Source of the DNA: Peribacillus frigoritolerans
GTDB taxonomy: Bacteria > Bacillota > Bacilli > Bacillales > DSM-1321
Assembly: GCF_040250305.1 (NCBI RefSeq)
Contig: NZ_CP158190.1
Location: 2,760,001-2,824,000, forward strand
Reading direction: 5' to 3'
DNA: 64,000 nt
Position numbers and translations under genes: made by a program. The first letter of the stretch is position 1; the number at the start of each line of letters is the position of its first letter. Positions 1-64,000 of the stretch are shown in pieces. Below the pieces are notes generated by a model. That model did no database searches and was not told the DNA's origin. It saw nothing but the letters and a program-made list of their open reading frames with translations.

Positions 1-1569
1 ACTATTATTTTCCCTATCTTGCCAAATGATATTGCCATTTTCATCTTTCAGGACGAACTTGAATTCATAAAATCGATCTGCAGCTAAACGAAATGTTCCA
101 CTCCAGCTGCCTTCTGTGCTTTGAGTAAGTTTATATTCATAATCCTCAGGATTCCACCTGCCGATTTCCCCTCTATCCCCAATTAAGTAAACTCCCTGTG
201 TGGCAGGTACATTTTCAACTGTGAATGTAACTGGAATCGACTTGCCTTCCAATTTATCAGCCATCATCTTGAATTCATTTGTTGGATTTCCTTCATCGTC
301 GAATAAATAAGACATCCTTAGCAAGGTAAATCCCTCAAAACCATGGTTAAAAACCATTTCTGCTATATTGTCAAAGCCCGCTTCATTGTTGATCAGCGGG
401 AGTGCATTTTCCCCGTTTAATGAAATTCCTTTTTCATTAGCCAAAGAGGCAATATGGGTCACCAACGTCTTAGGAGCGCTATAGGATGGGGCAGTATGTG
501 CGTCTTGATCTCCCATTTCCAAACAGGTGAATGTGAGGGCCATATTCGATTTCTTAAATTGATTCAGTAATTGGGAGTAGTTATAATACCCGGCACTATA
601 CTCTGCAGAATGCGGCAGTACTGGATCATTCATTTTCCAATGGACTCCTGAGATTTTAGCTCCAATTGGAACGCCAAAGACTTCATCGAAATGTTTATGG
701 GCAAATTTAGAGATTTTTGCAAGATGCTTTTCGAGTGCTCCTTGATACCACTGCATAAAGTCGTATCCAAATTGAGTGTCGATTGCTCCGCCCCTGGTGA
801 AAAATTCATCCCCATTTCCTGGCGGCTGAATCTCATTCCAGTTTTTATACGTTTTGCCCCAAGCAGCATTTAATTTTTTTATCGTTGAATATTTTTCTCT
901 CATGGTAAGTCTGAAATCACGTTTCGCTCCTTCTGTATAAGCTTGGAGCTGTCCTCTTTCAGGATAATCCCAGCCATCAGCATTTTGATAGGAGGGATAT
1001 CTTAGTTCCCCAGCTGGTCCTGCACTTAAATATATTTTAGCTATTAAATCCTTCTTATCAGCAAAGTTCTTTGCAAAGGATTTATACAATTCGTTGTATT
1101 GATCGGCTGTACCTTCCCACCAAGGAGCAAGTACTTCCTTATTCCAGAAACCACTTTCACTCTTGAATGCCATGTTTTCAGAAGTGTCTTTATTCCAGAG
1201 CCAACTCGGGATGGGATAGTTGCAATCATCCCCCACATTACCGCCGCATTGGTGCGTAGACAAAATGGGCACCCATTTTAAACCGGAAGCTTTCACGGTT
1301 TCCGCATATTTTTTATAATAGGACCAATCAAACTGATTATCTTTTTTACTCTCGACCAATCCCCACCAGATATCTGTCGTAATTGCATATACTCCATTTT
1401 CCTTCAACTGGGTCAGCTCTGCTTTAAATGCCTCCCAATCTGTTATTTCACCCAATGGGGCCATCACATAAAGCTTGTAATCTGGTTGTACTTCTGCTAT
1501 TCCAGGTGTATTTGATAAAGGAACAAAATACAGCATAAAGGTAAAAACGCCAACAGATAATTTGTTCAT
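1..1569 (-). CDS. Beta-amylase (GH14) with C-terminal CBM20, 3' end cut by the window
   Basis: This is a secreted exo-acting alpha-1,4-glucan maltohydrolase that releases maltose from starch. It opens with a signal-peptide-like segment (MNKLSVGVFTFMLYF) and a probable cleavage site near residue 25. The glycoside hydrolase family 14 barrel follows. The two catalytic glutamates can be placed by motif: E188 in AGELRYPSY (general acid) and E387 in LNGENALP (general base). After about residue 440 comes a starch-binding CBM20 domain with GDRGEIGRWNP and FYEFKFVLKD. The frame is open at base 1, so the last part of CBM20 and the stop lie outside the window. ATG at 1569 follows a GGGGAAAGG ribosome site. 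It is the first gene behind the cre-like site at 1623-1637. Family assignment is very secure; only the end is missing. Confidence 0.93.
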   Translation of the reverse strand, partial: MNKLSVGVFTFMLYFVPLSNTPGIAEVQPDYKLYVMAPLGEITDWEAFKAELTQLKENGVYAITTDIWWGLVESKKDNQFDWSYYKKYAETVKASGLKWVPILSTHQCGGNVGDDCNYPIPSWLWNKDTSENMAFKSESGFWNKEVLAPWWEGTADQYNELYKSFAKNFADKKDLIAKIYLSAGPAGELRYPSYQNADGWDYPERGQLQAYTEGAKRDFRLTMREKYSTIKKLNAAWGKTYKNWNEIQPPGNGDEFFTRGGAIDTQFGYDFMQWYQGALEKHLAKISKFAHKHFDEVFGVPIGAKISGVHWKMNDPVLPHSAEYSAGYYNYSQLLNQFKKSNMALTFTCLEMGDQDAHTAPSYSAPKTLVTHIASLANEKGISLNGENALPLINNEAGFDNIAEMVFNHGFEGFTLLRMSYLFDDEGNPTNEFKMMADKLEGKSIPVTFTVENVPATQGVYLIGDRGEIGRWNPEDYEYKLTQSTEGSWSGTFRLAADRFYEFKFVLKDENGNIIWQDRENNS

Positions 1570-1622
1570 GAAACGCCAACCTTTCCCCTATAACTTTATT
1601 TGTTTAAATTTCGGTTCATCAC

Positions 1623-1637
1623 CGAAACCGCTTACAT
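1623..1637 (-). promoter_or_regulatory. cre-like CcpA site upstream of beta-amylase
   Basis: On the minus strand the 15 bases read ATGTAAGCGGTTTCG. They match the catabolite-responsive element WTGNAANCGNWNNCW at all but the last position. It lies 54 bp upstream of the amylase start, where it could repress the gene when glucose is present, as is usual for extracellular starch enzymes in Bacillus. The role is inferred. Confidence 0.6.
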
Positions 1638-1732
1638 TTTTTGTTTTTTAGTCATTCCTTTACTAGAATTATATTTGTTATGGAAATATTTATCAATTAT
1701 TTCATCGGAGGAATTTAGTTCAAAAATCGACA

Positions 1733-1763
1733 AAGAAAAAATGGATAGTCTAAGAGACTATCC
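1733..1763 (-). terminator. Intrinsic terminator of the nirBD transcript
   Basis: A perfect 9-bp stem (GGATAGTCT / AGACTATCC at 1743-1751 and 1755-1763) with a 3-nt loop is followed on the minus strand by a run of T at 1735-1741. It sits 12 bp past the nirD stop. Confidence 0.85.
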
Positions 1764-1774
1764 AGAGCAGCTGG

Positions 1775-2092
1775 TTATAAAACTATATAAACATTATCAT
1801 CTTCTATTTCAACATGGAATGTCTTTACACAACCATTATCAGGTTTTTGGACTTCTCCATTCTTGACACTGATTTTCCAGTCATGCATCGGGCAAAATAC
1901 GTGATCACCACTCACAATGCCTTCCACCAGAACCCCACCTTTGTGTGGGCAACGATTTTCAATAGCCCGGAATTCACCATTTGCTAAATGAAAAAGAGCA
2001 ATTTCATGAGAGCCTATGGTTACTGTTTTCCCTAGGTTTTTTGGCATCTCATTTACTGTTGAAACCTTTATCTTTTGAAGCGTTTTCCCCAT
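1775..2092 (-). CDS. nirD: Assimilatory nitrite reductase small subunit (NasE)
   Basis: This 105-residue Rieske-type subunit of the NADH-dependent nitrite reductase works with NirB to reduce nitrite to ammonium in the cytoplasm. Both halves of the Rieske cluster motif are present: C48-x-H50 in NRCPHKGG and C67-x2-H70 in FCPMHDW. A [2Fe-2S] cluster is therefore plausible here, although many NirD proteins have lost it. The gene lies 17 bp downstream of nirB on the same strand and is followed by a strong terminator, so it closes a two-gene nirBD operon. This equals nasDE of B. subtilis. Regulation is expected through the TnrA box upstream of nirB. Confidence 0.93.
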   Translation of the reverse strand: MGKTLQKIKVSTVNEMPKNLGKTVTIGSHEIALFHLANGEFRAIENRCPHKGGVLVEGIVSGDHVFCPMHDWKISVKNGEVQKPDNGCVKTFHVEIEDDNVYIVL

Positions 2093-2109
2093 TTAGGCTG
2101 CCCCCATAT

Positions 2110-4524
2110 TCATTTATTTGATATAGCTGGAATTTTCACTTTTTGAAATAAACCGGTTTTGATCGCATTGCTCTCAATGATTTCTTTCCACGGTTCTTGT
2201 AATACTGATAAGGCCTCATCCAAGTGTTGATTAAGCTCCATTCTTTTTTGCTTATCACCAATAATCGCCTTAATGGTATCGAACCCTACACGCTCAACCC
2301 AGACAGATGTTCTTTCTAAATAATTGGCAGTCTCTCGATAATGTTGGATGTATGCACCCGTAATTTCAATTACCTCATCACTAGTTTTCACTTTGCATAA
2401 TAATTCAGCAGCTCTTAAATGGGTTCCGCCGTTGCCGCCAATATAAATTTCCCATGCACCGTCCACTCCGACAACACCAAGATCTTTGATGCCGGATTCA
2501 GCACAATTACGAGGACATGCCGACACAGCCATCTTAACCTTATGCGGTGTGCCTACACGTTCAAATTTCTTCTCCAGGGCAATGCCCAGCCCAATTGAAT
2601 CTTGGGTGCCAAAGCGGCAAAAGTTTTCACCGACGCATGTTTTCACAGTTCGAAGGGTTTTTCCATAAGCATATCCAGAAGGCATATCCAGGTCAGCCCA
2701 TACTTTTGGAAGGTCTTCTTTTTCAACGCCGAACATATCTATTCTTTGCCCGCCTGTAACCTTAAGTAACTTAACATTATACTTATCGGCAACATTTGCT
2801 ATTTTCCGTAATTGATCAGGATTAGTGACGCCGCCATACATTCTTGGCACAACGGAAAATGTACCATCCTTTTGAATATTTGCATGAAGTCTTTCATTGA
2901 CATAGCGGGATTCTTTTTCATCTTCATAGTCAACAGGATGGATCATGCCTAAGTAATAGTTCAGTGCCGGTTTACACTTCGAGCAACCATCACTTGTATT
3001 CCAGCCAAGAACATTCATGACTTCTCGAGTATGGGTCAGATTTTTTTCGCGTATTTCAGAAACAACCTCATCTCTGGATAATGTGGTGCACGTGCATATG
3101 GATTCCTTCTGGTTTGACTTACTGAATTCAGCGCCTAATGTCAGCTCTAGAATATCACCGACTAATGGCTTACACCCTCCGCATGATCTCGAAGCACTTG
3201 TGCAGCCTTTTACTTCCTCAATACTTGTTAACCCATTAGATTCGATAGCCGTCACAATATCGCCCTTGGTTACACCATTACAACCACAGATGATTTCTTC
3301 ATTTAACATCGAAGTGACAAGGCTAACACTGGGTTCACTTGTTCCAGCATTTAAATACTCCGAAACGTCGGCATTTTTATTGATCATGCTCAATAGGTTA
3401 TTGCTTTCCTTTGTATCCCCGAATAATACGGCACCAGAAATTTTCCCATTTCGAATCATTACTTTTTTGTAAGTGCCATTCCATTCATTAAATTCCTTGA
3501 TTGATTTAGCTTGTTCATCCTCGAAAATTTCTCCAGCCGAAAATACATCAACACCAGATATTTTTAACTTAGTGGACAGCACTGAACCCTCGTAAGCTTT
3601 GTCTATCAACCCGCAAATCCTTTTGGCCAATACTTTGCCCTGTTCATATAGGGGAGCAACCAAACCATATACCATTTCACGGTGTTCCGCACATTCACCA
3701 ACCGCAAAAATATTCGGGATTCTTGTCTCCATATAATCGTTCACGATAATTCCTCGATTGACAGGGATGCCGCAATTTTGGGCCATTGCAACATTTGGCT
3801 TAATCCCAACTGCCATGACCACTAAATCGGCGCTGATTTCCTCGCCATCACTAAAGCGTAATCCTTTGACATCAAATTCACCTAAAACCTCCTGGGTCTG
3901 TTTCCCAAGATAAAAATTCATTCCCTGACTTTCAAGTTCCCTTTGCAGCATTTTTCCTGCTGTTGGATCTAACTGCCTATCCATCAAATATTCAGAAAGG
4001 TGAATTACATCTACCTGCATACCTAGATTCAAAAGCCCCCTTGCTGCTTCAAGACCCAGCAATCCTCCACCAATGACTGCAGCCTTTTTATTGTTTTTGG
4101 AATATTCGATCATTTTTTCACAATCTTCAATATTTCGAAAGGCAGTCACTCCTTTTTTATCAGCCCCCTTTATCGGTAGAATGAATGGGATTGATCCGGT
4201 AGCTAAAATTAATCGATCATATGCGACTTCACGATTTGCATCTGAATATATGATTTGCTTAGTGGTGTCGATGTTCGTGACTGTTTCACCTGAAAAAAGT
4301 GTAATATTGTTTTCTTTGTACCAATTCCAATCATTTATTGTAATATCATCTATCGTCGTAGCCCCTTGCAATACATTCGATAGTTGGATTCGATCATAAT
4401 TCGGATGCGGCTCACTTCCGAAGACAGTCACCTCAAACTTTTCCGGTTGAATTTTCAAAATTTCTTCTATACATCTTACTCCAGCCATACCATTCCCAAT
4501 GAGTGCCAATTTCTGCTTAGCCAT
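2110..4524 (-). CDS. nirB: Assimilatory nitrite reductase large subunit, NADH-dependent (NasD)
   Basis: This 804-residue cytoplasmic enzyme carries out the six-electron reduction of nitrite to ammonium. From the N-terminus it has an FAD/NADH pyridine-nucleotide-disulphide oxidoreductase region (GNGMAG at residues 10-15), two BFD-type [2Fe-2S] domains (CGCNGVTKGD...CTSASRSCGGC near 410-450, and CTCTTL...CSKCKP) and the sulphite/nitrite reductase ferredoxin-like and sirohaem domains. All four sirohaem/[4Fe-4S] cysteines are present: C630 and C636 in CVGENFC, C670 and C674 in CPRNC. Length matches the family. ATG at 4524 follows a GGAGG-like site. It is the first gene of the nirBD operon and is divergent from tnrA. 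The paralogue at 8338-10659 (nasB) has lost one of the sirohaem cysteines. Confidence 0.96.
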   Translation of the reverse strand: MAKQKLALIGNGMAGVRCIEEILKIQPEKFEVTVFGSEPHPNYDRIQLSNVLQGATTIDDITINDWNWYKENNITLFSGETVTNIDTTKQIIYSDANREVAYDRLILATGSIPFILPIKGADKKGVTAFRNIEDCEKMIEYSKNNKKAAVIGGGLLGLEAARGLLNLGMQVDVIHLSEYLMDRQLDPTAGKMLQRELESQGMNFYLGKQTQEVLGEFDVKGLRFSDGEEISADLVVMAVGIKPNVAMAQNCGIPVNRGIIVNDYMETRIPNIFAVGECAEHREMVYGLVAPLYEQGKVLAKRICGLIDKAYEGSVLSTKLKISGVDVFSAGEIFEDEQAKSIKEFNEWNGTYKKVMIRNGKISGAVLFGDTKESNNLLSMINKNADVSEYLNAGTSEPSVSLVTSMLNEEIICGCNGVTKGDIVTAIESNGLTSIEEVKGCTSASRSCGGCKPLVGDILELTLGAEFSKSNQKESICTCTTLSRDEVVSEIREKNLTHTREVMNVLGWNTSDGCSKCKPALNYYLGMIHPVDYEDEKESRYVNERLHANIQKDGTFSVVPRMYGGVTNPDQLRKIANVADKYNVKLLKVTGGQRIDMFGVEKEDLPKVWADLDMPSGYAYGKTLRTVKTCVGENFCRFGTQDSIGLGIALEKKFERVGTPHKVKMAVSACPRNCAESGIKDLGVVGVDGAWEIYIGGNGGTHLRAAELLCKVKTSDEVIEITGAYIQHYRETANYLERTSVWVERVGFDTIKAIIGDKQKRMELNQHLDEALSVLQEPWKEIIESNAIKTGLFQKVKIPAISNK

Positions 4525-4568
4525 GTTTTGTCCTCCAATAAGATTTTTTTGAAAGGATGATATGATTG

Positions 4569-4620
4569 ATTATAGGTGACGTCACTTTTTAATGCCATAA
4601 GTGTGTTATAAAATCTTACA
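4569..4620 (-). promoter_or_regulatory. nirB promoter with perfect TnrA box
   Basis: On the minus strand a TATAAT -10 lies at 4569-4574 with only a poor -35, typical of an activated promoter. A 17-base TnrA box (4604-4620, TGTTATAAAATCTTACA) matches TGTNANAWWWTMTNACA at every position. Its centre is about 50 bp upstream of the inferred start, the usual place for TnrA activation. The palindrome GTGACGTCAC (4577-4586) between the two has no assigned role. Confidence 0.8.
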
Positions 4621-4644
4621 TAGTTTTTTAAAATTAATAATTAA

Positions 4645-4686
4645 TGTTAGTTTTTATTACAAATATTCAGAAAATTAGGATATAAT
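4645..4686 (+). promoter_or_regulatory. tnrA promoter with second TnrA box
   Basis: A 17-base box at 4645-4661 (TGTTAGTTTTTATTACA) differs from the TnrA consensus at one position. It overlaps a TTACAA -35 (4657-4662) that is 18 bp from a TATAAT -10 at 4681-4686. This suggests that TnrA controls its own gene, as is known in B. subtilis. Which box serves which direction is an inference. Confidence 0.62.
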
Positions 4687-4719
4687 ATCCTTATTGATTC
4701 AGCATAAATCCAAAATGAG

Positions 4720-5055
4720 GTGATTTTCATCGTCCAGCAAAAAGAATCTTATTTAGACAGAAAAGTAATTTCCATAGGGGTTGTCAGAGAATTAACCGGA
4801 CTATCCGATAGACAAATCCGGTACTATGAAGAAAGAAAACTCGTTTTCCCCGAAAGATCTAAGGGGGGGAACCGTAAATACTCTTTTTCCGACGTCAAGG
4901 CATTAGTGGAAATTGCCGATAAAATAGAGGATGGAGTGCAAACCAATGAAATTAGGCAGGAAAAATTAAAAGAAAACAGAAAAATTGAACAGGAAAAAAT
5001 GCGAAAAAAAATGCTGCAGGGCCAATTAAATGCACACTTCGGATTACGTAATTGA
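4720..5055 (+). CDS. tnrA: Nitrogen-limitation regulator TnrA (MerR/GlnR family)
   Basis: TnrA is a global activator/repressor for nitrogen limitation, held inactive by feedback-inhibited glutamine synthetase. The protein has a MerR-type winged helix ([20 protein letters not shown]) and the TnrA-type tail [14 protein letters not shown], which separates it from GlnR and binds glutamine synthetase. It lies between its likely targets nirBD and nasABCF. The start is odd. The only standard codon is GTG at 4720, but the strong ribosome site GAGGTGA (4717-4723) overlaps it. The length of the B. subtilis protein would place the start at an ATC codon (4729), 5 bases after that site. Identity is secure; the start is not. 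Confidence 0.93.
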
Positions 5056-5166
5056 TTTTCGCTAAGCAACCGCAATTATTAGCCGATTCACTTGTCCATA
5101 TTTCATACTTCGATTAGCCAGGTAACAAATTCACCTTACATCTATAAAATAGCTGTTAACATTGTT

Positions 5167-5199
5167 AAACTGGACATGATGACTTTCATGTCCAGTTTT
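5167..5199 (+). terminator. Intrinsic terminator of tnrA
   Basis: A 13-bp perfect stem (AAACTGGACATGA at 5167-5179 pairing with 5186-5198) with a 6-nt loop runs into TTTTCCTTTT on the plus strand. It lies about 110 bp past the tnrA stop and separates it from the convergent nasF. Confidence 0.85.
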
Positions 5200-5243
5200 C
5201 CTTTTGCATTACAGTATAAGTATTCTAGCTAATCATTCCTTTT

Positions 5244-6014
5244 CTAAGCGAAATCCTTATCTTTTGACTTCTCTGAAAACCATGATAATTTCTTGGATAA
5301 ATTCACCACTTCTCCTATTACGATCATGGCGGGATTGGCAACCTGCTCTCTTGTAACGATCCCCACTATTGAATCAAATGTTCCTGTAAAAGTTCGTTGA
5401 AAACCGGTCGTTCCTTGTTCAATGACAGCAATGGCAGTTTCAGGCTTCTTTCCGCAGGAACGTAATTGTTTACAGATATATGGAAGGTTTTTAATCCCCA
5501 TATAAATAGCAATTGTGTCAACACCATGTGCCAAATGATGCCAGTTGATGTTATCAGGTTTGCCGGTCACGCAGTGTCCTGTGACAATTGCGAAGGAACT
5601 CCCCCATTCCCTGTGAGTCACGGGAATTCCAGCATAAGCTGGCGCAGCGATTCCAGATGTGATTCCAGGGACTATTTCAAATTGAATTCCGTGCTTTGCT
5701 AGCACTTCTGCTTCCTCGCCCCCTCGACCAAAGATGAAAGGATCTCCCCCTTTTAGACGAACAATCGTTTTTCTCTCCATTGATTTACTTATTAACAATT
5801 GATGAATGTCCTCTTGAGGGACACAATGTAGACCAGGCGCTTTACCGCAATAAATGTATTCAGCTTCAGGTTTACTGTACAAAAACAATTCACGATTTAC
5901 CAATCGATCGTACAAGATGACATCCGCTTCCGCGATGCATTTGATTGCCTTGACAGTAATTAAGTCCGGATCACCAGGACCGGCACCAACAATATAGACC
6001 TTACCTTTTTCCAT
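5244..6014 (-). CDS. nasF: Uroporphyrinogen-III C-methyltransferase (SUMT)
   Basis: The enzyme adds two SAM-derived methyl groups to uroporphyrinogen III to give precorrin-2, the precursor of the sirohaem that nitrite reductase needs. The 256-residue protein shows the SUMT signatures GAGPGDPDL near residue 10, the RLKGGDPFIFGRGGEE loop near residue 88 and VPGITSGIAAPAYAGIPVTHR. There is no fused HemD or Met8 domain, so oxidation and iron insertion must come from elsewhere. It is the last gene of the nas operon, 84 bp after nasC, equivalent to B. subtilis nasF. ATG at 6014 was chosen because the family motif starts a few residues after it. Confidence 0.92.
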   Translation of the reverse strand: MEKGKVYIVGAGPGDPDLITVKAIKCIAEADVILYDRLVNRELFLYSKPEAEYIYCGKAPGLHCVPQEDIHQLLISKSMERKTIVRLKGGDPFIFGRGGEEAEVLAKHGIQFEIVPGITSGIAAPAYAGIPVTHREWGSSFAIVTGHCVTGKPDNINWHHLAHGVDTIAIYMGIKNLPYICKQLRSCGKKPETAIAVIEQGTTGFQRTFTGTFDSIVGIVTREQVANPAMIVIGEVVNLSKKLSWFSEKSKDKDFA

Positions 6015-6098
6015 CCTTGATCCCCTTTTGTTGTTTAGTCATGATTAGATTATGGTTGAACCAAAAAAAATTATGGTGAATGGGAAGAAAAACTCCCC

Positions 6099-8249
6099 TT
6101 AATGAGACGTTAACTCGAATATAGGATGTACTTTTACAGCACTGACTTTAAATCCAGGCATTTTGCATGTCGGGTCTAAATCCTGTGAAACGAGGAGATT
6201 GACATTTTGGGAGTCTGCCCAATGAAAAGGAACGAATATAGTATCATGGCGAATGGTTGCTGACCATTTGCTCCTTATAACAATACTTCCCCGCCTTGAT
6301 TCGATTTTCACCAAAGTATTGTCTGGAATATGATATTTCTTGGCTGTTTCCGGATGAATTTCCATATATGATTCAAAATTTCTTGCGGCTAATGATGAGC
6401 TTTTTCTCGTTTGTACTCCTGTTAAATAATGTGACATAATTCGTCCTGTTGTTAAATAAAGTGGAAAATCATTACATGGCTGTTCTTTTGGAACAAGAGG
6501 CACATTATTAACCACAACCATGGCCGCCTTTCCATCCGGGTGGGCAAAAGACGTTTCAAATAACCTTTTTGTCCCTTTATGGTCAATGGTTGGGCATGGC
6601 CACAATATGCCTCCTTCTTTTCTTAATCGATCATACGTTATACCATAATAATCAGCGGTCCCCCCGCGGCTTGCCACTCTTAATTCTTCGAAAATCTCAT
6701 TCGCAGATTGAAAGGGAAAATGCTCTTCTTTTCCAAGAGCTTTTGCTATATCACAAATGATTTGCCAATCATGCTTCACTTCCCCAGGGGATGAAAAACT
6801 GGCTTCCCGCAGCGTTACCCGTCCTTCTAAATTCGTCATCGTTCCCTCATCCTCTAAATAAGACGAAGTAGGTAAAATCAAATCAGCCAATCTAGCAGTT
6901 TCAGAAACGAACATATCTACTGCGACTAGAAACTTTAATTTTTTCAAAGCCTTTTTGACAAAGTTAGCATTGGGATTCGAAACAATTGGATTGGAACACA
7001 TTAAAAACATGCCGGTAATTTCACCTTCATTTATCTTCTCTATCATTTCGTATGCCGATACACCTTTACGCGGCAAATCAGCCTCTTCAATACCCCATAT
7101 TCTTGCAATATGTAATCTATGTTCCTCATTTTCAATCATGCGATACCCCGGCAACTGGTCTGCCTTTTGGCCATGCTCTCTTGCTCCCTGTCCATTCCCC
7201 TGCCCAGTGATAGCTCCATAGCCCGAATTCACTTTTCCGATTTTCCCTGTAACAATAAGAATATTAAGAAAATTACGGACGGCCGCTGAACCATCTGTTT
7301 GCTGCTCAACTCCCCTTGCTGTAAAAATCATTCCTGATTCTTCTTTCCCGAACATTGCAGCCGCTTTTTGAATTTGGTCGCTAGGCACCCCTGTCATTTC
7401 TGCAATTTCCTCCAACTTTAAAGATGCAACATACTCTTTAACTTCGTTGTAGCCATTTGCACGTTCCCGGATAAATGCTTCATCAGTAAAATCCTCTTCA
7501 ATGATCACTTTCAATAATCCGTTTGCCAAGGCGGCATCCATCCCTGGTTTTACTTTTAGATGTAAGTCGGCCATTTTCGTTGTTGCTGTTTCCCGTGGAT
7601 CTACAGCAATGATATATGCCCCATTTTGTTTCGCTTTCTCAAAGTAAGGCATGATTGTCGGCTGGCATTCCGCAATATTTGTGCCCGCCAAGATAATGCA
7701 CTTTGTGAACGGAATCTCTGATAAGCTGTTGGTAAGGCCCCTGTCCATACCAAATGTTTGGCTGGCTGCCGAAGCAGCTGCGGACATGCACAAACGGCCA
7801 TTATAATCTATATACTTTGTTTTTAAAGCTACTCTTGCAAATTTCCCAAGCAAATATGCTTCTTCATTTGAAATGGATGCACTCCCATAAACAGATAATG
7901 CATTTACACCATCTTCCGCTTGAATTTTAGTGAAATTCTCCTTAATGTGGCTTAATGCTTCCTCCCATGATATTCGAATAAATTCCCCATTTTTTTTAAG
8001 TAATGGGTATTTAATTCGATCTTTATGCAAAGCATGTTGGTGTGCATTCATTCCTTTAATGCATAAGCGCCCCTCTGAGGTTGGATTATCTTTTCCGATC
8101 GTCATATACTTTTTTCTTGTCACGATTGTTTGTTCCAGCAGCTGCATCTTACATTGCATACTGCAAAATGGACATTGTGTTTCATATCGTTTTTCTGATT
8201 GGACCTCTTGTTGCTTCGTGCGGAAATACTTTAATAATAATTCGGTCAA
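6099..8249 (-). CDS. nasC: Assimilatory nitrate reductase catalytic subunit
   Basis: This 716-residue cytoplasmic molybdopterin (bis-MGD) oxidoreductase reduces nitrate to nitrite. The N-terminal [4Fe-4S] motif is complete: C26, C29 and C33 in CPFCSMQC and C63 in GRLCIKG. Molybdopterin oxidoreductase domains follow (ILAGTNIAECQPTIMPYF, GKIGKVNSGYGAITGQGNGQG). The C-terminal molydopterin-dinucleotide-binding domain begins near residue 590 (LTTGRIMSHYLTG). It lacks the fused C-terminal [2Fe-2S] domain of some NasA-type enzymes, which agrees with NasB supplying electrons. It lies 88 bp after nasB in the same direction. Confidence 0.94.
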   Translation of the reverse strand: MTELLLKYFRTKQQEVQSEKRYETQCPFCSMQCKMQLLEQTIVTRKKYMTIGKDNPTSEGRLCIKGMNAHQHALHKDRIKYPLLKKNGEFIRISWEEALSHIKENFTKIQAEDGVNALSVYGSASISNEEAYLLGKFARVALKTKYIDYNGRLCMSAAASAASQTFGMDRGLTNSLSEIPFTKCIILAGTNIAECQPTIMPYFEKAKQNGAYIIAVDPRETATTKMADLHLKVKPGMDAALANGLLKVIIEEDFTDEAFIRERANGYNEVKEYVASLKLEEIAEMTGVPSDQIQKAAAMFGKEESGMIFTARGVEQQTDGSAAVRNFLNILIVTGKIGKVNSGYGAITGQGNGQGAREHGQKADQLPGYRMIENEEHRLHIARIWGIEEADLPRKGVSAYEMIEKINEGEITGMFLMCSNPIVSNPNANFVKKALKKLKFLVAVDMFVSETARLADLILPTSSYLEDEGTMTNLEGRVTLREASFSSPGEVKHDWQIICDIAKALGKEEHFPFQSANEIFEELRVASRGGTADYYGITYDRLRKEGGILWPCPTIDHKGTKRLFETSFAHPDGKAAMVVVNNVPLVPKEQPCNDFPLYLTTGRIMSHYLTGVQTRKSSSLAARNFESYMEIHPETAKKYHIPDNTLVKIESRRGSIVIRSKWSATIRHDTIFVPFHWADSQNVNLLVSQDLDPTCKMPGFKVSAVKVHPIFELTSH

Positions 8250-8337
8250 GGCTCCTCACCCTTTACTCATTGATTTCTTATGTTACAAACATTTATCCGT
8301 TTATCTAAAGGTATTTCCTCTTAGTTCATTCTCTGAT

Positions 8338-10659
8338 CTACGCCATTTCCAATCGTTGAGACAGTTGCTGACTAAGTTCATTATCAAACAAAACTTCTCT
8401 AACATGAATTAAACCCACTCGTTCCATCCATTGCCAAGTCCGTTCTAAGTAATTGGCTGTTTCACGATAATATTGAATAAAACCGATGATGATTTCAATC
8501 GCTTCATCATTTGTCCCGGCTACACATAACAGTTCACCGGCACGAACATTACGCCCGCTGCTTCCGCCCACATATATTTCCCAGCCCCTGTCAACGCCCA
8601 TAACACCTATATCTTTCGTTGTTGATCCTGCACCGTTATGCATACAAGCAGATATGCCCATCTTAATACGATAAGGTGTTGATACATGCTCCAATCTTTT
8701 TTCCAAATCTACAGCAAGTAAAAAGGATTGCTGTTTATCACAAGAACAAACATGCTCACCGATACATGTTTTGACGTTTTGAACGGCGTTACCATATTTC
8801 GAACTTAACGGCATGTCTAAATCAGCCCACACACCTGGAAGGTCTTCTTTTTTCACACCCATTAAATGAATCCTTTGTTCACTTGTTACCGCTACCTGAG
8901 ATATATCATATTTATCTGCAACATTTGCAATTTTTCGCAAGTCCTTCGCATTCGTCATCCCGCCGTACATTTGCGGGATAACAGAGTATCGATTATCACT
9001 TTGAACTGTTGCATTCTTTTTTTCATTAATGAAGAGGGTTTGCTGTCTGATCTCGTATTCTGGATGAATCATCCCTAAATAATAGCTAAGGGCCGGCCGG
9101 CATGTTGAACAACCTCCTGTATTTTCCCATCCAAGAATATCCATCGCTTCTTGGACGGATGTTAAATCCTGGAGCTGCATTTTATACACGACTTCATCTT
9201 CCGTTAATGTCGTACACGAGCAAAACGCAGTTTGTTTCTCATCATGAGTAGAAAGATTACTTTGAATATAGGTCAAAAGCTCGGTAACTGCCGGCTTACA
9301 TCCACCGCAAGAACCGGAAGCCTTTGTGCATTGTTTAACTTGTTCCACAGTTGTTAATCCCTTTTTTTGAACCGCTTCAATGATTGCCCCTTTTGAAACA
9401 GCATTACAATTGCAAATGATTTCATGGTTTGCCATCGAAGCGATTATTCCCTCACCCGTACTTGGTGATTGGAACAGTGCACGCTTTTCCTCTGACGATA
9501 CTTCTTTCCGCTTTAAAATCATTTCGAGTAATCGTGAACTGATGTTTGTATCTCCATAAAGAACAGCACCTATGATTTTTCTTCCTTGAAAAACCACCTT
9601 TTTATAAACACCATCTAATTCATCAATAGTTGTGATTGATTTCGATGTTTCATCACCAAGGAAATCTCCAACAGAGAATAACTCAACTCCTGATATTTTC
9701 AACTGGGTCGCCAGGACCGAACCTTGGTATCCGTTGCATTTCATCTCACAAATATGCTTTGCCAGCACTTCACCTTGTTCATATAGAGGTTTCACCAGTC
9801 CATAAACAATACCTTGATGTTCAGCGCATTCACCAACCGCATAAATATTTGGGATGCTGGTTTCTAAATAGTCGTTTACAATAATGGCACGATTTGTATC
9901 AATTCCGCTTTCTTTGGCCAACTGAATATTCGGTCTGACTCCCACAGCCATAACGACCAAATCTGCTTCCAGCTCCGTTCCATCTTTAAAACGGACGCAC
10001 TCTACACGTTCGTTGCCGATTATCTCCTGAGTTTTCTTTTTTAAAAGAAAGTTCATTCCTTGGTTTTCCAACTCTTTTTGCAGCAAAAGTGATGCCTTTG
10101 AATCCAGCTGCCTTTCCATTAAATGGTCAGCAATATGAACGACATGCACTTCCATCCCAAGGTTTAACAGCCCTCTCGCTGCTTCTAAACCTAATAAACC
10201 GCCTCCGATGACGACTGCCTTTTTATGTTTGTGTGAAGTTTCAATCATCTTTTGGCAATCTTCAATCGTCCGAAATGCAATGACGCCCTCTTTATCAACA
10301 CCGGTAACAGGAAGAATAAATGGGACAGAACCTGTGGCAATTATCAGCTTATCGTAGTAAACTTCCCGTTCTTTGTCCGTTTTTATCTTCCGGGTCTCAT
10401 TATCAATTTTTACAACCGTTTCCCCTGTGAACAATTGGATATTATTCTTCGTATACCAGTTTCGATCATTTATCGTAATATCTTCAAAAGAAGTGTTGCC
10501 TTGGAGCACAGTCGACAATAAGATTCGGTTATAGTTGACGTGTGGTTCACTGCCGAAAATAGTAATCTCGAAAGCAGCCGGATCATTCCTGATAATTGAC
10601 TCAACACAGCGTAATCCCGCCATTCCGTTCCCGATAAGGACCAGTTTTTGTTTAAACAT
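8338..10659 (-). CDS. nasB: Assimilatory nitrate reductase electron-transfer subunit
   Basis: NasB passes electrons from NADH through FAD and [2Fe-2S] centres to NasC. The 773 residues follow the NirB plan: an FAD/NADH domain (GNGMAG), BFD-type [2Fe-2S] domains (CNCNAVSKGAI...CTKASGSCGGC) and a sulphite-reductase-like C-terminus. The sirohaem motif is decayed. C632, C638 and C672 remain, but the fourth cysteine of the C-x3-C pair is glycine (CMHNG, residue 676) and the neighbouring CRFG is SCDK. The last domain is therefore unlikely to reduce nitrite, fitting a NasB role. It sits 54 bp after nasA and is clearly a duplicate of nirB at 2110-4524. Confidence 0.92.
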   Translation of the reverse strand: MFKQKLVLIGNGMAGLRCVESIIRNDPAAFEITIFGSEPHVNYNRILLSTVLQGNTSFEDITINDRNWYTKNNIQLFTGETVVKIDNETRKIKTDKEREVYYDKLIIATGSVPFILPVTGVDKEGVIAFRTIEDCQKMIETSHKHKKAVVIGGGLLGLEAARGLLNLGMEVHVVHIADHLMERQLDSKASLLLQKELENQGMNFLLKKKTQEIIGNERVECVRFKDGTELEADLVVMAVGVRPNIQLAKESGIDTNRAIIVNDYLETSIPNIYAVGECAEHQGIVYGLVKPLYEQGEVLAKHICEMKCNGYQGSVLATQLKISGVELFSVGDFLGDETSKSITTIDELDGVYKKVVFQGRKIIGAVLYGDTNISSRLLEMILKRKEVSSEEKRALFQSPSTGEGIIASMANHEIICNCNAVSKGAIIEAVQKKGLTTVEQVKQCTKASGSCGGCKPAVTELLTYIQSNLSTHDEKQTAFCSCTTLTEDEVVYKMQLQDLTSVQEAMDILGWENTGGCSTCRPALSYYLGMIHPEYEIRQQTLFINEKKNATVQSDNRYSVIPQMYGGMTNAKDLRKIANVADKYDISQVAVTSEQRIHLMGVKKEDLPGVWADLDMPLSSKYGNAVQNVKTCIGEHVCSCDKQQSFLLAVDLEKRLEHVSTPYRIKMGISACMHNGAGSTTKDIGVMGVDRGWEIYVGGSSGRNVRAGELLCVAGTNDEAIEIIIGFIQYYRETANYLERTWQWMERVGLIHVREVLFDNELSQQLSQRLEMA

Positions 10660-10713
10660 TTTATCCCCCCAAACAAGTACTGTAACAAGCCGATGTAATT
10701 AGTTAACAAAGTT

Positions 10714-11919
10714 CTAAATCTTAACTGAATTCTTTCCGAGTACCCACGTTTTTCTCCATGAAAGCTGAGCTAGACCCAGGATAAGCAACGCCACGATTCC
10801 AACTGCGGAAAATACTAAAAATCCTGTAGAATATGTGCCAGTAATCTGTTTTAACGTTCCTAGTATGTTTGGAACCAAGAATCCGCCAACACCTCCGGCA
10901 GCTCCTACAATTCCTGTGATAAAACCAATTTCTTTAGAAAATCGCTGTGGAACTAACTGAAAGACAGCCCCGTTGCCCATACCGAGAAATAGCATTCCGA
11001 TGAACAGCAGGATCGTAACGACAGTAAGGGAATAAAGAAAACTAATCCCAAACATGCATAATGTGAGTCCAATAAACAAAAACATAAGCAGCTTAACTCC
11101 ACCTATTTTATCGGCAATAAATCCTCCGACAGGACGAAAGAAGCTTCCGGCGATGACACATAATGTAACAAATTCGCCAGCCCTTATTCGTGTTAACCCA
11201 TACTCATCAACAAAAAAGATACTTAAAAAGCTAGTAAACCCGACAAACCCTCCAAAAGTCACACTGTAAAGAATACAGAAATACCACGTATCCGTTATTT
11301 TAAATACATTGAAATATTCATTGAGTGGTTTTGCAGGCGGTTGAGATGGTGCGTCTTTTGCGATTAAAATATAAATGACAAATACAATGGTTAAAGGAAT
11401 CAAAGCTAATCCCATAACATTATGCCAGCCAAGAGACTCTGCAATACGCGGTCCAAACAATGTCGCAAAAAGAGTTCCGCTGTTACCGGCTCCCGCAATG
11501 CCCATCGCTAGACCCTGCAAATGCGGGGGGTACCAGCGGCTAGCCATAGGAAGTGCTGCAGCAAAACTTGCACCTGCCACTCCGAGCAAAATCCCAATTA
11601 AATAAAGCTCGGCTAAACTTTCGCCGAATAACCAACCCCAAAAAAGCGGTATCATCGTAACAAGCATCCCGCCGATCGCTGTTTTCCGCGGTCCGATGCG
11701 ATCAGTCAATAAACCAAGGACGATTCGAAAAAACGAGCCTCCTAAAATCGGAATAGCTACTATCATGCCTTTTTCAGCTGGGGAAAGTCCGAAATCCTTG
11801 GTAATATAGACACCAAGTGCACCCAATAATACCCAAATCATAAAACTGATATCAAAATAAAGGAATGAAGCTAATAATGACGGAGCATGACCGCTTTTTT
11901 TCAATTCAGATATTTTCAC
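10714..11919 (-). CDS. nasA: Nitrate/nitrite transporter (MFS, NarK/NasA type)
   Basis: This 401-residue protein of the major facilitator superfamily nitrate porter family has about twelve membrane segments. Typical features are the loop-2 motif [13 protein letters not shown] near residue 70, the glycine-rich nitrate signatures [20 protein letters not shown] and [13 protein letters not shown], and FIADKIGG in the second half. It imports nitrate (and possibly exports or imports nitrite) and heads the nasABCF operon. ATG at 11919 is preceded by a GGAGAGATG-type site and by a promoter with a TnrA box. Confidence 0.93.
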
Positions 11920-11959
11920 TTTTCATCTCTCCAATACTTTATTAATTGAATATTCGTTT

Positions 11960-12011
11960 ATTTTACTCTTATAAAAGCAAGATTTCTTTGTTTATGTCAG
12001 AAAACATTACA
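11960..12011 (-). promoter_or_regulatory. nasA promoter with TnrA box
   Basis: On the minus strand a TAAAAT -10 lies at 11960-11965 with no recognisable -35. A 17-base sequence at 11995-12011 (TGTCAGAAAACATTACA) matches the TnrA consensus at all but one fixed position. Its centre is about 50 bp upstream of the inferred start, the same geometry as at nirB. Confidence 0.75.
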
Positions 12012-12076
12012 CACTTTTTTTGTAAGTTATAAAATGTGAATACTTTGAAGTCGTTATTGGTCAAAATTTGATAATT

Positions 12077-12214
12077 TCATTTCTTTTTTCTTATATAAAT
12101 TGAATGATAATGTGGTTTACTTAGGTGAGGTATAGTCCCAAGCTTGTTTAACTTTTCAGTTATGGCAGGAGATATACCAAGAATACCTCCAATAACTTTT
12201 CGAAATATCTCCAT
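12077..12214 (-). pseudogene. 3' remnant of an unidentified gene cut off by repeat copy A
   Basis: An open frame reads MEIFRKVIGGILGISP, then AITEKLNKLGT and ends YIRKKK followed by TGA (45 codons plus stop). The composition looks protein-like, but there is no ribosome site at the ATG and the frame runs straight into the terminator hairpin of the interspersed repeat at 12221. The simplest reading is the tail of a larger minus-strand gene whose upstream part was lost at the repeat. The family was not recognised. A short real peptide cannot be excluded. Confidence 0.4.
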
Positions 12215-12220
12215 ACAAAA

Positions 12221-12490
12221 AAAGAGAAGCCTAATGCTTAAGCTTCTCTTCCAGACTGTAGATAAACACGACTATAATAACTGAGTTTGTTTACAGTTGT
12301 AATATTTGTCCGTTAATTTCCACTCCAGGCACGCACTTTTCCCGCAGGAGTCTCGAACACCCGCTCCAATCATGTTTTAACATCAAGATAAAACTCCTTT
12401 TGCCTCCAGTCTTTTTTGTTTAAAATAGAAGAAATAAAACTTGAGGTGATATCTATTCAGCGAGATTAACTTTAAATGATGATTGCATCT
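12221..12490. repeat. Interspersed IS1182-related repeat, copy A (internally deleted)
   Basis: It starts with a minus-strand terminator hairpin (AAGAGAAGC / GCTTCTCTT at 12222-12230 and 12242-12250). Then come CAGACTGTAGATAAAC, CACTCCAGGCACGCAC, CCCGCAGGAGTCTCG and the transposase start-region remnant CTATTCAGCGAGAT (12454-12467). Compared with the copy at 28271 it lacks the GC-rich middle block and the start codon of the transposase. Confidence 0.7.
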
Positions 12491-12609
12491 TCATTAGAAG
12501 GCGGGTTCTTCCCACAGCACGAAACAAGGACCTTTTTCATATGATGTGTTATGAGCGGCATGAGATTTAATAATCTGATTATATCCGGAGAAAGGTTGGG
12601 TGCAATAAT

Positions 12610-13152
12610 ATGAAGCAATATCCATTTCATAACATCCCATTTCAAAATCTTCAGAAAAAAGACATGTCATTTGAAGAGGTATTCGTTCATATTGTTGAGT
12701 TCATGAAATTAAACCCTTCCGGTAACTATCGATTAATGGTCGGTACAGATTCGCAAGTACATAAAAAACATACTGTTTTCATCACAGGCATCGTGATACG
12801 GCAGGTCGGAAAAGGTGTATGGGGTTGTATAAGAAAAGTGATGATTCCTAGAAGGATGCTGCATTTACATGAACGTATTTCCCAAGAATTGTCGTTAACA
12901 GAGGAAATTGTATCACTGTTTACGGAAGAAAGAAAAAATCAATTAATTGATATTGTCCTGCCTGCTGTATACCAAGGGGCAACGTTCACAATGGAAGGGC
13001 ATATTGATATCGGGATTGGAAAGCGGAACAAAACAAGTGAATTTGTAAAAGAAATGGTAGCCAGGATGGAATCAATGGGCGTGGAACCGAAAATTAAACC
13101 CAATGCTTTCGTCGCTTCTAGTTATGCCAACCGGTATACAAAACAAGAGTAA
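12610..13152 (+). CDS. ykuK: YkuK-family RNase H-like protein (DUF458)
   Basis: This 180-residue cytoplasmic protein of the YkuK / RNase H-like family (PF04308) is conserved in Bacillaceae without a settled function. Recognisable stretches are RLMVGTDSQVHKKHTVFITG with its acidic DS, a middle ELSLTEEIVSLF, EGHIDIGIGKRNKTSEFVKE and the tail PNAFVASSYANRYTK. Acidic residues at D57 and D158-like positions could bind metal as in RNase H folds, but activity is unproven. It is monocistronic, flanked by repeat copy A upstream and about 110 bp of plain DNA before the murE-like terminator downstream. The start follows GGAGAAAGG. Confidence 0.85.
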   Translation: MKQYPFHNIPFQNLQKKDMSFEEVFVHIVEFMKLNPSGNYRLMVGTDSQVHKKHTVFITGIVIRQVGKGVWGCIRKVMIPRRMLHLHERISQELSLTEEIVSLFTEERKNQLIDIVLPAVYQGATFTMEGHIDIGIGKRNKTSEFVKEMVARMESMGVEPKIKPNAFVASSYANRYTKQE

Positions 13153-13615
13153 ATGTCTTTAGAAAATGTAATAAGCCAAAGCAACCTACACTGGATTTGT
13201 TATAGGGCTGTGAAAATAAATCAAAACGGTACATAGAATTATTGTACGGTATTTGAAAATAGCAAAAAACCGGCCTCAGACCGAGACCGGCTTCAACATT
13301 TAAAGATATAAGCCGCCATTGCCGTATTCAGTAAGAAAGTTTTAAACCACCACTCCTCAAAGTGGGTGTTTGCAGAAATAATCCTGTTGTCCAAGTCAGT
13401 GACGAGGCATAACATTCCTGTTTCAATATAAAACTCCCTATTACAGCTTAAAGGTTAAAACTTTATTATCATTACGAACAGTGCAGCTTGTATTGTTATA
13501 ATACCTGAATTCCTCATATGTTACAATGTTAATAATCACCATATTAATAACCTATGGCTGACTAAGGGAATGGACGTCGTATTAGCCCTTTATAATAGCA
13601 TTCGTTAAAATCAAA
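13153..13615. other. Intergenic stretch, ykuK to murE-like gene
   Basis: About 460 bp without a convincing gene. It holds the minus-strand terminator at 13264-13293 and an imperfect inverted repeat at about 13342-13371 (ACCACCACT / AGTGGGTGT). Nothing else was recognised. Confidence 0.6.
13264..13293 (-). terminator. Intrinsic terminator downstream of the murE-like gene
   Basis: On the minus strand an 11-bp stem (AAGCCGGTCTC pairing with GAGGCCGGTTT, two G-T pairs) is followed by TTTTTT. It lies 320 bp past the murE-like stop, leaving an unusually long 3' UTR. Confidence 0.7.
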
Positions 13616-15097
13616 CTATTGATCAAAATAACCGATAAAATCCGCTTCGTCTTTATTTTGCAGATATAATACCGTTTCTTTGTCAGAAATAGTAGGCAGT
13701 CCGAAATTTTGTTCATACTTCTCAATTCCTTTTCCTGTAATGATAATCCAATCCCCTTCCTTTCCAGCTTGTATCGCCTCCTGGATAGCTAGTGTCCTAT
13801 CTGGAATAACCTTCCCATTTCCAGCAGAGTAATCGCGTTGCAGTTTATTTAGTGACGATTCCATCCCCTCCATTCCCTCCGAATTCAGATCATCCATCGT
13901 CAAAATCGAAACATCACTATGTTCAGATGATACTTTAACCATTTCAGCCCTTTTGGTTGTATCTCGTCCACCCCGGAAACCAAAGATATGATAAATCTTT
14001 TTGGCCCCGCATTCTTTGGCAGTTTGAAGCATGTGATGTATGGCATCTGCAGTATGTGCATAATCGATGACGATTGTCGGCCCATATTCTTTCTTATACA
14101 TTTCAAACCTTCCAGGCACACCGGAAAATTGTTTCAATGAAGTGAGAATGTCCTCTCTTGAAATTGGAAACATCTTCGCTACGGAATAGGCAGCAGTTGC
14201 GTTATATAAATTATGAAGTCCAGGTATAGGTAACTCAATTTTCACAAAGTCATGATTCTCATTCAATAAAATAAAGGGGTTTGTTGCAGTATTATAATTT
14301 GTGATGGTTAAATCGCAGCGATGGGATTTTCCAAATACAAAGGCACTGACATTCTTTTCCCGTAAGTATTCTTGTAGTTTTTCTCCCCAGAAATCATCTC
14401 CATTGATGATAGCAAGACCATTAGGTTTCAATTTTTCAAAAAGAAGTAATTTTGCCAGGAAATAATCCTCCATCGTACCGTGGAAGTCGAGATGGTCATG
14501 ATACAAATTCGTGAAGACACAGAAATCAAATTCAATTCCTTCTAAACGATATTGAGCTAATCCATGTGAAGACACTTCCATTATGACAACCATGTCCCCA
14601 CTTGCAGCCAGTAAGGAATTCAACTCCATGCTACCTGGAGTCGTATTATGGGAATCGACTTTGTTTCCATTGATAATATGCTGTATCGTACCAATGACGG
14701 AACAGGTTACCCCATTTTCTTTCAATATTTGCTGAAGCATATAACTCGTTGTGGTTTTTCCATTTGTACCCGTAATTCCGATCATTATTTTTTGCTTGCT
14801 TGGATCCCCATAAAACCTTTTGGCGATTAGCCCTAATGCTTTACGGCTGTTCTCCACTCGTAAATAAGGAACTTCCAACCCCTTAATATCGCGATCGCCA
14901 ATCACAGCTGATGCCCCTAAACGAATTGCATCTTTAATGTAGTTATGGCCATCTGACTTATATCCGGTTACGGCAACAAAAAGGTATCCCTTTTTTATTT
15001 CTTTAGAGTTATCGGTTACACCTGTGATGGATATATGTTCAACGTTCTTCGGCAAATCCCAGTTTATCGCTTCTTTCAATATGTCTTTAAGGATCAT
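13616..15097 (-). CDS. MurE-type amino-acid ligase paralogue
   Basis: A Mur-ligase of the UDP-MurNAc-tripeptide synthetase type (493 residues), outside any cell-wall gene cluster. The ATP loop ITGTNGKTTT is at residues 108-117, the UDP-MurNAc site begins TDNSKEIKKG at 28, the central domain has VFTNLYHDHLDFHG, and the C-terminal domain begins near 325 (SGVPGRFEMYKK). The motif that reads DNPR in diaminopimelate-adding MurE is DDLN here (402-405), and the usual GKGHE is GKGIE. The substrate may therefore not be meso-diaminopimelate. ATG at 15097 was chosen over the upstream in-frame codon because AAAGGAG lies 8 bases before it. This is probably a second, specialised ligase; it could also act on another amino acid or a poly-gamma-type substrate. 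Confidence 0.8.
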   Translation of the reverse strand: MILKDILKEAINWDLPKNVEHISITGVTDNSKEIKKGYLFVAVTGYKSDGHNYIKDAIRLGASAVIGDRDIKGLEVPYLRVENSRKALGLIAKRFYGDPSKQKIMIGITGTNGKTTTSYMLQQILKENGVTCSVIGTIQHIINGNKVDSHNTTPGSMELNSLLAASGDMVVIMEVSSHGLAQYRLEGIEFDFCVFTNLYHDHLDFHGTMEDYFLAKLLLFEKLKPNGLAIINGDDFWGEKLQEYLREKNVSAFVFGKSHRCDLTITNYNTATNPFILLNENHDFVKIELPIPGLHNLYNATAAYSVAKMFPISREDILTSLKQFSGVPGRFEMYKKEYGPTIVIDYAHTADAIHHMLQTAKECGAKKIYHIFGFRGGRDTTKRAEMVKVSSEHSDVSILTMDDLNSEGMEGMESSLNKLQRDYSAGNGKVIPDRTLAIQEAIQAGKEGDWIIITGKGIEKYEQNFGLPTISDKETVLYLQNKDEADFIGYFDQ

Positions 15098-15236
15098 TAA
15101 CTTTTCTCCTTTTTCATTTAAGCTATTCACCTAACTTTTTTGAAAATGAAATGCATAAGTTCCAACAAGCCATTTTTAGTATTTACCAGTACTCTAAAAA
15201 TAATTGTCAATCCAGAATTTGTTAGTTGAACAGTAA

Positions 15237-15267
15237 AAAGAAAAGCAGCCAATAAGGCTGCTTTTCT
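15237..15267 (-). terminator. Intrinsic terminator of the MFS exporter gene
   Basis: A 12-bp stem (AGAAAAGCAGCC at 15239-15250 pairing with 15256-15267) with a 5-nt loop runs into TTTTTACT on the minus strand, 42 bp past the stop. Confidence 0.85.
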
Positions 15268-15308
15268 TGGCTATTGCTGTATAGAGGTGTGGGCACACCG
15301 CAGTATAC

Positions 15309-16562
15309 TTACGATTGGATTTCCAGTGGTTTTGATTCGGCCTTTTGATTGTACAATGGCAAAATGAAAAACATCCCTAGAATAAAAAAGAAAGCGGCGG
15401 TTTCAAATATGGCGACGAGTGAAAATTGCTCTTTCAGCACGCCTGCCGCACTCATGGTCAAAACCATCGATCCAGTGAATAATGGGCTCAAGATTCCATT
15501 GACCCTTCCGATGAACTCGCCTTCGGTTCTCTGTAATATCAATGTATTGATCCCGATTTGGATACAAGGCAGCATTAGTCCATTAAAGAACTCGGCAGTA
15601 AGTGTAATCCAAAGATTTGTTGAAAGCCCCATTACCGCTAATCCTATGGCATTCACAAGCATTCCGAAAGCTAATAATCTCTGAGGTGCCACTTTTTTAG
15701 CAAAAATCATCACCCCAGCTCCGCCTAAAATCATACCAAACCCATTCACCATAAATAACCATTGCAGATTTTCCTTAGGAAGTTCCAGTTGTTCGGTAAC
15801 AAGGAATATAGAAAGCGGCTGAATGAAACCCAGTCCAAGCCCGGCTGCCAGAAAACATAAACCAAGCAAACTTAGTTCTTTTTTTCGCAACACATAGCTC
15901 ACTCCGCTTTTCATTTCCTGCCATAACGTTGTTTTTGCTGTCTCTTCATTCAGTTTACGATCTTTTGGAAGAAAGGCAAGTGCTCCAGCTGAAAGTAAAA
16001 ACGCCAGACCAGTAATCGCAATAGAGATGTTTATCCCAAATGATTGGAAGGCAAATGTACCGAGAATCGGACCTAAAACCATAAATACTGCGAAGACGGT
16101 CTGATAAACAGACATCCCTGTCTGAATTTGACTTTCAGGCAAATGCATCTTAAATAGCTTCATGCCTGATGGCTGAGAAAATTGAGAAAGTATCGCCGAA
16201 ATCAAAGTAGCGAAGAATACCATTTTCCAACTGCCAAAGATAAGCGAGATTAGCACAGCAAATACGGATATTGCACTTAATATATCACACCAAACCATCG
16301 TTTTTTTCGGACTCCAACGGTCCGCAAACGTCCCTCCAATGAATGAAAAAATAAAGATGGGAGCGAATTCCGCTACTGATATCATGGAAATGGCAAAAGC
16401 ATCCCCGTTTGTCTTTTCCATGACGAATAACAAAACTGCAAAATTCCGTACCCATATCCCTATTTGTAAAAACAAGCCTGAAAAGATAATGGCCCGGAAT
16501 ACACGATTTTTAAAAATGTTAGGTTCTTTATTACTTAATGTTACGGACGTGTTTTTTTCCAT
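15309..16562 (-). CDS. MFS exporter, MFS_3 (macrolide-efflux-like) type
   Basis: A 417-residue major facilitator with about twelve membrane segments. It resembles the MFS_3 group that contains the Mef macrolide pumps and EntS. Visible motifs are the loop GGTFADRWSPKKTM near residue 58 and the second-half NGFGMILGGAGVMIFAKK. The ligand is unknown. ATG at 16562 (MEKNTSVTL) follows a perfect AGGAGG; the frame is open further upstream from a GTG at 16646, but that is inside the leader. The ribosome site is locked in a perfect hairpin (see 16570-16596), which suggests attenuation-type induction of a drug exporter. The gene is monocistronic with its own terminator. Confidence 0.82.
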   Translation of the reverse strand: MEKNTSVTLSNKEPNIFKNRVFRAIIFSGLFLQIGIWVRNFAVLLFVMEKTNGDAFAISMISVAEFAPIFIFSFIGGTFADRWSPKKTMVWCDILSAISVFAVLISLIFGSWKMVFFATLISAILSQFSQPSGMKLFKMHLPESQIQTGMSVYQTVFAVFMVLGPILGTFAFQSFGINISIAITGLAFLLSAGALAFLPKDRKLNEETAKTTLWQEMKSGVSYVLRKKELSLLGLCFLAAGLGLGFIQPLSIFLVTEQLELPKENLQWLFMVNGFGMILGGAGVMIFAKKVAPQRLLAFGMLVNAIGLAVMGLSTNLWITLTAEFFNGLMLPCIQIGINTLILQRTEGEFIGRVNGILSPLFTGSMVLTMSAAGVLKEQFSLVAIFETAAFFFILGMFFILPLYNQKAESKPLEIQS

Positions 16563-16569
16563 ATAAAAA

Positions 16570-16596
16570 CCTCCTGTGAGATTTCTGGACAGGAGG
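16570..16596 (-). promoter_or_regulatory. Hairpin masking the ribosome site of the MFS gene
   Basis: On the minus strand CCTCCTGT (16589-16596) is followed, after an 11-nt loop, by its exact complement ACAGGAGG (16570-16577). The second arm is the Shine-Dalgarno sequence of the exporter, 7 bases before its ATG. Such a structure would block translation until a stalled ribosome or another event opens it, as in cat, erm and msr/mef leaders. Confidence 0.7.
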
Positions 16597-16617
16597 CAGT
16601 ACAATACAAAATTAACA

Positions 16618-16735
16618 AAACAAAAGATCCCAAATGGACGGAACACAATGATCTTTGTTTGTATTTTAGTACAGACTAATCCTATCCAGAAAAAAGTTCG
16701 TATTTAGCACGCATTTTTTCTTAAGAATAGGATTA
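16618..16735 (-). promoter_or_regulatory. Leader/promoter inverted repeats of the MFS gene
   Basis: Two further inverted repeats lie upstream. GATCTTTTGTTT (16618-16629) pairs with AAACAAAGATC (16650-16660). TAATCCTAT (arm from 16678) pairs with ATAGGATTA (16727-16735). The outer arms also carry an AGAAAAAA / TTTTTTCT extension. The outer repeat overlaps a weak promoter region (TAAAAT -10 near 16665) and may be an operator; the inner one may be part of an attenuator. No clear leader peptide was found. Confidence 0.45.
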
Positions 16736-16863
16736 AATGATCATTGTTTAAAGGTCACCCTTCCATTTTATGCTAATTTGATAATAATCTATTCAATCTT
16801 ATAAATCAAGGTAAAATTTAAAAATAAAACCATTTTCCAGAAAAGTTTGTTCAATTTCCCGCA

Positions 16864-16893
16864 TAAAAAATAGGCTTCCTTTAAAAGAAAGCC
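16864..16893 (-). terminator. Intrinsic terminator of the Spo0M-like/mscS operon
   Basis: On the minus strand GGCTTTC / GGAAGCC form a stem with one mismatch, followed by TATTTTTTATG. It lies about 190 bp past the mscS stop and directly abuts repeat copy D. Confidence 0.65.
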
Positions 16894-16894
16894 A

Positions 16895-16936
16895 CAGACT
16901 GGAGACAAACCCAAAAAAAGCGAGTTTCACTCCAGA
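16895..16936. repeat. Interspersed repeat, copy D (short fragment)
   Basis: CAGACTGGAGACAAAC followed by GCGAGTTTCACTCCAG matches the first hairpin module of the IS1182-related repeats at 12221, 21171 and 28271. Like them, it lies immediately next to a minus-strand terminator hairpin. The GC-rich module is missing. Confidence 0.5.
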
Positions 16937-17084
16937 TTTTTAACATTCGAATACTTTCTTTAAAAGAAGCCGTTTAATATCCTTAAGTTCCCGAGCACTG
17001 TCACTAATTTCGATCCTTTCTTACACTCACCATCATTAGTTCATGATAATTCCTGGAATACCTCAGGCATTGCGTTTCTTCTTT

Positions 17085-17966
17085 TCAGTTCTCCAATATA
17101 CGTTCTTGATTAGGATTGCCCTGTAAAAGCAAATGGGAAGATGGCATTAGAATTTGATGCTCATGTAGAGCAGTCATCATTTCAAACCTTACGCTTCTCG
17201 ATGTTTCAAAGTAATCATCAGGTTTCACAAGGCCGACTATGCATAGTTCATATCCAACATATTTAAGATTCGGATTTAAATCCGTAATGCCGATGTATCT
17301 AAAATCCTCTTCAGGTGTACCATCTTCTAGCCTTAGAAGGCTTTCACCATACTTATCATTACAGATAATACATATATCCTCCAACAGCCGTTTTACCTTT
17401 TCAGGATTTTCTTGGTAACTTACTGTAATGCGTTCAATGATCCGCATTCTCCCTTTATTAAAATTTTGAATCGTCCTGATTTCACTGTGTGGGATGGTCA
17501 GCAATTTCCCTGACCATTCCCTGATCTGCATGAACCGGATACCTATTTCTTCTATTGTCCCAGAGCTTGTCCCATTGAATGTAACGAAATTCCCCACCCG
17601 GAATTCATTATCTGAAAGCCTTACAAATCCCAATAAGATATCCTTAAGCATTTGCTGAGCGGCAAAACCGATCACGACCCCTAAAATACCAGCTCCAGCT
17701 AAGATTCCTTTTAGGTCTATAAACTGTCCAATCAAATATATAAGGAAAAGCCCGGAAATACCGTACCTAAGAGAAGAACGAGTAACCCCCTGTATTGTTT
17801 TTTCGACTTCTTCGTCGAAAAAATTGGATCTTCTAAAGAACCATTCAACCAGTTTATTCAAAATATAATAAACCGCCAATAACAGTAAAGCCAATATGAA
17901 AAGCCTCAATAATAAAAATTCTTCCCAGTAATCCATAGCAAGCTCAGAAAATTTCAAGATATTCAT
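17085..17966 (-). CDS. MscS-family small-conductance mechanosensitive channel
   Basis: A 293-residue membrane protein with three N-terminal transmembrane segments (about 15-38, 68-88 and 92-112). The pore-lining helix is GILAGAGILGVVIGFAAQQM, and the MscS beta domain follows (LSDNEFRVGNFVTFNGTSSGTIEEI). It would release osmolytes when membrane tension rises. It resembles the YkuT/YfkC type of Bacillus. It lies 22 bp after the Spo0M-like gene and the two share a leader with a candidate Mn2+ riboswitch, an unusual context for a mechanosensitive channel. Confidence 0.9.
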   Translation of the reverse strand: MNILKFSELAMDYWEEFLLLRLFILALLLLAVYYILNKLVEWFFRRSNFFDEEVEKTIQGVTRSSLRYGISGLFLIYLIGQFIDLKGILAGAGILGVVIGFAAQQMLKDILLGFVRLSDNEFRVGNFVTFNGTSSGTIEEIGIRFMQIREWSGKLLTIPHSEIRTIQNFNKGRMRIIERITVSYQENPEKVKRLLEDICIICNDKYGESLLRLEDGTPEEDFRYIGITDLNPNLKYVGYELCIVGLVKPDDYFETSRSVRFEMMTALHEHQILMPSSHLLLQGNPNQERILEN

Positions 17967-17988
17967 GTTTTCACCTCCATTTTCACGT

Positions 17989-18381
17989 TTATTCAGAATC
18001 GATTAAAATCCAGTCATCATCCTTTCCTATTATCCCTTTATCAAGGATAAGTCTCGTTTTAAGGCGATAGGATACCCCTCGCTTATAAGGCTCCTTCAAT
18101 ATAGGCAGACAAAAGTTGAAAGGAATTTCGTTGCTTTCTCCTGAATTTATCTCCCTTGTAGATAAAATGGTGCTCGTTTTAAGGATCTCTTCCATTCCCG
18201 TAGAATGAGTATCCATGATCAAATCACATTCAATCCTCCTTATTCTTTGCGCAAGAGTACCACCCTTAATCAAAAAATATCCATTTATGCATTCACCAGA
18301 TTTATACGTATTTTTCGGAAGGATTAAATCTATTTGTGCAGAACCTATCCCTAAAAGTAACAAAGATTTTCTAAGTATCAA
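17989..18381 (-). CDS. Spo0M-like (arrestin-fold) protein, short form
   Basis: A 130-residue protein similar to the first half of the sporulation-control protein Spo0M. LLLGIGSAQIDLILPKNTYK and GECINGYFLIKGGTLAQRIR correspond to the start of the Spo0M arrestin-like domain, and the middle STREINSGESNEIPFNFCLP fits the same fold. Full Spo0M proteins are about 250 residues, so this is either a short family member or a truncated one; no disrupted remainder is visible after the stop. It is the first gene after the riboswitch-like leader at 18505-18637 and is followed closely by mscS. Its role is unknown. Confidence 0.7.
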   Translation of the reverse strand: MILRKSLLLLGIGSAQIDLILPKNTYKSGECINGYFLIKGGTLAQRIRRIECDLIMDTHSTGMEEILKTSTILSTREINSGESNEIPFNFCLPILKEPYKRGVSYRLKTRLILDKGIIGKDDDWILIDSE

Positions 18382-18465
18382 CTAATACACTCCATTTATA
18401 TTTATTTGTTTTTCTACTAAACCCACATGTTTATACATTTCCGTAAGGGCTGCATGATCTGGACT

Positions 18466-18498
18466 ACAAAAAAACCTTTACCATTTTGGTAAAGGTTT
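18466..18498 (-). terminator. Terminator in the Spo0M-like/mscS leader
   Basis: A perfect 11-bp stem (AAACCTTTACC / GGTAAAGGTTT) is followed on the minus strand by a run of seven or more T. It lies about 85 bp before the Spo0M-like start and after the aptamer-like region. Its first arm is also complementary to the second arm of the hairpin at 18512-18536, so the two structures are mutually exclusive. Confidence 0.85.
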
Positions 18499-18504
18499 AC
18501 TAAA

Positions 18505-18637
18505 AGAAAATAGACCTTTACCAATAGGTAAGGTCTGGCTAACAACAATATGCTGCCAACAACACCGAGAGCAAGAGCTCCGTAATGACGACATTGTTGT
18601 ATAAGCTACTCCCCTTTGGAGAATGTATTCAAGTATA
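18505..18637 (-). promoter_or_regulatory. Candidate yybP-ykoY (Mn2+) riboswitch
   Basis: The minus-strand leader has the conserved elements of the yybP-ykoY class in order. AAAGGGGAGTAGC (about 18605-18617) is the L1 box. CGTCATTACGG (18580-18590) is the L3 box. A variable paired region follows, and then GCCAGACCTTACC leads into an expression platform. The platform is a hairpin at 18512-18536 that competes with the terminator at 18466-18498. The class senses Mn2+ and switches genes on. The downstream genes (Spo0M-like, mscS) are not classic manganese exporters. Assignment is from motif recall and needs a covariance-model search. Confidence 0.72.
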
Positions 18638-18643
18638 TAATTT

Positions 18644-18673
18644 ATAATACGGTAGGATTAGAAAGTTTGTCAA
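18644..18673 (-). promoter_or_regulatory. Sigma-A promoter of the Spo0M-like/mscS leader
   Basis: On the minus strand a perfect TTGACA (18668-18673) lies 18 bp from TATTAT (18644-18649). Transcription would begin near 18637, just before the riboswitch candidate. Confidence 0.75.
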
Positions 18674-18965
18674 ACCTTTATATTTTATTTTTTTTAGGAG
18701 CTGCCCGGTTAATTCGAGGTCTTTGTACATATCTTGATATTAATGAAAATATAATGAATTAACATGTCCCGTTATTGAAAAAGAATTAACTGCTGGGTTT
18801 TAACTAGGCCAGTTCGTGGAATATGAAGTATGTAACAGTAGTGACCTTCTATTTACAACGCCGCTTTCAAAAAGAATAATATGAACAAATTATGTATATT
18901 TAATGGAAAACTAAAATTATATTTAAAAATTAACAAGATTTCTCTTTTACTTACGCCAATCATGT

Positions 18966-18991
18966 TGTAATATAAATGTAACAATTGTAAT
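18966..18991 (+). promoter_or_regulatory. WalR box upstream of iseA
   Basis: TGTAAT and TGTAAC separated by 5 bases (18966-18982) match the WalR/YycF direct repeat TGTWAH-N5-TGTWAH. A third TGTAAT follows at 18986-18991. In B. subtilis iseA is a WalR-repressed gene, so site and gene support each other. Confidence 0.75.
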
Positions 18992-19045
18992 ATTTATTAA
19001 ACTTTCGTTACATAAGTATCCTATTAGGGATTGGGGAGATTAATT

Positions 19046-19579
19046 ATGAAAAAATCTTTAGGTATGCTATTATCCATTATCATTTTATTTTTCACTCTAA
19101 GTGGTCAGGTTACCGCAAAAACGACATCACAGAATTTGTCTGATGCAAATGCATTAAAGATAGCCGATAATGCCAGCAAACATTTTTGGAATGCTTTACA
19201 TGGATATAAAACCCGTTCATGTTCACAAAAAACTTTCAATTATAAAGGGACAGAGTATTCGTACCTTTGCAAAGAGTTTAATACAAAAGATAAATTGACT
19301 ACCTACTTAGCAGAGACATTTACTAATAATGCAGTTGAAAAAGGGCTGACCAAATATAATTACATTACTCATAAAGGGAAATTAGCCCGTCCAGTCGGAG
19401 ACGGCTTCAGCATGTTAGAGTGGAGAAAAGCAAAAATTAAATTGGTTTATCAAAAACTAAACGTTAGGTCCTACAACTTAACTGTACCTACCGTCGACGG
19501 TGAGTCAGTAAAAAGAACGGTTACCTTTTATAAATCCGGATCCACTTGGAAAGTCAATCAGTTCGATGCAGTTCAATAA
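19046..19579 (+). CDS. iseA: Secreted DL-endopeptidase inhibitor IseA (YoeB)
   Basis: A 177-residue exported protein that in B. subtilis binds cell-wall DL-endopeptidases and protects the wall from autolysis. The signal peptide covers about residues 1-24 (MKKSLGMLLSIIILFFTLSG, cleavage after VTA). The mature part has LSDANALKIADNASK, FNYKGTEYSYLCKEFNTKDKL and the tail VTFYKSGSTWKVNQ, as in IseA. ATG at 19046 was preferred to the upstream in-frame TTG because GGGGAG lies 8 bases before it. The WalR box upstream and the adjacent strong terminator suggest a single-gene, cell-wall-stress unit. The main uncertainty is the name, since it rests on remembered family motifs. Confidence 0.78.
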   Translation: MKKSLGMLLSIIILFFTLSGQVTAKTTSQNLSDANALKIADNASKHFWNALHGYKTRSCSQKTFNYKGTEYSYLCKEFNTKDKLTTYLAETFTNNAVEKGLTKYNYITHKGKLARPVGDGFSMLEWRKAKIKLVYQKLNVRSYNLTVPTVDGESVKRTVTFYKSGSTWKVNQFDAVQ

Positions 19580-19596
19580 AAAGTTGGTTTAAATGT

Positions 19597-19655
19597 AACA
19601 CCTCATATGCCGTATAGTTCGTTAAAAACTATATTCCATATGAGGTGTTTTTCTG
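19597..19655 (+). terminator. Intrinsic terminator of iseA
   Basis: AACACCTCATATG pairs with CATATGAGGTGTT, enclosing an inner TATAGTT / AACTATA stem, and is followed by TTTTTC on the plus strand. It lies about 20 bp past the stop. Confidence 0.88.
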
Positions 19656-19703
19656 TTTTCCCTTTTATCTTGAGAAATCTTTTCACATCATGGAACTTTA
19701 AAA

Positions 19704-19730
19704 ACAAAAAAACACAGCTAGGTTGCTGTG
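19704..19730 (-). terminator. Terminator of the padR/HAAS operon
   Basis: On the minus strand GGCACAGC and GCTGTGTT form a short stem with a 6-nt loop followed by TTTTTTGTTTTT. It lies just past the stop at 19733. Confidence 0.75.
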
Positions 19731-19732
19731 CC

Positions 19733-20722
19733 TTAACGGATTTTTGCCTTTCGAAAGCCTTGATAGGAATCATAGGCGGCAAAAAAGATTGTGATGAGTA
19801 TGAGACCCCAGTAAATCGAGGTTTTCCAATCATCGATTGAAAATAGTGTTTTTTGGTATGCAATGAATTCGGGGTTCAATAAATTAGGATTACTGATGAT
19901 GATGATGAAAGTCAAAGTGGACAACAGCTGGTATATAGCATGGAATATAGCTAATTTCAGGGTCCATTGTCTTAAAAATAATTTATAAATCGCCAAGAGA
20001 ACCCCAATGATAACGACGCAAGATACCGGCAGCCAATAGGTATTCAATACCTCTTGATTAAAAGAGGGTGTCACGAAAATGAGACTGTCATTTCTTTTTT
20101 CATAGACGCCCAAGAGGTTTGCTGCATTGAAATAAAGGGCCGTGAATACAGAAAGACCTAACAAACTTGCAAATATCTCGATCATGGATATCGCTTTTTG
20201 CTTTGAAATGTTCTGAATATCTTTTAGGTTTTCCGGTGTCCATGGTTTCAAGTCTTTGGTTAAAGGCGACTGATCTTTTGAAGTATCCATGCGTTCTAAA
20301 ATGGCAAATGAGAGCGTCAGCCAGAAAAACACTTGGATACCTGTACTGATGATACCGGAAATTCCTTTCCCGATTATTTTTAAAATTGCTTCCATAACCG
20401 TATTCCCCGTATCCTGAAGCGGATTATCCCCTAATAATGCGATCAGAGAAATGACTGCAGCGATTGGTAAAATCATTTTAAGCAGACTGATATAAACATC
20501 ATAATAACGCGGTCCAATCAGATGCATTGGCCGATCGCGATAACCACTTGCCAGTGTAACCGGATCTCCTAATTTTAAAAGTACCGCTTTCACGTCTTGC
20601 TCCGTATGATCCTCCGGAAGCATATCTTCGATTGTAGATTGAAGCTCAAGCGCAATATCCGCGCGGTTTTTTTCTGGCAGCCTGCGGGTAACTTCCTGAA
20701 TATAAAGTTCAATCAGCTCCAT
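19733..20722 (-). CDS. HAAS-domain membrane protein, PadR partner
   Basis: A 329-residue integral membrane protein. The N-terminal 75 residues form a HAAS-type helical domain (YIQEVTRRLPEKNRADIALE, a leucine-rich middle, KLGDPVTLASGYR). About six to seven hydrophobic segments follow, with the family GPRYYDVYISLLKMILPIAA loop. HAAS proteins are typically encoded next to PadR regulators and are thought to sense or relay signals at the membrane; the exact function is unknown. The gene overlaps padR by 14 bp, so translation is probably coupled. It is unlikely to be a transporter by itself. Confidence 0.82.
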   Translation of the reverse strand: MELIELYIQEVTRRLPEKNRADIALELQSTIEDMLPEDHTEQDVKAVLLKLGDPVTLASGYRDRPMHLIGPRYYDVYISLLKMILPIAAVISLIALLGDNPLQDTGNTVMEAILKIIGKGISGIISTGIQVFFWLTLSFAILERMDTSKDQSPLTKDLKPWTPENLKDIQNISKQKAISMIEIFASLLGLSVFTALYFNAANLLGVYEKRNDSLIFVTPSFNQEVLNTYWLPVSCVVIIGVLLAIYKLFLRQWTLKLAIFHAIYQLLSTLTFIIIISNPNLLNPEFIAYQKTLFSIDDWKTSIYWGLILITIFFAAYDSYQGFRKAKIR

Positions 20723-21056
20723 CTTCTCCCTCTCCTTTTAATAATATATAAAGCTCTTGAGAAGTTTTTTCCCATTCTTCCTTTAACTGAGTGTAGATTT
20801 CTCCCCCATAATCACTTAAAGAATAGTACTTGCGCGGCCTACTTTCAGAAGTATCCCAGCTGCTGGTCACCAATTCTTGTTTTTCCAGGCGGCGAAGTAA
20901 AGGATATAAAGTACTTTGATCAATGGTAATTCCCGACTTCTCTAAACGCTGGACAAGCGAGTACCCATACTGAGGGGTTTTGAGCTGACTCAGAACAGCT
21001 AAGGTCAAAGTGCCTCTGCGCAGCTCAGTGGTTAATGAATTCAGTAAAGTGCTCAT
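20709..21056 (-). CDS. PadR-family transcriptional regulator
   Basis: A 115-residue winged-helix repressor. It has the PadR core LTLAVLSQLKTPQYGYSLVQRL, TIDQSTLYPLLRRLEKQELV and SRPRKYYSLSDYG, followed by a short dimerisation helix. It probably represses itself and the overlapping HAAS membrane gene until an effector binds. ATG at 21056 follows AGAGGTGAT. The upstream DNA carries repeated CATAGTAT-type elements that could be its operator. Confidence 0.88.
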   Translation of the reverse strand: MSTLLNSLTTELRRGTLTLAVLSQLKTPQYGYSLVQRLEKSGITIDQSTLYPLLRRLEKQELVTSSWDTSESRPRKYYSLSDYGGEIYTQLKEEWEKTSQELYILLKGEGEDGAD

Positions 21057-21069
21057 CCAATCACCTCTT

Positions 21070-21120
21070 CCCTATACTATGTGACGTACACCATACCTTA
21101 TACTATGCATCATACACTAT
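21070..21120 (-). promoter_or_regulatory. Probable padR promoter/operator
   Basis: On the minus strand the 50 bp before the ribosome site hold two CATAGTATA blocks (around 21072-21080 and 21096-21104) alternating with GTGTAT and GTGTAC. Repeats of this kind at the start site are typical of PadR autoregulation. The exact -10/-35 was not decided. Confidence 0.45.
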
Positions 21121-21170
21121 TTTAGTTCTTATAACACCATAAAAATGAAAATATATTCTATTTAAAGCAT

Positions 21171-21420
21171 AAAAAAGAGAAGCGTTTCACGCCTCACCCA
21201 GACTGCAGACAAACTTGATGATAATTGAGTTTGTCTGTCTTTTTTAGTTTTTTTAATAATTGGCCGTTGATTGGAACGTAAGGCACTCGCTTTTCGCAGG
21301 CGGTCCGGGAGCCTCCTCGGCGCCTTTACGCCTGCGGGGTCTCCCTTGGACACGCTTTTCCCGCAGGAGTCTCGCACACCCGCTCCAAAAATGATTATTT
21401 TGGTTAACTGGTGCCAATAA
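21171..21420. repeat. Interspersed IS1182-related repeat, copy B (non-coding)
   Basis: It opens with an AT-flanked hairpin acting as a minus-strand terminator (GCGT-TTC-ACGC core, TTTTTT at 21171-21176). Next is AGACAAACTTGAT pairing with ATTGAGTTTGTCT. The GC-rich module has GGCACTCGC, GAGCCTCCTCGGC, GCCTGCGGGGTCTCCC and CCCGCAGGAGTCTCGC. It has no transposase sequence. It lies 8 bp past the glycerate kinase stop and probably provides its terminator. Confidence 0.75.
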
Positions 21421-21427
21421 CATTTGA

Positions 21428-22573
21428 TTACCCTCTATATTTAATCGCTGCTAAAAAAGTCCGCATTACCTGTTCGGCTGAAACTTCCAACAATTCTGCT
21501 CCTCTTCCCATGGCTTCCTTTAAAGGCATAGGAGCGTTCACCAAACTATGAACACTAGTTATTCCATGGTCATATAAAACTTCAATACCTGTTCCGATCG
21601 ACCCAGCTAAAACAAATACGGGAATACCATGCTTTTTAGCTTCTTGTGCAACTCCCATTGGTGTTTTGCCCGAAACAGTCTGGTAATCGATTTGGCCCTC
21701 ACCCGTAAAGACACAATCGGCATCGGACAATTTTTCACCCAGTTTTGTGTACTCCATAACAATATCGATGCCCCTTTTTGTTTCTGCACGGAAAAAGGCT
21801 TGAAATGCACCACCAATTCCACCTGCAGCACCGGCGCCTGCTTTATCATGCAAGTGTATGCCTGTCTTGATTTCCACCAAATCAGCCCATGATGATAAAG
21901 CTTTATCAAGCATATCAACCATGTCAGGAGTCGCCCCTTTTTGAGGTCCGAATACACTTGATGCCCCATCGGGACCGACTAATGGATTTTGGACATCCGA
22001 GGCAATCAAAAACTCGGAATCTGCTATTCTGGAATCAAAATCCTCCATATTAATTTCTGATATCCGCGATAATTCGGCACCCCCGAACCCCAACGATTTA
22101 CCATCTTCATCAAACACCTTCATTCCCAAAGCCTGGAGCATACCGACACCGCCATCATTGGTAGCGCTTCCGCCAACCGCTAAAATGAACTTTCGACAGC
22201 CATCATTCAATGCCATTTGAATAAGCTCCCCTGTTCCGTATGTTGTAGTGATCAATGGGTTCAACTCATCTGGATCGACTAGGCACAGACCGGATGCACT
22301 GGCCATTTCAATCACGCATGTTTCCTGATCGCCCAATATTCCATATGCTGCTTGAACTTCTTCAAGTAAAGGTCCCTTAACTGTCACTTCGACTTTTCGA
22401 CCATTCGTAGCTGCAACAAGACTATCCATCGTACCTTCCCCGCCATCCGCTGCAGGAATTAATTCTGTCTTCGCATCCGGCAGTGCCTTCCTGACCCCTC
22501 GCTCGATTGCTTTGGAAGCTTCTAATGCTGACAAACTTCCTTTATAGGAATCTGGTGCAATAACAATTTTCAT
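21428..22573 (-). CDS. glxK: Glycerate 2-kinase (GarK/GlxK family)
   Basis: A 381-residue kinase that phosphorylates D-glycerate to 2-phosphoglycerate. Family signatures are IVIAPDSYKGSLSALEASKA at the N-terminus, PAADGGEGTMDSL near residue 40, ILAVGGSATNDGGVGMLQALG near 130 and CVFTGEGQIDYQTVSGKTP near 285. Length is normal. It is a single gene with ATG at 22573 after GGGGGA; repeat copy B serves as its terminator. The neighbours do not supply a glycerate pathway, so its source substrate cannot be read from context. Confidence 0.93.
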   Translation of the reverse strand: MKIVIAPDSYKGSLSALEASKAIERGVRKALPDAKTELIPAADGGEGTMDSLVAATNGRKVEVTVKGPLLEEVQAAYGILGDQETCVIEMASASGLCLVDPDELNPLITTTYGTGELIQMALNDGCRKFILAVGGSATNDGGVGMLQALGMKVFDEDGKSLGFGGAELSRISEINMEDFDSRIADSEFLIASDVQNPLVGPDGASSVFGPQKGATPDMVDMLDKALSSWADLVEIKTGIHLHDKAGAGAAGGIGGAFQAFFRAETKRGIDIVMEYTKLGEKLSDADCVFTGEGQIDYQTVSGKTPMGVAQEAKKHGIPVFVLAGSIGTGIEVLYDHGITSVHSLVNAPMPLKEAMGRGAELLEVSAEQVMRTFLAAIKYRG

Positions 22574-23222
22574 GCTTAATCCCCCTATGAATATATTTTT
22601 ATATTAATTTAATTATAATCTTCGGAAATATTTTAATCATATACAAAAAATGATTTTACCTTCAAAAGTATAAGAATGCTAAAGGCGTAAACTAACGCCC
22701 CCCTTTAAAACGGGAAAGCCACTAATCATTCACGAAAATGATCGTCATCAATTGGGGGATCATTCACGGAAAAAATTTGCCCATTTTTTAAAATGTAATT
22801 ATTGGCGTTATCGGCATCACCGGGGGAATCGGTGATAATGATTAGTGAAATGATGCTTCATCAAGTTTTTATTGCGAAACAGCTCGATGAAAAAAACACT
22901 AAAAATTATTGGTTGATGACTTACTAAAAGAGCATTCGATTGATGGGAGACTTGAACGGATTGGAATGAAATTAGGACATCCCTCTCAAGTGGAATGACG
23001 GATATGAAATTAAATCGGTTAAATAAGAGTGAAGTTGATCGAGTAACTGCAACAATTTATCCTTAGTAACTTAAATATCGGGGTGTGTACATCCAATAAA
23101 AATCAACTAATCACCGTTGCTGCATGATCCATAACGTTGCAGTTAACCAAGTTGGATATGCCAATCGAAAAGGAGAAGTTGAAAAATGTTGTGAGAACAA
23201 GACTGCTTACGTTCTATTCCTA
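22574..23222. other. Gene-poor stretch with a decayed small frame
   Basis: About 650 bp without an intact gene. Between about 22790 and 23000 the plus strand shows pieces that read as one small protein if three indels are allowed (VIIGVIGITGGIG, MISEMMLHQVFIAKQLDE, HSIDGRLERIGMKLGHPSQ). This suggests a dead small gene with one membrane segment. Its family was not recognised. Confidence 0.35.
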
Positions 23223-23251
23223 TTAAGACCATGCATTGGATTCTGTATAAT
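23223..23251 (+). promoter_or_regulatory. Sigma-A promoter of the glutamate-synthase-like gene
   Basis: TTAAGA (23223-23228) lies 17 bp before a perfect TATAAT (23246-23251), giving a start about 50 bp before the ATG at 23309. Confidence 0.65.
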
Positions 23252-23308
23252 TGATCGAGTTACCGAGTAGATTAACAATACATGATTTTTTTAACCAGGA
23301 GGGATTGA

Positions 23309-24916
23309 ATGAGTGCTATCGCAAATCTTTTAATTATCCTTGGATTTACCGTTATCTTCATCATTATAATTGTCTTGGTTTTCCTATTACTTTATATGGT
23401 TTTCTTTGACCGAATGCAGAAGCATCATGCAATTTTAAGGAATTACCCCGTGCTTGGGAGAATTCGTTACTTTCTGGAAAAAATCGGGCCTGAAATGCGG
23501 CAATATTGGTTTAACAGTGATAACGAAGGAAAACCCTTCTCCCGGGATGACTATGAACATATGGTGAAAAGTTCAAAATATTTACGGGATGTCATAGGTT
23601 TTGGCTCAAAACGGGATTTTGATGAAGAAGGCTTCTTTGTTAAAAACAGCATGTTTCCAAAGTTAGCCGAAGAAGAAAAATACGATCGAGAAACAAAAGT
23701 GACGACTAAAAGATACATTCTATTAAAAGACCCACTTTTCTCACAGCGAGAGGAAAAATGGGGAGATGAAGTATCCTCTGCGTTCTTATTGGATGATGAA
23801 GATGCCGTGATCATCGGCCCAAACACCAAGAATCCCTTTCGATTAAAAGGGCTTATCGGCATGTCCGCCATGAGTTATGGTTCTTTAGGGAAGAACGCAA
23901 TCACTGCCCTTTCTGAGGGATTGGCTGCAGCAAAAGGCACATGGATGAATACAGGGGAAGGCGGACTTTCTCCTTATCATTTAATCGGCGGTGTGGATAT
24001 AATCATGCAAATCGGTCCAGCCATGTTTGGGGTTCGTGATAGTATCGGCGAAATGGATTGGGATGAGTTAAAAAGAAAAAGTGAAATACCCGAAATCAAA
24101 GCATTTGAAATCAAATTGGCTCAAGGTGCCAAAACTCGCGGAGGGCATATCGATGCTGAAAAAGTGAATCCGGAAATCGCTGATATCCGCAAGGTCGTAC
24201 CGTTCAAAGCGATTGATAGTCCGAATCGGTTTCATCAATTCAATGACGTAAAATCCATGTGCGATTTTATCGAAAAAATCAGGGAACATACAGGTATCCC
24301 GGTCGGCATCAAAATGGTCATCGGTGGCAATGACAGTGTTGAAGAGCTTGCTAGCTACATGAAAGAAACCGGGAAAGGTCCGGATTTCATTTCATTGGAT
24401 GGCGGTGAAGGCGGCACTGGTGCATCTTATCAGGAATTGATCGATAGCGTAGGATTACCGATAAAATCCGCTTTGCCGATTTTAGTATCTACTTTGGAAA
24501 AATACGGTGTCCGCAATCGCGTTAAAATCATTGCCTCCGGTAAATTGTTCACGCCTGATAGAATAGCGATAGCTCTAGCCATGGGAGCCGACCTTGTTAA
24601 CATAGCTCGAGGTTTCATGATTGCGATAGGATGTATACAGACGATGAAATGTCAATCCAATGCTTGTCCTGTCGGGGTAGCAACCACTGATCCTGAATTG
24701 CAAAAGGCACTTGTCATTGATGAAAAGAAATACCGTGTGGTCAACTTTCTTGTTACGCTTAGAAAAGGATTATTTAGAATCTCAGCCGCTGCTGGTTTAG
24801 ATTCGCCGATCCATTTTCAACCTAAGCACATTAGCTATAAGGACGATAAAGGAATTGTCACATCCCTTGAAGATATTATGAACGAAGTTAAGGGACAAAT
24901 AGGTGTCAGGCAATGA
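23309..24916 (+). CDS. FMN-binding glutamate-synthase-like protein (YerD type)
   Basis: A 535-residue protein with an N-terminal membrane anchor (residues 9-31) and a glutamate synthase FMN-binding barrel. Visible parts are IGMSAMSYGSLGKNAITALS near 185, MNTGEGGLSPYH near 215, PDFISLDGGEGGTGASY near 355 and the [3Fe-4S] cysteines in GCIQTMKCQSNACPVG near 440. It lacks the amidotransferase domain, so it is not a full glutamate synthase. Members are common beside other metabolic genes and their reaction is not firmly known. ATG at 23309 follows CAGGAGGGATTGA. It is monocistronic with a strong terminator. Confidence 0.88.
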   Translation: MSAIANLLIILGFTVIFIIIIVLVFLLLYMVFFDRMQKHHAILRNYPVLGRIRYFLEKIGPEMRQYWFNSDNEGKPFSRDDYEHMVKSSKYLRDVIGFGSKRDFDEEGFFVKNSMFPKLAEEEKYDRETKVTTKRYILLKDPLFSQREEKWGDEVSSAFLLDDEDAVIIGPNTKNPFRLKGLIGMSAMSYGSLGKNAITALSEGLAAAKGTWMNTGEGGLSPYHLIGGVDIIMQIGPAMFGVRDSIGEMDWDELKRKSEIPEIKAFEIKLAQGAKTRGGHIDAEKVNPEIADIRKVVPFKAIDSPNRFHQFNDVKSMCDFIEKIREHTGIPVGIKMVIGGNDSVEELASYMKETGKGPDFISLDGGEGGTGASYQELIDSVGLPIKSALPILVSTLEKYGVRNRVKIIASGKLFTPDRIAIALAMGADLVNIARGFMIAIGCIQTMKCQSNACPVGVATTDPELQKALVIDEKKYRVVNFLVTLRKGLFRISAAAGLDSPIHFQPKHISYKDDKGIVTSLEDIMNEVKGQIGVRQ

Positions 24917-25091
24917 ACAATCCACCGCCCAGATTATTTGATGGGCGGTGGTTTTTTCTTAATATAGGATGCAAAAATGTATCAGGCGTGTAATCGAAAT
25001 ATCCCCCTGCCTCCCACTTTTCCCTTCCCATTAGCTCCCCATAGTGATAATAAACATAGGCTGCAGCAATAAAAGCCGTTTTAGACGACAT
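24906..25091 (-). CDS. Possible small protein of unknown function
   Basis: A 61-codon frame starts 36 bp after the MBL gene on the same strand. Its first 45 residues look protein-like (AFIAAAYVYYHYGELMGREK, rich in aromatic residues). The last 15 are encoded by the terminator hairpin of the opposite gene, and the ribosome site is weak. It may be a real short tail gene of the MBL operon or chance. The family was not recognised. Confidence 0.35.
   Translation of the reverse strand: MSSKTAFIAAAYVYYHYGELMGREKWEAGGYFDYTPDTFLHPILRKNHRPSNNLGGGLFIA
24922..24957 (+). terminator. Intrinsic terminator of the glutamate-synthase-like gene
   Basis: CCACCGCCCA (24922-24931) pairs perfectly with TGGGCGGTGG (24942-24951), followed by TTTTTT. 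Confidence 0.9.
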
Positions 25092-25127
25092 GAGCTAAAA
25101 TCTTTCGATACGTTAGCATTCAAAATA

Positions 25128-26096
25128 TCAAATGGATTGATAATACCATTTGCCATCACGTTCAAACTTTCTGCATTGGTCATTTAAAAGAAGGTATTCT
25201 AGGTGTGCCAATGTTTCACCAACAGCAAACCTGGTCTCGTGAATGGACAGATTTCCAAATAAGATCTGGCAAGCACTATTTACTGTAATCGGCTCTTTCA
25301 TGTTTTCATGAATAACATGCAACCGGTCCTGATGGTGATCCAACAATTCAACAATTCTTTTATTGGCATTTTGAAACGGTTTCCCATGTGAAGGGATGAC
25401 ATATTCAACGTCCAGCTTTTGTATTTTTTTCAAAGAATTAAAAAACTCTTCCAATGGGTTGCTGAAACCTTTAAACCAATAAGAAATATTTGGAGATATC
25501 CTGGGCAATATATGATCTGTAGAAAAAAGGACACTTTCTTCCTTATTGTATAAAGTAATCAGGCCATCAGAATGTCCCGGCGTGAAGATCACTTCATACT
25601 CATATTTGCCAAAATGCAGTTTCATTCCTTCTTCAAGATGATGATTTACGGCAGGATAGGGTTTTACTTGTGGCATGAATCCGCTTTCGTCACTGGATAA
25701 GGCCACGGATAAATCGTCTTCCATACCACATGCTTTATAATTTTCTTTAAGCAGATTCAGCGAATCCGCTTCCCAATACGTAGTTCCCGCATGTTCATCC
25801 ACTTGTGTCATCCAAACATCCGCATCGGTTAATTGTTGTAATGTCCCTGCATACCCGAAATGATCTGGGTGATAATGGGTGATGATAATATCGGTAATAT
25901 CGTGTTTTTCGATAATTGGGTTCCATAAATCCCTTGTCGTTTTGTTATTTAATCCCGCATCAATGATTGTCCACCCTTTTTCACCTTCCGCTAGGAAACT
26001 ATGGACATGGTCCAACCTAAAAGGCAATGGAATGGTAACTTGAGTAACTTTCAGTTCATTCAGCAAGTATAACTTCCCCTTCCGATGTAACTTCAT
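25128..26096 (-). CDS. Metallo-beta-lactamase-fold hydrolase
   Basis: A 322-residue cytoplasmic MBL-fold enzyme. The metal motif HxHxDH is present as THYHPDHFGYAG near residue 93. Further ligands are in FTPGHSDGLI (about 170) and SHGKPFQN (about 242), and the fold opens with GWTIIDAGLN. The C-terminal extension (SIHETRFAVGETLAHLEYLL) is typical of the YflN/thioesterase-like MBL group that may act on thioesters or lactones. The substrate cannot be assigned. A possible small gene follows at 24906-25091. Confidence 0.87.
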   Translation of the reverse strand: MKLHRKGKLYLLNELKVTQVTIPLPFRLDHVHSFLAEGEKGWTIIDAGLNNKTTRDLWNPIIEKHDITDIIITHYHPDHFGYAGTLQQLTDADVWMTQVDEHAGTTYWEADSLNLLKENYKACGMEDDLSVALSSDESGFMPQVKPYPAVNHHLEEGMKLHFGKYEYEVIFTPGHSDGLITLYNKEESVLFSTDHILPRISPNISYWFKGFSNPLEEFFNSLKKIQKLDVEYVIPSHGKPFQNANKRIVELLDHHQDRLHVIHENMKEPITVNSACQILFGNLSIHETRFAVGETLAHLEYLLLNDQCRKFERDGKWYYQSI

Positions 26097-26265
26097 TTAC
26101 ATAAAACAAAAAATCGAAATTGCTAAAAACAAAACATTTAAGTTTATTAAATAAATGTATATCATTAATCAATTCGACGAATTCTTTCAAGTTCCTTTTA
26201 TCAATATCCAGAAGCATCGATTAAAATCCAGAAGCAAAGCCTAGGGGCATTGGTTAAATCAAGAA

Positions 26266-26296
26266 ATAAAAAAACCGCCATTAATATTTATGGCGG
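26266..26296 (-). terminator. Intrinsic terminator after the 26306 gene
   Basis: On the minus strand GCCGCCAT and ATGGCGGT form a stem with an 8-nt loop, followed by TTTTTTT, 10 bp past the stop. Confidence 0.85.
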
Positions 26297-26305
26297 CACC
26301 TCGTT

Positions 26306-26899
26306 TTACATATTTTCCTCGATTCTTTGAACAAGGATAAAAAGAAAATGATAGATTAAATCAAAAGCTTCCTCTAATGTCATGTCTTCTCGGAATCCTT
26401 TTACGTTATCCAAGGCTAAATTCACATCCCATAGCCCGTCGCCCTGGTTAAACATTAAACTGAACGAACCAATTTCCGCTTGAAGTTCCTTAGTTAAATA
26501 CGTTTTTAAAACTTCTCCCATTTTTTTCTGGAATTTCAATCCGAACATCGCGTTATACGTACCAAAAACATCATCGACTTCTAAAGAAAGTGCCTCAACA
26601 CCGATTAATTCGAACCATTTTGATTCAAAGTAAAGGAACTCATCTTTGTTATTTTTCAAATACTCGATCGGTTGTGATAAAAATGCAGAGTTCTCTTCAG
26701 AGATTAATTCTTCGCTCTCTTTGTTACTACGCTCCATATAAGCATCTGTAAAACGGGATGCATTTTCTTTTTCCACTATAATGATATCATCGGCGATTAA
26801 TTTATGCATTTCGACATAATTCTTTTCTTCTTTAAACAACTCAACCTTGTTTTCGATTACGGATTTTGATATGTATGATTCTATTTGTTTTTTTAGCAT
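26306..26899 (-). CDS. Uncharacterised cytoplasmic protein
   Basis: A 197-residue protein not recognised by family. It has a charged, mostly helical composition with EEKNYVEMHKLIADDIIIVE near residue 25, FESKWFELIGVEALSLEVDD in the middle and an acidic C-terminal region MTLEEAFDLIYHFLFILVQR. There is no signal peptide, membrane anchor or metal motif. ATG at 26899 was chosen because AGGAGG lies 8 bases before it; an in-frame codon upstream has no such site. It is monocistronic, with its own terminator, and divergent from the 27073 oxidase gene. Confidence 0.7.
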   Translation of the reverse strand: MLKKQIESYISKSVIENKVELFKEEKNYVEMHKLIADDIIIVEKENASRFTDAYMERSNKESEELISEENSAFLSQPIEYLKNNKDEFLYFESKWFELIGVEALSLEVDDVFGTYNAMFGLKFQKKMGEVLKTYLTKELQAEIGSFSLMFNQGDGLWDVNLALDNVKGFREDMTLEEAFDLIYHFLFILVQRIEENM

Positions 26900-27072
26900 G
26901 ATATGTCCTCCTAGTATCTTTTCAAGCTTTCGCAATATCAATCATAGCATATTCACTATAGATAAAATAACTTTGTGAAAGAAATTACAATATCAGTTGT
27001 GGCAATCATTTCGTGTCTTCGATATAGTAGTGGTAAGCGTTTATACATATGAGAGAAATGAGATGTTGAATC

Positions 27073-28185
27073 ATGCAAAAAATCATTGTAGTTGGTGCAG
27101 GAATTTTGGGAGCTTCCACTGCCTATCAGTTGGCTAAAACTGGTGTTGAAGTGATCATTATTGACCGACAAGATATCGGTCAGGCAACATCTGCAGCTGC
27201 AGGAATCGTTTGCCCGTGGATTTCGCAAAGACGCAACCAAGCTTGGTATCTCCTTGCCAAAAATGGTGCGGCTTTTTATCCGGGTTTAATTGAAGAACTT
27301 GAACGGGACGGGGAAACCGAGACTGGGTATGCCCAGGTCGGGGCCATAAGCTTACATACCGATGAAGATAAACTGAATGCCATGAAGAACCGGGCGGCAA
27401 AACGGAAAGAAGAAGCACCGGAGATAGGGACGATCACAATACTTTCCGCAGAGGAAACACGTGCCTTATTCCCGCCTCTTTCCAGTGAATATGCAGCCGT
27501 TCACGTGAGTGGTGCAGCGCGGGTCGATGGACGCGCACTACGTGATTCCTTATTGCGGGCATCACAAAAAAACGGTGCAAAACTTATGTATGGTGAGGCC
27601 ATACTTACATATAACGGTGCACAAGTGACAGGTGTAACACTTGGAGATGAATTCATATCTGCCGATAAAGTGATTGTTTGTGCTGGCGCTTGGGCACCGC
27701 AATTACTGAAGCCACTCGGCGTGAATTTTCAAGTCACCTTCCAAAAAGCTCAAATCATTCATCTGGAAACGCCAAATGACAATACAACTGACTGGCCTGT
27801 AGTCATGCCTCCCAGTGATCAATATCTTTTGGCTTTCGATAATAATAAAATCGTTGCTGGGGCGACTCACGAAAATACGGAAGTTTTCGATACCCGAATG
27901 ACCGCAGGAGGACTCCAGGAGGTTTTCGATAAGGCCTTGCAAACCGCTCCCGGTTTGACAGATAGTACGTTTGTTGAAGCAAGGGTCGGATTTCGTCCAT
28001 TCACGCCGGGATTCCTTCCGGTCATGGGTCCTTTGCCTGACTGGGAAGGAATAATCGTAGCCAATGGTCTTGGAGCTTCAGGTTTAACAATGGGCCCCTA
28101 TATAGGCTCACTATTGGCAAATCTCGCACTTGATAGAAAAATCGAAATCGATATAGAAAATTATGATGTCAGAGGTGCGCTATAA
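27073..28185 (+). CDS. FAD-dependent amino-acid oxidase (DadA/YurR-like)
   Basis: A 370-residue flavoprotein of the glycine/D-amino-acid oxidase family. The FAD-binding GxGxxG reads VVGAGILGASTAYQLA from residue 5. Other marks are GQATSAAAGIVCPW, the interior SADKVIVCAGAWAPQLL and the C-terminal GFRPFTPGFLPVMGPLPDW plus GLGASGLTMGPYIG. It should oxidise an N-substituted or D-amino acid to an imino product. The exact substrate is unknown. ATG follows GAGAAATGAGATG with a weak ribosome site. The gene stands alone with a strong terminator. Confidence 0.85.
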   Translation: MQKIIVVGAGILGASTAYQLAKTGVEVIIIDRQDIGQATSAAAGIVCPWISQRRNQAWYLLAKNGAAFYPGLIEELERDGETETGYAQVGAISLHTDEDKLNAMKNRAAKRKEEAPEIGTITILSAEETRALFPPLSSEYAAVHVSGAARVDGRALRDSLLRASQKNGAKLMYGEAILTYNGAQVTGVTLGDEFISADKVIVCAGAWAPQLLKPLGVNFQVTFQKAQIIHLETPNDNTTDWPVVMPPSDQYLLAFDNNKIVAGATHENTEVFDTRMTAGGLQEVFDKALQTAPGLTDSTFVEARVGFRPFTPGFLPVMGPLPDWEGIIVANGLGASGLTMGPYIGSLLANLALDRKIEIDIENYDVRGAL

Positions 28186-28223
28186 ATTTAGCTTCCCTTT
28201 AATTAACTTGCTGTATGAACTCG

Positions 28224-28255
28224 ACTGATCAAGAATGATCAGTTCAGTTTTTTTT
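28224..28255 (+). terminator. Intrinsic terminator of the 27073 oxidase
   Basis: ACTGATCA (28224-28231) pairs with TGATCAGT (28236-28243), followed a few bases later by TTTTTTTTT. Confidence 0.85.
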
Positions 28256-28270
28256 CCAATGGTCCTTTTC

Positions 28271-28581
28271 ATAAAAAAAATCAAGGACCTTTAATGGGTC
28301 CTTGATTCAGACTGTAGACAAACTCGAGGAAAATCGAGTTTATCTATTTTTTATGACTTGTACAATTTGGACGTTGATTTACACTCCAGGCACTCGCTTT
28401 CCGCGGGCGGTCGGGGAGCCTCCTCGGCTTTCGCCTGCGGGGTCTCCCCTAGACGCGCTTTTCCCGCAGGAGTCTCGTACCTTCCGTTCCAATCAACTTT
28501 GCTTTAACTCTTAGATAGAACACTTTTGCCTAGGGTCATTTTTGTTTTAAAATAGAAGTATTAAAACATGAGGTGATGAAG
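28271..28581. repeat. Interspersed IS1182-related repeat, copy C (leader of a dead transposase)
   Basis: The most complete copy. A minus-strand terminator hairpin (ATCAAGGACC / GGTCCTTGAT with TTTTTTTT) comes first. AGACAAACTCGA pairing with TCGAGTTTATCT follows. The GC-rich module has CACTCCAGGCACTCGC, GGGGAGCCTCCTCGGC, GCCTGCGGGGTCTCCC and CCCGCAGGAGTCTCG. A ribosome site (GAGGTGATGAAG) then leads into the transposase remnant at 28582. This links the non-coding copies elsewhere to an IS1182-type element. Confidence 0.75.
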
Positions 28582-28930
28582 ATGCTTTCTAAACATGATT
28601 CTATTCAGCGAGATCAACTTGAAATGATTACTTTAGATCAACTGGTGCCGGCGAACCATTTGGTTCGTAAAATGGAGGCTTCCATTGAGTTCACTTTATG
28701 ACTTAGTGAAAGATATGTACAGAGGTAGGACGCTCAAGTATTGATTCAGTTATTTTAGTTAAACTGACATCGTTCAATTTACCTTCTGTATTCGTTCCAT
28801 GCGTAAAACGATTGAAGAAGCTGAAACAAATATGGCTTACCGTTGGTTCTAAGGCTATGGTTTTCATGATAAAGTACCTCCTACTCCACGTTCGGAAAAA
28901 ATCATGCTGTTCTTTGAAATGAAAAAATAA
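28582..28930 (+). pseudogene. IS1182-family transposase, decayed N-terminal part
   Basis: The first 39 codons read MLSKHDSIQRDQLEMITLDQ and LVPANHLVRKMEA, the typical N-terminus of IS1182-family DDE transposases, and end at TGA (28699). Downstream the family pattern goes on in other frames: DLVKDMY, SMRKTIEEAETNMAYRWF, GYGFHDKVP. It is interrupted by stops and indels, and the remainder of about 350 codons with the catalytic residues is absent. The element is inactive. Confidence 0.85.
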
Positions 28931-28956
28931 GAATCTTCAATTTCAATTTATTTCAT

Positions 28957-29049
28957 CTATTTATTAATATCAGCTTCACTTACTTCTTCATAAATAACTT
29001 TTAACTCTTCAATAGTGAGTGATTTTAAAAATTCCTCTAGTTCATCCAT
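28957..29049 (-). CDS. Small acidic peptide (30 residues)
   Basis: A short minus-strand gene that begins MDELEEFLKSLTIEELKVIY and ends EADINK. The ATG at 29049 has a strong AGGAGG 8 bases before it, and the composition (alternating acidic and hydrophobic residues) predicts one amphipathic helix. No family was recognised. It lies between the dead transposase and the broken glycosylase gene. It could be a small regulatory peptide or the end of an old gene; the ribosome site favours a real product. Confidence 0.5.
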   Translation of the reverse strand: MDELEEFLKSLTIEELKVIYEEVSEADINK

Positions 29050-29213
29050 GTTAATGCCTCCTATAATAAAGAACATTTGTTCTTATTATAATCTCCAAAA
29101 TATCACTAGTAAATAGTTTATTTTACTTTTAACACGAAAGATGAATAATAGAATTATTAATCAAATGTTTCCTATCCTTTAATATCTATATAAGTTTTTT
29201 TGAGCACTGTCCT

Positions 29214-29973
29214 TTAACCAACGGTCATTTCCTTTGAAAAATAGTGCTGAAACATCATTTTCATTTGCTCTTTATTTGCTGCAAATTGCTTATGACGATG
29301 ACCATTTCCTCCAGATGGATGAGGAAATCCTAGAAGCATGTTGTTAGCATCCAAATAATTCTGACATGCTAAATAGTTTAAGACCTTGGATACATTAGCG
29401 TCTAAAGGAATAATAAGTGGGCTTTCGATCGTACCTATTTCGGCAGCAAAGCCACCCATTATATTTTTTTAAGCAACTCGGTCTTTAATATGTTCGGAGT
29501 TGTTCCATTGTAGTTTTTCCCGTTATAAAAAACTGGATAGGTTAAAACAGAGGTAGTATGAACGAGGTGACTTGCTTCGTTAAAAAGATCCAGTGCGGAC
29601 GATATGTTTAAGTATGTGTGTAATCCAAGCTCATCCAACATTGAATTAAATTGTTTCTCATCGTTCCTTCAAAACTGGAATTCTTTTTTACTTCGTGCAG
29701 GATCTCTTCATCACTATGTATGTGCCTTTTTGCATTAATTACGGTAGAATAAGATTTTTTCATTTTATGTAATCCAGGACTGATTCAGACAATCACCACT
29801 TTGGCCCGTTCATTTACATATTCAAAAGGTGCGTAATAGATTTCGAGCTTTTTCTTTTCATCTCTTTCAAGCAAAAATTGTTCGCTCTGTATCATTTCAT
29901 CTGTATAGGCAGCAGGTAAAGCATTATTTAGATTCTTAAATCGCGTAAAATTAGAAAAATTAGCAATCCCCAT
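29214..29973 (-). pseudogene. Uracil-DNA-glycosylase-like gene, multiply disrupted
   Basis: Three consecutive frame segments together read as one roughly 250-residue protein of the uracil-DNA glycosylase superfamily. They are MGIANFSNFTRFKNLNN...RAKVVIV, then ISPGLHKMKKSY...NLIQ, MLDELGLHTYLNISSALDLF, and GGFAAEIGTIESPLIIPL...GFPHPSGGNGHR. There are three lesions: an in-frame TGA where VVIVGISPG would have glycine (around 29782), a frameshift near 29641, and a frameshift in an A-run near 29460. The product is not expected to work. A sequencing error at the homopolymer would explain at most one of these. Confidence 0.75.
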
Positions 29974-30194
29974 AAAATACTATCCCCTCTTTCTTCTATT
30001 TATTTTGGTCATATCAGTATATCAGAAATTTAGAATTGCCCCGAACATTGGGACATTAATAATCTTGTTGAATCCATTAGTAAAACTGAACCCTCTCAAA
30101 AAAAAGATAAATTGCTTTCCAACCCTTGGGTTGAAAAGAATTTATCTTAAAAATGGTAATTGGGGATGAAAAAATTTGGGTTTACAAAATGCAA

Positions 30195-31133
30195 CTATTG
30201 ATTGAATCTCCCTCGCTGGCGAAGTAATTCACGATTCAGGTTCGGATCTTTTTCAAATGCAGCGCGGCCGTGAAGCCAAAATATATTGTTGACGACAACT
30301 AAATCTCCAACTGGCAGTTCCAGTTCTAGTACACTTTCATCGTTCTCTAATGAATTGGATAAATCGCGTAAGTATTTGGCTTGTTCAATTGATTCAGGAT
30401 AAACAAATTGGTCGATAAAACATATACCAGGTTTGTTATTATGATTGAAGAATGTCAATCTTTCAATTTCCTGATCAATGTTCTTGCTTTTCGGTGCCTT
30501 ATACGTGAATTTGTGGCTTGATAATGAATGATTTACATACTTATCAAGCTCTTTCCAATCGTCTAAGTGCAATAAACGTGATTCTCCACCGCGGGCGTTT
30601 TGTTCGATCATCTTCATCATCAGTAACCAGTCCGTTGGTTCATCTACAAAGGTGCCGTCCGTATGAAGTGTAAATAAACGATAAGCTTGACGCAAATATG
30701 AATCACTGCTATCCGTGTCTTGAACACTAAAGCGGGCATAATATTTTCCTGACATGGCATCATGGTTCGGAGTTCCGAGCAAGTATGAAATGGCCGTTGC
30801 AAAAATGACATATTCATCTGTATTCTCCGTGACACCCTCCAAGCCAAGGGTGAAGCCTCCGGATTCCCGATCATGAACAATGTTCCGAAGCACTTCTCCA
30901 AAGTCTTCCCCCACTTGATCCAATAGATATGATGCAATGATGAGTCGGGCATATGGTGTATATTCCAAATGCTGAACAGACTGATTATCCTTCGATACCG
31001 TTTCTAAAAAAGCGGCAATTGCCTCTTTTGAAATTTCAATATGATATAAACGGCTGGATTGAGGGTGAACTTTCACCTCGTATTTTTCTGTTTTCCTTTC
31101 AAACTTCGCTCTCTTTTTTTCTGCAATGCTCAT
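30195..31133 (-). CDS. glaH: Glutarate 2-hydroxylase (Fe(II)/2-oxoglutarate dioxygenase)
   Basis: A 312-residue homologue of E. coli CsiD/GlaH, which converts glutarate with 2-oxoglutarate and O2 to L-2-hydroxyglutarate, succinate and CO2. The iron triad is visible: H157-x-D159 in LHTDGTFV and the distal H288 in WLHGRAAF, with the 2-oxoglutarate arginine in RELLRQRGRF. Other family stretches are DAMSGKYYARFSVQDTD, SSDSYLRQAYR and PVGDLVVVNNIFWLHG. It is the last gene of the glutarate operon, 328 bp after the DUF3870 gene, and has its own promoter and long leader. No CoA ligase or 4-aminobutyrate-type genes accompany it here. Confidence 0.94.
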   Translation of the reverse strand: MSIAEKKRAKFERKTEKYEVKVHPQSSRLYHIEISKEAIAAFLETVSKDNQSVQHLEYTPYARLIIASYLLDQVGEDFGEVLRNIVHDRESGGFTLGLEGVTENTDEYVIFATAISYLLGTPNHDAMSGKYYARFSVQDTDSSDSYLRQAYRLFTLHTDGTFVDEPTDWLLMMKMIEQNARGGESRLLHLDDWKELDKYVNHSLSSHKFTYKAPKSKNIDQEIERLTFFNHNNKPGICFIDQFVYPESIEQAKYLRDLSNSLENDESVLELELPVGDLVVVNNIFWLHGRAAFEKDPNLNRELLRQRGRFNQ

Positions 31134-31189
31134 GAATAATTCCTCCTGTTATTTGTATTATAGGTGACAAAGTTAACGGGAAATATAAA

Positions 31190-31245
31190 AAGCCAGTCGC
31201 ACATGATCCCTAAATAAAATAGGAATCCAACTGTACAACTGGCTT
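31190..31245 (-). terminator. Terminator/attenuator hairpin in the glaH leader
   Basis: On the minus strand AAGCCAGT and ACTGGCTT form the base of a long imperfect hairpin followed by TTTTTATATTT. It lies upstream of the glaH ribosome site and downstream of a sigma-A promoter (31399-31427). It may end the upstream transcript or act as an attenuator in the roughly 260-nt glaH leader. Confidence 0.6.
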
Positions 31246-31398
31246 ATATTCACTTCACTGCTCTATGCAAATAGAGTCACAGCGAATATGCAGTTTATGT
31301 ATGATTTATTTTTCCTGTTTCCAATCATTAAGATCTTTACACGATTCTGAAAAGGTATTTTCCAAAAGGTGTTAATGTCATAATATTGGCTTAATTAA

Positions 31399-31427
31399 AT
31401 TAAAACGTTTTTTCGTAAAATTGTCAA
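31399..31427 (-). promoter_or_regulatory. Sigma-A promoter in front of glaH
   Basis: On the minus strand TTGACA (31422-31427) is 17 bp from TTTAAT (31399-31404). The start near 31391 leaves a long untranslated leader. A TATAAT nearer to glaH (around 31160) is an alternative promoter. Confidence 0.7.
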
Positions 31428-31461
31428 CACTTTTTACAAATTATTCTGATAAATCATATTC

Positions 31462-31803
31462 CTAACTTGGTAGTTTCGTTTTTTCTCCTGCTTTAATTTG
31501 CTGAAAATGAAGATCCAGGTCCTTCAAGGCAGCAATCAACGCATTGGCCGCTTTCCCCCGATAATAAGATTGAATGGATTCTATCGCATCATCAACACCA
31601 TCATTTAAACTGATTCCTTTTAATAAACGCCCAATGAATTCCCGGCCATGCTCTGTTGCCAGTGTACAGGAGGCTTCCAGTACAACCCCATATTTAGCAT
31701 CGACTTCCGCGGTGATGGTCAATGTTTCAAAGACACTTTTCGCTGCCATCCCTTGAGGCAAACGTGCATGACCTGCAATGAAAATAGTTTTACCATTGAA
31801 CAT
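31462..31803 (-). CDS. DUF3870 protein of the glutarate operon
   Basis: A 113-residue protein of the DUF3870 type (MFNGKTIFIAGHARLPQGMA, KYGVVLEASCTLATEHGREF, LKGISLNDGVDDAIESIQSY). Family members occur beside catabolic genes and their biochemical role is not known to me. It lies 29 bp after lhgO. ATG at 31803 follows a purine-rich AGAGAGGTAGAAG. The context suggests an accessory role in glutarate use. Confidence 0.72.
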   Translation of the reverse strand: MFNGKTIFIAGHARLPQGMAAKSVFETLTITAEVDAKYGVVLEASCTLATEHGREFIGRLLKGISLNDGVDDAIESIQSYYRGKAANALIAALKDLDLHFQQIKAGEKTKLPS

Positions 31804-31832
31804 TATGCTTCTACCTCTCTCTATAACGAATT

Positions 31833-33059
31833 TTATTTTGTCAAAACAGCTTCCAATAAGTGCGATTGTTCCGGTATGCGGTTAACAATCTCTTTTCCAA
31901 TTTCAATGGAGGCTGTTGCTGCAGGTGACGGTGCATTACAAACATGAATGGTCCGTTTCCCTATTATAATATGAAAATCATCCACCATATTACCATCATC
32001 CTGTAACGCCTGTGCCCGGACTCCGGCAGGTGCAGGGATTAAATCATCTTCTTGAATTTCCGGGATCAATTCCTGCAGGCTTTTCGTAAATTGCTTTTTA
32101 CTAAAAGAACGAACATATTCATCCATCCCTTCCTTCATGAATTTACTGGCCAGTTTCCAAAAACCTTTATAGCTTAAAACTTCAGTTAAATCCTTCGCAT
32201 TGAAGTCAGTTTTTTTATAACCTTCCCGTTTGAAACTTAGTACAGCATTTGGGCCGGCATCTACTTCGCCGCTAATCATCCGTGTGAAATGAACTCCTAA
32301 AAATGGAAATTTCGGGTTAGGTACCGGATAAATTAAATGATTGACAAGAAAGCGCTTTTCGGGCTTCAATTTAAAATATTCACCGCGAAACGGGACAATT
32401 TTCATATCAGTTTTATACCCCGCAGCTGCTGCGATACGGTCACTGTGCAATCCAGCGCAATTAATGACCACTCTTGCCTTTATTGTCCCGTTGTTCGTGT
32501 CGATGATGACTTCATCAAAATCTTCGTCAATCTTCTCCACCTTTGTATTCAGCTTGATTTCACCGCCGTTGCCTCGGATGATATCCGCCATCTTTTCACT
32601 TACCTGACGATAATTGACGATGCCGGCTTGCGGGACGCGAATCGCACCAAGTCCATTAACATGTGGTTCGATTTCCTTTAATTCATCCACACCGATTCTT
32701 TGGATAGCTAGTTCATTTTGCAAACCGCGTGAATATAAATCATCTAGAAGGGGCAACTCTTCTGGTTTTGTTGCAACGATGACCTTTCCGCAAATATCAT
32801 GTTCAATTCCATGCATCTGGCAGAATTCCTTCATAGATTTGCTTCCTTGACGGGCAAACCGTGCTTTGAAGCTCCCTGGTTTATAATAAATTCCTGAATG
32901 GATGACGCCGCTGTTATGCCCCGTTTGATGATCTGCAACAACAGCCTCTTTTTCAATGACTACCACTTTAGCATTAGGAAAACGCTGATAAAGTGCCATT
33001 CCCGTCGATAAACCTACAATTCCCCCGCCAACAATTGCGAAATCATACACAATTAACAC
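31833..33059 (-). CDS. lhgO: L-2-hydroxyglutarate oxidase
   Basis: A 408-residue FAD enzyme that oxidises L-2-hydroxyglutarate to 2-oxoglutarate. The FAD motif is FAIVGGGIVGLSTGMALYQ from residue 7. Family marks are GHNSGVIHSGIYYKPGSFKA, VVINCAGLHSDRIA, PFRGEYFKLKPE, YPVPNPKFPFLGVHFTRMI and the tail CNAPSPAATASIEIGKEIV. It uses the product of GlaH, so the pair takes glutarate to 2-oxoglutarate. It lies directly after the gntR gene (5 bp) and before DUF3870. Confidence 0.93.
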   Translation of the reverse strand: MLIVYDFAIVGGGIVGLSTGMALYQRFPNAKVVVIEKEAVVADHQTGHNSGVIHSGIYYKPGSFKARFARQGSKSMKEFCQMHGIEHDICGKVIVATKPEELPLLDDLYSRGLQNELAIQRIGVDELKEIEPHVNGLGAIRVPQAGIVNYRQVSEKMADIIRGNGGEIKLNTKVEKIDEDFDEVIIDTNNGTIKARVVINCAGLHSDRIAAAAGYKTDMKIVPFRGEYFKLKPEKRFLVNHLIYPVPNPKFPFLGVHFTRMISGEVDAGPNAVLSFKREGYKKTDFNAKDLTEVLSYKGFWKLASKFMKEGMDEYVRSFSKKQFTKSLQELIPEIQEDDLIPAPAGVRAQALQDDGNMVDDFHIIIGKRTIHVCNAPSPAATASIEIGKEIVNRIPEQSHLLEAVLTK

Positions 33060-33064
33060 TCCTT

Positions 33065-33751
33065 TTATTGATGATTTTTAGTATTCAGCAACTCCATATA
33101 CGTAATTAAATTGTTTTTAGTCCGCAAGATGTGAAATTCTACTGCAGCCCTTAGTTCTGCAGGATCCCCTCTTAGTGCCGCTTCATAAATCATCCGGTGT
33201 TCCCGTTGCGTTTCTGGGTAATAATCAATCAGCAAATTCGGCGCAATGGGTGAGATACCCAACGTTTCAACCATTTTTTGAACCCTTGGCCATGGGCACC
33301 CTTTTCGGAGGGTTTCATGAAAAGCCGCATTCAAAAGGATATAATGCTCATTGGTTTCGTCAGATAACTGAATCCCTTCCATTTCAATCAAAATACCCTT
33401 TAATTTTTCTTTGTCCTCCTTTGTTAAATAAGGAAGCGATTTTTCTACTGCAAGGCCTTCAAGCAGAGACCTGGTATGATAAATTTCTTCAATATCATCC
33501 CGGGTAATCGGTGTGACGATTGCTCCTTTATGAGGAACCATTTCCACCAACCCTTCCAATTGAAGCTGTGTAAGGGCTTCACGAATCGGCATCCTGCTTA
33601 CTTCCAGGCGATCGGCCCACTCCTCTTGGATGAGTCGCTCCCCCTTTTTCAACGTCCCATTCAAAATCGCCTTCCTAAGACTTTTCGTTACGTTCTTAAC
33701 GATAGTTGATTTATCTCTTTTAGAATTAGCATTATCCAATTCAGCGTCCAC
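33065..33751 (-). CDS. GntR-family (FCD subfamily) regulator of the glutarate operon
   Basis: A 228-residue regulator with an N-terminal winged helix (SLRKAILNGTLKKGERLIQE, SRMPIREALTQLQLEGLVEM) and a C-terminal FCD ligand domain (HTRSLLEGLAVEKSL, NAAFHETLRKGCPWPRVQKM, EHRMIYEAALRGD). It leads the operon gntR-lhgO-DUF3870-glaH and probably senses glutarate or 2-hydroxyglutarate. The annotated GTG start at 33751 lacks a proper ribosome site; a TTG four codons later (33739) has AAAGGTGG in good position. Operators around the promoter point to autoregulation. The order shows that it is cotranscribed with the enzymes. Confidence 0.87.
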   Translation of the reverse strand: MDAELDNANSKRDKSTIVKNVTKSLRKAILNGTLKKGERLIQEEWADRLEVSRMPIREALTQLQLEGLVEMVPHKGAIVTPITRDDIEEIYHTRSLLEGLAVEKSLPYLTKEDKEKLKGILIEMEGIQLSDETNEHYILLNAAFHETLRKGCPWPRVQKMVETLGISPIAPNLLIDYYPETQREHRMIYEAALRGDPAELRAAVEFHILRTKNNLITYMELLNTKNHQ

Positions 33752-33759
33752 CTTTCGAT

Positions 33760-33854
33760 ATTGGATACAATTTTAACTATATCAACTATATAAAGCGATT
33801 ACAATACTAAAAATTGAATATATTGTATCCAATTTAAATAACACTGGATACAAT
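33760..33854 (-). promoter_or_regulatory. gntR-lhgO promoter with three operators and a cre-like site
   Basis: On the minus strand a TTGTAA -35 (33799-33804) and TATAGT -10 (33776-33781) are 17 bp apart. The element ATTGGATACAAT occurs at 33760-33771 over the start site. The same element inverted (ATTGTATCCAAT) is at 33822-33833, and a third (TGGATACAAT) is at 33845-33854. They fit FCD-GntR operators. A cre-like sequence (33790-33804, one mismatch) overlaps the -35. Confidence 0.7.
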
Positions 33855-34028
33855 AAATAGGGTAAACAACTAATTCACATCTGGATATAAATTGGTTCCT
33901 CCATTTATATTTAACTTCAATTCACAAATCCAAACCAGGAACTAACGCCAAAACTTTCCAAAAAAATTCATCATTATGATATCATTATTGTGGTATCCAA
34001 ATTTATTTAAATAAGGGGTTGCTAGTTA

Positions 34029-34424
34029 ATGAGTAAAGAAGTCTACATGATTGGCGAAATAAGGACTAATAATTTCACCGATAAAAATCTTTTCGAGAAA
34101 ATCGGATCCCTTTGGAGCAAAACAAATGATTATAATATTGAAAATGATATGAAATATGGGATATACCATCAGTACGAAAGTAACTATCGTGGAGATTATA
34201 CATTAGCTATAGCCACCGAAACCCCCGTATCGAATGAAAATTTTGTCATTCCAGATCAAGAATACGCGGTGTTTGAGTGTTTACAAGATGAACATTCCAT
34301 AGGTGAAACCTGGAAAAAGATATGGCAGCTGGAGGAAGAGAAAAAAATGAACAGGAAATATAGCCTGGATTTTGAAAAATATTATCCTGATGGAAAAGTG
34401 GAAATACATATTGCGGTTTTATAA
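34029..34424 (+). CDS. GyrI-like (AraC effector-binding) small-molecule-binding protein
   Basis: A 131-residue stand-alone GyrI-like domain (Cass2/AraC effector-binding type), with no DNA-binding part. The sequence has IGEIRTNNFTDKNLFEKIGS, the middle YGIYHQYESNYRGDYTLAIA, EYAVFECLQD and the closing DFEKYYPDGKVEIHIAVL with its conserved Y. Such proteins bind or detoxify small amphipathic compounds. It is monocistronic, with AAGGGG before the ATG and a strong terminator downstream. Confidence 0.75.
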   Translation: MSKEVYMIGEIRTNNFTDKNLFEKIGSLWSKTNDYNIENDMKYGIYHQYESNYRGDYTLAIATETPVSNENFVIPDQEYAVFECLQDEHSIGETWKKIWQLEEEKKMNRKYSLDFEKYYPDGKVEIHIAVL

Positions 34425-34477
34425 AAAGAAGCTACTATGTGAAATAAATCCATAATGGCTATTCAATTTAGCTAGCC

Positions 34478-34521
34478 TTAAGGGCATGAATCGGTCCCCC
34501 ACCGAGACTCATGCCTTTTTA
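34478..34521 (+). terminator. Intrinsic terminator after the GyrI-like gene
   Basis: AAGGGCATGA pairs with TCATGCCTTT, enclosing an inner TCGGT / ACCGA stem, and is followed by TTTTTA. Confidence 0.85.
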
Positions 34522-34747
34522 TTTCAGCTTTGTAACCTAGGGATTAATCACCTTATATTGTTCAGTTCATTATAGAGTAGTTTTTTCAGGAAGAACTTCC
34601 CTTTAAATCAAGTTTTTTGTATCAGGATGCATTAATATCTTATCTGAAGGCTTCAACCGTGATAAAATCAAACAAATATAGTTATCATAATTCATCTATA
34701 AAATAGGAAATTGGCAAAAAGTCATTAGAATAAAGGGGAAAATATGA

Positions 34748-35458
34748 ATGGCAGAATTAATCGATTGGAAAAATAGTGCTCGCGGTCATAAGTTCATAGC
34801 TTCTTTTAGCGGAGGAAAGGATAGTGTCTTAGCCCTTTATAAAGCAATGAACATTGGAGAAGCTGTAGGACTGATCGTCATGCTGGAGGAAGAAGGAAAA
34901 CGTTCCAGATCCCATGGAATGCCTCCGGAACTCATACATGCCCAAGCTGAATCAATAGGATTGCCTGTATATACTGCAGCTGCCAGTTGGACTGATTATG
35001 AAGAAGTATTTATGCGCCTTTTGGAAAATGCTAAAAATCAAGGAGCAGAAGTTCTAGTAACAGGAGACTTGGATATGCCTGCCCATGGCTGTTGGCATGA
35101 TAAGGTTACGAAGAATGCCGGGTTGAAGCTTGGAATGCCTTTATGGGAAATGAATCATCGTGAAGCTGTCGAAGAGTTCATGAATCTAGGATTTGTAACG
35201 ATCATCGTAACCGTTAATTTATCATTGGGAATGACAGAGGATGATTTAGGGCGAACGTTAACCCATGAATACGTGAAGGAACTTGAAGCTCGCGGCATTG
35301 ACCCCTGCGGAGAAGGCGGAGAGTTCCATACGACAGTAATTGATGGGCCTATTTTTAAACAGCCAATCCACGTTCGTAAATGTGAGATTATTAAGGACGG
35401 AGAATATGCTTTTTTACCTTTGGAGCTGGATAAAATGAAGAATATAAGTACCTTATAA
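34748..35458 (+). CDS. Dph6-like ATP pyrophosphatase
   Basis: A 236-residue N-type ATP pyrophosphatase similar to eukaryotic/archaeal diphthine-ammonia ligase. The PP-loop is FSGGKDSVLALYKA near residue 19. The family C-terminal motif DPCGEGGEFHTTVIDGP is near 192. Further marks are GLPVYTAAASW, GAEVLVTGDLD and LGRTLTHEYVKEL. Bacteria have no diphthamide, so the reaction must differ; bacterial members are uncharacterised as far as I know. ATG at 34748 follows AAGGGGAAAAT. It stands alone. Confidence 0.84.
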   Translation: MAELIDWKNSARGHKFIASFSGGKDSVLALYKAMNIGEAVGLIVMLEEEGKRSRSHGMPPELIHAQAESIGLPVYTAAASWTDYEEVFMRLLENAKNQGAEVLVTGDLDMPAHGCWHDKVTKNAGLKLGMPLWEMNHREAVEEFMNLGFVTIIVTVNLSLGMTEDDLGRTLTHEYVKELEARGIDPCGEGGEFHTTVIDGPIFKQPIHVRKCEIIKDGEYAFLPLELDKMKNISTL

Positions 35459-35496
35459 CCGAACTAATAACCAATATTCCTGGCAACCACCCTGTG

Positions 35497-35539
35497 CTGC
35501 ACCCCAATTATGAGATTTTCTCTAACGATTGAGGTGCAG
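35497..35539 (+). terminator. Terminator-like hairpin after the Dph6-like gene
   Basis: CTGCACCCCAAT (35497-35508) pairs with ATTGAGGTGCAG (35528-35539) with one mismatch. The following TTCATTTG is only weakly U-rich. Confidence 0.55.
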
Positions 35540-36050
35540 TTCATTTGATGAGTCCTTTGACAGGAGCATAATATCGAGTAATAGTTGACATAACATTATT
35601 ATAGTAACGTCATTTTGCAGCAACAATTCGTTACTGATACCTTTCTGTTTCATTATTTGTTAAACAGGAAAACAACAGAATTTTAGAAAAATAAATGTTT
35701 CTAATATACTAAATCGAGTGTTTCTTTTTAAAAATCAGTACGGTGTTATCAAGAAAAAAAGACTATATATTCTAGTCTTTTTTGAGAAGTCATACGGTTG
35801 ATTTAAAACACTGTCCATTACCCGGCCAAAACTCTTATAATTTTCAAAAATCCTCAGTGAAGTCGATATTCCTAGCAAAAGGCGCGTATCCCATTCCGAA
35901 AGCCCTTTCACCTCTCCACACCAATGATACTAGTTTTATCTACCCATTCAGATATATCGAAATAATGTTTACTCTGAAATAACTCCCAATTGAAGGATTG
36001 TTATAGCCCTATAAAATACTGAGTAACAGGAGTTGTCTTCGTCCGTTCAG
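35540..36050. other. Gene-poor stretch before the tyrosine recombinase
   Basis: About 500 bp with no intact gene. It holds a bidirectional terminator hairpin at 35754-35783. Around 35790-35990 the minus strand has short protein-like pieces in several frames that look like a decayed gene; I did not recognise it. Confidence 0.45.
35754..35783. terminator. Bidirectional terminator hairpin
   Basis: AAAAAAAGACTA pairs with TAGTCTTTTTT around a 7-nt loop, with A and T runs on both sides, so it could stop transcripts from either strand. It belongs to no intact gene nearby. Confidence 0.7.
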
Positions 36051-36623
36051 TTAATAATAGAAATCCATTAATGTTTCGTCCATTAAATCTTGTGTGAGTC
36101 CTATGTAAATCATCGTATCTTTTGGATTGGAATGATTAAGGATTTGCTGCAGTAAAGCGATATCCTTGAATTTTTGGTAATGCAAATAGCCGAAGGTTTT
36201 TCGAAGGGTATGTGTACCGACATCTGGAATGTCTGCCATTTCAGCCGCTTTGTTCAGAACCCGATAGGCCTGTACCCTAGTGATTGGACCATTACCTTTT
36301 CGACTTGGAAATAAATACTGTTCATTTTTCAGGTTCGATTTGCGGACATACTTCCTAACTTCCTTCCGAAGTTGAGGATTGACAAGGAACCGCTTAATTT
36401 TATCAGTTTTTTGCTCCACAATGACAATATGCGTACCCTCAAGAATGTCTTTCACTCGCAATTGTAAAAGATCCCCTATACGTAAGCCGATGTTTATTCC
36501 GATCGAAAACATCATATAATCCCTGTAGCTGCAATATTTTAATAGTGATTTTTTCATCTTTTCTATGTGATCCAACCTGCGTATCGGTTGGACATTTTTA
36601 ATTCTTTGAGAGGTTGCTTGCAT
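36051..36623 (-). CDS. Tyrosine recombinase (phage-integrase family), short form
   Basis: A 190-residue recombinase made almost only of the catalytic domain. The active-site set is visible: R in GLRIGDLLQLR, H-x-x-R in TLRKTFGYLHY (HTLRK), H in ILNHSNPKDTM, and a Y in MIYIGLTQ. There is no core-binding domain before it beyond a short helical arm. Start choice is uncertain: ATG at 36623 (MQATSQRIK) follows GGGGAATGAG at a slightly long distance, and the frame is open to 36683. No attachment repeats, excisionase or cargo were seen, so it is a lone or leftover integrase. It could still be active on a distant site. Confidence 0.82.
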   Translation of the reverse strand: MQATSQRIKNVQPIRRLDHIEKMKKSLLKYCSYRDYMMFSIGINIGLRIGDLLQLRVKDILEGTHIVIVEQKTDKIKRFLVNPQLRKEVRKYVRKSNLKNEQYLFPSRKGNGPITRVQAYRVLNKAAEMADIPDVGTHTLRKTFGYLHYQKFKDIALLQQILNHSNPKDTMIYIGLTQDLMDETLMDFYY

Positions 36624-36683
36624 GAATGGCTCATTCCCCTTTCCCCTTCTTTCATTGTACGTGAACAGCTTAAAAAAAGGCAA

Positions 36684-37167
36684 GTTTTAAAAAATTTGAT
36701 ACGCTTATAAACCTTGATTTAATGCGTTTTCGAATGTATCAATAGAGGTCCTTTGTTACATTCAGAATATTCCGTTAGCATTAGTCATGCTAATACAAAA
36801 ATATACCAACATCAAATGACCTTCCTAAAGGTTCAATTGAGACGTTTTAACGCAATCCAGACCAATTACTCTAGTAATTTAAAATAACCTCTTTAAAAGC
36901 CAAATATGAAGCTCGTATTTTTGTCTTTTCTACTTTTTTACGAAAACATGGCATATGAATATTCTCTATATTTATCTCATTATTTATAATGTTTGCATGT
37001 CCCATTTATTGAGGGGTCATATGAAATACGGAAAACATACACGAAGAGTTATTTCAATTTAAAAAAGCCGATATTCCCTGTGTTAAGGAATCATCGGCTT
37101 TTATTATTATTGAATGCAGCTAGTACCTTGATTCCAACAATTCATATTTTGAAAAATCCACAAAATA
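36684..37167. other. Gene-poor stretch upstream of the recombinase
   Basis: About 480 bp without a convincing gene. A small inverted repeat (GTTAGCAT / ATGCTAAT near 36775-36795) and a terminator-type hairpin at 37063-37102 are the only structures noted. Confidence 0.5.
37063..37102. terminator. Terminator hairpin, AAGCCGAT type (copy 1)
   Basis: AAAAGCCGAT (37063-37072) pairs with ATCGGCTTTT (37093-37102) with an extra TTCC / GGAA inner stem. T runs follow on both strands. It lies about 65 bp past the dead permease gene and closely resembles the hairpin at 58534-58570. Confidence 0.75.
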
Positions 37168-37524
37168 TTAAAGAGCCAGAGCTATAAGTAAACTTATTAA
37201 CAGACCATTACTTATAAGGGGACCAATAATACATAGGAAACGTATTGAACACTACAGATACCCCAAAAAATTTGGAGGGCAATTCTTTAAGTTATATTGA
37301 ATACTTTGAATATTACGCAGAGCGTTTCCGGATAATTGTAAATTGCCCATAAATACGACATCACTTCCTATACTAACAGGAATTGTCGAAAATAAGCCTC
37401 CTAACACAGGCACAAGTCCGAGTAAAGTAAGTAGCGCTTCACTGATATTAAAAACTACTCGATCTATAATTTTTGTACTTTCCAAAAAGCCAATAGACGA
37501 AACCATTTTCCCCTTGTTTCTCAT
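37168..37524 (-). pseudogene. Fragment of a nucleobase permease (NCS2 family)
   Basis: The 90-codon frame (37252-37524) reads IIDRVVFNISEALLTLLGLV, IPVSIGSDVVFMGNLQLSG and NALRNIQSI, the late membrane helices of NCS2 uracil/xanthine permeases. A frameshift follows, and the C-terminus goes on in another frame as SPLISNGLLISLLIALAL before TAA at 37168. The first 300 or so residues of a normal permease are missing. This is a dead gene fragment. Confidence 0.7.
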
Positions 37525-37766
37525 TTATGTTCGTTTATTTAAGCTTTTTCGTGAGAAGTGGTTTGCTTGCTGCACAAACCTTGAGCATCTTAATATTAAA
37601 TATCCTTTGTTTTGTAGTCACCATTTATGGCTATATATTAATCCCTAATATGCAGGGCTTCTCTCTTTATTTATCAGTAACCACATATATAGTTTTCCAA
37701 TGGCAAGTCCCGGCCAGGCAGTTGGATTTTTCTTTTATTTAAAATTATTATCTAGCAAAACCTATA

Positions 37767-38294
37767 TTAACTGTATACCTTATCAATCCCAGGGATAGTT
37801 GTTGTATAAAACACGGATAATTCTTTACTTTTTGATTTCCTTTCTTTACGCATTCTAGCTCGCTCTGGTGCAGTTTCATTTAATTTTTTCTCTTCATCCG
37901 TTTCAGGAATGACTTCTGGAACACGAGTTGGACATTGTTCTTTATCTAATGCAACAAAAGTTAAAAGCGCAGTCGCTGCCATTTTACGCTCACCACTTTT
38001 TAAATCTTCGGCAATAACTTTAACAAACACTTCAATTGATGATGTACCTGCCCATGTTACATACGATTCAAAACAGACTGCATCTGTTGTTCGGATTGGA
38101 TATAAAAAGTCTACCGAATCTGTTGAGGCAGTTACACAATCTGTGCGGCTATGTCGTAATGCGGTAATGGAAGCAACTTGATCTATATCGCTCATTAATC
38201 GACCACCAAATAATGTATTATGACTATTTACATCATTTTGAAATACGCGACTTGTTCGAACAACTCTTGATTCTCTACAATATTTTGCTTTCAT
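37767..38294 (-). CDS. Acyl-CoA thioesterase (hotdog fold)
   Basis: A 175-residue cytoplasmic acyl-CoA hydrolase similar to YkhA of Bacillus. The single hotdog domain has NDVNSHNTLFGGRLMSDIDQ with the conserved Asn/Asp, ASTDSVDFLYPI and the core VTWAGTSSIEVFVKVIAEDL. The C-terminal tail (ERARMRKERKSKSKE) is basic. It hydrolyses fatty acyl-CoA to free acid and CoA. ATG at 38294 follows AAGGAGGTAACC. It lies 217 bp downstream of fadF in the same direction; whether it is co-transcribed is unclear. Confidence 0.88.
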   Translation of the reverse strand: MKAKYCRESRVVRTSRVFQNDVNSHNTLFGGRLMSDIDQVASITALRHSRTDCVTASTDSVDFLYPIRTTDAVCFESYVTWAGTSSIEVFVKVIAEDLKSGERKMAATALLTFVALDKEQCPTRVPEVIPETDEEKKLNETAPERARMRKERKSKSKELSVFYTTTIPGIDKVYS

Positions 38295-38510
38295 GGTTAC
38301 CTCCTTCTATCTTTACAAATCTGATATAACGGTTGTAGGCTACAAGTTAATATGAAGGAACTCGAAGTTAATAGGACAAACCCATTCAAAAGGACGTGGT
38401 GAGCGAAGCTCTTAAATCTATGTTTAAGAGTAAATTAGCTTTCAACAAGACGGTTTAATTAATGTAGTTTCGTCCCCGTTTCCTTCATACTAAACTATTA
38501 GAATCTCATT

Positions 38511-40607
38511 CTATTGCCGAATTATCGATTTCTCTAATATTTCTACGACATCCAACGTTTGTACTTTTTCCTCCACTTCCTTTGTCTTTGTCCCATCGCT
38601 GATCATCGTTAAGCAGTATGGACAACCTGTACTGATGATGGTTGGATTTGTTTTTAGAAGCTGTTCGGTTCTTGAAACATTGATACGGATTCCTGTATCT
38701 TCCTCCATCCACATTAGACCTCCTCCAGCACCGCAACACATAGCTGTTTCACGTTTCCGCTCAGGTTCTACAACCAAAACACCTGGAATAGCTTTTAAAA
38801 TGTCACGAGGAGCATCATACCCATCATTGTAGCGTCCTAAATAGCAGGAATCATGGTAAGTAATGACTTCATTCACAGTATTCTTTGGTGTTAACTTTCC
38901 TTCTTTTATTAATGTTGCAAGCAATTCCGTATGATGATAAACTTTTGCTTCTAAACCAAATTCAGGGTATTCATTGTTTAGTGTGTTATACGCATGGGGA
39001 TCTATTGTGACAATTTTCTTCACATCATACTTTTTAAAGACTTCAATATTAGCATTCACTAGTTCTTGGAATAAAAACTCATTTCCAAGACGTCGAGGTG
39101 TATCACCAGAGTTCTTTTCTTCATTCCCTAGTATCGCCATCTTCACTCCCGCATGATGCATTAAGCGCGTGAAGGATTTTGTGATTTTTTGACTGCGGTT
39201 ATCATAAGAACCCATGGACCCGACAAAGAAAAGAAAATCAAATTCTTCTCCCGCTTTTTTCAGTTCTTTTGCTGTTGGAATCGTGATTTTCTCTAATTCA
39301 TCACGCCAATTCGCCCGTTCCTTACGATTCATCCCCCATGGATTTCCTTGACGTTCAATATTCGTCATCGCACGTTGGGCATCCGGATTTATTTTTCCTT
39401 CTGTTAGGACAAGGTAACGGCGTAAGTCGATGATTTTGTCAACATGCTCATTCATTACAGGACATTGATCCTCACAGTTACGGCAAGTCGTACACGCCCA
39501 AATTTCTTCTTCTGTCACGACATCCCCTATTAAACTAACTTTTTCGATTGTTGCTGCTACTTCTTTGGAACCTGCCCCCGCTAGCGCTAATTGATTGTCC
39601 TTAGTATTTTTTATAACAAAGGAAGGCGCCCACGGCTGTCTGGAGGTTACCGCTTCTCCTTTTTCTGTCAAATGTTTTCTCATCTTGACAATGAGATCCA
39701 TCGGGGATAACATTTTTCCAGTTCCTGAAGCAGGGCACATATTTGTGCATCGTCCGCATTCTACACATGCGTAAAGATCAATCAACTGATGTTGGGTAAA
39801 ATCCTCAATTTTCCCGACACCGAATTCTTCAGCTGTTTCATCCTCAAAATCGATTTTCCTCAATTTTCCAACAGGGCCACTTTTCTTAAAGAAGATATTA
39901 ACCATGGCAAATAACTCATGAAATTGCTTTGACTGTGGTACAAACACCAGAAAGGAGAATACCGTCAACATATGAACCCACCAAAATACGTAGTACAACA
40001 CAGTTCCTGCCGTTGTTCCGATGCCGGAAAACATCAACGCAATGGCACCAGAGAATGGAGCATATATGAGATCTGGTTCATGACTTAGCATAATCGCTTC
40101 AAATCCCAATGTAAGCAGGATCGACAAAGTTAGAATGAATAAGGCGATAATGACGAAGGCCGATTTCCCATCACGCTTCCATTGCAACCGCTTAAGTTTT
40201 TCAATATAACGACGGTAAAATGCATATACTACTGCCAACATCATGAGGAACGTAGCCCATTCCTGTAGAAGAATGAAATATTTATGCGCTTCACCTAAGG
40301 GAAATTCATAACTTTTAATAAATCCCTTTATGATTAGTTCTATAAGTCCTATTTGGATGATAAAAAAGCCATAAAATAATACTAAATGCATCATACCGCT
40401 TTTCTTGTCTTTGAATAATTTTGACTGGCCGAAGCCGTTGATTAATAGCAGATTGATTCGTTCTTTAAGGTTTAGTTCAAACTCAGCTTTTTTGCCAAGC
40501 TTTATAAACAAATACCGGGTGTATACAAGATTGACAAACAAATATACTGCATATCCAGCCAAGGCTAGAAAAGCAAGTAAATTCAGCAATGATAACATCC
40601 TTTTCAT
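38511..40607 (-). CDS. fadF: Iron-sulphur membrane oxidoreductase FadF (YwjF)
   Basis: A 698-residue membrane protein proposed to accept electrons from acyl-CoA dehydrogenases (through ETF) into the quinone pool. The first 240 residues hold about six transmembrane segments, with histidines that could bind haem (as in the nitrate reductase gamma fold). Two [4Fe-4S] motifs follow: CVECGRCTNMCPASG near 280 and CTTCRNCEDQCPV near 375. The C-terminus has HdrD-type CCG domains (THDSCYLGRY...AMCCGAGGG and STGCPYCLTM). Next to the alicyclic acyl-CoA operon it could re-oxidise the flavins of AliB and the second dehydrogenase. ATG at 40607 follows GAGGGGATG. Confidence 0.9.
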   Translation of the reverse strand: MKRMLSLLNLLAFLALAGYAVYLFVNLVYTRYLFIKLGKKAEFELNLKERINLLLINGFGQSKLFKDKKSGMMHLVLFYGFFIIQIGLIELIIKGFIKSYEFPLGEAHKYFILLQEWATFLMMLAVVYAFYRRYIEKLKRLQWKRDGKSAFVIIALFILTLSILLTLGFEAIMLSHEPDLIYAPFSGAIALMFSGIGTTAGTVLYYVFWWVHMLTVFSFLVFVPQSKQFHELFAMVNIFFKKSGPVGKLRKIDFEDETAEEFGVGKIEDFTQHQLIDLYACVECGRCTNMCPASGTGKMLSPMDLIVKMRKHLTEKGEAVTSRQPWAPSFVIKNTKDNQLALAGAGSKEVAATIEKVSLIGDVVTEEEIWACTTCRNCEDQCPVMNEHVDKIIDLRRYLVLTEGKINPDAQRAMTNIERQGNPWGMNRKERANWRDELEKITIPTAKELKKAGEEFDFLFFVGSMGSYDNRSQKITKSFTRLMHHAGVKMAILGNEEKNSGDTPRRLGNEFLFQELVNANIEVFKKYDVKKIVTIDPHAYNTLNNEYPEFGLEAKVYHHTELLATLIKEGKLTPKNTVNEVITYHDSCYLGRYNDGYDAPRDILKAIPGVLVVEPERKRETAMCCGAGGGLMWMEEDTGIRINVSRTEQLLKTNPTIISTGCPYCLTMISDGTKTKEVEEKVQTLDVVEILEKSIIRQ

Positions 40608-40954
40608 CCCCTCATGGTTGTTTCTTAATTAGTTTCCTTTTGATGGGACCAAAAATATCGATAATATTATTTTCAATTATTTTGAAAACTTTTAAATAAA
40701 TGGGAGAACATAAAAGTAGATTCCTCCCATTTAAACTCTAGACTCCCGCATCAATCATGCTTTTTTGTTAGCATTGGCACAACCTCGAAACTTATCGTAA
40801 TTTAGTCCTCTGTATCAAAAGTTCGTATCATAATGACGAAAATACACATGCCCTTCCTCCTGTTATTAAAAACGTATTCTATTAACCTGTCATTACTAGT
40901 AAAGGTTTATATTATATCAATAGTTTTTTGCTTTATAGGTAGTGTTGTAAGTCC
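40608..40954. other. Intergenic stretch, SDR gene to fadF
   Basis: About 350 bp without a gene. It holds a possible terminator hairpin at 40698-40742 (AAATGGGAG / CCTCCCATTT, no clear T run) that may end the alicyclic operon. No FadR-type operator was recognised before fadF. Confidence 0.5.
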
Positions 40955-41707
40955 TTATCCTAACATACTATGCCCACCGTTTATCGAAATCACTTGTCCG
41001 GTAATCCAATCTGCTGAATCAGATAATAGAAATAAAACCATTCCCTTCACATCATCCGCTTTACCAATTCTATTTAAAGGATATTGCTTTATAACCTTTT
41101 CAAGTTCTACTTCACTAAAGCCTAATTCTCCTTGGTCAATTAATCCTAACGACACTGTGTTACATTGCACATTATTTCTACCAACATCAATAGCCAATGA
41201 CTTTAAAAAACTGATCGCCCCACTCCTAGCAGCGGCTGAAACAATTAAATTCCGATCACCAGTCCTTGCTGAATCACCTACGATATTGATAAACTTACCT
41301 TGATTCTTGCCTATCATTTCAGGCATAAATGTATGAACGAGATTTAACACCCCGTAAAAACAAATATCTACTTCCCGTATCCATTCTTCCGGTTCATATT
41401 TAAAGAACGATTTCACTTGTGCCCAGCCAGCATTGTTTACAATAAAATTTACGCTTCCTAGTTCGTGATCAAGTGTTTCTTTCATCTGCTTGACATCTTT
41501 CAATCTTGCAATATCTCCTTTAATAAGGGCCACTTTCACACCATAATCACTAATTTCCTTTGCAACTTGTAATGCCGCCTCTTCAGATTCACGATAGTGC
41601 AATCCAATATTTGCTCCTTCAGCAGCAGCAGCTAATGCTATTCCTCTTCCGATTCCTTTTGCGGCGCCTGTAATTAGGATGTTTTTTCCTTTGAAACCGA
41701 TATCCAT
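40955..41707 (-). CDS. Short-chain dehydrogenase/reductase lacking the catalytic Tyr/Lys
   Basis: A 250-residue protein with the Rossmann fold of SDRs: ITGAAKGIGRGIALAAA near residue 11, the NNAG motif in VNNAGWAQVKSF, and the tail WITGQVISINGGHSMLG. It is close to the badH product by layout. The catalytic YxxxK reads SAAAR (around residue 157), with serine and arginine in place of tyrosine and lysine, so normal alcohol oxidation is unlikely. It may act by a different residue, or on a CoA-linked enol, or be decaying. It ends the alicyclic operon. ATG at 41707 follows GGAGGTAAC. Confidence 0.82.
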   Translation of the reverse strand: MDIGFKGKNILITGAAKGIGRGIALAAAAEGANIGLHYRESEEAALQVAKEISDYGVKVALIKGDIARLKDVKQMKETLDHELGSVNFIVNNAGWAQVKSFFKYEPEEWIREVDICFYGVLNLVHTFMPEMIGKNQGKFINIVGDSARTGDRNLIVSAAARSGAISFLKSLAIDVGRNNVQCNTVSLGLIDQGELGFSEVELEKVIKQYPLNRIGKADDVKGMVLFLLSDSADWITGQVISINGGHSMLG

Positions 41708-41769
41708 CTAGTTACCTCCATGTAAATACAGAAAATTCAGAATAATCATCATGCAATTTGATTAAATTA

Positions 41770-42549
41770 TTAACTTCCTGTAAACGATGCTTCTCTTTTT
41801 TCGAGAAAAGCCTGTGTTCCTTCCCTCTTGTCACTCGTTCCATATAAAACAGCTTGTGCCAAGCTTTCAATCAGCAATCCCGTATCCATATCCACATCAA
41901 ATCCACGATTGACTACTAGCTTTGCCATTTGTACGGATAATGGTCCTTTAGCTAATATTTTTTCAGCCTTTTCTTGTACAGCAGTCCGTAAATTCTCTAA
42001 AGGAACGACAGATGACACTAAACCGATCTCTTTCGCCTCTTTCGCTGTCATGAGATCCCCACTTAATATCATATTCATGGCTCTGCCTTTACCGATGATT
42101 CGCGCTAATCGCTGCGTTCCACCAGCGCCGGGAATAACCGACAAATTTAATTCAGGGAGCCCGATTTTAGCATTTTCAGAAGCCATTCGTATATCACACG
42201 ACATGGCCAGCTCACACCCACCTCCAAGTGCAAATCCATTAATGGCTGCAATAGTTGCTTTCTTACTTTTTTCTATACAGCGATACACATCAGACATATT
42301 TTTAGCAGCAAATGCATCAAGAGAGTTCCTGTTTGTTACCTGATTAATATCCGCTCCTGCGGCAAATGACTTCTCCCCTGCACCTGTAAATACAATTACG
42401 CCAATATCTTGATCATTTTCTAATTCTTCAAATGCTGACAGGATTTCGGATACAGTTAAATCATTTAACGCATTTCGCACTTCAGGACGGTTAATGGTGA
42501 TAAAACCTATCCGGTCAACTCTTTCAAGCACAATATTTTGATAGTTCAC
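41770..42549 (-). CDS. Enoyl-CoA hydratase (BadK-like)
   Basis: A 259-residue crotonase-family enzyme. The oxyanion loop is SFAAGADINQVT (about 64-75). The catalytic glutamates are in GGGCELAMSCD and in PELNLSVIPGAGGTQR. It is likely to hydrate cyclohex-1-ene-1-carboxyl-CoA to 2-hydroxycyclohexanecarboxyl-CoA in this operon, though fatty enoyl-CoA is an alternative. It overlaps nothing and lies 14 bp after the acyl-CoA dehydrogenase gene. ATG at 42549 follows GGGGGAG. Confidence 0.85.
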   Translation of the reverse strand: MNYQNIVLERVDRIGFITINRPEVRNALNDLTVSEILSAFEELENDQDIGVIVFTGAGEKSFAAGADINQVTNRNSLDAFAAKNMSDVYRCIEKSKKATIAAINGFALGGGCELAMSCDIRMASENAKIGLPELNLSVIPGAGGTQRLARIIGKGRAMNMILSGDLMTAKEAKEIGLVSSVVPLENLRTAVQEKAEKILAKGPLSVQMAKLVVNRGFDVDMDTGLLIESLAQAVLYGTSDKREGTQAFLEKREASFTGS

Positions 42550-42563
42550 TTATAACTCCCCCT

Positions 42564-43712
42564 TTATTGATATTTGCGATGCAACTGAGCAGCAATAATA
42601 TTCTTCTGAATCTCAGAGGTTCCTTCGTAAATTCTTGTAATTCGGGCATCACGGTAAAATCTTTCAATTGGGTATTCTGATATATAACCAATTCCCCCAT
42701 GAATTTGTACAGCTTTATCTGCAACCCGATTATACGTTTCAGAACCTAATAATTTAACCATGGCTGCTTCTTTAATCACTTTCATATTTTGATCCACCAT
42801 CCATGCTATTCTGTAGGTCATAGACCGCAATGCTTCTATTTCCATTGCCATATCTGCCAAATAATGTTGAATAATTTGTTGCTCGAAAATCGGCTTTCCA
42901 AACTGGATTCTCATATGAGAAAAATCTAACGACATTTCGAGTAATTTATCACTTGATCCTAAGTTTCGCGCAGCCATTCCTGCACGTCCATTTGCCAGAA
43001 TCTTTAATGCGTTTACATAGCCTTGTCCCTCTTCGCCTAAAACATTTTCAGCCGGAACTTCACAATCTTCTAAGAATATTTCCGATGAATGTGACCCGTG
43101 AAGGCCCATTTTTTTTTCAATGCTTCCAATTTGAAACCCTGGGAAATCCTTTTCAATTATAAAAGAAGTGATGCCTTTTGAGCCTTTAGAAGGGTCGGTC
43201 ACCGCCATTACGGTAAAAATATCGGCAATCGGTGCGTTAGTAATATAATGCTTACTTCCATTCAGAATATATTTATCCCCTTTTTTTACGGCCGTTGTTT
43301 TCAGATTAGTAGCATGTGAGCCTGCACTTGGTTCTGTTAAGGCAAATGCACCAATTCTATCTCCGGTTGCCATGTCGGGTAAATATTTGCGTCTTTGTTC
43401 ATCATTTCCCATTTCAACAATGCCGACACCCCCAATGCCGGTATGCCCACCAATGACTGTTGTATATCCATTATGTGTTCTTCCCAATTCTTCAAGTGCA
43501 GCACACTTCCCTACCATATCGAGTCCCAGTCCGCCATATTCTTCTGGAATATGAAGTCCAAATAATCCCATTTGCTTTGATTTTTCCATTATACTTCCTG
43601 GAATTTCATTACTTTCTTCAATTAACATCGCCTGCGGATCTACTTCATTATCAATAAAGTTCCGAATTCCTTGTTTTAATAATTTTACATCCTCAGTTAG
43701 TTCGAAATTCAT
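42564..43712 (-). CDS. Acyl-CoA dehydrogenase (second of the operon)
   Basis: A 382-residue FAD enzyme of the short/medium-chain type. Signatures are AFALTEPSAGSHATNLKTTA, the LGSSDKLLEMS region, GGIGYISEYPIERFYRDARI and the C-terminal RIYEGTSEIQKNIIAAQLH with the classic catalytic glutamate (unlike aliB, which has Asp there). It could dehydrogenate cyclohexanecarboxyl-CoA or pimeloyl-CoA. Upstream are fragments of decayed genes (43740-44150). ATG at 43712 follows AGAGGACGTGAAGG. Confidence 0.88.
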   Translation of the reverse strand: MNFELTEDVKLLKQGIRNFIDNEVDPQAMLIEESNEIPGSIMEKSKQMGLFGLHIPEEYGGLGLDMVGKCAALEELGRTHNGYTTVIGGHTGIGGVGIVEMGNDEQRRKYLPDMATGDRIGAFALTEPSAGSHATNLKTTAVKKGDKYILNGSKHYITNAPIADIFTVMAVTDPSKGSKGITSFIIEKDFPGFQIGSIEKKMGLHGSHSSEIFLEDCEVPAENVLGEEGQGYVNALKILANGRAGMAARNLGSSDKLLEMSLDFSHMRIQFGKPIFEQQIIQHYLADMAMEIEALRSMTYRIAWMVDQNMKVIKEAAMVKLLGSETYNRVADKAVQIHGGIGYISEYPIERFYRDARITRIYEGTSEIQKNIIAAQLHRKYQ

Positions 43713-43739
43713 ACCTTCACGTCCTCTCGATTATAAGGC

Positions 43740-44150
43740 TAAAATCACTGCCCAGACTTCCTGACCAAACGCTGCTTTCACGTATTTAACAAGCTAATGC
43801 TTATAGTCGATACCTATCCCCTAAACTGTGAAAAAGATACTCCATATTTTGGAGACGGCTGTCTAAACCAACAAGTCCAGCCATTTCCAGGGGACCTATA
43901 GGATGATTTAACCAAGTTTAATCGCTATATCGATATCTTCAGCAAAATCACTTCATTATTCTCGTACTTCTTGATATATGATCGATCAACTACCGCTTGA
44001 ATAACCTTTGCTGCTAGGTAGTCTACTGACACATCAGTTAAAGTACCACCCATTTTCCAATCGGCGCTCTGACTGAATATACCGGATTCATGATCTTCCT
44101 CCATATGATAAAACTTTTATCCTGGTTTAGCCCCAATAAGCAAAAATAGT
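43740..44150 (-). pseudogene. Remnants of a 3-hydroxyacyl-CoA dehydrogenase and a neighbouring gene
   Basis: The minus strand reads EDIDIAIKLG, then after a one-base shift LNHPIGPLEMAGLVGLDSRL, QNMEYLFHSLGDRYRL and a stop (about 43801-43935). This matches the C-terminal dimerisation domain of 3-hydroxyacyl-CoA dehydrogenases. An upstream piece (MGGTLTDVSVDYLAAKVIQA) and a downstream tail (VKAAFGQEVWAVILAL) are from genes I did not recognise. There is no start or complete frame. A beta-oxidation gene has been lost from the middle of the operon. Confidence 0.7.
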
Positions 44151-44257
44151 ATTGAAAATTCATTCGTGTTATTTGCCTGTAGAGGTTTTCTATTGATATT
44201 GATACAAGGCATTTTTGAAATGTTAATTGTAAAAAGACCTATACCTCTAGAAAGCTA

Positions 44258-45004
44258 TTAACACATCGCTAATCCACCATTAACGGAGAGCGTTTGTCCT
44301 GTAATATAATCTGCTTCCTCTGAAGTGAAAAACGCTACCGCATTTGCAAGATCACTTGGTTCTGCCAATCGCCTGAATGGTATGGCTTTTTCTAACGCTG
44401 AAACAATGCCCTCATTATACGAGCCAATTTCCTGAATCAATGGTGTATTACTTGGGCCTGGTGAAATACAATTGACATTTAATTTATGTCTCGCCATTTC
44501 TCTAGCTAATGTTTTTGTTAAAGCAATCACCCCGCCTTTTGCGGCTGAATATACTCCTTCACCACTAGAACCGACTCTTCCTGAATCTGAAGCGATATTC
44601 ACAACTTTCCCATAACCATTCTCAATCATGATCGGCAATATTTCTTTACATGTATGAATTTGACCCATCAAATTAATGTCAATAATTGTTTTCCATGTGC
44701 TTGGTTCGCTTTTTAAGAAAGGTTCAATCTTATCCCATCCTGCGTTATTCACCAAAATATCAATTCGTCCAAAACAATCAATAGATGCTTTGACTGCTTC
44801 ATGTACGCTTTCTAACTTCGTGACGTCGCAATAGACAGCAAGTGCTTCCGCCCCTTCGCTTTCTAAAATAGAAACCGTTTCTCGAGCATTTTCAATGTTG
44901 ATGTCTGTAACGATTATTTTATTGGACTTTGACGCTAATGTTAACGCGATCTCTTTTCCAATCCCTCTACCTGCACCGGTAATAAATGCTACTCGTTGAC
45001 TCAT
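44258..45004 (-). CDS. badH: 2-hydroxycyclohexanecarboxyl-CoA dehydrogenase (BadH-like SDR)
   Basis: A 248-residue SDR that would oxidise 2-hydroxycyclohexanecarboxyl-CoA to the 2-keto compound with NAD+. NAD motif ITGAGRGIGKEIA from residue 7; NNAGWDKIEPFLKSEPSTW is near-identical in pattern to R. palustris BadH; the catalytic set is intact, with ASDSGRVGSSGEGVYSAAKG containing Ser and YxxxK. The tail ITGQTLSVNGGLAM also fits. ATG at 45004 was chosen because GGGAGG is 7 bases before it; two upstream ATG codons in frame are less well placed. It lies 52 bp after aliA. Confidence 0.87.
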   Translation of the reverse strand: MSQRVAFITGAGRGIGKEIALTLASKSNKIIVTDINIENARETVSILESEGAEALAVYCDVTKLESVHEAVKASIDCFGRIDILVNNAGWDKIEPFLKSEPSTWKTIIDINLMGQIHTCKEILPIMIENGYGKVVNIASDSGRVGSSGEGVYSAAKGGVIALTKTLAREMARHKLNVNCISPGPSNTPLIQEIGSYNEGIVSALEKAIPFRRLAEPSDLANAVAFFTSEEADYITGQTLSVNGGLAMC

Positions 45005-45056
45005 CATTTTTCCTCCCGACTTATTCAATTTTGGTTCATTTCTGTCAATATCTTGT

Positions 45057-46694
45057 TTAAATCTTTTCTTTTAACTTCTCGTCCATCATTTTCCGGAGAT
45101 GGAATTTCTGAATTTTCCCACTCATTGTACGAGGGAAATCCTCGAAAATTTCGAGATGTTCTGGCCAATATTGTTTTGCGATCCCTTTTTCTGAAAGGAA
45201 TTCCTTCATGGTTTCCATTGTCAATTGCGTTTTCCCTGGTTTCATGGTGATGCATGCACATGCTTTTTCTTGAAGACGCGGATCCGGAACGGCAACAATT
45301 TGGGCATCAGATATATCTGGATGCTCATACAGGACATTTTCGATATACATGACGGGAATATTTTCCCCACCACGGATGATGATATCTTTACTCCGTCCAC
45401 AAATTCGGATATAACCATCTTCATCCATCGCTGCACGGTCACCTGTCATAAACCAGCCCTCATGATATTCCGAAAGGGTTTCCTGTAATCGTTTTAAGTA
45501 GCCAACAAACAAGGAGGGACCTCTTGCAAGCAAATCGCCTTCTTCATGTGGTTCACAAATTTCCCCTTTTCTATCAACTACTTTTAACTCCATACCTGGA
45601 AAAGGAATACCATCCGTTTCAATCAGCTTTTCTTCTGGATCTTCAATTCTTGTCAAAGTGACCAAGCCATCTTCGGTTTGTCCCCAGCCAGACAAAATTT
45701 TAATGGACGTTTTTTCGGTCGCCTCTTTTACCAAATTTCGTGGTATCGGAGCTCCTAATGCAACAAAGATACGAAGTGAATCAATCTTGTAATGATCAAG
45801 ATTCTTAAGTTGAACTGTATCTTGCAGGAATGGTGTAGCACCAGCTGTAAATGTAATATTCTCCTTTTCTATCAAATTAAGAAATTCACTTGGATTCCAA
45901 ATATCCTGGTAAACCCCTGTTCCACCAATATGTGTCGGCAACCTCACGCCATAACCGAATCCAGTTTGATGGGCAAATGTCGACGCCATGAACATGATAT
46001 CATCAGATGTTAAGCGTAAGCGATCAATCCAATAATTCGTGGAAACACAGAGCGTATTATGTGTATGCATCACTCCCTTTGGATTTCCAGTCGTTCCAGA
46101 CGTAAAGATTATTTCCGTCACGTCATTCGGATCATGGGTGATTTTGTCTAGAATAGCAGGATCTTTTCTCTCTTCCCACGGTTGATCAATCAATTCAGAA
46201 AACGGTTTCATTTCTTTTGGTACGTTATCCCCAACCACATAAACATGTTGCATACTTGGCCACTGATGTTTTAACCTTTCAATCATCGCCGGGTAATCAA
46301 ACCCACGAAATTCACCTGGAACAACAATCATTTTCGACTCTGCCATGCCGACCGTGTAGCCAATTTCCCGGTCACGGTAAATCGGAATGAGAGGATTGCT
46401 AATGGCACCAATTTTTGTTACCGCATAATGCAGAATAATGAACTCGCTCCAATTAGGCAGTTGGAACGAGATGACATCTCTTTTTTCTATACCAATTTCA
46501 AGCAGGCCTAATGCCACCCGATCCACAAGTTTACCAAGCTCCCTATACGTATAGCGGCTCTTTTTATCAATTATGGCCATTTTCTCTGGATCTTTTGCTA
46601 TTGCATCATTTAAATAATCGATAATCGTTCTATTTGGCCAAATAGATTGATATTTTTCGATATACTCCTGACTCAAGATCGTTTCCAATTTCAC
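45057..46694 (-). CDS. aliA: Cyclohexanecarboxylate-CoA ligase (AMP-forming, AliA-like)
   Basis: A 545-residue acyl-adenylate ligase that would activate cyclohexanecarboxylate with ATP and CoA. Motifs are the AMP-binding P-loop EIIFTSGTTGNPKGVMHTHN near residue 190, SGWGQTEDG near 335, the A8 segment EGWFMTGDRAAMDEDGYIRI near 415 and the C-terminal catalytic lysine in TMSGKIQKFHLR near 525. The specific acid is inferred from the neighbours; medium-chain fatty acid is an alternative. It lies 17 bp after badI. ATG at 46694 follows AGGGGGCTAG. Confidence 0.86.
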   Translation of the reverse strand: MKLETILSQEYIEKYQSIWPNRTIIDYLNDAIAKDPEKMAIIDKKSRYTYRELGKLVDRVALGLLEIGIEKRDVISFQLPNWSEFIILHYAVTKIGAISNPLIPIYRDREIGYTVGMAESKMIVVPGEFRGFDYPAMIERLKHQWPSMQHVYVVGDNVPKEMKPFSELIDQPWEERKDPAILDKITHDPNDVTEIIFTSGTTGNPKGVMHTHNTLCVSTNYWIDRLRLTSDDIMFMASTFAHQTGFGYGVRLPTHIGGTGVYQDIWNPSEFLNLIEKENITFTAGATPFLQDTVQLKNLDHYKIDSLRIFVALGAPIPRNLVKEATEKTSIKILSGWGQTEDGLVTLTRIEDPEEKLIETDGIPFPGMELKVVDRKGEICEPHEEGDLLARGPSLFVGYLKRLQETLSEYHEGWFMTGDRAAMDEDGYIRICGRSKDIIIRGGENIPVMYIENVLYEHPDISDAQIVAVPDPRLQEKACACITMKPGKTQLTMETMKEFLSEKGIAKQYWPEHLEIFEDFPRTMSGKIQKFHLRKMMDEKLKEKI

Positions 46695-46711
46695 AGCATC
46701 TAGCCCCCTCT

Positions 46712-47554
46712 TTATCTTCGGAACTTTTTAAAGTCTACTGGTCTTTTTTCAAGAAAAGCATTTTTTCCTTCTTCTGATTCTGCTGTGTTATAAAACATCG
46801 CTAAACTACCCATCGATAACTGTGAAATCCCTTGGATGTTGGCACTATCCGCATTAAATGAGTATTTAAGCATTTTAAGTGCAGTCGGACTTTTTTCGAG
46901 AATTTTTCCAGCCCATTCTTCTGCTGCTTGCTGCAATTGTTCAGCAGGAACGATTTTATTGACTAGACCCATTTCTTTTGCTTCATGTGCCGTATATTGT
47001 TCACATAAATACCAGATCTCCCTTGCTTTCTTTTCCCCAACAACCCTTGCTAGATAGGCAGAACCAAATCCAGCATCATAGCTGCCTACTTTCGGTCCGC
47101 TTTGTCCAAACTTTGCTGATTCTGAAGCAATAGTCAAATCGCAAATCACATGCAAGACATGTCCACCGCCAATCGCAAATCCATTAACAGCAGCAATAAC
47201 TGGCTTCGGTATATTGCGAATCGTTTGATGTAATGTTTCAATTTCTAAGCCCATTCCACCGCCTAAACCTCCAGAATAATCGTATCCACCTTCATCTCCT
47301 TTTTCTTTTTGATCCCCACCGACACAAAATGCCTTTTCTCCTGCTCCAGTTAAGACAACCACACCAATTCGGTTATCGTCCCATGCATCACGGAACGACC
47401 AAATTAACTCTTTAATCGTTCTTCCCCGAAATGCATTATAAACGTTCGGTCGATTGATCGTAATCTTTGCAATTCCATTGCTTTTTTTGTAGATAACATC
47501 TGTCAATTTGCCAATTCCATCTGTTTTTTCAGATAGAGTATCTGTTTGTTTCAT
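46712..47554 (-). CDS. badI: 2-ketocyclohexanecarboxyl-CoA hydrolase (BadI-like)
   Basis: A 280-residue crotonase-family ring-opening hydrolase that would convert 2-ketocyclohexanecarboxyl-CoA plus water to pimeloyl-CoA. It belongs with MenB/BadI rather than ordinary hydratases. The signs are [15 protein letters not shown], the [20 protein letters not shown] region, [20 protein letters not shown] (the conserved Asp/Tyr stretch) and [17 protein letters not shown]. The hydratase glutamates are replaced, as in BadI. MenB itself is excluded by the operon context, with aliA, aliB and badH. ATG at 47554 follows GGAGGG; an in-frame ATG upstream lacks a site. Confidence 0.86.
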
Positions 47555-47571
47555 TTTGAATCCCTCCATTA

Positions 47572-47700
47572 TTAAAGTAGTTTAAGAATAATTTTTCCTT
47601 TAATGACCTCATCACCCTGTTCATTTATGCAGCGAACCTTTTCCATGATCCACTTTTTTACAATAAACTCCATTTTTTACTTCAGCCCTTGTAAATTTCC
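47572..47700 (-). pseudogene. Remnant of a MaoC-like (hotdog) gene
   Basis: Between aliB and badI the minus strand reads KKWIMEKVRCINEQGDEVIK then GKIILKLL and a stop at 47572. It closely resembles the C-terminus of the intact MaoC-like protein at 50660-51091 ([19 protein letters not shown]). Frame breaks lie upstream. It is a duplicate that has decayed. Confidence 0.65.
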
Positions 47701-47761
47701 TTTTTAGTCTTTGGAAGATAGAATTGCAATCTATTGTTTTTATCAAATAGGCGGCCCTAGA

Positions 47762-48916
47762 TTAATAGGAACGGAATTCTTTTCCAATGATATCTTTTGC
47801 AATGACCATTTGATTAGCTTGTGCTGTTCCATCACCAATTTCTAGGCCAATTACATCACGCAAACGTTGCTCATGCGGCATCTCTTTCGTATAAGCATAA
47901 TGTCCATTTAACAATAAACATTCATGAATTGCATCCGCACTATATTTTGGTCCTAACCATTTGACAGATGCTGATTCCTTTGAGTGATTTAACCCTTGAT
48001 CACGAAGCCAGAGACCCCTATATGCCTGCCACTTTATTAGTTCTAATTGGGTAAAGTGCGTAACGATTGGAAATGATACCCCTTGGTAGGTTGCTAAAGG
48101 TTTGCCAAAAGAATGTCTCATTTTCACGTGTTCGATCGTCTCGTCTAAACTTTGGCTTGCAGCACCCACACATTGCAATCCGATTAACAACCGACTTAAA
48201 TCAAATCCATTCATCACTTGAGAGAAACCTTTATTTTCCATACCGATTAAGTTTTCTTCGGGTACTTTAACTTCATTTAAATAAACAGATCCCCTGCCTA
48301 TTGGAATATTCCCCATATCCTCATATGCTTTACATTCAACACCGGGAAGATCTGCTGGAATGATAAATGCACTAATTCCTCTGTTCCCTAGTTCAGGATT
48401 TGTTTTTGCAAAGGTAAGAAATGCATCACCAACAGTCGCAACGCTAATTCCAGATTTTTCTCCATTCAGAACATACACGCCGTCTTTATGTACTGCTGTT
48501 GTCTTTATTCCTCCAGCATCAGTACCTGCCGATGGTTCAGTTATAGCAATACCGACAATTTTTTCACCACTTGCAATTTTTGGAAGCCATTCTTGCTTAA
48601 GCTCTTCACGTGCATGATTATTGATAATTTCTCCAATTAATCCATTCAACATAACAGAATAGGTAAGGTTGAAATCACCTCTTCCAATTTCTTCGGCAGC
48701 TATTCCAGTTGTCACGCAATCTGCACCGGTTCCCCCATACTCTTCCGGAATTCGAAGACCATTGACACCTAACTCACCAAGCTTCTTCCATAAATGCCTT
48801 GGCGTAATCCCCTCTCTGTCCCACTTTGTATAATTAGGAAGCAGCTCCTCCTTTGCAAATTCTTTTAGCATCTTTCGAAAATAATCCTGTTCTTCTGTAA
48901 ATGAAAAGTTTAACAA
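47762..48916 (-). CDS. aliB: Acyl-CoA dehydrogenase, cyclohexanecarboxyl-CoA type (AliB-like)
   Basis: A 384-residue FAD dehydrogenase, first gene of the alicyclic operon. It has FSFTEEQDYFRKMLKEFAKE, GIAITEPSAGTDAGGIKTTA, RGSVYLNEVKVPEENLIG and FDLSRLLIGLQCVGAASQSL. At the place of the usual catalytic glutamate (IYEGTSE) it has EIGDGTAQ, an aspartate, a difference reported for some alicyclic acyl-CoA dehydrogenases. The start is TTG at 48916 (LNFSFTEE), because GGGAGG precedes it by 8 bases. The sigma-54 promoter lies 29 bp upstream. Likely reaction: cyclohexanecarboxyl-CoA to cyclohex-1-ene-1-carboxyl-CoA. Confidence 0.85.
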   Translation of the reverse strand: MLNFSFTEEQDYFRKMLKEFAKEELLPNYTKWDREGITPRHLWKKLGELGVNGLRIPEEYGGTGADCVTTGIAAEEIGRGDFNLTYSVMLNGLIGEIINNHAREELKQEWLPKIASGEKIVGIAITEPSAGTDAGGIKTTAVHKDGVYVLNGEKSGISVATVGDAFLTFAKTNPELGNRGISAFIIPADLPGVECKAYEDMGNIPIGRGSVYLNEVKVPEENLIGMENKGFSQVMNGFDLSRLLIGLQCVGAASQSLDETIEHVKMRHSFGKPLATYQGVSFPIVTHFTQLELIKWQAYRGLWLRDQGLNHSKESASVKWLGPKYSADAIHECLLLNGHYAYTKEMPHEQRLRDVIGLEIGDGTAQANQMVIAKDIIGKEFRSY

Positions 48917-48944
48917 TGTAATTCCTCCCTTTACTTTTATTATT

Positions 48945-48959
48945 GCAAGTTTCGTGCCA
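48945..48959 (-). promoter_or_regulatory. Sigma-54 promoter of the alicyclic operon
   Basis: On the minus strand TGGCAC (48954-48959), 5 bases, then TTGC (48945-48948) and further AT matches the -24/-12 consensus TGGCAC-N5-TTGC perfectly. The inferred start is near 48935, just before the aliB ribosome site. The adjacent gene encodes a sigma-54 enhancer-binding protein, which supports function. Confidence 0.88.
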
Positions 48960-49000
48960 ACTTGTTTCCCTGGAAAAATAGCATTCCTTCCTGGTTCGAA

Positions 49001-49047
49001 TTCGCAAAAGTGATATCGTTCGCAAATTTGCGAAGTACATTTGCGAA
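49001..49047 (-). promoter_or_regulatory. Upstream activator site with TTCGCAAA elements
   Basis: A perfect 16-bp palindrome TTCGCAAATTTGCGAA (49019-49034) is flanked by two more half-sites, TTCGCAAA (49001-49008) and TTTGCGAA (49040-49047). The whole array is symmetric and centred about 90 bp upstream of the sigma-54 start, the normal place for an enhancer-binding protein. Confidence 0.72.
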
Positions 49048-49343
49048 AAGATACCAACAAGCACAAAAAAGAAGGTAACGTGACACTTCTATCATTATTA
49101 AGTTTTCATATCCCTCCACCCTTAGTAATTTAGAACATTCAGACATTTGCAGATTGTAAAAGCAAACTATTTATGGTCATAACTACAACCACAAAAGACT
49201 GTCCCATAAGACTCAAACCGATCACAAAAAAATGAAAAGAACCGTTACGAAATCCTTTGATTTTACTGGATTTCATACCAGGTCCTTTCAGGAGAATGAA
49301 TAACGCATGTGTTTTTTATACCGTTTGCATCCTCTTAAACGTA
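49048..49343. other. Intergenic stretch, aliB promoter to activator gene
   Basis: About 300 bp between the activator site and the stop of the enhancer-binding protein gene. No gene or terminator was clearly seen. Confidence 0.5.
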
Positions 49344-50654
49344 TTATTTTAGATTGTACTTTGCAATTTTACGGTAAAGGCTAGCAATATGTATTTTTAG
49401 TTTTTGTGCAGCCAAAGTTCGGTCACCATTCGCTTCTTGTAATGCACGTTGAATTGCGTTGATTTCCGTGCACTTTACTTCCTCTTCTAAACTTTGAATG
49501 GGAGTCGGCGTTCTTTTTATTACATCTGAAGACACATTAGGTGAAATGTGTAAATCGTCTATCGTGAGAGTATCTCCCAAGACCAAATTCATTCCGCGTT
49601 CAATATAGGCTTTTAATTCACGTACATTACCAGGCCACTCATAACTTAATAACCTCTCTTGTAGCTTAGAATCGATGAATTTTACGTGAACACCCAATTT
49701 CTCATTAAAATATTCGATGAAAAAGAGGGCTAATGGAATAATATCCTCTTTTCTTTGCCGAAGTGAAGGAATTTTCAAATCAAAGACGTATAATCGATAA
49801 AATAAATCTTGCCTGAACTTCCCTTCCTGAACAAGTGTTCTCAAATCCCGGTTCGTTGCAGCGATAATCCGAATATCGACATTTTTACTCCCTGTTCCAC
49901 CGAGTCGTTCCACTTCTCTTTCCTGTAATACACGAAGAAGTTTTCCTTGCGCTTGGTAGGGGAGTTCTGATATTTCATCCAGAAAAAGAGTACCATGCTG
50001 GGCCATCTCGATTTTCCCTGGTTTGCCTTCCTTTTTCGCACCACTGAACGCTCCTGGCTCATATCCGAAAACTTCCGATTCAAATAATTCATCGGGGATA
50101 GCAGCACAATTCACCGCCACAAAAGGATTATTTTTTCTCGTGCTTAATCCGTGTATCGCTTGAGCAAACAATTCCTTCCCTGTTCCGCTTTCTCCCGTCA
50201 ATAAAACAGTAGAATTACTTGTTGCGATACGGGCTGCCAACTCTTTAATCTCCTCAATCGCCGAACCTTTACCGATAATCTCTTCAAAACTATATCGATT
50301 CTGACCTGTTGACTTTTTCTTCCTTTTTAAGATATCCAGAGAATTCATAAACGAAGCCATTTCATAATGATTAACATCTTCTTGACGGACAATCACCCGA
50401 TAAATCTTATGTTCTTTCATTTTCATTACTCTAATTAAACATGAATAGCCAAAAACGACTCCAAATAATACCTTCGCATGCTTACGGTAATGGGTTCCTT
50501 GGATAACTTCCTTTGCATAAGCTCCTAACCAGTCTTTTTTATCAATCAGAAAATTTTCACAAAAATCCGAACTAATATCGATCAATAATCCGCCCTCATC
50601 AACTTCAATAAAGCCCCAGTCTTCGGTTTGGTCTATCAGATTAAGTTTCTTCAT
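49344..50654 (-). CDS. PAS-type sigma-54 enhancer-binding activator
   Basis: A 436-residue activator. Residues 1-110 form a PAS-like sensor ([20 protein letters not shown]). The AAA+ domain has Walker A GESGTGKE (154-161), the sigma-54 loop GAFSGA (201-206, canonical GAFTGA) and Walker B GTLFLDEI (221-228). A Fis-type helix-turn-helix ends the protein ([20 protein letters not shown]). It very probably binds the TTCGCAAA sites and turns on the aliB promoter in response to an alicyclic or CoA-linked signal. ATG at 50654, 5 bp after the MaoC stop, has AGGTGATC before it, so it is cotranscribed with that gene. Confidence 0.9.
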
Positions 50655-50659
50655 TTTGA

Positions 50660-51091
50660 TCACCTATCCATTTTCTCATTGGATAAAACAAAAATGACAA
50701 CTTGTCCTTTGATTACTTCATTACCAGCCTGATTGTAACAGGTAACCTTTTGGGTAACCCAGTTCCTCTTTAAATTTAAATCAATAATCTCCAACTCCAC
50801 AGTAATAACGTCTCCTACATACACGGGATGATAAAAAACCAATTCCTTTTGTAGCAAAATACAGGCACTTCCAGGGAGTTTTTCACTAATGACTTGAGTA
50901 ATTAACCCTTCTGTCAACAAGCCCGGCACAATTGGTTGACTATAGTAACTTTTCCATATATCTTCATTCAGTCCGTATACTGGGCTATAGTCTCTAGTTA
51001 ATTCCTTGCAAAATCTTACGTCCTGTTCAGTAAATGTTCGCTGCAAACGCGCAATTTGTCCTGTAAACAACTCCGTAATTGTATAACTCAC
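50660..51091 (-). CDS. MaoC-like hotdog dehydratase
   Basis: A 143-residue hotdog-fold protein of the MaoC/(R)-specific enoyl-CoA hydratase group. It has the family stretches [20 protein letters not shown], the [20 protein letters not shown] helix and [17 protein letters not shown]. The usual Asp-x4-His dyad (D-x4-H) is changed, with D in [13 protein letters not shown] and no clear His, so activity is uncertain. It starts at GTG (51091) after GAGGGAGGG and is followed by the activator gene. It may bind or hydrate a CoA intermediate of the pathway, possibly giving the signal to the activator (inference). Confidence 0.75.
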
Positions 51092-51696
51092 GGTTCATAC
51101 CCTCCCTCGTTTATATATTCCGAATTTTTTTATATTAAAGGTATAAATGCTAGAATACACTCACATGCAGAAAAAGACATACCGGGTGTCTTCGGCAAAG
51201 ATCTATTCGATTTCATTTTATATCGAACTGTCCAATGCATCTTTCAGGGCACTTATATTAACGGCCTGCTTTCCCACGAACTATAATGATTCCGTACTTA
51301 AAGTCTAGTTCAAATGTAATTATTATGGGAGCTCATACATTTTTAGCTACCATACCTTGCTTGCCTGCAATTAAATATGTGTTCATAATTTGGTCTCCTC
51401 TGTTTTAACTAATATAAACTTACACAAAAGGCCATGAATCATGGTGATTTGCTGTCACCGAAATGACAACATAAGCACAAATTATTGATTGAATTTTGCG
51501 ATAATTACTGACCGACTTCATTACTTCGTTTCGTAACCAATCACAGTTTAAATAGATTATCTTATAATAGTGATGGTGCTTATGCTAAGCTATATAAAGC
51601 TAATATTGAATGACCTTTCATTTTGTATTTTATAACATCTTTAATATATCATATAACATACAAACAATACCTATCAAGACGCGGAGGGCTATATAT
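51092..51696. other. Regulatory/intergenic stretch with minor coding debris
   Basis: About 600 bp. The minus strand carries a 17-codon frame with a good ribosome site (GAGGAGA, ATG at about 51383, MNTYLIAGKQGMVAKNV) and further pieces that look like a decayed gene (ALKDALDSS, EIFAEDTR). A TATATAAA-type -10 for the MaoC gene lies near 51110. Confidence 0.4.
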
Positions 51697-52248
51697 ATGG
51701 AAAAAAAAACTTTATCAATTCAAATTGGTCAACGATTACGTTTTTATCGCCAACAACGTCAATTATCCTTGGACGACCTTGCTGGACTGACTGGTGTTAG
51801 TAAACCTATGCTAGGACAAATTGAACGGGGCAGCTCAAATCCAACTGTGGCTATACTGTGGAAAATAGCTGCTGGACTACAAATTCCATTCGGTTCATTT
51901 CTTGTAAGAAATCCTTCTATTAAAATTCTTCGAGAAGAGGAACAACCAAAGTTTCAAGAATATAACGATCTTTTTGAAGCTCATAATACATTTGCCTCAC
52001 CAGGTGTGCCGTTTGAAACATATCGTATTCGCCTGCTACCAGGTTGTACACATTTGTCCTCTCCTATAGAAGGACTAAAATCAATAACAGTACATTCTGG
52101 CACTTTAACCATAGAAATAGGCGGGGAAATTTGCACCTTACAGAAAGGAGATGCCATCTCTTTCTCTCCTGATACTAATCAGGTATATCAAAATCTAGGT
52201 GATGAAGTGTGTGAATGTAATCAGGTAGTCTTTTATACCATCCACTGA
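51697..52248 (+). CDS. XRE-family regulator with cupin domain
   Basis: A 183-residue regulator: N-terminal lambda-type helix-turn-helix (IGQRLRFYRQQRQLSLDDLA, GVSKPMLGQIERGSSNPTVA) and C-terminal cupin (LKSITVHSGTLTIEIGGEIC, LQKGDAISFSPD). This architecture (MerR-independent, SutR/PuuR-like) usually responds to a small metabolite and represses a nearby catabolic gene. The target is not apparent here. The start is ATG at 51697 after GCGGAGGGCTATAT; an upstream open frame lacks a ribosome site. Confidence 0.85.
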   Translation: MEKKTLSIQIGQRLRFYRQQRQLSLDDLAGLTGVSKPMLGQIERGSSNPTVAILWKIAAGLQIPFGSFLVRNPSIKILREEEQPKFQEYNDLFEAHNTFASPGVPFETYRIRLLPGCTHLSSPIEGLKSITVHSGTLTIEIGGEICTLQKGDAISFSPDTNQVYQNLGDEVCECNQVVFYTIH

Positions 52249-52497
52249 ATGATAAATAGAGTAACTTATACATACATTGAAATAAATTTTGAGGATTGTG
52301 GATGTAAACATCTTGTGAATAGGAATACAATAGTATTTAGTTTTTACGAGAAATTATTAATGCAAGATCATCTAACCCTTACTCCCACTTCCTTTGAGAA
52401 GTTACCTTTTTAACTCAACAATAATAACGTTATGTAAACAATAGATATTTGATAAAGAGAATCTTATTTTCCCTTTGTCAAATATTCCCCCAATCAA

Positions 52498-53469
52498 TTA
52501 ATGAATATAAAAACTGGCATCATTAATGATCTCTATGTCTTTGTGACTTTTCAGCTCATCCATCAACTGGAAAAGTGCTCCATCCTTCTGTTTTGCTTCA
52601 ATCATGCAATCCAGCTGTGGTAAGCTTCCCTTTATTTGTTGTAAAAATTCCATGAACATTCCAGTATCCACAAAATCAGCATGTGCTCGAAATTCTTTAT
52701 CGGACCTTGGACTTGAAATATGCATTTTAGGGGGTAGCTTGGAATTACTCCAGGTATTCAATATTCGGTCCCAATGATCTTTCCAATCTTCACTTGGTAA
52801 CTGATGTGCGAGGTAATGATGATAATCAAAAACCATTGGTATGCCTAATTTTTCACACAAATAAAGGGTTTCCGACAACGTATAGGTAGTATCATCATTC
52901 TCAAGAATGACCATTCTTTGAATCGATTCCGGAATCAAACCCCAATTATGGATAAACTGCTCTAATGCCTGTACATGCTCGCCATAACCGCCGCCAACAT
53001 GCAAAACACAGCGGTGCTCGGGATCCACCCCCATTTTTTTCAATAAAGTATAGTGCATCCTTAATGTTTTTAAGGATGTCTTCAGTATATCGATATTTGA
53101 ACTATTCAAGATGACAAAATGGTCTGGATGAAAATCTATCCTCATTTTTGGGTGATTCTTTATGAATGTTTTTAATTTAGCCAGTTCTTCTGAAATAGGA
53201 TCTATGTAATCCCATTCTGGAATTTCTGGATGATTGGCTAAAGGGATAAGTTTTGAAGAAAGCCTAAAGAACTGAATATCATTTGCTTCGTTATGAATCA
53301 GTAAACGCCAGCAATTATGAAGATTGGATATTGAAATGCGTTCAAGCTTCCTTATCGCTGCATCTCTGTCCTTAATTTTTGAAAACTGCGCAAAAGTCAT
53401 CGTTTGGGATGGTGAACAGTTTGGCACATGATTACTCATGGCTACATAACCGAGGCGGATTAATGTCAA
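52498..53469 (-). CDS. uvsE: UV-damage endonuclease (UvsE/UVDE)
   Basis: A 323-residue TIM-barrel endonuclease that nicks DNA 5' of UV photoproducts. Family marks are IRLGYVAMSNHV at the N-terminus, RISISNLHNCWRLLIHNEAN, MRIDFHPDHFVILNSS (metal ligands), HVGGGYGEHVQALEQF, LENDDTTYTLSETLYLCEKL, VFDYHHYLAHQL and IEAKQKDGALFQLM. The start is TTG at 53469 after AAAGGAG, in agreement with the shorter family N-terminus; a GTG six codons upstream overlaps the ribosome site. It stands alone. In spore formers it adds to spore DNA repair. Confidence 0.92.
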   Translation of the reverse strand: MTLIRLGYVAMSNHVPNCSPSQTMTFAQFSKIKDRDAAIRKLERISISNLHNCWRLLIHNEANDIQFFRLSSKLIPLANHPEIPEWDYIDPISEELAKLKTFIKNHPKMRIDFHPDHFVILNSSNIDILKTSLKTLRMHYTLLKKMGVDPEHRCVLHVGGGYGEHVQALEQFIHNWGLIPESIQRMVILENDDTTYTLSETLYLCEKLGIPMVFDYHHYLAHQLPSEDWKDHWDRILNTWSNSKLPPKMHISSPRSDKEFRAHADFVDTGMFMEFLQQIKGSLPQLDCMIEAKQKDGALFQLMDELKSHKDIEIINDASFYIH

Positions 53470-53555
53470 AGTGATAGCTCCTTTCACGTTGAATGTTTAA
53501 TGGAAGTATTCCCCTATGTGACCAATATTATATATGTGAAAGAATCCATCAATAC

Positions 53556-53601
53556 AAAAAAATGGCCTTTTCCGAATGAATACCGGGCAAAAACCATTTT
53601 T
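53556..53601 (-). terminator. Probable terminator after the PCYCGC gene
   Basis: On the minus strand AAAAATGG pairs with CCATTTTT (plus TTTT / AAAA with a small bulge) and is followed by TTTTTTT, about 40 bp past the stop. Confidence 0.6.
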
Positions 53602-53643
53602 CTAAATTATTATTTTTAAGCTAGAATTTCATAATTTTTTTAC

Positions 53644-54147
53644 TTACACTTCGGGGGTAGGAGTTGGTTTGGCATATCCGCTTTTATATTTTTCATCGAC
53701 TTTATTCCGGATCTCTTTGACGCTCATACCGTCATTCAGGTCCAATATGGATTGCGCAGCAATTTCCAAGCAAACTCCGCATCTTGTCCCGTGGTCATCC
53801 CAAACCACTTCACCATTTTTTTTATTCTCATGGATAAAACAATCATAATTATTTTTATGGTTAGCTGACTCTCCGCAACCGCAGTAACAAGGTATTTTTT
53901 CTAGTAAATCTTTATTTTGCGCAACAGCTAAATAGATTGTCTTCATATCCTCTGGTTTTTCAGCTAAGAAATCCGGTGCTATTTCCTTACTGCTGGTCTC
54001 CTCCTGAAGATCTCCGGATGCCGTATGCTCTGAATGGCTTTCATGACCGCTTTCTTTTTGTAAAACACTTTCCTCTTCACTTGAACAGCCTGAGAGTATT
54101 AAAGAAGAACAGATCCCCAAAGTGACGGTCAATAATTTTAACTTCAT
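53644..54147 (-). CDS. PCYCGC-motif lipoprotein
   Basis: A 167-residue exported lipoprotein. The lipobox is LILSGC with the cysteine at about residue 21. After an acidic, His-rich linker (HESHSEHTASGD) comes the named motif PCYCGCG near residue 92, and more cysteines follow (YDCFIHENKK, RCGVCLEIAAQSI). Six cysteines and the His-rich part suggest binding of copper or another metal, or redox chemistry, at the outer face of the membrane. Function is unknown. It lies alone, with ATG at 54147 after AAGGAG. Confidence 0.78.
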   Translation of the reverse strand: MKLKLLTVTLGICSSLILSGCSSEEESVLQKESGHESHSEHTASGDLQEETSSKEIAPDFLAEKPEDMKTIYLAVAQNKDLLEKIPCYCGCGESANHKNNYDCFIHENKKNGEVVWDDHGTRCGVCLEIAAQSILDLNDGMSVKEIRNKVDEKYKSGYAKPTPTPEV

Positions 54148-54342
54148 TTATACACTCCTTGAACTTTTTTTATACTCCCATTTTATGGTACGAAAGGTAT
54201 TTCTACAAGCATTAGGTTCCAAAATTTTAAGGATTAATGACAAGTATCCATGCTACATAGACTAAATTGCCATTCTGGTACGACTCCGTACATAATTTTA
54301 AAGTATTTACCACACTTTAAGATAAAAGAATGAGGTGATACT

Positions 54343-54570
54343 GTGATAAGAGCGCTACCATCATTGTTAATTTTGTTAGGCACGTATTTACTTATTATAC
54401 TCCTCGACAACCTACAGGGCTTGAATATATGGCACTCTTTCTATAGCATTAAACAATATTTGATAGTAGGACGTGGAGAAGATTACTTTCTGCTCTTGTT
54501 ATATACCATAATTTTTTTATATTTGTTTATATCCTCAGCGATCAAAAACCGGCAGCCTCCCTCTTCATGA
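54343..54570 (+). CDS. Small membrane protein (75 residues) convergent with ger operon
   Basis: A short protein with two hydrophobic segments (LPSLLILLGTYLLIILLDNL and FLLLLYTIIFLYLFISSAI), separated by a polar loop (GLNIWHSFYSIKQY). GTG start at 54343 follows GAGGTGATACT at a proper distance. It overlaps the GerB-like stop by 6 bp on the opposite strand. The family was not recognised; small membrane proteins near ger operons exist (GerD/GerF-associated types), but this is not shown here. Confidence 0.55.
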   Translation: MIRALPSLLILLGTYLLIILLDNLQGLNIWHSFYSIKQYLIVGRGEDYFLLLLYTIIFLYLFISSAIKNRQPPSS

Positions 54571-55668
54571 AGCAGCTGGTTTAATTTTTTGTTTTATATA
54601 TGCGGTTATCAATAACAAAATGGGGATTCCAATGAGTAAAGGAAGATGTAAAAGGTAAGGGACGACTTTTAACCCTTCATTTATATGAGCCTGATAGCTA
54701 GGAGCAATCATTATCGAAGAGAAGAAAATAACACCGCCAACCAGATAAATGAATATAGGTGATGGTTTCATTTGAAATAAGTCCCCTGCGCCAATAATGG
54801 CACAAAAGAAAAAGATCGAAATTTTAATGAAGCCTAAAATGATCATTAAAACAAGTATAAAGGTATCCAGTCTTTCAATAAAATCAGCGATATTAATATA
54901 ACTCACGGCTGTTAGAGCTGGGAAATTAGACCTTAATACCGCCTCGGGACCTAATACAGACAAGAGAATGATCGAATTAAGAGTTAATGAAATCCCACCT
55001 ATAATTATCGCAAAAAAGCCCACTTTAACGGCAGAACTCTTTTTATTCAAGTACGGAAGAATCATCGTAAACGTAATCAATTCTCCAAAAGGCACGGTGA
55101 TACTTGTAGGAATCAACTCTTTCCATACCATTCCCCATCCGTTGCCTAATACAGGCTGAAGGTTTTCCAACTTTGTATATCCTCCTAATACAAACATAAA
55201 ATTTAAAATCAAAAGGGTCACGATAATAATGGCAAAGCATAAGCATGCAACACGTGCAAATGCTTCCAATCCTAGATGAACTCCATAAATTAAAACAAGT
55301 ATCATGCATATCCCCAGCGTTATAATGGAAGTGCGTCTATAAGTGGAGCTAATTAATAATTCTTCAAAATCGCGTAATACTCTTGAAGCAAGATAAACAA
55401 AATAGATGATATAGGAAAAACTCAATACGCTGCCGATATATTTACCCCAAATTTTCCGGACATAGCCGGTCATCGGTATGTCCGGATATTTTTTGAATAA
55501 TGAAATATACACGAAATACAGTAAACATCCGAAAAGGGTTGATAAAAGGTTAACAATCCAGACATCCTGCTTGGCACCCTTTCCTATTATAAGCAGTAGA
55601 TTACTGCCAAACATAAAAATGATCATCATACAAAATAACTGAAATCCATCAATTTTTATTTTAGGCAA
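54565..55668 (-). CDS. Spore germination permease (GerAB family)
   Basis: A 367-residue integral membrane protein of the APC-superfamily germination permeases (ten predicted membrane segments). Family stretches are IDGFQLFCMMIIFMFGSNLL and KKYPDIPMTGYVRKIWGKYI near the start, FARVACLCFAIIIVTLLILN and the middle YLNKKSSAVKVGFFAIII. It is the B subunit of the nutrient receptor of the spore inner membrane. It is last in the ger operon, 23 bp after the C subunit. The order A-C-B is the same as in gerK of B. subtilis. The germinant cannot be predicted. Confidence 0.9.
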   Translation of the reverse strand: MPKIKIDGFQLFCMMIIFMFGSNLLLIIGKGAKQDVWIVNLLSTLFGCLLYFVYISLFKKYPDIPMTGYVRKIWGKYIGSVLSFSYIIYFVYLASRVLRDFEELLISSTYRRTSIITLGICMILVLIYGVHLGLEAFARVACLCFAIIIVTLLILNFMFVLGGYTKLENLQPVLGNGWGMVWKELIPTSITVPFGELITFTMILPYLNKKSSAVKVGFFAIIIGGISLTLNSIILLSVLGPEAVLRSNFPALTAVSYINIADFIERLDTFILVLMIILGFIKISIFFFCAIIGAGDLFQMKPSPIFIYLVGGVIFFSSIMIAPSYQAHINEGLKVVPYLLHLPLLIGIPILLLITAYIKQKIKPAAS

Positions 55669-55691
55669 TGCATCCTCACCTCCCCATTCAT

Positions 55692-56882
55692 TTATTTCGG
55701 TTCATAAGGTTCCATTAGCAATCCGGAATTGATAATCTCTACATGAACCTTCAATGATATCTGCGCATCTGAATATAGGTTATCCCAATTCTTTTTGTTT
55801 TGGCGCCAATAAACGGGATTTGTTCGAGACAGGGCATCACCAAAACCAAAAATATCTGACTTTTCTTTTTGAGTGATGCCAATCGTCTTTTTAATTTGCT
55901 TTTTTAATTCATTTTCCATCTTTTTTTCGAATTTTTTTAACACTCTCGGATCACTTAAATTAAGCTCACATGATGTTTCCAACAGTTCTCCCATCACGTT
56001 GATATCAGTATGAATGACAGGTTTTTCATGATGGATTTCGGTTAACATTTTACTTTTCACACCGATTGTGTTGATTGTTACATTTCCTCTTTCACAAGGT
56101 AACACAACGGGGGTATTTTTCACTTTCGATGTAACGAATTGAGCGGATCGGGCCGTTTCTCCATCCAACCATCTCACCAATTTGCCTTTTCTGAAAATGG
56201 CTAATCCTTTAACCTTAATAGTAGTCGGGTTCGTCGTCTCTAAATTTCCTGTTTGCTTCCCCTTCTGGGAAGCATTGCTTATACTGATTCCCGGAAGTGA
56301 TACATCTTTGCCTTCACTCAACAGTGAAGCAATGATTTCATAAGCTAACACCTCACTAGATGATCCATACAACTTTTGATTATTTTGTGTTGTACTGATG
56401 ATATTTTTACCTGGAGTAATCTCAAGAGGTTCAATTACTCCAAGTACATCCATCGCAGTCTTCCCGCGCGCAATAAAGATCGGGATACTTACCCGCGAAT
56501 ATTTACCTCTATCTAGACCATCGAATATTAAATCCAAATCATTTCGAGCTAACTTCTCGCCAATAATAATGAGCGAGAGATGTGTTGTATTATTTTCCCT
56601 CGGAATAACGGAAGCTGACTTACCTAAAGCCTCCAAAAGCGTTTTTCCTGTTATTGTATAGTTGATGACAGCGAGACCTTGTCCTCCTGTTGTGTTGGTT
56701 TGGGATAGGCCGCTAGGATTTATGACTTGATATGTTACTCGGTACGGTTGTTTTGGATCGTCATTTTGGTCAACTCCCATAGCAATTATGACACCTAGCT
56801 CGTTTAATTCCCGGTAATTCGAACAACCTGAAATCAATAAACAAAACGCTGCAATCCATAAAAGTGAAATATTAATTTTCAT
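55692..56882 (-). CDS. Germination receptor lipoprotein (GerAC family)
   Basis: A 396-residue lipoprotein of the germinant receptor, C subunit. The lipobox is LLISGC with the Cys at about 20. GerAC marks are NYRELNELGVIIAMGVDQND, PYRVTYQVINPSGL, the NTTHLSLIIIGEKLA region and the C-terminal YWRQNKKNWDNLYSDAQISL and VEIINSGLL. It lies 30 bp after the A subunit and 23 bp before the B subunit. It is expected to be lipidated and placed in the spore inner membrane. Confidence 0.9.
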   Translation of the reverse strand: MKINISLLWIAAFCLLISGCSNYRELNELGVIIAMGVDQNDDPKQPYRVTYQVINPSGLSQTNTTGGQGLAVINYTITGKTLLEALGKSASVIPRENNTTHLSLIIIGEKLARNDLDLIFDGLDRGKYSRVSIPIFIARGKTAMDVLGVIEPLEITPGKNIISTTQNNQKLYGSSSEVLAYEIIASLLSEGKDVSLPGISISNASQKGKQTGNLETTNPTTIKVKGLAIFRKGKLVRWLDGETARSAQFVTSKVKNTPVVLPCERGNVTINTIGVKSKMLTEIHHEKPVIHTDINVMGELLETSCELNLSDPRVLKKFEKKMENELKKQIKKTIGITQKEKSDIFGFGDALSRTNPVYWRQNKKNWDNLYSDAQISLKVHVEIINSGLLMEPYEPK

Positions 56883-56912
56883 TTTTCATCCTCATTCTTT
56901 TTTAAACGAGTT

Positions 56913-58400
56913 TTATTTGTTTGTAGGTTTTTTCATTAGTGACTGTATGGGAAAACGAAAAAAACCATCTTTTTGCTCTTTGAAACGAAATGGAGCAAAT
57001 GGGGCAAAATAGGGAACACCAAAAGACCTCAGGCTGCTCATATGAAGCCAGATACATAGAGTGAAAAGCAATATGCCATATAAGCCTATAAAAGCCGAAA
57101 TAAAAATCAACATAAATCGAATTCCACGAGTAACATTGACTAGACTGGTATTTGGCAGTGTAAAACTGCTGATTGCAGAGATGGCTACAATGATGACAAC
57201 TGCCGCTCCCACAAATCCCGCTTCAACAGCTGCCTGCCCTAAAATAAGTGCACCTACAATTGATACGGCTGGTCCGATCGCCCTTGGCATTCGAATTCCC
57301 GCCTCGCGTAAAATCTCGAAGGCCATTTCCATGACCAGTATTTCGACAATCGCTGGAAAAGGAACATTTTCTCTTTGAGCCATTAAACTGACAAGTAAAG
57401 TAGTAGGAATAAGCCCCTGGTGATGAGTAATTAGTGCCAAATATATAGCGGATGCATACATCGATAGAAAAAAGGCTCCAAATCTTAACATCCTTAAAAA
57501 AGAGCTGATATATTGATTTTGATAATAGTCCTCCGGGGATTGAAAAAATTGAGAAAAAATCGCCGGGACGATTAAAACAAATGGAGTTCCTTGGATAATG
57601 ATGGCGACTCGACCTTCCAATAAATTTCCAACTACCGCATCAGGACGTTCTGTATTCAAAAGAAGCGGAAAAATCGTAGTTGAATCATCCCGGATTAATT
57701 CCTCAATGTAATTCGATTCAAGAACCCCATCAATATCAATGCCCTTTACTCGTTCTTTGACTTCCTTCACAATACTCTCATCCGCGATTCCCTGAATGTA
57801 CATGATTCCAATATCCGTTTGAGTGACGTTTCCGACTTTCAAGCTCTCTAAGCGTACATTAGGATTTTGAATCCTAGCACGAATTAAAGACGTATTGGTT
57901 CTTAAATTTTCAGTAAAACTATCTTTTGGTCCTCTTATGACCGTTTGACTTGTCGGCTCAGTTATCGCACGGGATGGCTGACTTTTCGTACTGGCGATGA
58001 ATGCTTTTGTACTGCCATTCAACAATACAACCGTATCTCCTGTCAAAACCGCTGATACGAATTCCTGCCAACTTTCTTTAACGGTTAATTGGGATACCGT
58101 TAGAATATGACTTGCTCGTTCTTCTATCTCTGTCGATATTTGTTTATTTTCTTTGAACCAATCTATTAATGGTTCAACTATGTTTTCATTAATGATGTTA
58201 GCATCAGCCAAACCGTCAAGGTGGATTACAGCTGCCTGTACCGATTTTTCGTGTGGAGACTCAATCATTCGAACAGACAAATCTGAACTGTTCCCGAGCT
58301 CGTTCTCCAATCTTTTTACATTTTCATTTACCTCGCAGGATAAGGTGCCATTGGTTGTAGATTTTTCTTTAGCTCTTTTCAGAGAACGTCCTATTCGCAC
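56913..58400 (-). CDS. Germination receptor protein (GerAA family)
   Basis: A 495-residue A subunit of a spore nutrient receptor. The N-terminal soluble half (about 1-290) ends with AIIIQGTPFVLIVPAIFSQF, then five to six membrane segments with FGAFFLSMYASAIYLALITHH, MAQRENVPFPAIVEILVMEM, AFEILREAGIRMPRAIG and GQAAVEAGFVGAAVVI, all typical of the family. It starts with GTG at 58400 after AAGGGGCGGAAAA, heads the operon, and is probably made in the forespore; no clear sigma-G promoter was identified by eye. The C-terminal tail is short. Confidence 0.92.
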   Translation of the reverse strand: MRIGRSLKRAKEKSTTNGTLSCEVNENVKRLENELGNSSDLSVRMIESPHEKSVQAAVIHLDGLADANIINENIVEPLIDWFKENKQISTEIEERASHILTVSQLTVKESWQEFVSAVLTGDTVVLLNGSTKAFIASTKSQPSRAITEPTSQTVIRGPKDSFTENLRTNTSLIRARIQNPNVRLESLKVGNVTQTDIGIMYIQGIADESIVKEVKERVKGIDIDGVLESNYIEELIRDDSTTIFPLLLNTERPDAVVGNLLEGRVAIIIQGTPFVLIVPAIFSQFFQSPEDYYQNQYISSFLRMLRFGAFFLSMYASAIYLALITHHQGLIPTTLLVSLMAQRENVPFPAIVEILVMEMAFEILREAGIRMPRAIGPAVSIVGALILGQAAVEAGFVGAAVVIIVAISAISSFTLPNTSLVNVTRGIRFMLIFISAFIGLYGILLFTLCIWLHMSSLRSFGVPYFAPFAPFRFKEQKDGFFRFPIQSLMKKPTNK

Positions 58401-58533
58401 TTTTCCGCCCCTTACTGATTAAGTGTGTGTATATGTTCGTTTCACTGATGATTGATTTTATTATTTGTATCTAATTTAAATATATGTAATAAAAGGATGG
58501 TGAGAAAAATTTTGATATCACTTCCCATCAAAA

Positions 58534-58570
58534 AAAGCCGATGTTTCCTTATAAGGGAATCATCGGCTTT
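58534..58570 (-). terminator. Terminator hairpin, AAGCCGAT type (copy 2)
   Basis: On the minus strand AAAGCCGATG and CATCGGCTTT form the stem with an inner TTCC / GGAA part, followed by TTTTTTG. It ends the fdhF-DUF1641 transcript about 90 bp past its stop. Its sequence is largely the same as the hairpin at 37063-37102. Confidence 0.85.
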
Positions 58571-58659
58571 AATATTTTGGTGGAATTATTCACATCACTC
58601 AAGTCAAAGTCATTTTCGCAGACGATTTTACGTCATTTCAATAATATTAACGAGCTACT

Positions 58660-59349
58660 TTATTTCTTACCTTTAGATAAGGTTAGCGGAATGGTTACGA
58701 GCGAAACTCCTGCAGCGATCCAAAACCAGCTGGTGTTTCGTTTTTTTTCGCTTCCGCTTTTACTGGGTATACTCGATCCGTATGATTTTCTGGAGGTCGG
58801 CCGTTCTATGTCCGCTGTTTCATTCGCCCTATGCAAATGCTGATTCTCTGGTAATTGGGTGGTTCTTTCTAAATCGCTTGTATCTTCTCCCATTCCTTTA
58901 AGAAAGGTCATCAGAAAAGTCATAGCTTGTTTGACTTCTTGGTCATTCAAGGAACGCAGCAATGCTAGGTAGCTTGGCTTTTCCGGCATTTTATTAGACT
59001 CTGCCACACGGGCAATCCCTGAATTAACCTTGAGGATAAGCGGTTCAAGCTGCTGAACATTAAGTGTACCTAACGTGCCAAGTATGAGAAGCAGATTTTT
59101 TAGCATATTTGCCGTTTCTGGGGTGTCTGCTGTCTTGACAAGAATGTTCAGCACTTTGTCCCCTTCCTGCAACAAGCTGTTAACCATTGATAAAATCCCA
59201 CGATCCTGCATGCCCTTCATGACTTCAAACGTTTCTTTAATCACTTCTTTATTTTCCAAAAGGGTACGCTCGATATCCTCGAGTTCAATTCTTCTTCTTT
59301 CTTCATCGCTAATGGAGATTCGATTGATCACTTTTGTCGCTTTAGCCAC
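58660..59349 (-). CDS. DUF1641 protein, formate dehydrogenase partner
   Basis: A 229-residue protein of the DUF1641 family, whose members sit next to FdhF-type formate dehydrogenases in Bacillus (YrhD/YjgD). The family part is about residues 60-140 (MLKNLLLILGTLGTLNVQQL and LRSLNDQEVKQAMTFLMTFL). Compared with the usual 160-190 residues it has a long polar linker and one C-terminal membrane segment (SWFWIAAGVSLVTIPLTLS), which could tether the enzyme to the membrane. It overlaps fdhF by 8 bp, so translation is probably coupled. Its role is unproven. Confidence 0.85.
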   Translation of the reverse strand: MAKATKVINRISISDEERRRIELEDIERTLLENKEVIKETFEVMKGMQDRGILSMVNSLLQEGDKVLNILVKTADTPETANMLKNLLLILGTLGTLNVQQLEPLILKVNSGIARVAESNKMPEKPSYLALLRSLNDQEVKQAMTFLMTFLKGMGEDTSDLERTTQLPENQHLHRANETADIERPTSRKSYGSSIPSKSGSEKKRNTSWFWIAAGVSLVTIPLTLSKGKK

Positions 59350-62305
59350 GGTTCCTCTCCTCCTTTTTGATCTTCAAGAGGTCACCAGGGAAAATATAAT
59401 CTTCGCGGGCCCATTTTTTTTGTACTTGTACACCTATCTGCGGTTGTGGATTACCATTACGATGGTTGATACTCGGCAACGGATTGTCTCCTTTAACCCT
59501 GAGCACTTCCATTTTTGCTTGAACTTCCTTATAAGCAGGAGTATCAGTATCTTTATCTGAATGGCTGCTTGTCAATTGGTTGATTGCCCCATCACCTGAA
59601 TCGTTCATCGGCAGATAAACTTCTTTACCTTTTACACGATCCGTAATCAGGCATTGCACTTTTGCATTTCCATATGGTGAAGTAAGCCGAACAAGAGTGC
59701 CATCCTCAAGCCCTCTATCTTTTGCCAATTCCCGGGATACCTCAAGGAAGACTTTTGGCGTTTTGGAAGTAATGCCTTTTGATTTATAAGTCATGTTTCC
59801 TTCATGGAAGTGTTCCAATAAACGGCCATTATTCACATGGATATCAAACTCATCCCCAAAGTCAATCGGTTTGGTCCATTCGACTGGAAATAACCTTGCT
59901 TTTCCATCAGGGAAAGGAAAAGCTTCCGTGAATAACAGTGGCGTATCTTTACCATCTGGAGTCACTGGCCATTGAAGACTGTTATAACCCTCCAAGCGTT
60001 CATACGTTACTCCTGCATATAATGGTGATAGTTTGGCTGCTTCTTCCATAATTTCACTTGGATGCTCATAATTCCAGCCGGCTCCTAACGAATTAGCGAC
60101 ATTCTTTATGATTTGCCAATCAGGCTTTGAGTCGCCAAGCGGTTCAAAGACTTGATAAAGACGTTGAATACGGCGTTCCGTATTCGTGAAAGTACCTTCT
60201 TTTTCAAAGCTTGGGCTTGCGGGAAGGACGACATCCGCGAATTCAGCCGTTCTTGATAAGAAGATATCTTGTACCACAAAGAAGGCCAGTTTTTCAAATG
60301 CTTTATGGACATGATTGATATTCGAATCGACCAGACCCATATCTTCACCTTTTAAGTACATTGCTTTGATGGTACCTGCATGTATCCCTTCGACCATTTC
60401 ATGATTATTCAGGCCAGGGTTTTCTGGTATTTTTGCTCCCCAGATGTTTTCATATTTCACGCGGACCTTTTCATCCGTTACTTTTTCATAACCTGGCAGG
60501 CGATCCGGCATACTGCCAAAATCGCTGGCTCCTTGAACATTATTATGGCCGCGTAAAGGGTAAGTACCTGTTCCGGGTTTACCATAGTTGCCTGTTATGA
60601 GCAATAAATTGGAAATTGCAGTACTTGTATCGCTTCCTCCTCCATGCTGGGTAACGCCCATGGCCCAAAGCGATGCAACGCTTTCCGCTTCATGAATGGC
60701 CTCTGCCAACGTAATTAAATCTTCCTTAGCTACGCCTGTTACTTTTTCAGCATATTCCAATGTGTAAGGTTCCAAAGTCTTGATGTATTCTTCCATTCCA
60801 TTTACACGATTTTTGATGAAGTCTGTATCTGTCCAACCTTTGTCGACGATATATTTAGTCACGGCCGACAGCCATATGATATCCGATCCCGGTGCAGGCT
60901 GGATGAAGAGGTCGGAACGTTCAGCCATTTCATGCTTTCTGATGTCCGCCACTATCAGCTTCTGTTTACCCAGTTTATGGGAACGTTTGATTCTTGTAGC
61001 CAACACGGGGTGTGATTCGGATGTATTGGAGCCTATGATCAATACAAGTTCGGACTTTTCGATATCCTTTATGCCCCCTGTATCTCCGCCATATCCAACC
61101 GTTCTGAATAGTCCTAAAGTAGCCGGTGTCTGACAATACCGGGAACAGTTATCCACATTATTGGTGCCGATGATTCCCCTAGCCAGCTTTTGCATTAAAT
61201 AGGACTCTTCATTAGTGCACTTGGAAGAAGTTATGAAAGCCATCGAATCCGGACCGTGAGAATCTTTGATTTCAGTGAATTTACGGGAAATCAATTCAAG
61301 GGCTTCTTCCCATTCAGCTTCCCTGAACGTATCCCCTTCCCTAATTAAAGGTTTTGTGAGTCTTTCTTTACTATTCACGAAATCCCATCCGAATTTCCCT
61401 TTTACACAAGTCGAAATTCCATTTGCAGGTGCCTCCACTTGCGGTTCGATCTTAAGGATTTTACGATCTTTGGTCCAAACGTCAAAGCTGCATCCTACCC
61501 CACAGTATGTACAAACCGTTTTTGTCTTCTTGATCCTTGCATCCCTCATGGCGGATTCCATATCTGAAATCGCTAAAATCGAACCATAACCCGTTTCAAC
61601 ATTTTTTGTAATTTCTATCATAGGTCTAAGTGTTTGTTTGGCAATGCCGGTTAAAAATCCGGCTTCCCCTTCCATTCCTTTTTCCATCATTGCATTACAC
61701 GGACATACAGTAGAACAATGTCCACATGACACGCATGAAGATTCATTGATCGGAACATTATCATCCCAAATGACACGCGGGCGTTTTGCTTCCCAATCAA
61801 TGGTCAATGTTTCAGTGACCTGTACATCTTGACATGCTTCAACACAACGGCCGCAAAGAATGCATTGATCCGGATCATATCGATAGAATGGATTTGACCG
61901 ATCCACTTCATATGGTTTTTGATCAAAAGGAACACTTTGATGATTTACCTTCATTTCCTTAACCGTATTGTGTATTTCACAACCGCCATTGTTATAATCA
62001 CAAACTGTACAATAAAGCTCATGGTTATACAATATCTTGTCCATCGCCATGACCTGTGCCTCTTTTACATCAGCTGCAACTGTATCAATTACATCACCAT
62101 CCCTGATTATGGTGGAGCAAGATCTTACAAGTTCACCATTAACACTCACTAAACATGTATCACATGTTTCGATAGGACCTAGGCTAGGATGGTAACAAAC
62201 ATTCGGGACATCAATGGAGCTATCCGTCAGCATTTGTAATATTGTTTGATTACCTTCCATACTGGTCTCAGCACCATTGATTTTTATATGCACTTTCTCT
62301 GGCAA
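59342..62305 (-). CDS. fdhF: Formate dehydrogenase, molybdopterin type (YrhE/YjgC)
   Basis: A roughly 987-residue cytoplasmic enzyme oxidising formate to CO2. The N-terminus has a [2Fe-2S] ferredoxin domain (NVCYHPSLGPIETCDTCLVS), an NADH-dehydrogenase-G-type [4Fe-4S] motif and two ferredoxin [4Fe-4S] motifs (CILCGRCVEACQDVQ and CVSCGHCSTVCPCNAM). The catalytic part has CTYCGVGCSFDVW and a cysteine in NVDNCSRYCQTPATLGLF at the place of the active-site Sec/Cys. The molybdopterin-binding C-terminus follows. The start is TTG at 62305 (LPEKVHIK) because GAGGGGAG precedes it by 8 bases; the frame is open to 62329. It is cotranscribed with DUF1641. Confidence 0.93.
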   Translation of the reverse strand: MPEKVHIKINGAETSMEGNQTILQMLTDSSIDVPNVCYHPSLGPIETCDTCLVSVNGELVRSCSTIIRDGDVIDTVAADVKEAQVMAMDKILYNHELYCTVCDYNNGGCEIHNTVKEMKVNHQSVPFDQKPYEVDRSNPFYRYDPDQCILCGRCVEACQDVQVTETLTIDWEAKRPRVIWDDNVPINESSCVSCGHCSTVCPCNAMMEKGMEGEAGFLTGIAKQTLRPMIEITKNVETGYGSILAISDMESAMRDARIKKTKTVCTYCGVGCSFDVWTKDRKILKIEPQVEAPANGISTCVKGKFGWDFVNSKERLTKPLIREGDTFREAEWEEALELISRKFTEIKDSHGPDSMAFITSSKCTNEESYLMQKLARGIIGTNNVDNCSRYCQTPATLGLFRTVGYGGDTGGIKDIEKSELVLIIGSNTSESHPVLATRIKRSHKLGKQKLIVADIRKHEMAERSDLFIQPAPGSDIIWLSAVTKYIVDKGWTDTDFIKNRVNGMEEYIKTLEPYTLEYAEKVTGVAKEDLITLAEAIHEAESVASLWAMGVTQHGGGSDTSTAISNLLLITGNYGKPGTGTYPLRGHNNVQGASDFGSMPDRLPGYEKVTDEKVRVKYENIWGAKIPENPGLNNHEMVEGIHAGTIKAMYLKGEDMGLVDSNINHVHKAFEKLAFFVVQDIFLSRTAEFADVVLPASPSFEKEGTFTNTERRIQRLYQVFEPLGDSKPDWQIIKNVANSLGAGWNYEHPSEIMEEAAKLSPLYAGVTYERLEGYNSLQWPVTPDGKDTPLLFTEAFPFPDGKARLFPVEWTKPIDFGDEFDIHVNNGRLLEHFHEGNMTYKSKGITSKTPKVFLEVSRELAKDRGLEDGTLVRLTSPYGNAKVQCLITDRVKGKEVYLPMNDSGDGAINQLTSSHSDKDTDTPAYKEVQAKMEVLRVKGDNPLPSINHRNGNPQPQIGVQVQKKWAREDYIFPGDLLKIKKEERNRG

Positions 62306-62439
62306 AATAATCGCTCCCCTCTTACACAACGATAAAATTCATCATTTGGTATTTTCTACCCCCGCACATTTTTTCTCAAACTTGCGAAAGTAAATAATGG
62401 AAGACTCCTTTTAACCAATTTCATATCAGCAAATGAACA

Positions 62440-62476
62440 AAGCCGAAGTGAGACATAGTATTCCCTCACTTCGACC
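62440..62476 (-). terminator. Terminator of the pullulanase gene
   Basis: On the minus strand CGAAGTGAG pairs with CTCACTTCG (62444-62452 and 62465-62473), with a 12-nt loop, and is followed by TTTGTTC. The T run is weak. Confidence 0.6.
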
Positions 62477-62481
62477 TTATG

Positions 62482-64000
62482 TCATTGGTTAGAATTTGCT
62501 TTTAACACAAACGAACTTAAAGGGGCAACGGTTATCTGACTCCCTTTAATCCTTTCTATTTCTTCCAGGCCAGCCCGCTGACCATCCACTAGAACGGACC
62601 AATTATCTTCGTGGGGAAGATTAATCGTTATCGCATCCCAATTTGCATTATGAATCACTGCAATTGTTGAATCTTCTGTTTTTAAAGAGAATGCAACCAC
62701 ATTTGGCGGAGCATCAATGAATTGTAAATGCTCTTCAATTTCTTCGGGTGTGCTTAACCTAAAAACAGAATGATTTTTCCTGAGCGAAATCAGTCCTTTC
62801 ATATACTCCACTTCCCGATCGAAATCAGCTCTTCTTTTCCAATCCAATCGGTTAATCCAATCAGAAGATTGATAGCTATTTTCATCTCCATCCTTTGTGC
62901 GCATAAACTCTTGTCCAGCATGTATCATTGGAATTCCCTGTGACAGTAAGACAATTGCCGAAGCTAATTTATGCATTTGTTTCCGTTTTTCTTCTGTCGC
63001 ATCTGGATTAGTGATGAGAAGCTTATCCCATAAAGTATAATTATCATGTGCTTCAACATAATTGATCACTTGATCTGGTCTTTGATATGTCGCGATATCA
63101 TCATCATATTCCAAACCACCAGCAATGCCTTTTTTTATAATATCTTCCATTCCTGGTTTGCCATTCACGAATCCTTTATCATGTTCATTCATTACAAACC
63201 CTTTTAAACCATCACGGATCGCATCATTAAAGTGAGCGATTCCAGGCATTTTAAAAGCATTCTTTTGATTTGCTTTCAGCTCTTTGGCCAAGGGGGTATC
63301 CATATCCCAGCCTTCACCCAAAACAATGAGGGTCGGATCAATTTCTGCCAGTGCCTTTTTCACTTCATTCATCGTTTCCACATCATGAATCCCCATTAAA
63401 TCGAAACGGAAACCATCAAGGTTAAATTCCTTCGCCCAATAGGTTACGGATTCAACAATGAATTTGCGCATCATTTTACGTTCAGACGCGGTGTCATTTC
63501 CTACACCAGTTCCATTAGATAGGGTGCCGTCAGCGTAATAGCGAAAAAAGTAAGTGGGAACGAGTTTATGGAAGTTCGAGTCCTCCACAGAATAAACGTG
63601 ATTATAGACAACATCCATGATGACTCGTAAACCGTGATCATGCATTCCTTGAATCATTTCCTTTAACTCCCGAATCCTGACTTTTGGTTGATACGGATCA
63701 GTCGAATAAGATCCCTCGGGAGCGTTATAATTCTGTGGATCATATCCCCAGTTATATTGTGGTTCATTCAATTTCATTTCATTGACTGTAGCAAAATCGA
63801 ATATCGGGATAAACTGAACATGAGTAACGCCTAGATCTTTAATATGATCAAGACCCGTTTTCGCTCCTTCTGGACCTTTGGTTCCGGCTTCAATTACTCC
63901 TATGAATTTACCTTTATTATTTATTCCGCTTTCAGGATGAATCGACAAATCCCGAGTATGCAATTCATAAATGACTATGTCCTCAGCTTTTTCGAGAGGT
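62482..64000 (-). CDS. Pullulanase type I (AmyX), 5' end cut by the window
   Basis: A GH13 alpha-1,6-glucan debranching enzyme. The frame is open to base 64000; reading upstream from the apparent Met at 63963 gives VIYELHTRD, the conserved first strand, so that codon is an internal TTG and not the start. Visible GH13 regions are MDVVYNHVYSVEDSNF, GFRFDLMGIHD with the nucleophile Asp, VLGEGWDMDTP with the acid/base Glu, and YVEAHDNYTLWDK with the transition-state Asp. The pullulanase pattern YNWGYDPQNYNAPEGSYSTD is clear. No signal peptide can be seen because the N-terminus is outside. With the beta-amylase at the other end of the window it suggests starch or glycogen use. Confidence 0.92.
   Translation of the reverse strand, partial: PLEKAEDIVIYELHTRDLSIHPESGINNKGKFIGVIEAGTKGPEGAKTGLDHIKDLGVTHVQFIPIFDFATVNEMKLNEPQYNWGYDPQNYNAPEGSYSTDPYQPKVRIRELKEMIQGMHDHGLRVIMDVVYNHVYSVEDSNFHKLVPTYFFRYYADGTLSNGTGVGNDTASERKMMRKFIVESVTYWAKEFNLDGFRFDLMGIHDVETMNEVKKALAEIDPTLIVLGEGWDMDTPLAKELKANQKNAFKMPGIAHFNDAIRDGLKGFVMNEHDKGFVNGKPGMEDIIKKGIAGGLEYDDDIATYQRPDQVINYVEAHDNYTLWDKLLITNPDATEEKRKQMHKLASAIVLLSQGIPMIHAGQEFMRTKDGDENSYQSSDWINRLDWKRRADFDREVEYMKGLISLRKNHSVFRLSTPEEIEEHLQFIDAPPNVVAFSLKTEDSTIAVIHNANWDAITINLPHEDNWSVLVDGQRAGLEEIERIKGSQITVAPLSSFVLKANSNQ

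Follow-up and report, generated by a model that had tools for sequence, protein, structure and literature searches.

A candidate sigma-54-controlled operon for ring opening of cyclohexanecarboxylate-type acids in Peribacillus frigoritolerans

Our analysis of a 64,000-nucleotide stretch of Peribacillus frigoritolerans DNA (hereafter the window) points to a sigma-54-driven operon whose enzymes would open the ring of a cyclohexanecarboxylate-type acid in a CoA-dependent way that needs no oxygen, a reading to which we assign a probability of roughly 0.68. Homologues of AliA, AliB, BadH and BadI are encoded together at the locus, and this four-gene set, which is present in dozens of related species, looks from its sequences suited to opening six-membered-ring acids such as cyclohexanecarboxylate. 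The operon has its own sigma-54 activator, unlike the regulator types described for the bad-ali pathway elsewhere. If this reading is true, oxygen-independent ring cleavage of alicyclic acids, which are models of naphthenic acids, extends to a wide range of Bacillaceae, and the pathway gains a further mode of regulation, sigma-54 activation, whose predicted operator is directly testable.

Gene content and proposed pathway

The named genes between 40955 and 51091 are intact open reading frames, all on the minus strand (Table 1); the MaoC-like gene shares 4 bases with the start of the activator gene. The aliB-, badI-, aliA- and badH-like genes lie where an earlier note on this DNA had placed them, and the AliB, AliA and BadH models single out their respective genes. 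All 13 other genomes of the genus with AliB at 78% or above carry maoC-like, activator, aliB, badI, aliA and badH in the same order.

Table 1. Features of the locus, in window positions.
Feature	Position	Strand	Remark
MaoC-like (hot-dog fold) gene	50660..51091	-	PhaJ-type fold; Tyr at the presumed catalytic His position
Sigma-54-dependent activator gene	49344..50663	-	AAA+ sigma-54 domain, Fis-type HTH, predicted PAS-like topology at N-terminus
Further half sites of presumed activator site	49042-49047 and 49001-49006		
Palindrome TTCGCAAATTTGCGAA, presumed activator site	49019..49034		upstream of promoter
Sigma-54 promoter TGGCACGAAACTTGCA (-24/-12)	48944..48959	-	0 mismatches
aliB-like cyclohexanecarboxyl-CoA dehydrogenase	47762..48916	-	predicted TTG start at 48916
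Remnant of second maoC-like gene	47575..47658	-	last 28 residues
badI-like 2-ketocyclohexanecarboxyl-CoA hydrolase	46712..47569	-	start 47569 or 47554
aliA-like acyl-CoA ligase	45057..46694	-	
badH-like 2-hydroxycyclohexanecarboxyl-CoA dehydrogenase	44258..45028	-	start 45028 or 45007
Thiolase gene remnant	43943..44071	-	residues 11-53 of intact relative (L099), 58% identity
3-Hydroxyacyl-CoA dehydrogenase gene remnant	43807..43911	-	residues 222-256 of intact relative (L099), 80% identity
Second acyl-CoA dehydrogenase, ordinary type	42564..43712	-	IYEGT motif
Enoyl-CoA hydratase	41770..42549	-	Glu at both positions that we take to be the hydratase pair
SDR-family gene, presumably accessory	40955..41707	-	catalytic pair changed, Tyr to Ser and Lys to Arg
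Membrane Fe-S/CCG protein gene	38511..40607	-	putative ETF:menaquinone oxidoreductase

We infer the substrate, reactions, electron route and inducer of the operon as follows. AliA would form the CoA thioester of the ring acid, AliB would convert it to the cyclohex-1-ene ester, and an enoyl-CoA hydratase (the one at 41770-42549 or a different crotonase encoded in the genome) would add water. Oxidation of the 2-hydroxy ester by BadH would yield its 2-keto form, and hydrolysis of the ring by BadI would give pimeloyl-CoA. Electrons from AliB would pass through ETF and the membrane Fe-S protein to menaquinone; a homologue of this membrane protein adjoins second aliB operons in relatives. Given the acid or its CoA ester, the PAS-like activator would bind TTCGCAAATTTGCGAA and open the RpoN promoter before aliB.

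The earlier note had also counted the second dehydrogenase and the hydratase, read as badK-like, among the steps leading to pimeloyl-CoA. Both genes are intact, but a role in pimeloyl-CoA beta-oxidation suits them no less well. The dehydrogenase probably belongs there, and the hydratase, which is 41% identical to the Marinobacter BadK candidate and may serve beta-oxidation, probably acts in that route rather than, or besides, the BadK step. These two enzymes would begin pimeloyl-CoA beta-oxidation. The description of the unit as complete had to be given up, because thiolase, 3-hydroxyacyl-CoA dehydrogenase and a second maoC-like gene are present only as remnants. Pieces of the first two, which some relatives have intact, stand between badH and the second dehydrogenase; the third lies between aliB and badI, and 11 other loci have an intact copy immediately behind aliB. 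Since the neighbouring thiolase and 3-hydroxyacyl-CoA dehydrogenase are lost, other enzymes of the genome would have to replace them, and the loss of genes means that the locus may be in decay.

The bad-ali cluster is known in Rhodopseudomonas palustris and Aromatoleum sp. CIB, and the route has already been surveyed in Proteobacteria and Actinobacteria (PMC9795900). As in the first two organisms, the four homologues stand together in the window, and a CoA-dependent, oxygen-independent ring opening to pimeloyl-CoA would be shared. The Gram-negative genes are under a MarR-type regulator, BadR, which is a repressor in strain CIB (PMC9795900), whereas the window has a sigma-54 activator with a presumed upstream site of its own and, as partner gene, a MaoC-like one; it also differs in that its proteins fall below the equivalog cut-offs and in having no clear badK orthologue, a gene that is not universal in such clusters (PMC9795900). 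According to the Fig. 6 legend of the same survey, Rhodococcus and Corynebacterium clusters have a TetR-type regulator, and some have no badK orthologue. These actinobacterial clusters, Gram-positive like the window, differ from it in that regulator and in phylum. A Gram-positive carrier of the route is no novelty in itself, but that legend names no Bacillota. A literature search that reached few subscription papers returned no recognisable report of a Bacillota bad-ali or sigma-54 system.

AliB, AliA and BadH and the choice of ring acid

When scored against NCBIfam models, the aliB product reached 391 bits with TIGR03207 AliB (278 for the next family), the aliA product 558 bits with TIGR03208 AliA (492), and the badH product 273 bits with TIGR03206 BadH (237). 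All four core proteins, BadI included, are under the curated equivalog cut-offs (AliB 575, AliA 792, BadH 431 and BadI 468 bits). A Marinobacter salarius plasmid cluster and other Proteobacteria served as references in place of the R. palustris proteins; in the Marinobacter cluster only AliB is above its cut-off, with BadI, AliA and BadH nearer to theirs than the window proteins are. Within the genome, the AliA model gave 558 bits for the locus gene versus 291 for the runner-up (26 matches), the BadH model 273 versus 177 (50 matches), and the AliB model 391 versus 249 for the next match among the 4 of 24 candidates scored. The locus AliB, AliA and BadH are clear genome-wide outliers on their own models.

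Phylogenetic trees were consistent with the BadH and AliB assignments. The 39 Bacillota BadH rows and 9 proteobacterial ones, the latter chosen at 43% identity or more, formed one branch (SH-aLRT 99) in a comparison with 17 SDRs of the same genome, in agreement with the earlier view that BadH is set apart from ordinary fatty-acid enzymes. Likewise, 80 AliB-type rows formed one branch (support 100) against 11 other acyl-CoA dehydrogenases. A GDGT motif occurs in 100 of 104 AliB-type rows (duplicates included), and in its place YEGT in 25 of 26 rows of the second-dehydrogenase family. AliB-type proteins also turn up at loci that lack the bad genes, in one case next to carboxylase genes, and so AliB alone cannot name the substrate.

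The same chemistry and regulation could act on another ring acid, such as a cyclohexanecarboxylate bearing an alkyl group, a perillate-type monoterpene acid or a cyclopentanecarboxylate, with unsubstituted cyclohexanecarboxylate a side substrate at most. The core proteins are 39-63% identical to their Marinobacter counterparts, a distance at which the pocket could have shifted, Bacillota and Proteobacteria differ in the BadI A-loop, and a badKHI set without aliAB has been proposed for monoterpenes in Aromatoleum (PMC9795900). Nevertheless, aliA and aliB travel here with badI and badH, as they do in clusters tied to cyclohexanecarboxylate (PMC9795900), and we regard a different ring acid as rather unlikely.

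Predicted sigma-54 control and the MaoC-like protein

The promoter TGGCACGAAACTTGCA in front of aliB is the only zero-mismatch sigma-54 match in the window. Matches with two or fewer mismatches are no commoner there than chance (27 versus 26.8 expected), so that the weight of the promoter lies in its exactness, place and conservation. Across the genome, which encodes two copies of RpoN, 40 sites fit the sigma-54 pattern versus 7 for a reversed control. A genome-wide search for further operators returned a single match to TTYGCAANNTTGCRAA, the palindrome at 49019-49034, versus 2 per strand for the reversed control; since exact matching has little power on that scale, the weight of the operator lies in its position and conservation. 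At least one upstream half site is present in 41 of 45 promoter-bearing rows and both kinds in 27, versus 0 of 2250 shuffles with both kinds. Among the 40 Bacillota loci that have all four genes and complete flanks, 35 carry both activator and promoter, and neither is near by in the other 5. Outside these 40, a Brevibacillus locus (L143) has two activator-like frames and no such promoter, and second aliB copies (L103, L104, L108 and L111) have the promoter without an adjoining activator. The promoter and the palindromic upstream site are conserved across genera, which upholds the earlier proposal of a sigma-54 promoter with its activator next door, and the sequence evidence supports control of the operon by that activator.

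Sigma-54 catabolic activators of Bacillus include BkdR, AcoR and RocR. The locus activator resembles them in its AAA+ domain, Fis-type HTH and the RpoN promoter of a catabolic operon, and differs in its own presumed operator TTCGCAAATTTGCGAA and in its putative alicyclic-acid target genes. Its N-terminus appears PAS-like in a predicted model of moderate quality in that region and poor quality elsewhere (mean pLDDT 60.5); a Pfam search of the N-terminus gave no PAS match.

In 34 of 35 activator-bearing loci the MaoC-like gene lies directly beside the activator gene, of which it is the most constant neighbour. The two also stay together in L064, a rearranged locus from a different family, where the adjacent ligase is only 32% identical to the window AliA. 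The fold of the MaoC-like protein is that of PhaJ (1iq6; TM 0.86), and among solved structures its best relatives are (R)-enoyl-CoA hydratases. It differs from PhaJ in its tie to an activator gene and at the PhaJ His that we take to be catalytic, as part of an Asp/His pair: of 50 distinct rows, 49 have Tyr there, one has Asp and none has His. One speculative and, in our view, unlikely explanation is that the protein is a non-enzyme sensor of the ring-acid CoA ester, or of the enoyl product, gating the adjoining sigma-54 activator. If so, Bacillaceae would respond to alicyclic acids through an acyl-CoA switch made of two proteins.

As a simple replacement for BadK the MaoC-like protein was set aside, and because no row has the catalytic His it was kept only as a rival hydratase of unrelated fold. 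Its fold and solved relatives, its place beside the activator, the second copy after aliB in 11 loci and the scarcity of a crotonase-type Ech in the 9.5 kb downstream (12 of 40 loci) would suit such a role. The changed His position, a Thermincola locus in which no MaoC-like gene was found, and the normal hydratase in the window and in other loci speak against it, and we consider it quite improbable that this is the true pathway hydratase.

BadI and its relation to MenB

The badI product scored 359 bits with the MenB model TIGR01929, above the cut-off of 343 (342.7), 370 bits with the MenB model NF005637, short of the cut-off of 380, and 347 bits with the BadI model TIGR03210, below the cut-off of 467.6. 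Marinobacter BadI was also below the TIGR03210 cut-off, at 457 bits, and did not pass that of TIGR01929 either. The NCBI names listed are DHNA-CoA or naphthoate synthase; if our reading is true, a public MenB name can conceal a catabolic enzyme.

The test proposed earlier, whether this protein clusters with MenB, has a mixed outcome. It falls outside the MenB clade (100/100), but in a tree rooted with other crotonases the Bacillota BadI lineage joins MenB at 89/90, which is not significant, and a single clade of Bacillota and proteobacterial BadI was not rejected (p-AU 0.37). Rooting with two hydratases gave a three-way fork, and added outgroups gave no significant answer. The closest solved relatives are MenB, 1,4-dihydroxy-2-naphthoyl-CoA synthase (2iex), with which the protein shares the oxyanion hole and equivalents of Asp-163, Ser-161, Tyr-97 and Tyr-258. 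It differs in its separate clade and at Leu-109, Thr-254 and Arg-91. The first two are replaced in 76 of 76 BadI-like rows. In the Bacillota lineage Leu-109 becomes Glu, Thr-254 becomes Leu and Arg-91 is mostly Lys; the window BadI and all 20 proteobacterial BadI rows have Glu where E. coli MenB has Leu-109. The genome encodes a separate MenB-type protein with the usual MenB residues, and the frames flanking its gene look MenH- and MenE-like on visual reading. The badI product is distinct from this other MenB of the genome and carries BadI-type active-site residues.

That badI is instead a second menB, among misread genes otherwise for branched-chain acyl-CoA oxidation, is very improbable: the TIGR01929 score, the NCBI names and the lean of the rooted tree are outweighed by the separate MenB-type gene, the clade and residue differences, and the outlier scores and co-occurrence of AliA, AliB and BadH. 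A comparison across 249 genomes of the order gave badI matches of at least 75% identity in 9, and the other matches listed are at 61% or less.

Gene content and trimming of the operon

Read as open frames, the minus-strand unit runs from a MaoC-like gene (hot-dog fold) through a sigma-54 activator to aliB-, badI-, aliA- and badH-like genes, with a second acyl-CoA dehydrogenase, an enoyl-CoA hydratase and an SDR gene downstream of badH. The aliB start is most likely a TTG, which is preceded by a ribosome-site-like stretch and sits 28 bases beyond the sigma-54 promoter TGGCACGAAACTTGCA. The four core genes, promoter and adjacent activator proposed in the earlier note are present, every frame is open, and the arrangement is conserved in Bacillota relatives. 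The locus represents a genuine bad-ali-type branch in Bacillota, conserved and under specific regulation, for which we infer the substrate, reactions and inducer. Its lower part is trimmed in the window.

The unit had been taken to be complete, which the remnants within it contradict. In Bacillus sp. DNRA2 (L101) and Priestia abyssalis (L099), badH is followed by thiolase and 3-hydroxyacyl-CoA dehydrogenase genes. The 545-base stretch after badH in the window holds only a 43-residue piece of the former and a 35-residue piece of the latter, and the aliB-badI gap retains a 28-residue piece of another maoC-like gene, found directly after aliB in 11 other loci. Among the flank-complete Bacillota loci with all four core genes (the 40 loci, window excluded), 8 have a thiolase gene close to the cluster and 8 a 3-hydroxyacyl-CoA dehydrogenase gene, and thus most relatives are without them. 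Given the remnants, the second dehydrogenase and the hydratase, which the earlier note had placed in the ring pathway, were probably part of a former pimeloyl-CoA beta-oxidation block. The hydratase has both glutamates and could still serve the BadK step. The SDR 3' of the hydratase is conserved and looks non-catalytic, as Ser and Arg occupy the positions of the BadH catalytic Tyr and Lys in 24/24 aligned rows from the window and relatives.

Coordinates of features, and AliB rows falling outside the 40 loci
Feature	Genome or locus	Position	Remark
Operon	window	40955-51091	minus strand
SDR gene	window	40955-41707	
aliB start	window	48916	TTG
RpoN gene	G000 (window's genome)	C1:597823-599145	full length, above family cut-off
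RpoN gene	G000	5191653-5192942	full length, above family cut-off
Sigma-54 activator frame	L143, Brevibacillus massiliensis	8089-9972	with N-terminal piece of AMP-binding (acyl-CoA ligase) domain
AliB-type dehydrogenase	L066, Polaromonas sp. JS666 plasmid 2	12010-13176	
Second aliB copies	L103, L104, L108, L111		beside membrane Fe-S, thiolase, dehydrogenase genes
aliB, Brevibacillus	L143		two rows, two pieces of one gene
aliB	L064, L065		other ligases or distances
aliB	L115		without called badH

Assignment of the core proteins

In a family-model search, the window AliB, AliA and BadH scored 391, 558 and 273 bits on their own models (278, 492 and 237 for the next family), and BadI scored 347 bits versus 359-370 on MenB models, placing it above one MenB cut-off. 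None of the four proteins reached its equivalog cut-off. These cut-offs are tight, because the reference cluster on a Marinobacter salarius plasmid (annotated aliB; AliB 602, AliA 727, BadH 351, BadI 457 bits) exceeds them for AliB alone. The window proteins fall further below and share 46% (AliB), 46% (AliA), 39% (BadH) and 63% (BadI) identity with that cluster.

Within the genome, a single contig of 5.6 Mb, the AliA and BadH models rank the window genes far above 25 and 49 other matches, respectively. BadH joins its proteobacterial counterparts rather than other SDRs of the genome: 39 Bacillota and 9 proteobacterial rows form one branch (support 99), separate from 17 same-genome SDRs. Likewise, 80 AliB-type rows split from 11 other dehydrogenases (support 100), with 42 Bacillota rows grouping together (support 98). 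The AliB-type superclade includes 27 rows from non-Bacillota loci labelled as without the bad genes, two of which (Rokubacteria) do have a BadI-like neighbor, and therefore the substrate cannot be told from AliB by itself. The Polaromonas gene adjoins carboxyltransferase, biotin carboxylase and HMG-CoA lyase genes, and thus proteins of the AliB type probably also act on other branched acids.

The closest named BadI match is a protein of a Peribacillus sp. (99%). A second MenB-type protein is encoded elsewhere in the genome, flanked by MenH- and MenE-like frames (read by eye), with a ligase-family match at the same place. A BadI search of 249 genomes of the order gave a match at E < 1e-90 in 201 and 75-100% identity in 9, with all other matches listed at no more than 61%. 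In a 75-row tree, MenB, proteobacterial BadI and Bacillota BadI form three separate groups. When a 38-row tree was rooted with seven other crotonases, these groups had supports of 100/100, 98/99 and 93/79, respectively. Bacillota BadI thus lies outside the MenB clade, as the earlier note expected, but the best rooted tree leans towards MenB (89/90, not significant) and a single BadI clade is not rejected (AU test, p-AU 0.37). Either the BadI type may be ancestral or Bacillota BadI may have arisen beside MenB.

The active-site residues give a clearer signal than the trees. Distinct rows of 53 Bacillota BadI, 20 proteobacterial BadI and 23 MenB proteins were compared. According to an excerpt of PMC3637252, E. 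coli MenB Leu-109 lies in a hydrophobic patch packing on the aromatic ring, and Arg-91 is strictly conserved in MenB. The Leu-109 position is Glu in 73/73 BadI rows, and Thr-254 is replaced by Leu in 53/53 Bacillota and 19/20 proteobacterial rows. At Arg-91, Bacillota BadI has Lys (49/53) or Arg (4/53). Three further rows (Alicyclobacillus, two Rokubacteria) carry Glu once and Asp twice at Leu-109, and Arg at Arg-91. The equivalents of Gly-86, Gly-133, Tyr-97, Ser-161, Asp-163 and Tyr-258 are retained in all 53 Bacillota rows. This pattern would suit a ring hydrolase that uses a related mechanism on a non-aromatic ring. Where NCBI names are shown for Bacillaceae proteins resembling BadI, they read DHNA-CoA synthase or naphthoate synthase; a single JGI label (P0108, Geobacillus thermodenitrificans) indicates BadI.

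Distribution and sigma-54 control

AliB occurs at 78% identity or above in 14 of 35 same-genus genomes, own genome included; 26 other genomes searched alongside gave 63% in one, with other matches listed near 36%. Two of 398 genomes of the phylum stand out on the AliB model (391 and 473 bits; next 268). A scan of named genomes gave 402 matching stretches, a relative being encoded in 372 of them, and Bacillota account for 46 of the best 80 matches kept. These 46 include Peribacillus, Priestia abyssalis, Niallia, Cytobacillus, Oceanobacillus, Lentibacillus, Lysinibacillus, Psychrobacillus, Neobacillus, Mesobacillus, Geomicrobium and others, and, more distantly, Brevibacillus, Alicyclobacillus and Thermincola. 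After pooling with loci of other genome sets and removal of 10 duplicates (window not counted), 49 AliB rows had sufficient flank, 40 of them with badI, aliA and badH near.

Activator and promoter are both present in 35 of the 40 loci: 31 counted automatically, L122 and L125, where the promoter lies inside an over-long frame, and L134 and L135, where the activator lies 7-8 kb upstream, beyond the automatic distance limit. Neither was found within the stretch examined in L099, L119, L121, L132 and L144, whose activator may sit elsewhere in those genomes. An upstream sigma-54 site with fewer than two mismatches was found in none of 38 non-Bacillota AliB rows, and composition shuffles gave a site with at most one mismatch in 0.4% of upstream stretches. 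Half sites TTCGCA/TGCGAA stand at near-fixed spacing from the -24 box (about -88, -75, -65 and -47), with at least one in 41/45 promoter-bearing rows and both kinds in 27/45, although rows in these and the promoter counts share species history and are not independent trials. Both kinds occurred together in 0/2250 shuffles.

Bad-ali regulators are described as MarR-type in Gram-negatives and TetR-type in Gram-positives in an excerpt of PMC9795900, whose Fig. 6 legend gives Rhodococcus and Corynebacterium as the Gram-positives. The window and the 35 loci differ from both in having a sigma-54 activator and promoter. The operon is thus not the first Gram-positive case of the pathway, but no Bacillota or sigma-54 case was found in the literature, judged beyond PMC9795900 by titles and abstract openings.

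Second aliB operons with their own sigma-54 promoter occur at L103, L104, L107, L108 and L111, beside genes for a membrane Fe-S protein, thiolase, 3-hydroxyacyl-CoA dehydrogenase and second dehydrogenase; the copies at L103, L104, L108 and L111 are without a neighboring activator. In Bacillus sp. V3B the two operons share a contig (L109, L111). In Brevibacillus, activator-like frames are present but the promoter is missing. Alicyclobacillus, a genus known for omega-alicyclic fatty acids, is represented by A. herbarius (L144), with aliA-, aliB-, badH- and badI-like genes and no sigma-54 promoter.

The MaoC-like gene

The MaoC-like gene is the immediate neighbor of the activator gene in 34 of the 35 activator-bearing loci; none was found at L131. 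Across the 46 loci with a measured gap, duplicates included, the two genes lie -101 to 58 bases apart. The Thermincola and Brevibacillus loci yielded no MaoC-like gene; at L064 the gene still adjoins the activator despite a different gene order. The predicted model (pLDDT 90) has the PhaJ fold. The PhaJ Asp is retained in 47/50 distinct rows, and the PhaJ His is replaced in all 50 (Tyr in 49, Asp in 1), which casts doubt on hydratase activity. The boldest reading, which we consider unlikely, is that the protein would act as an acyl-CoA sensor for the activator.
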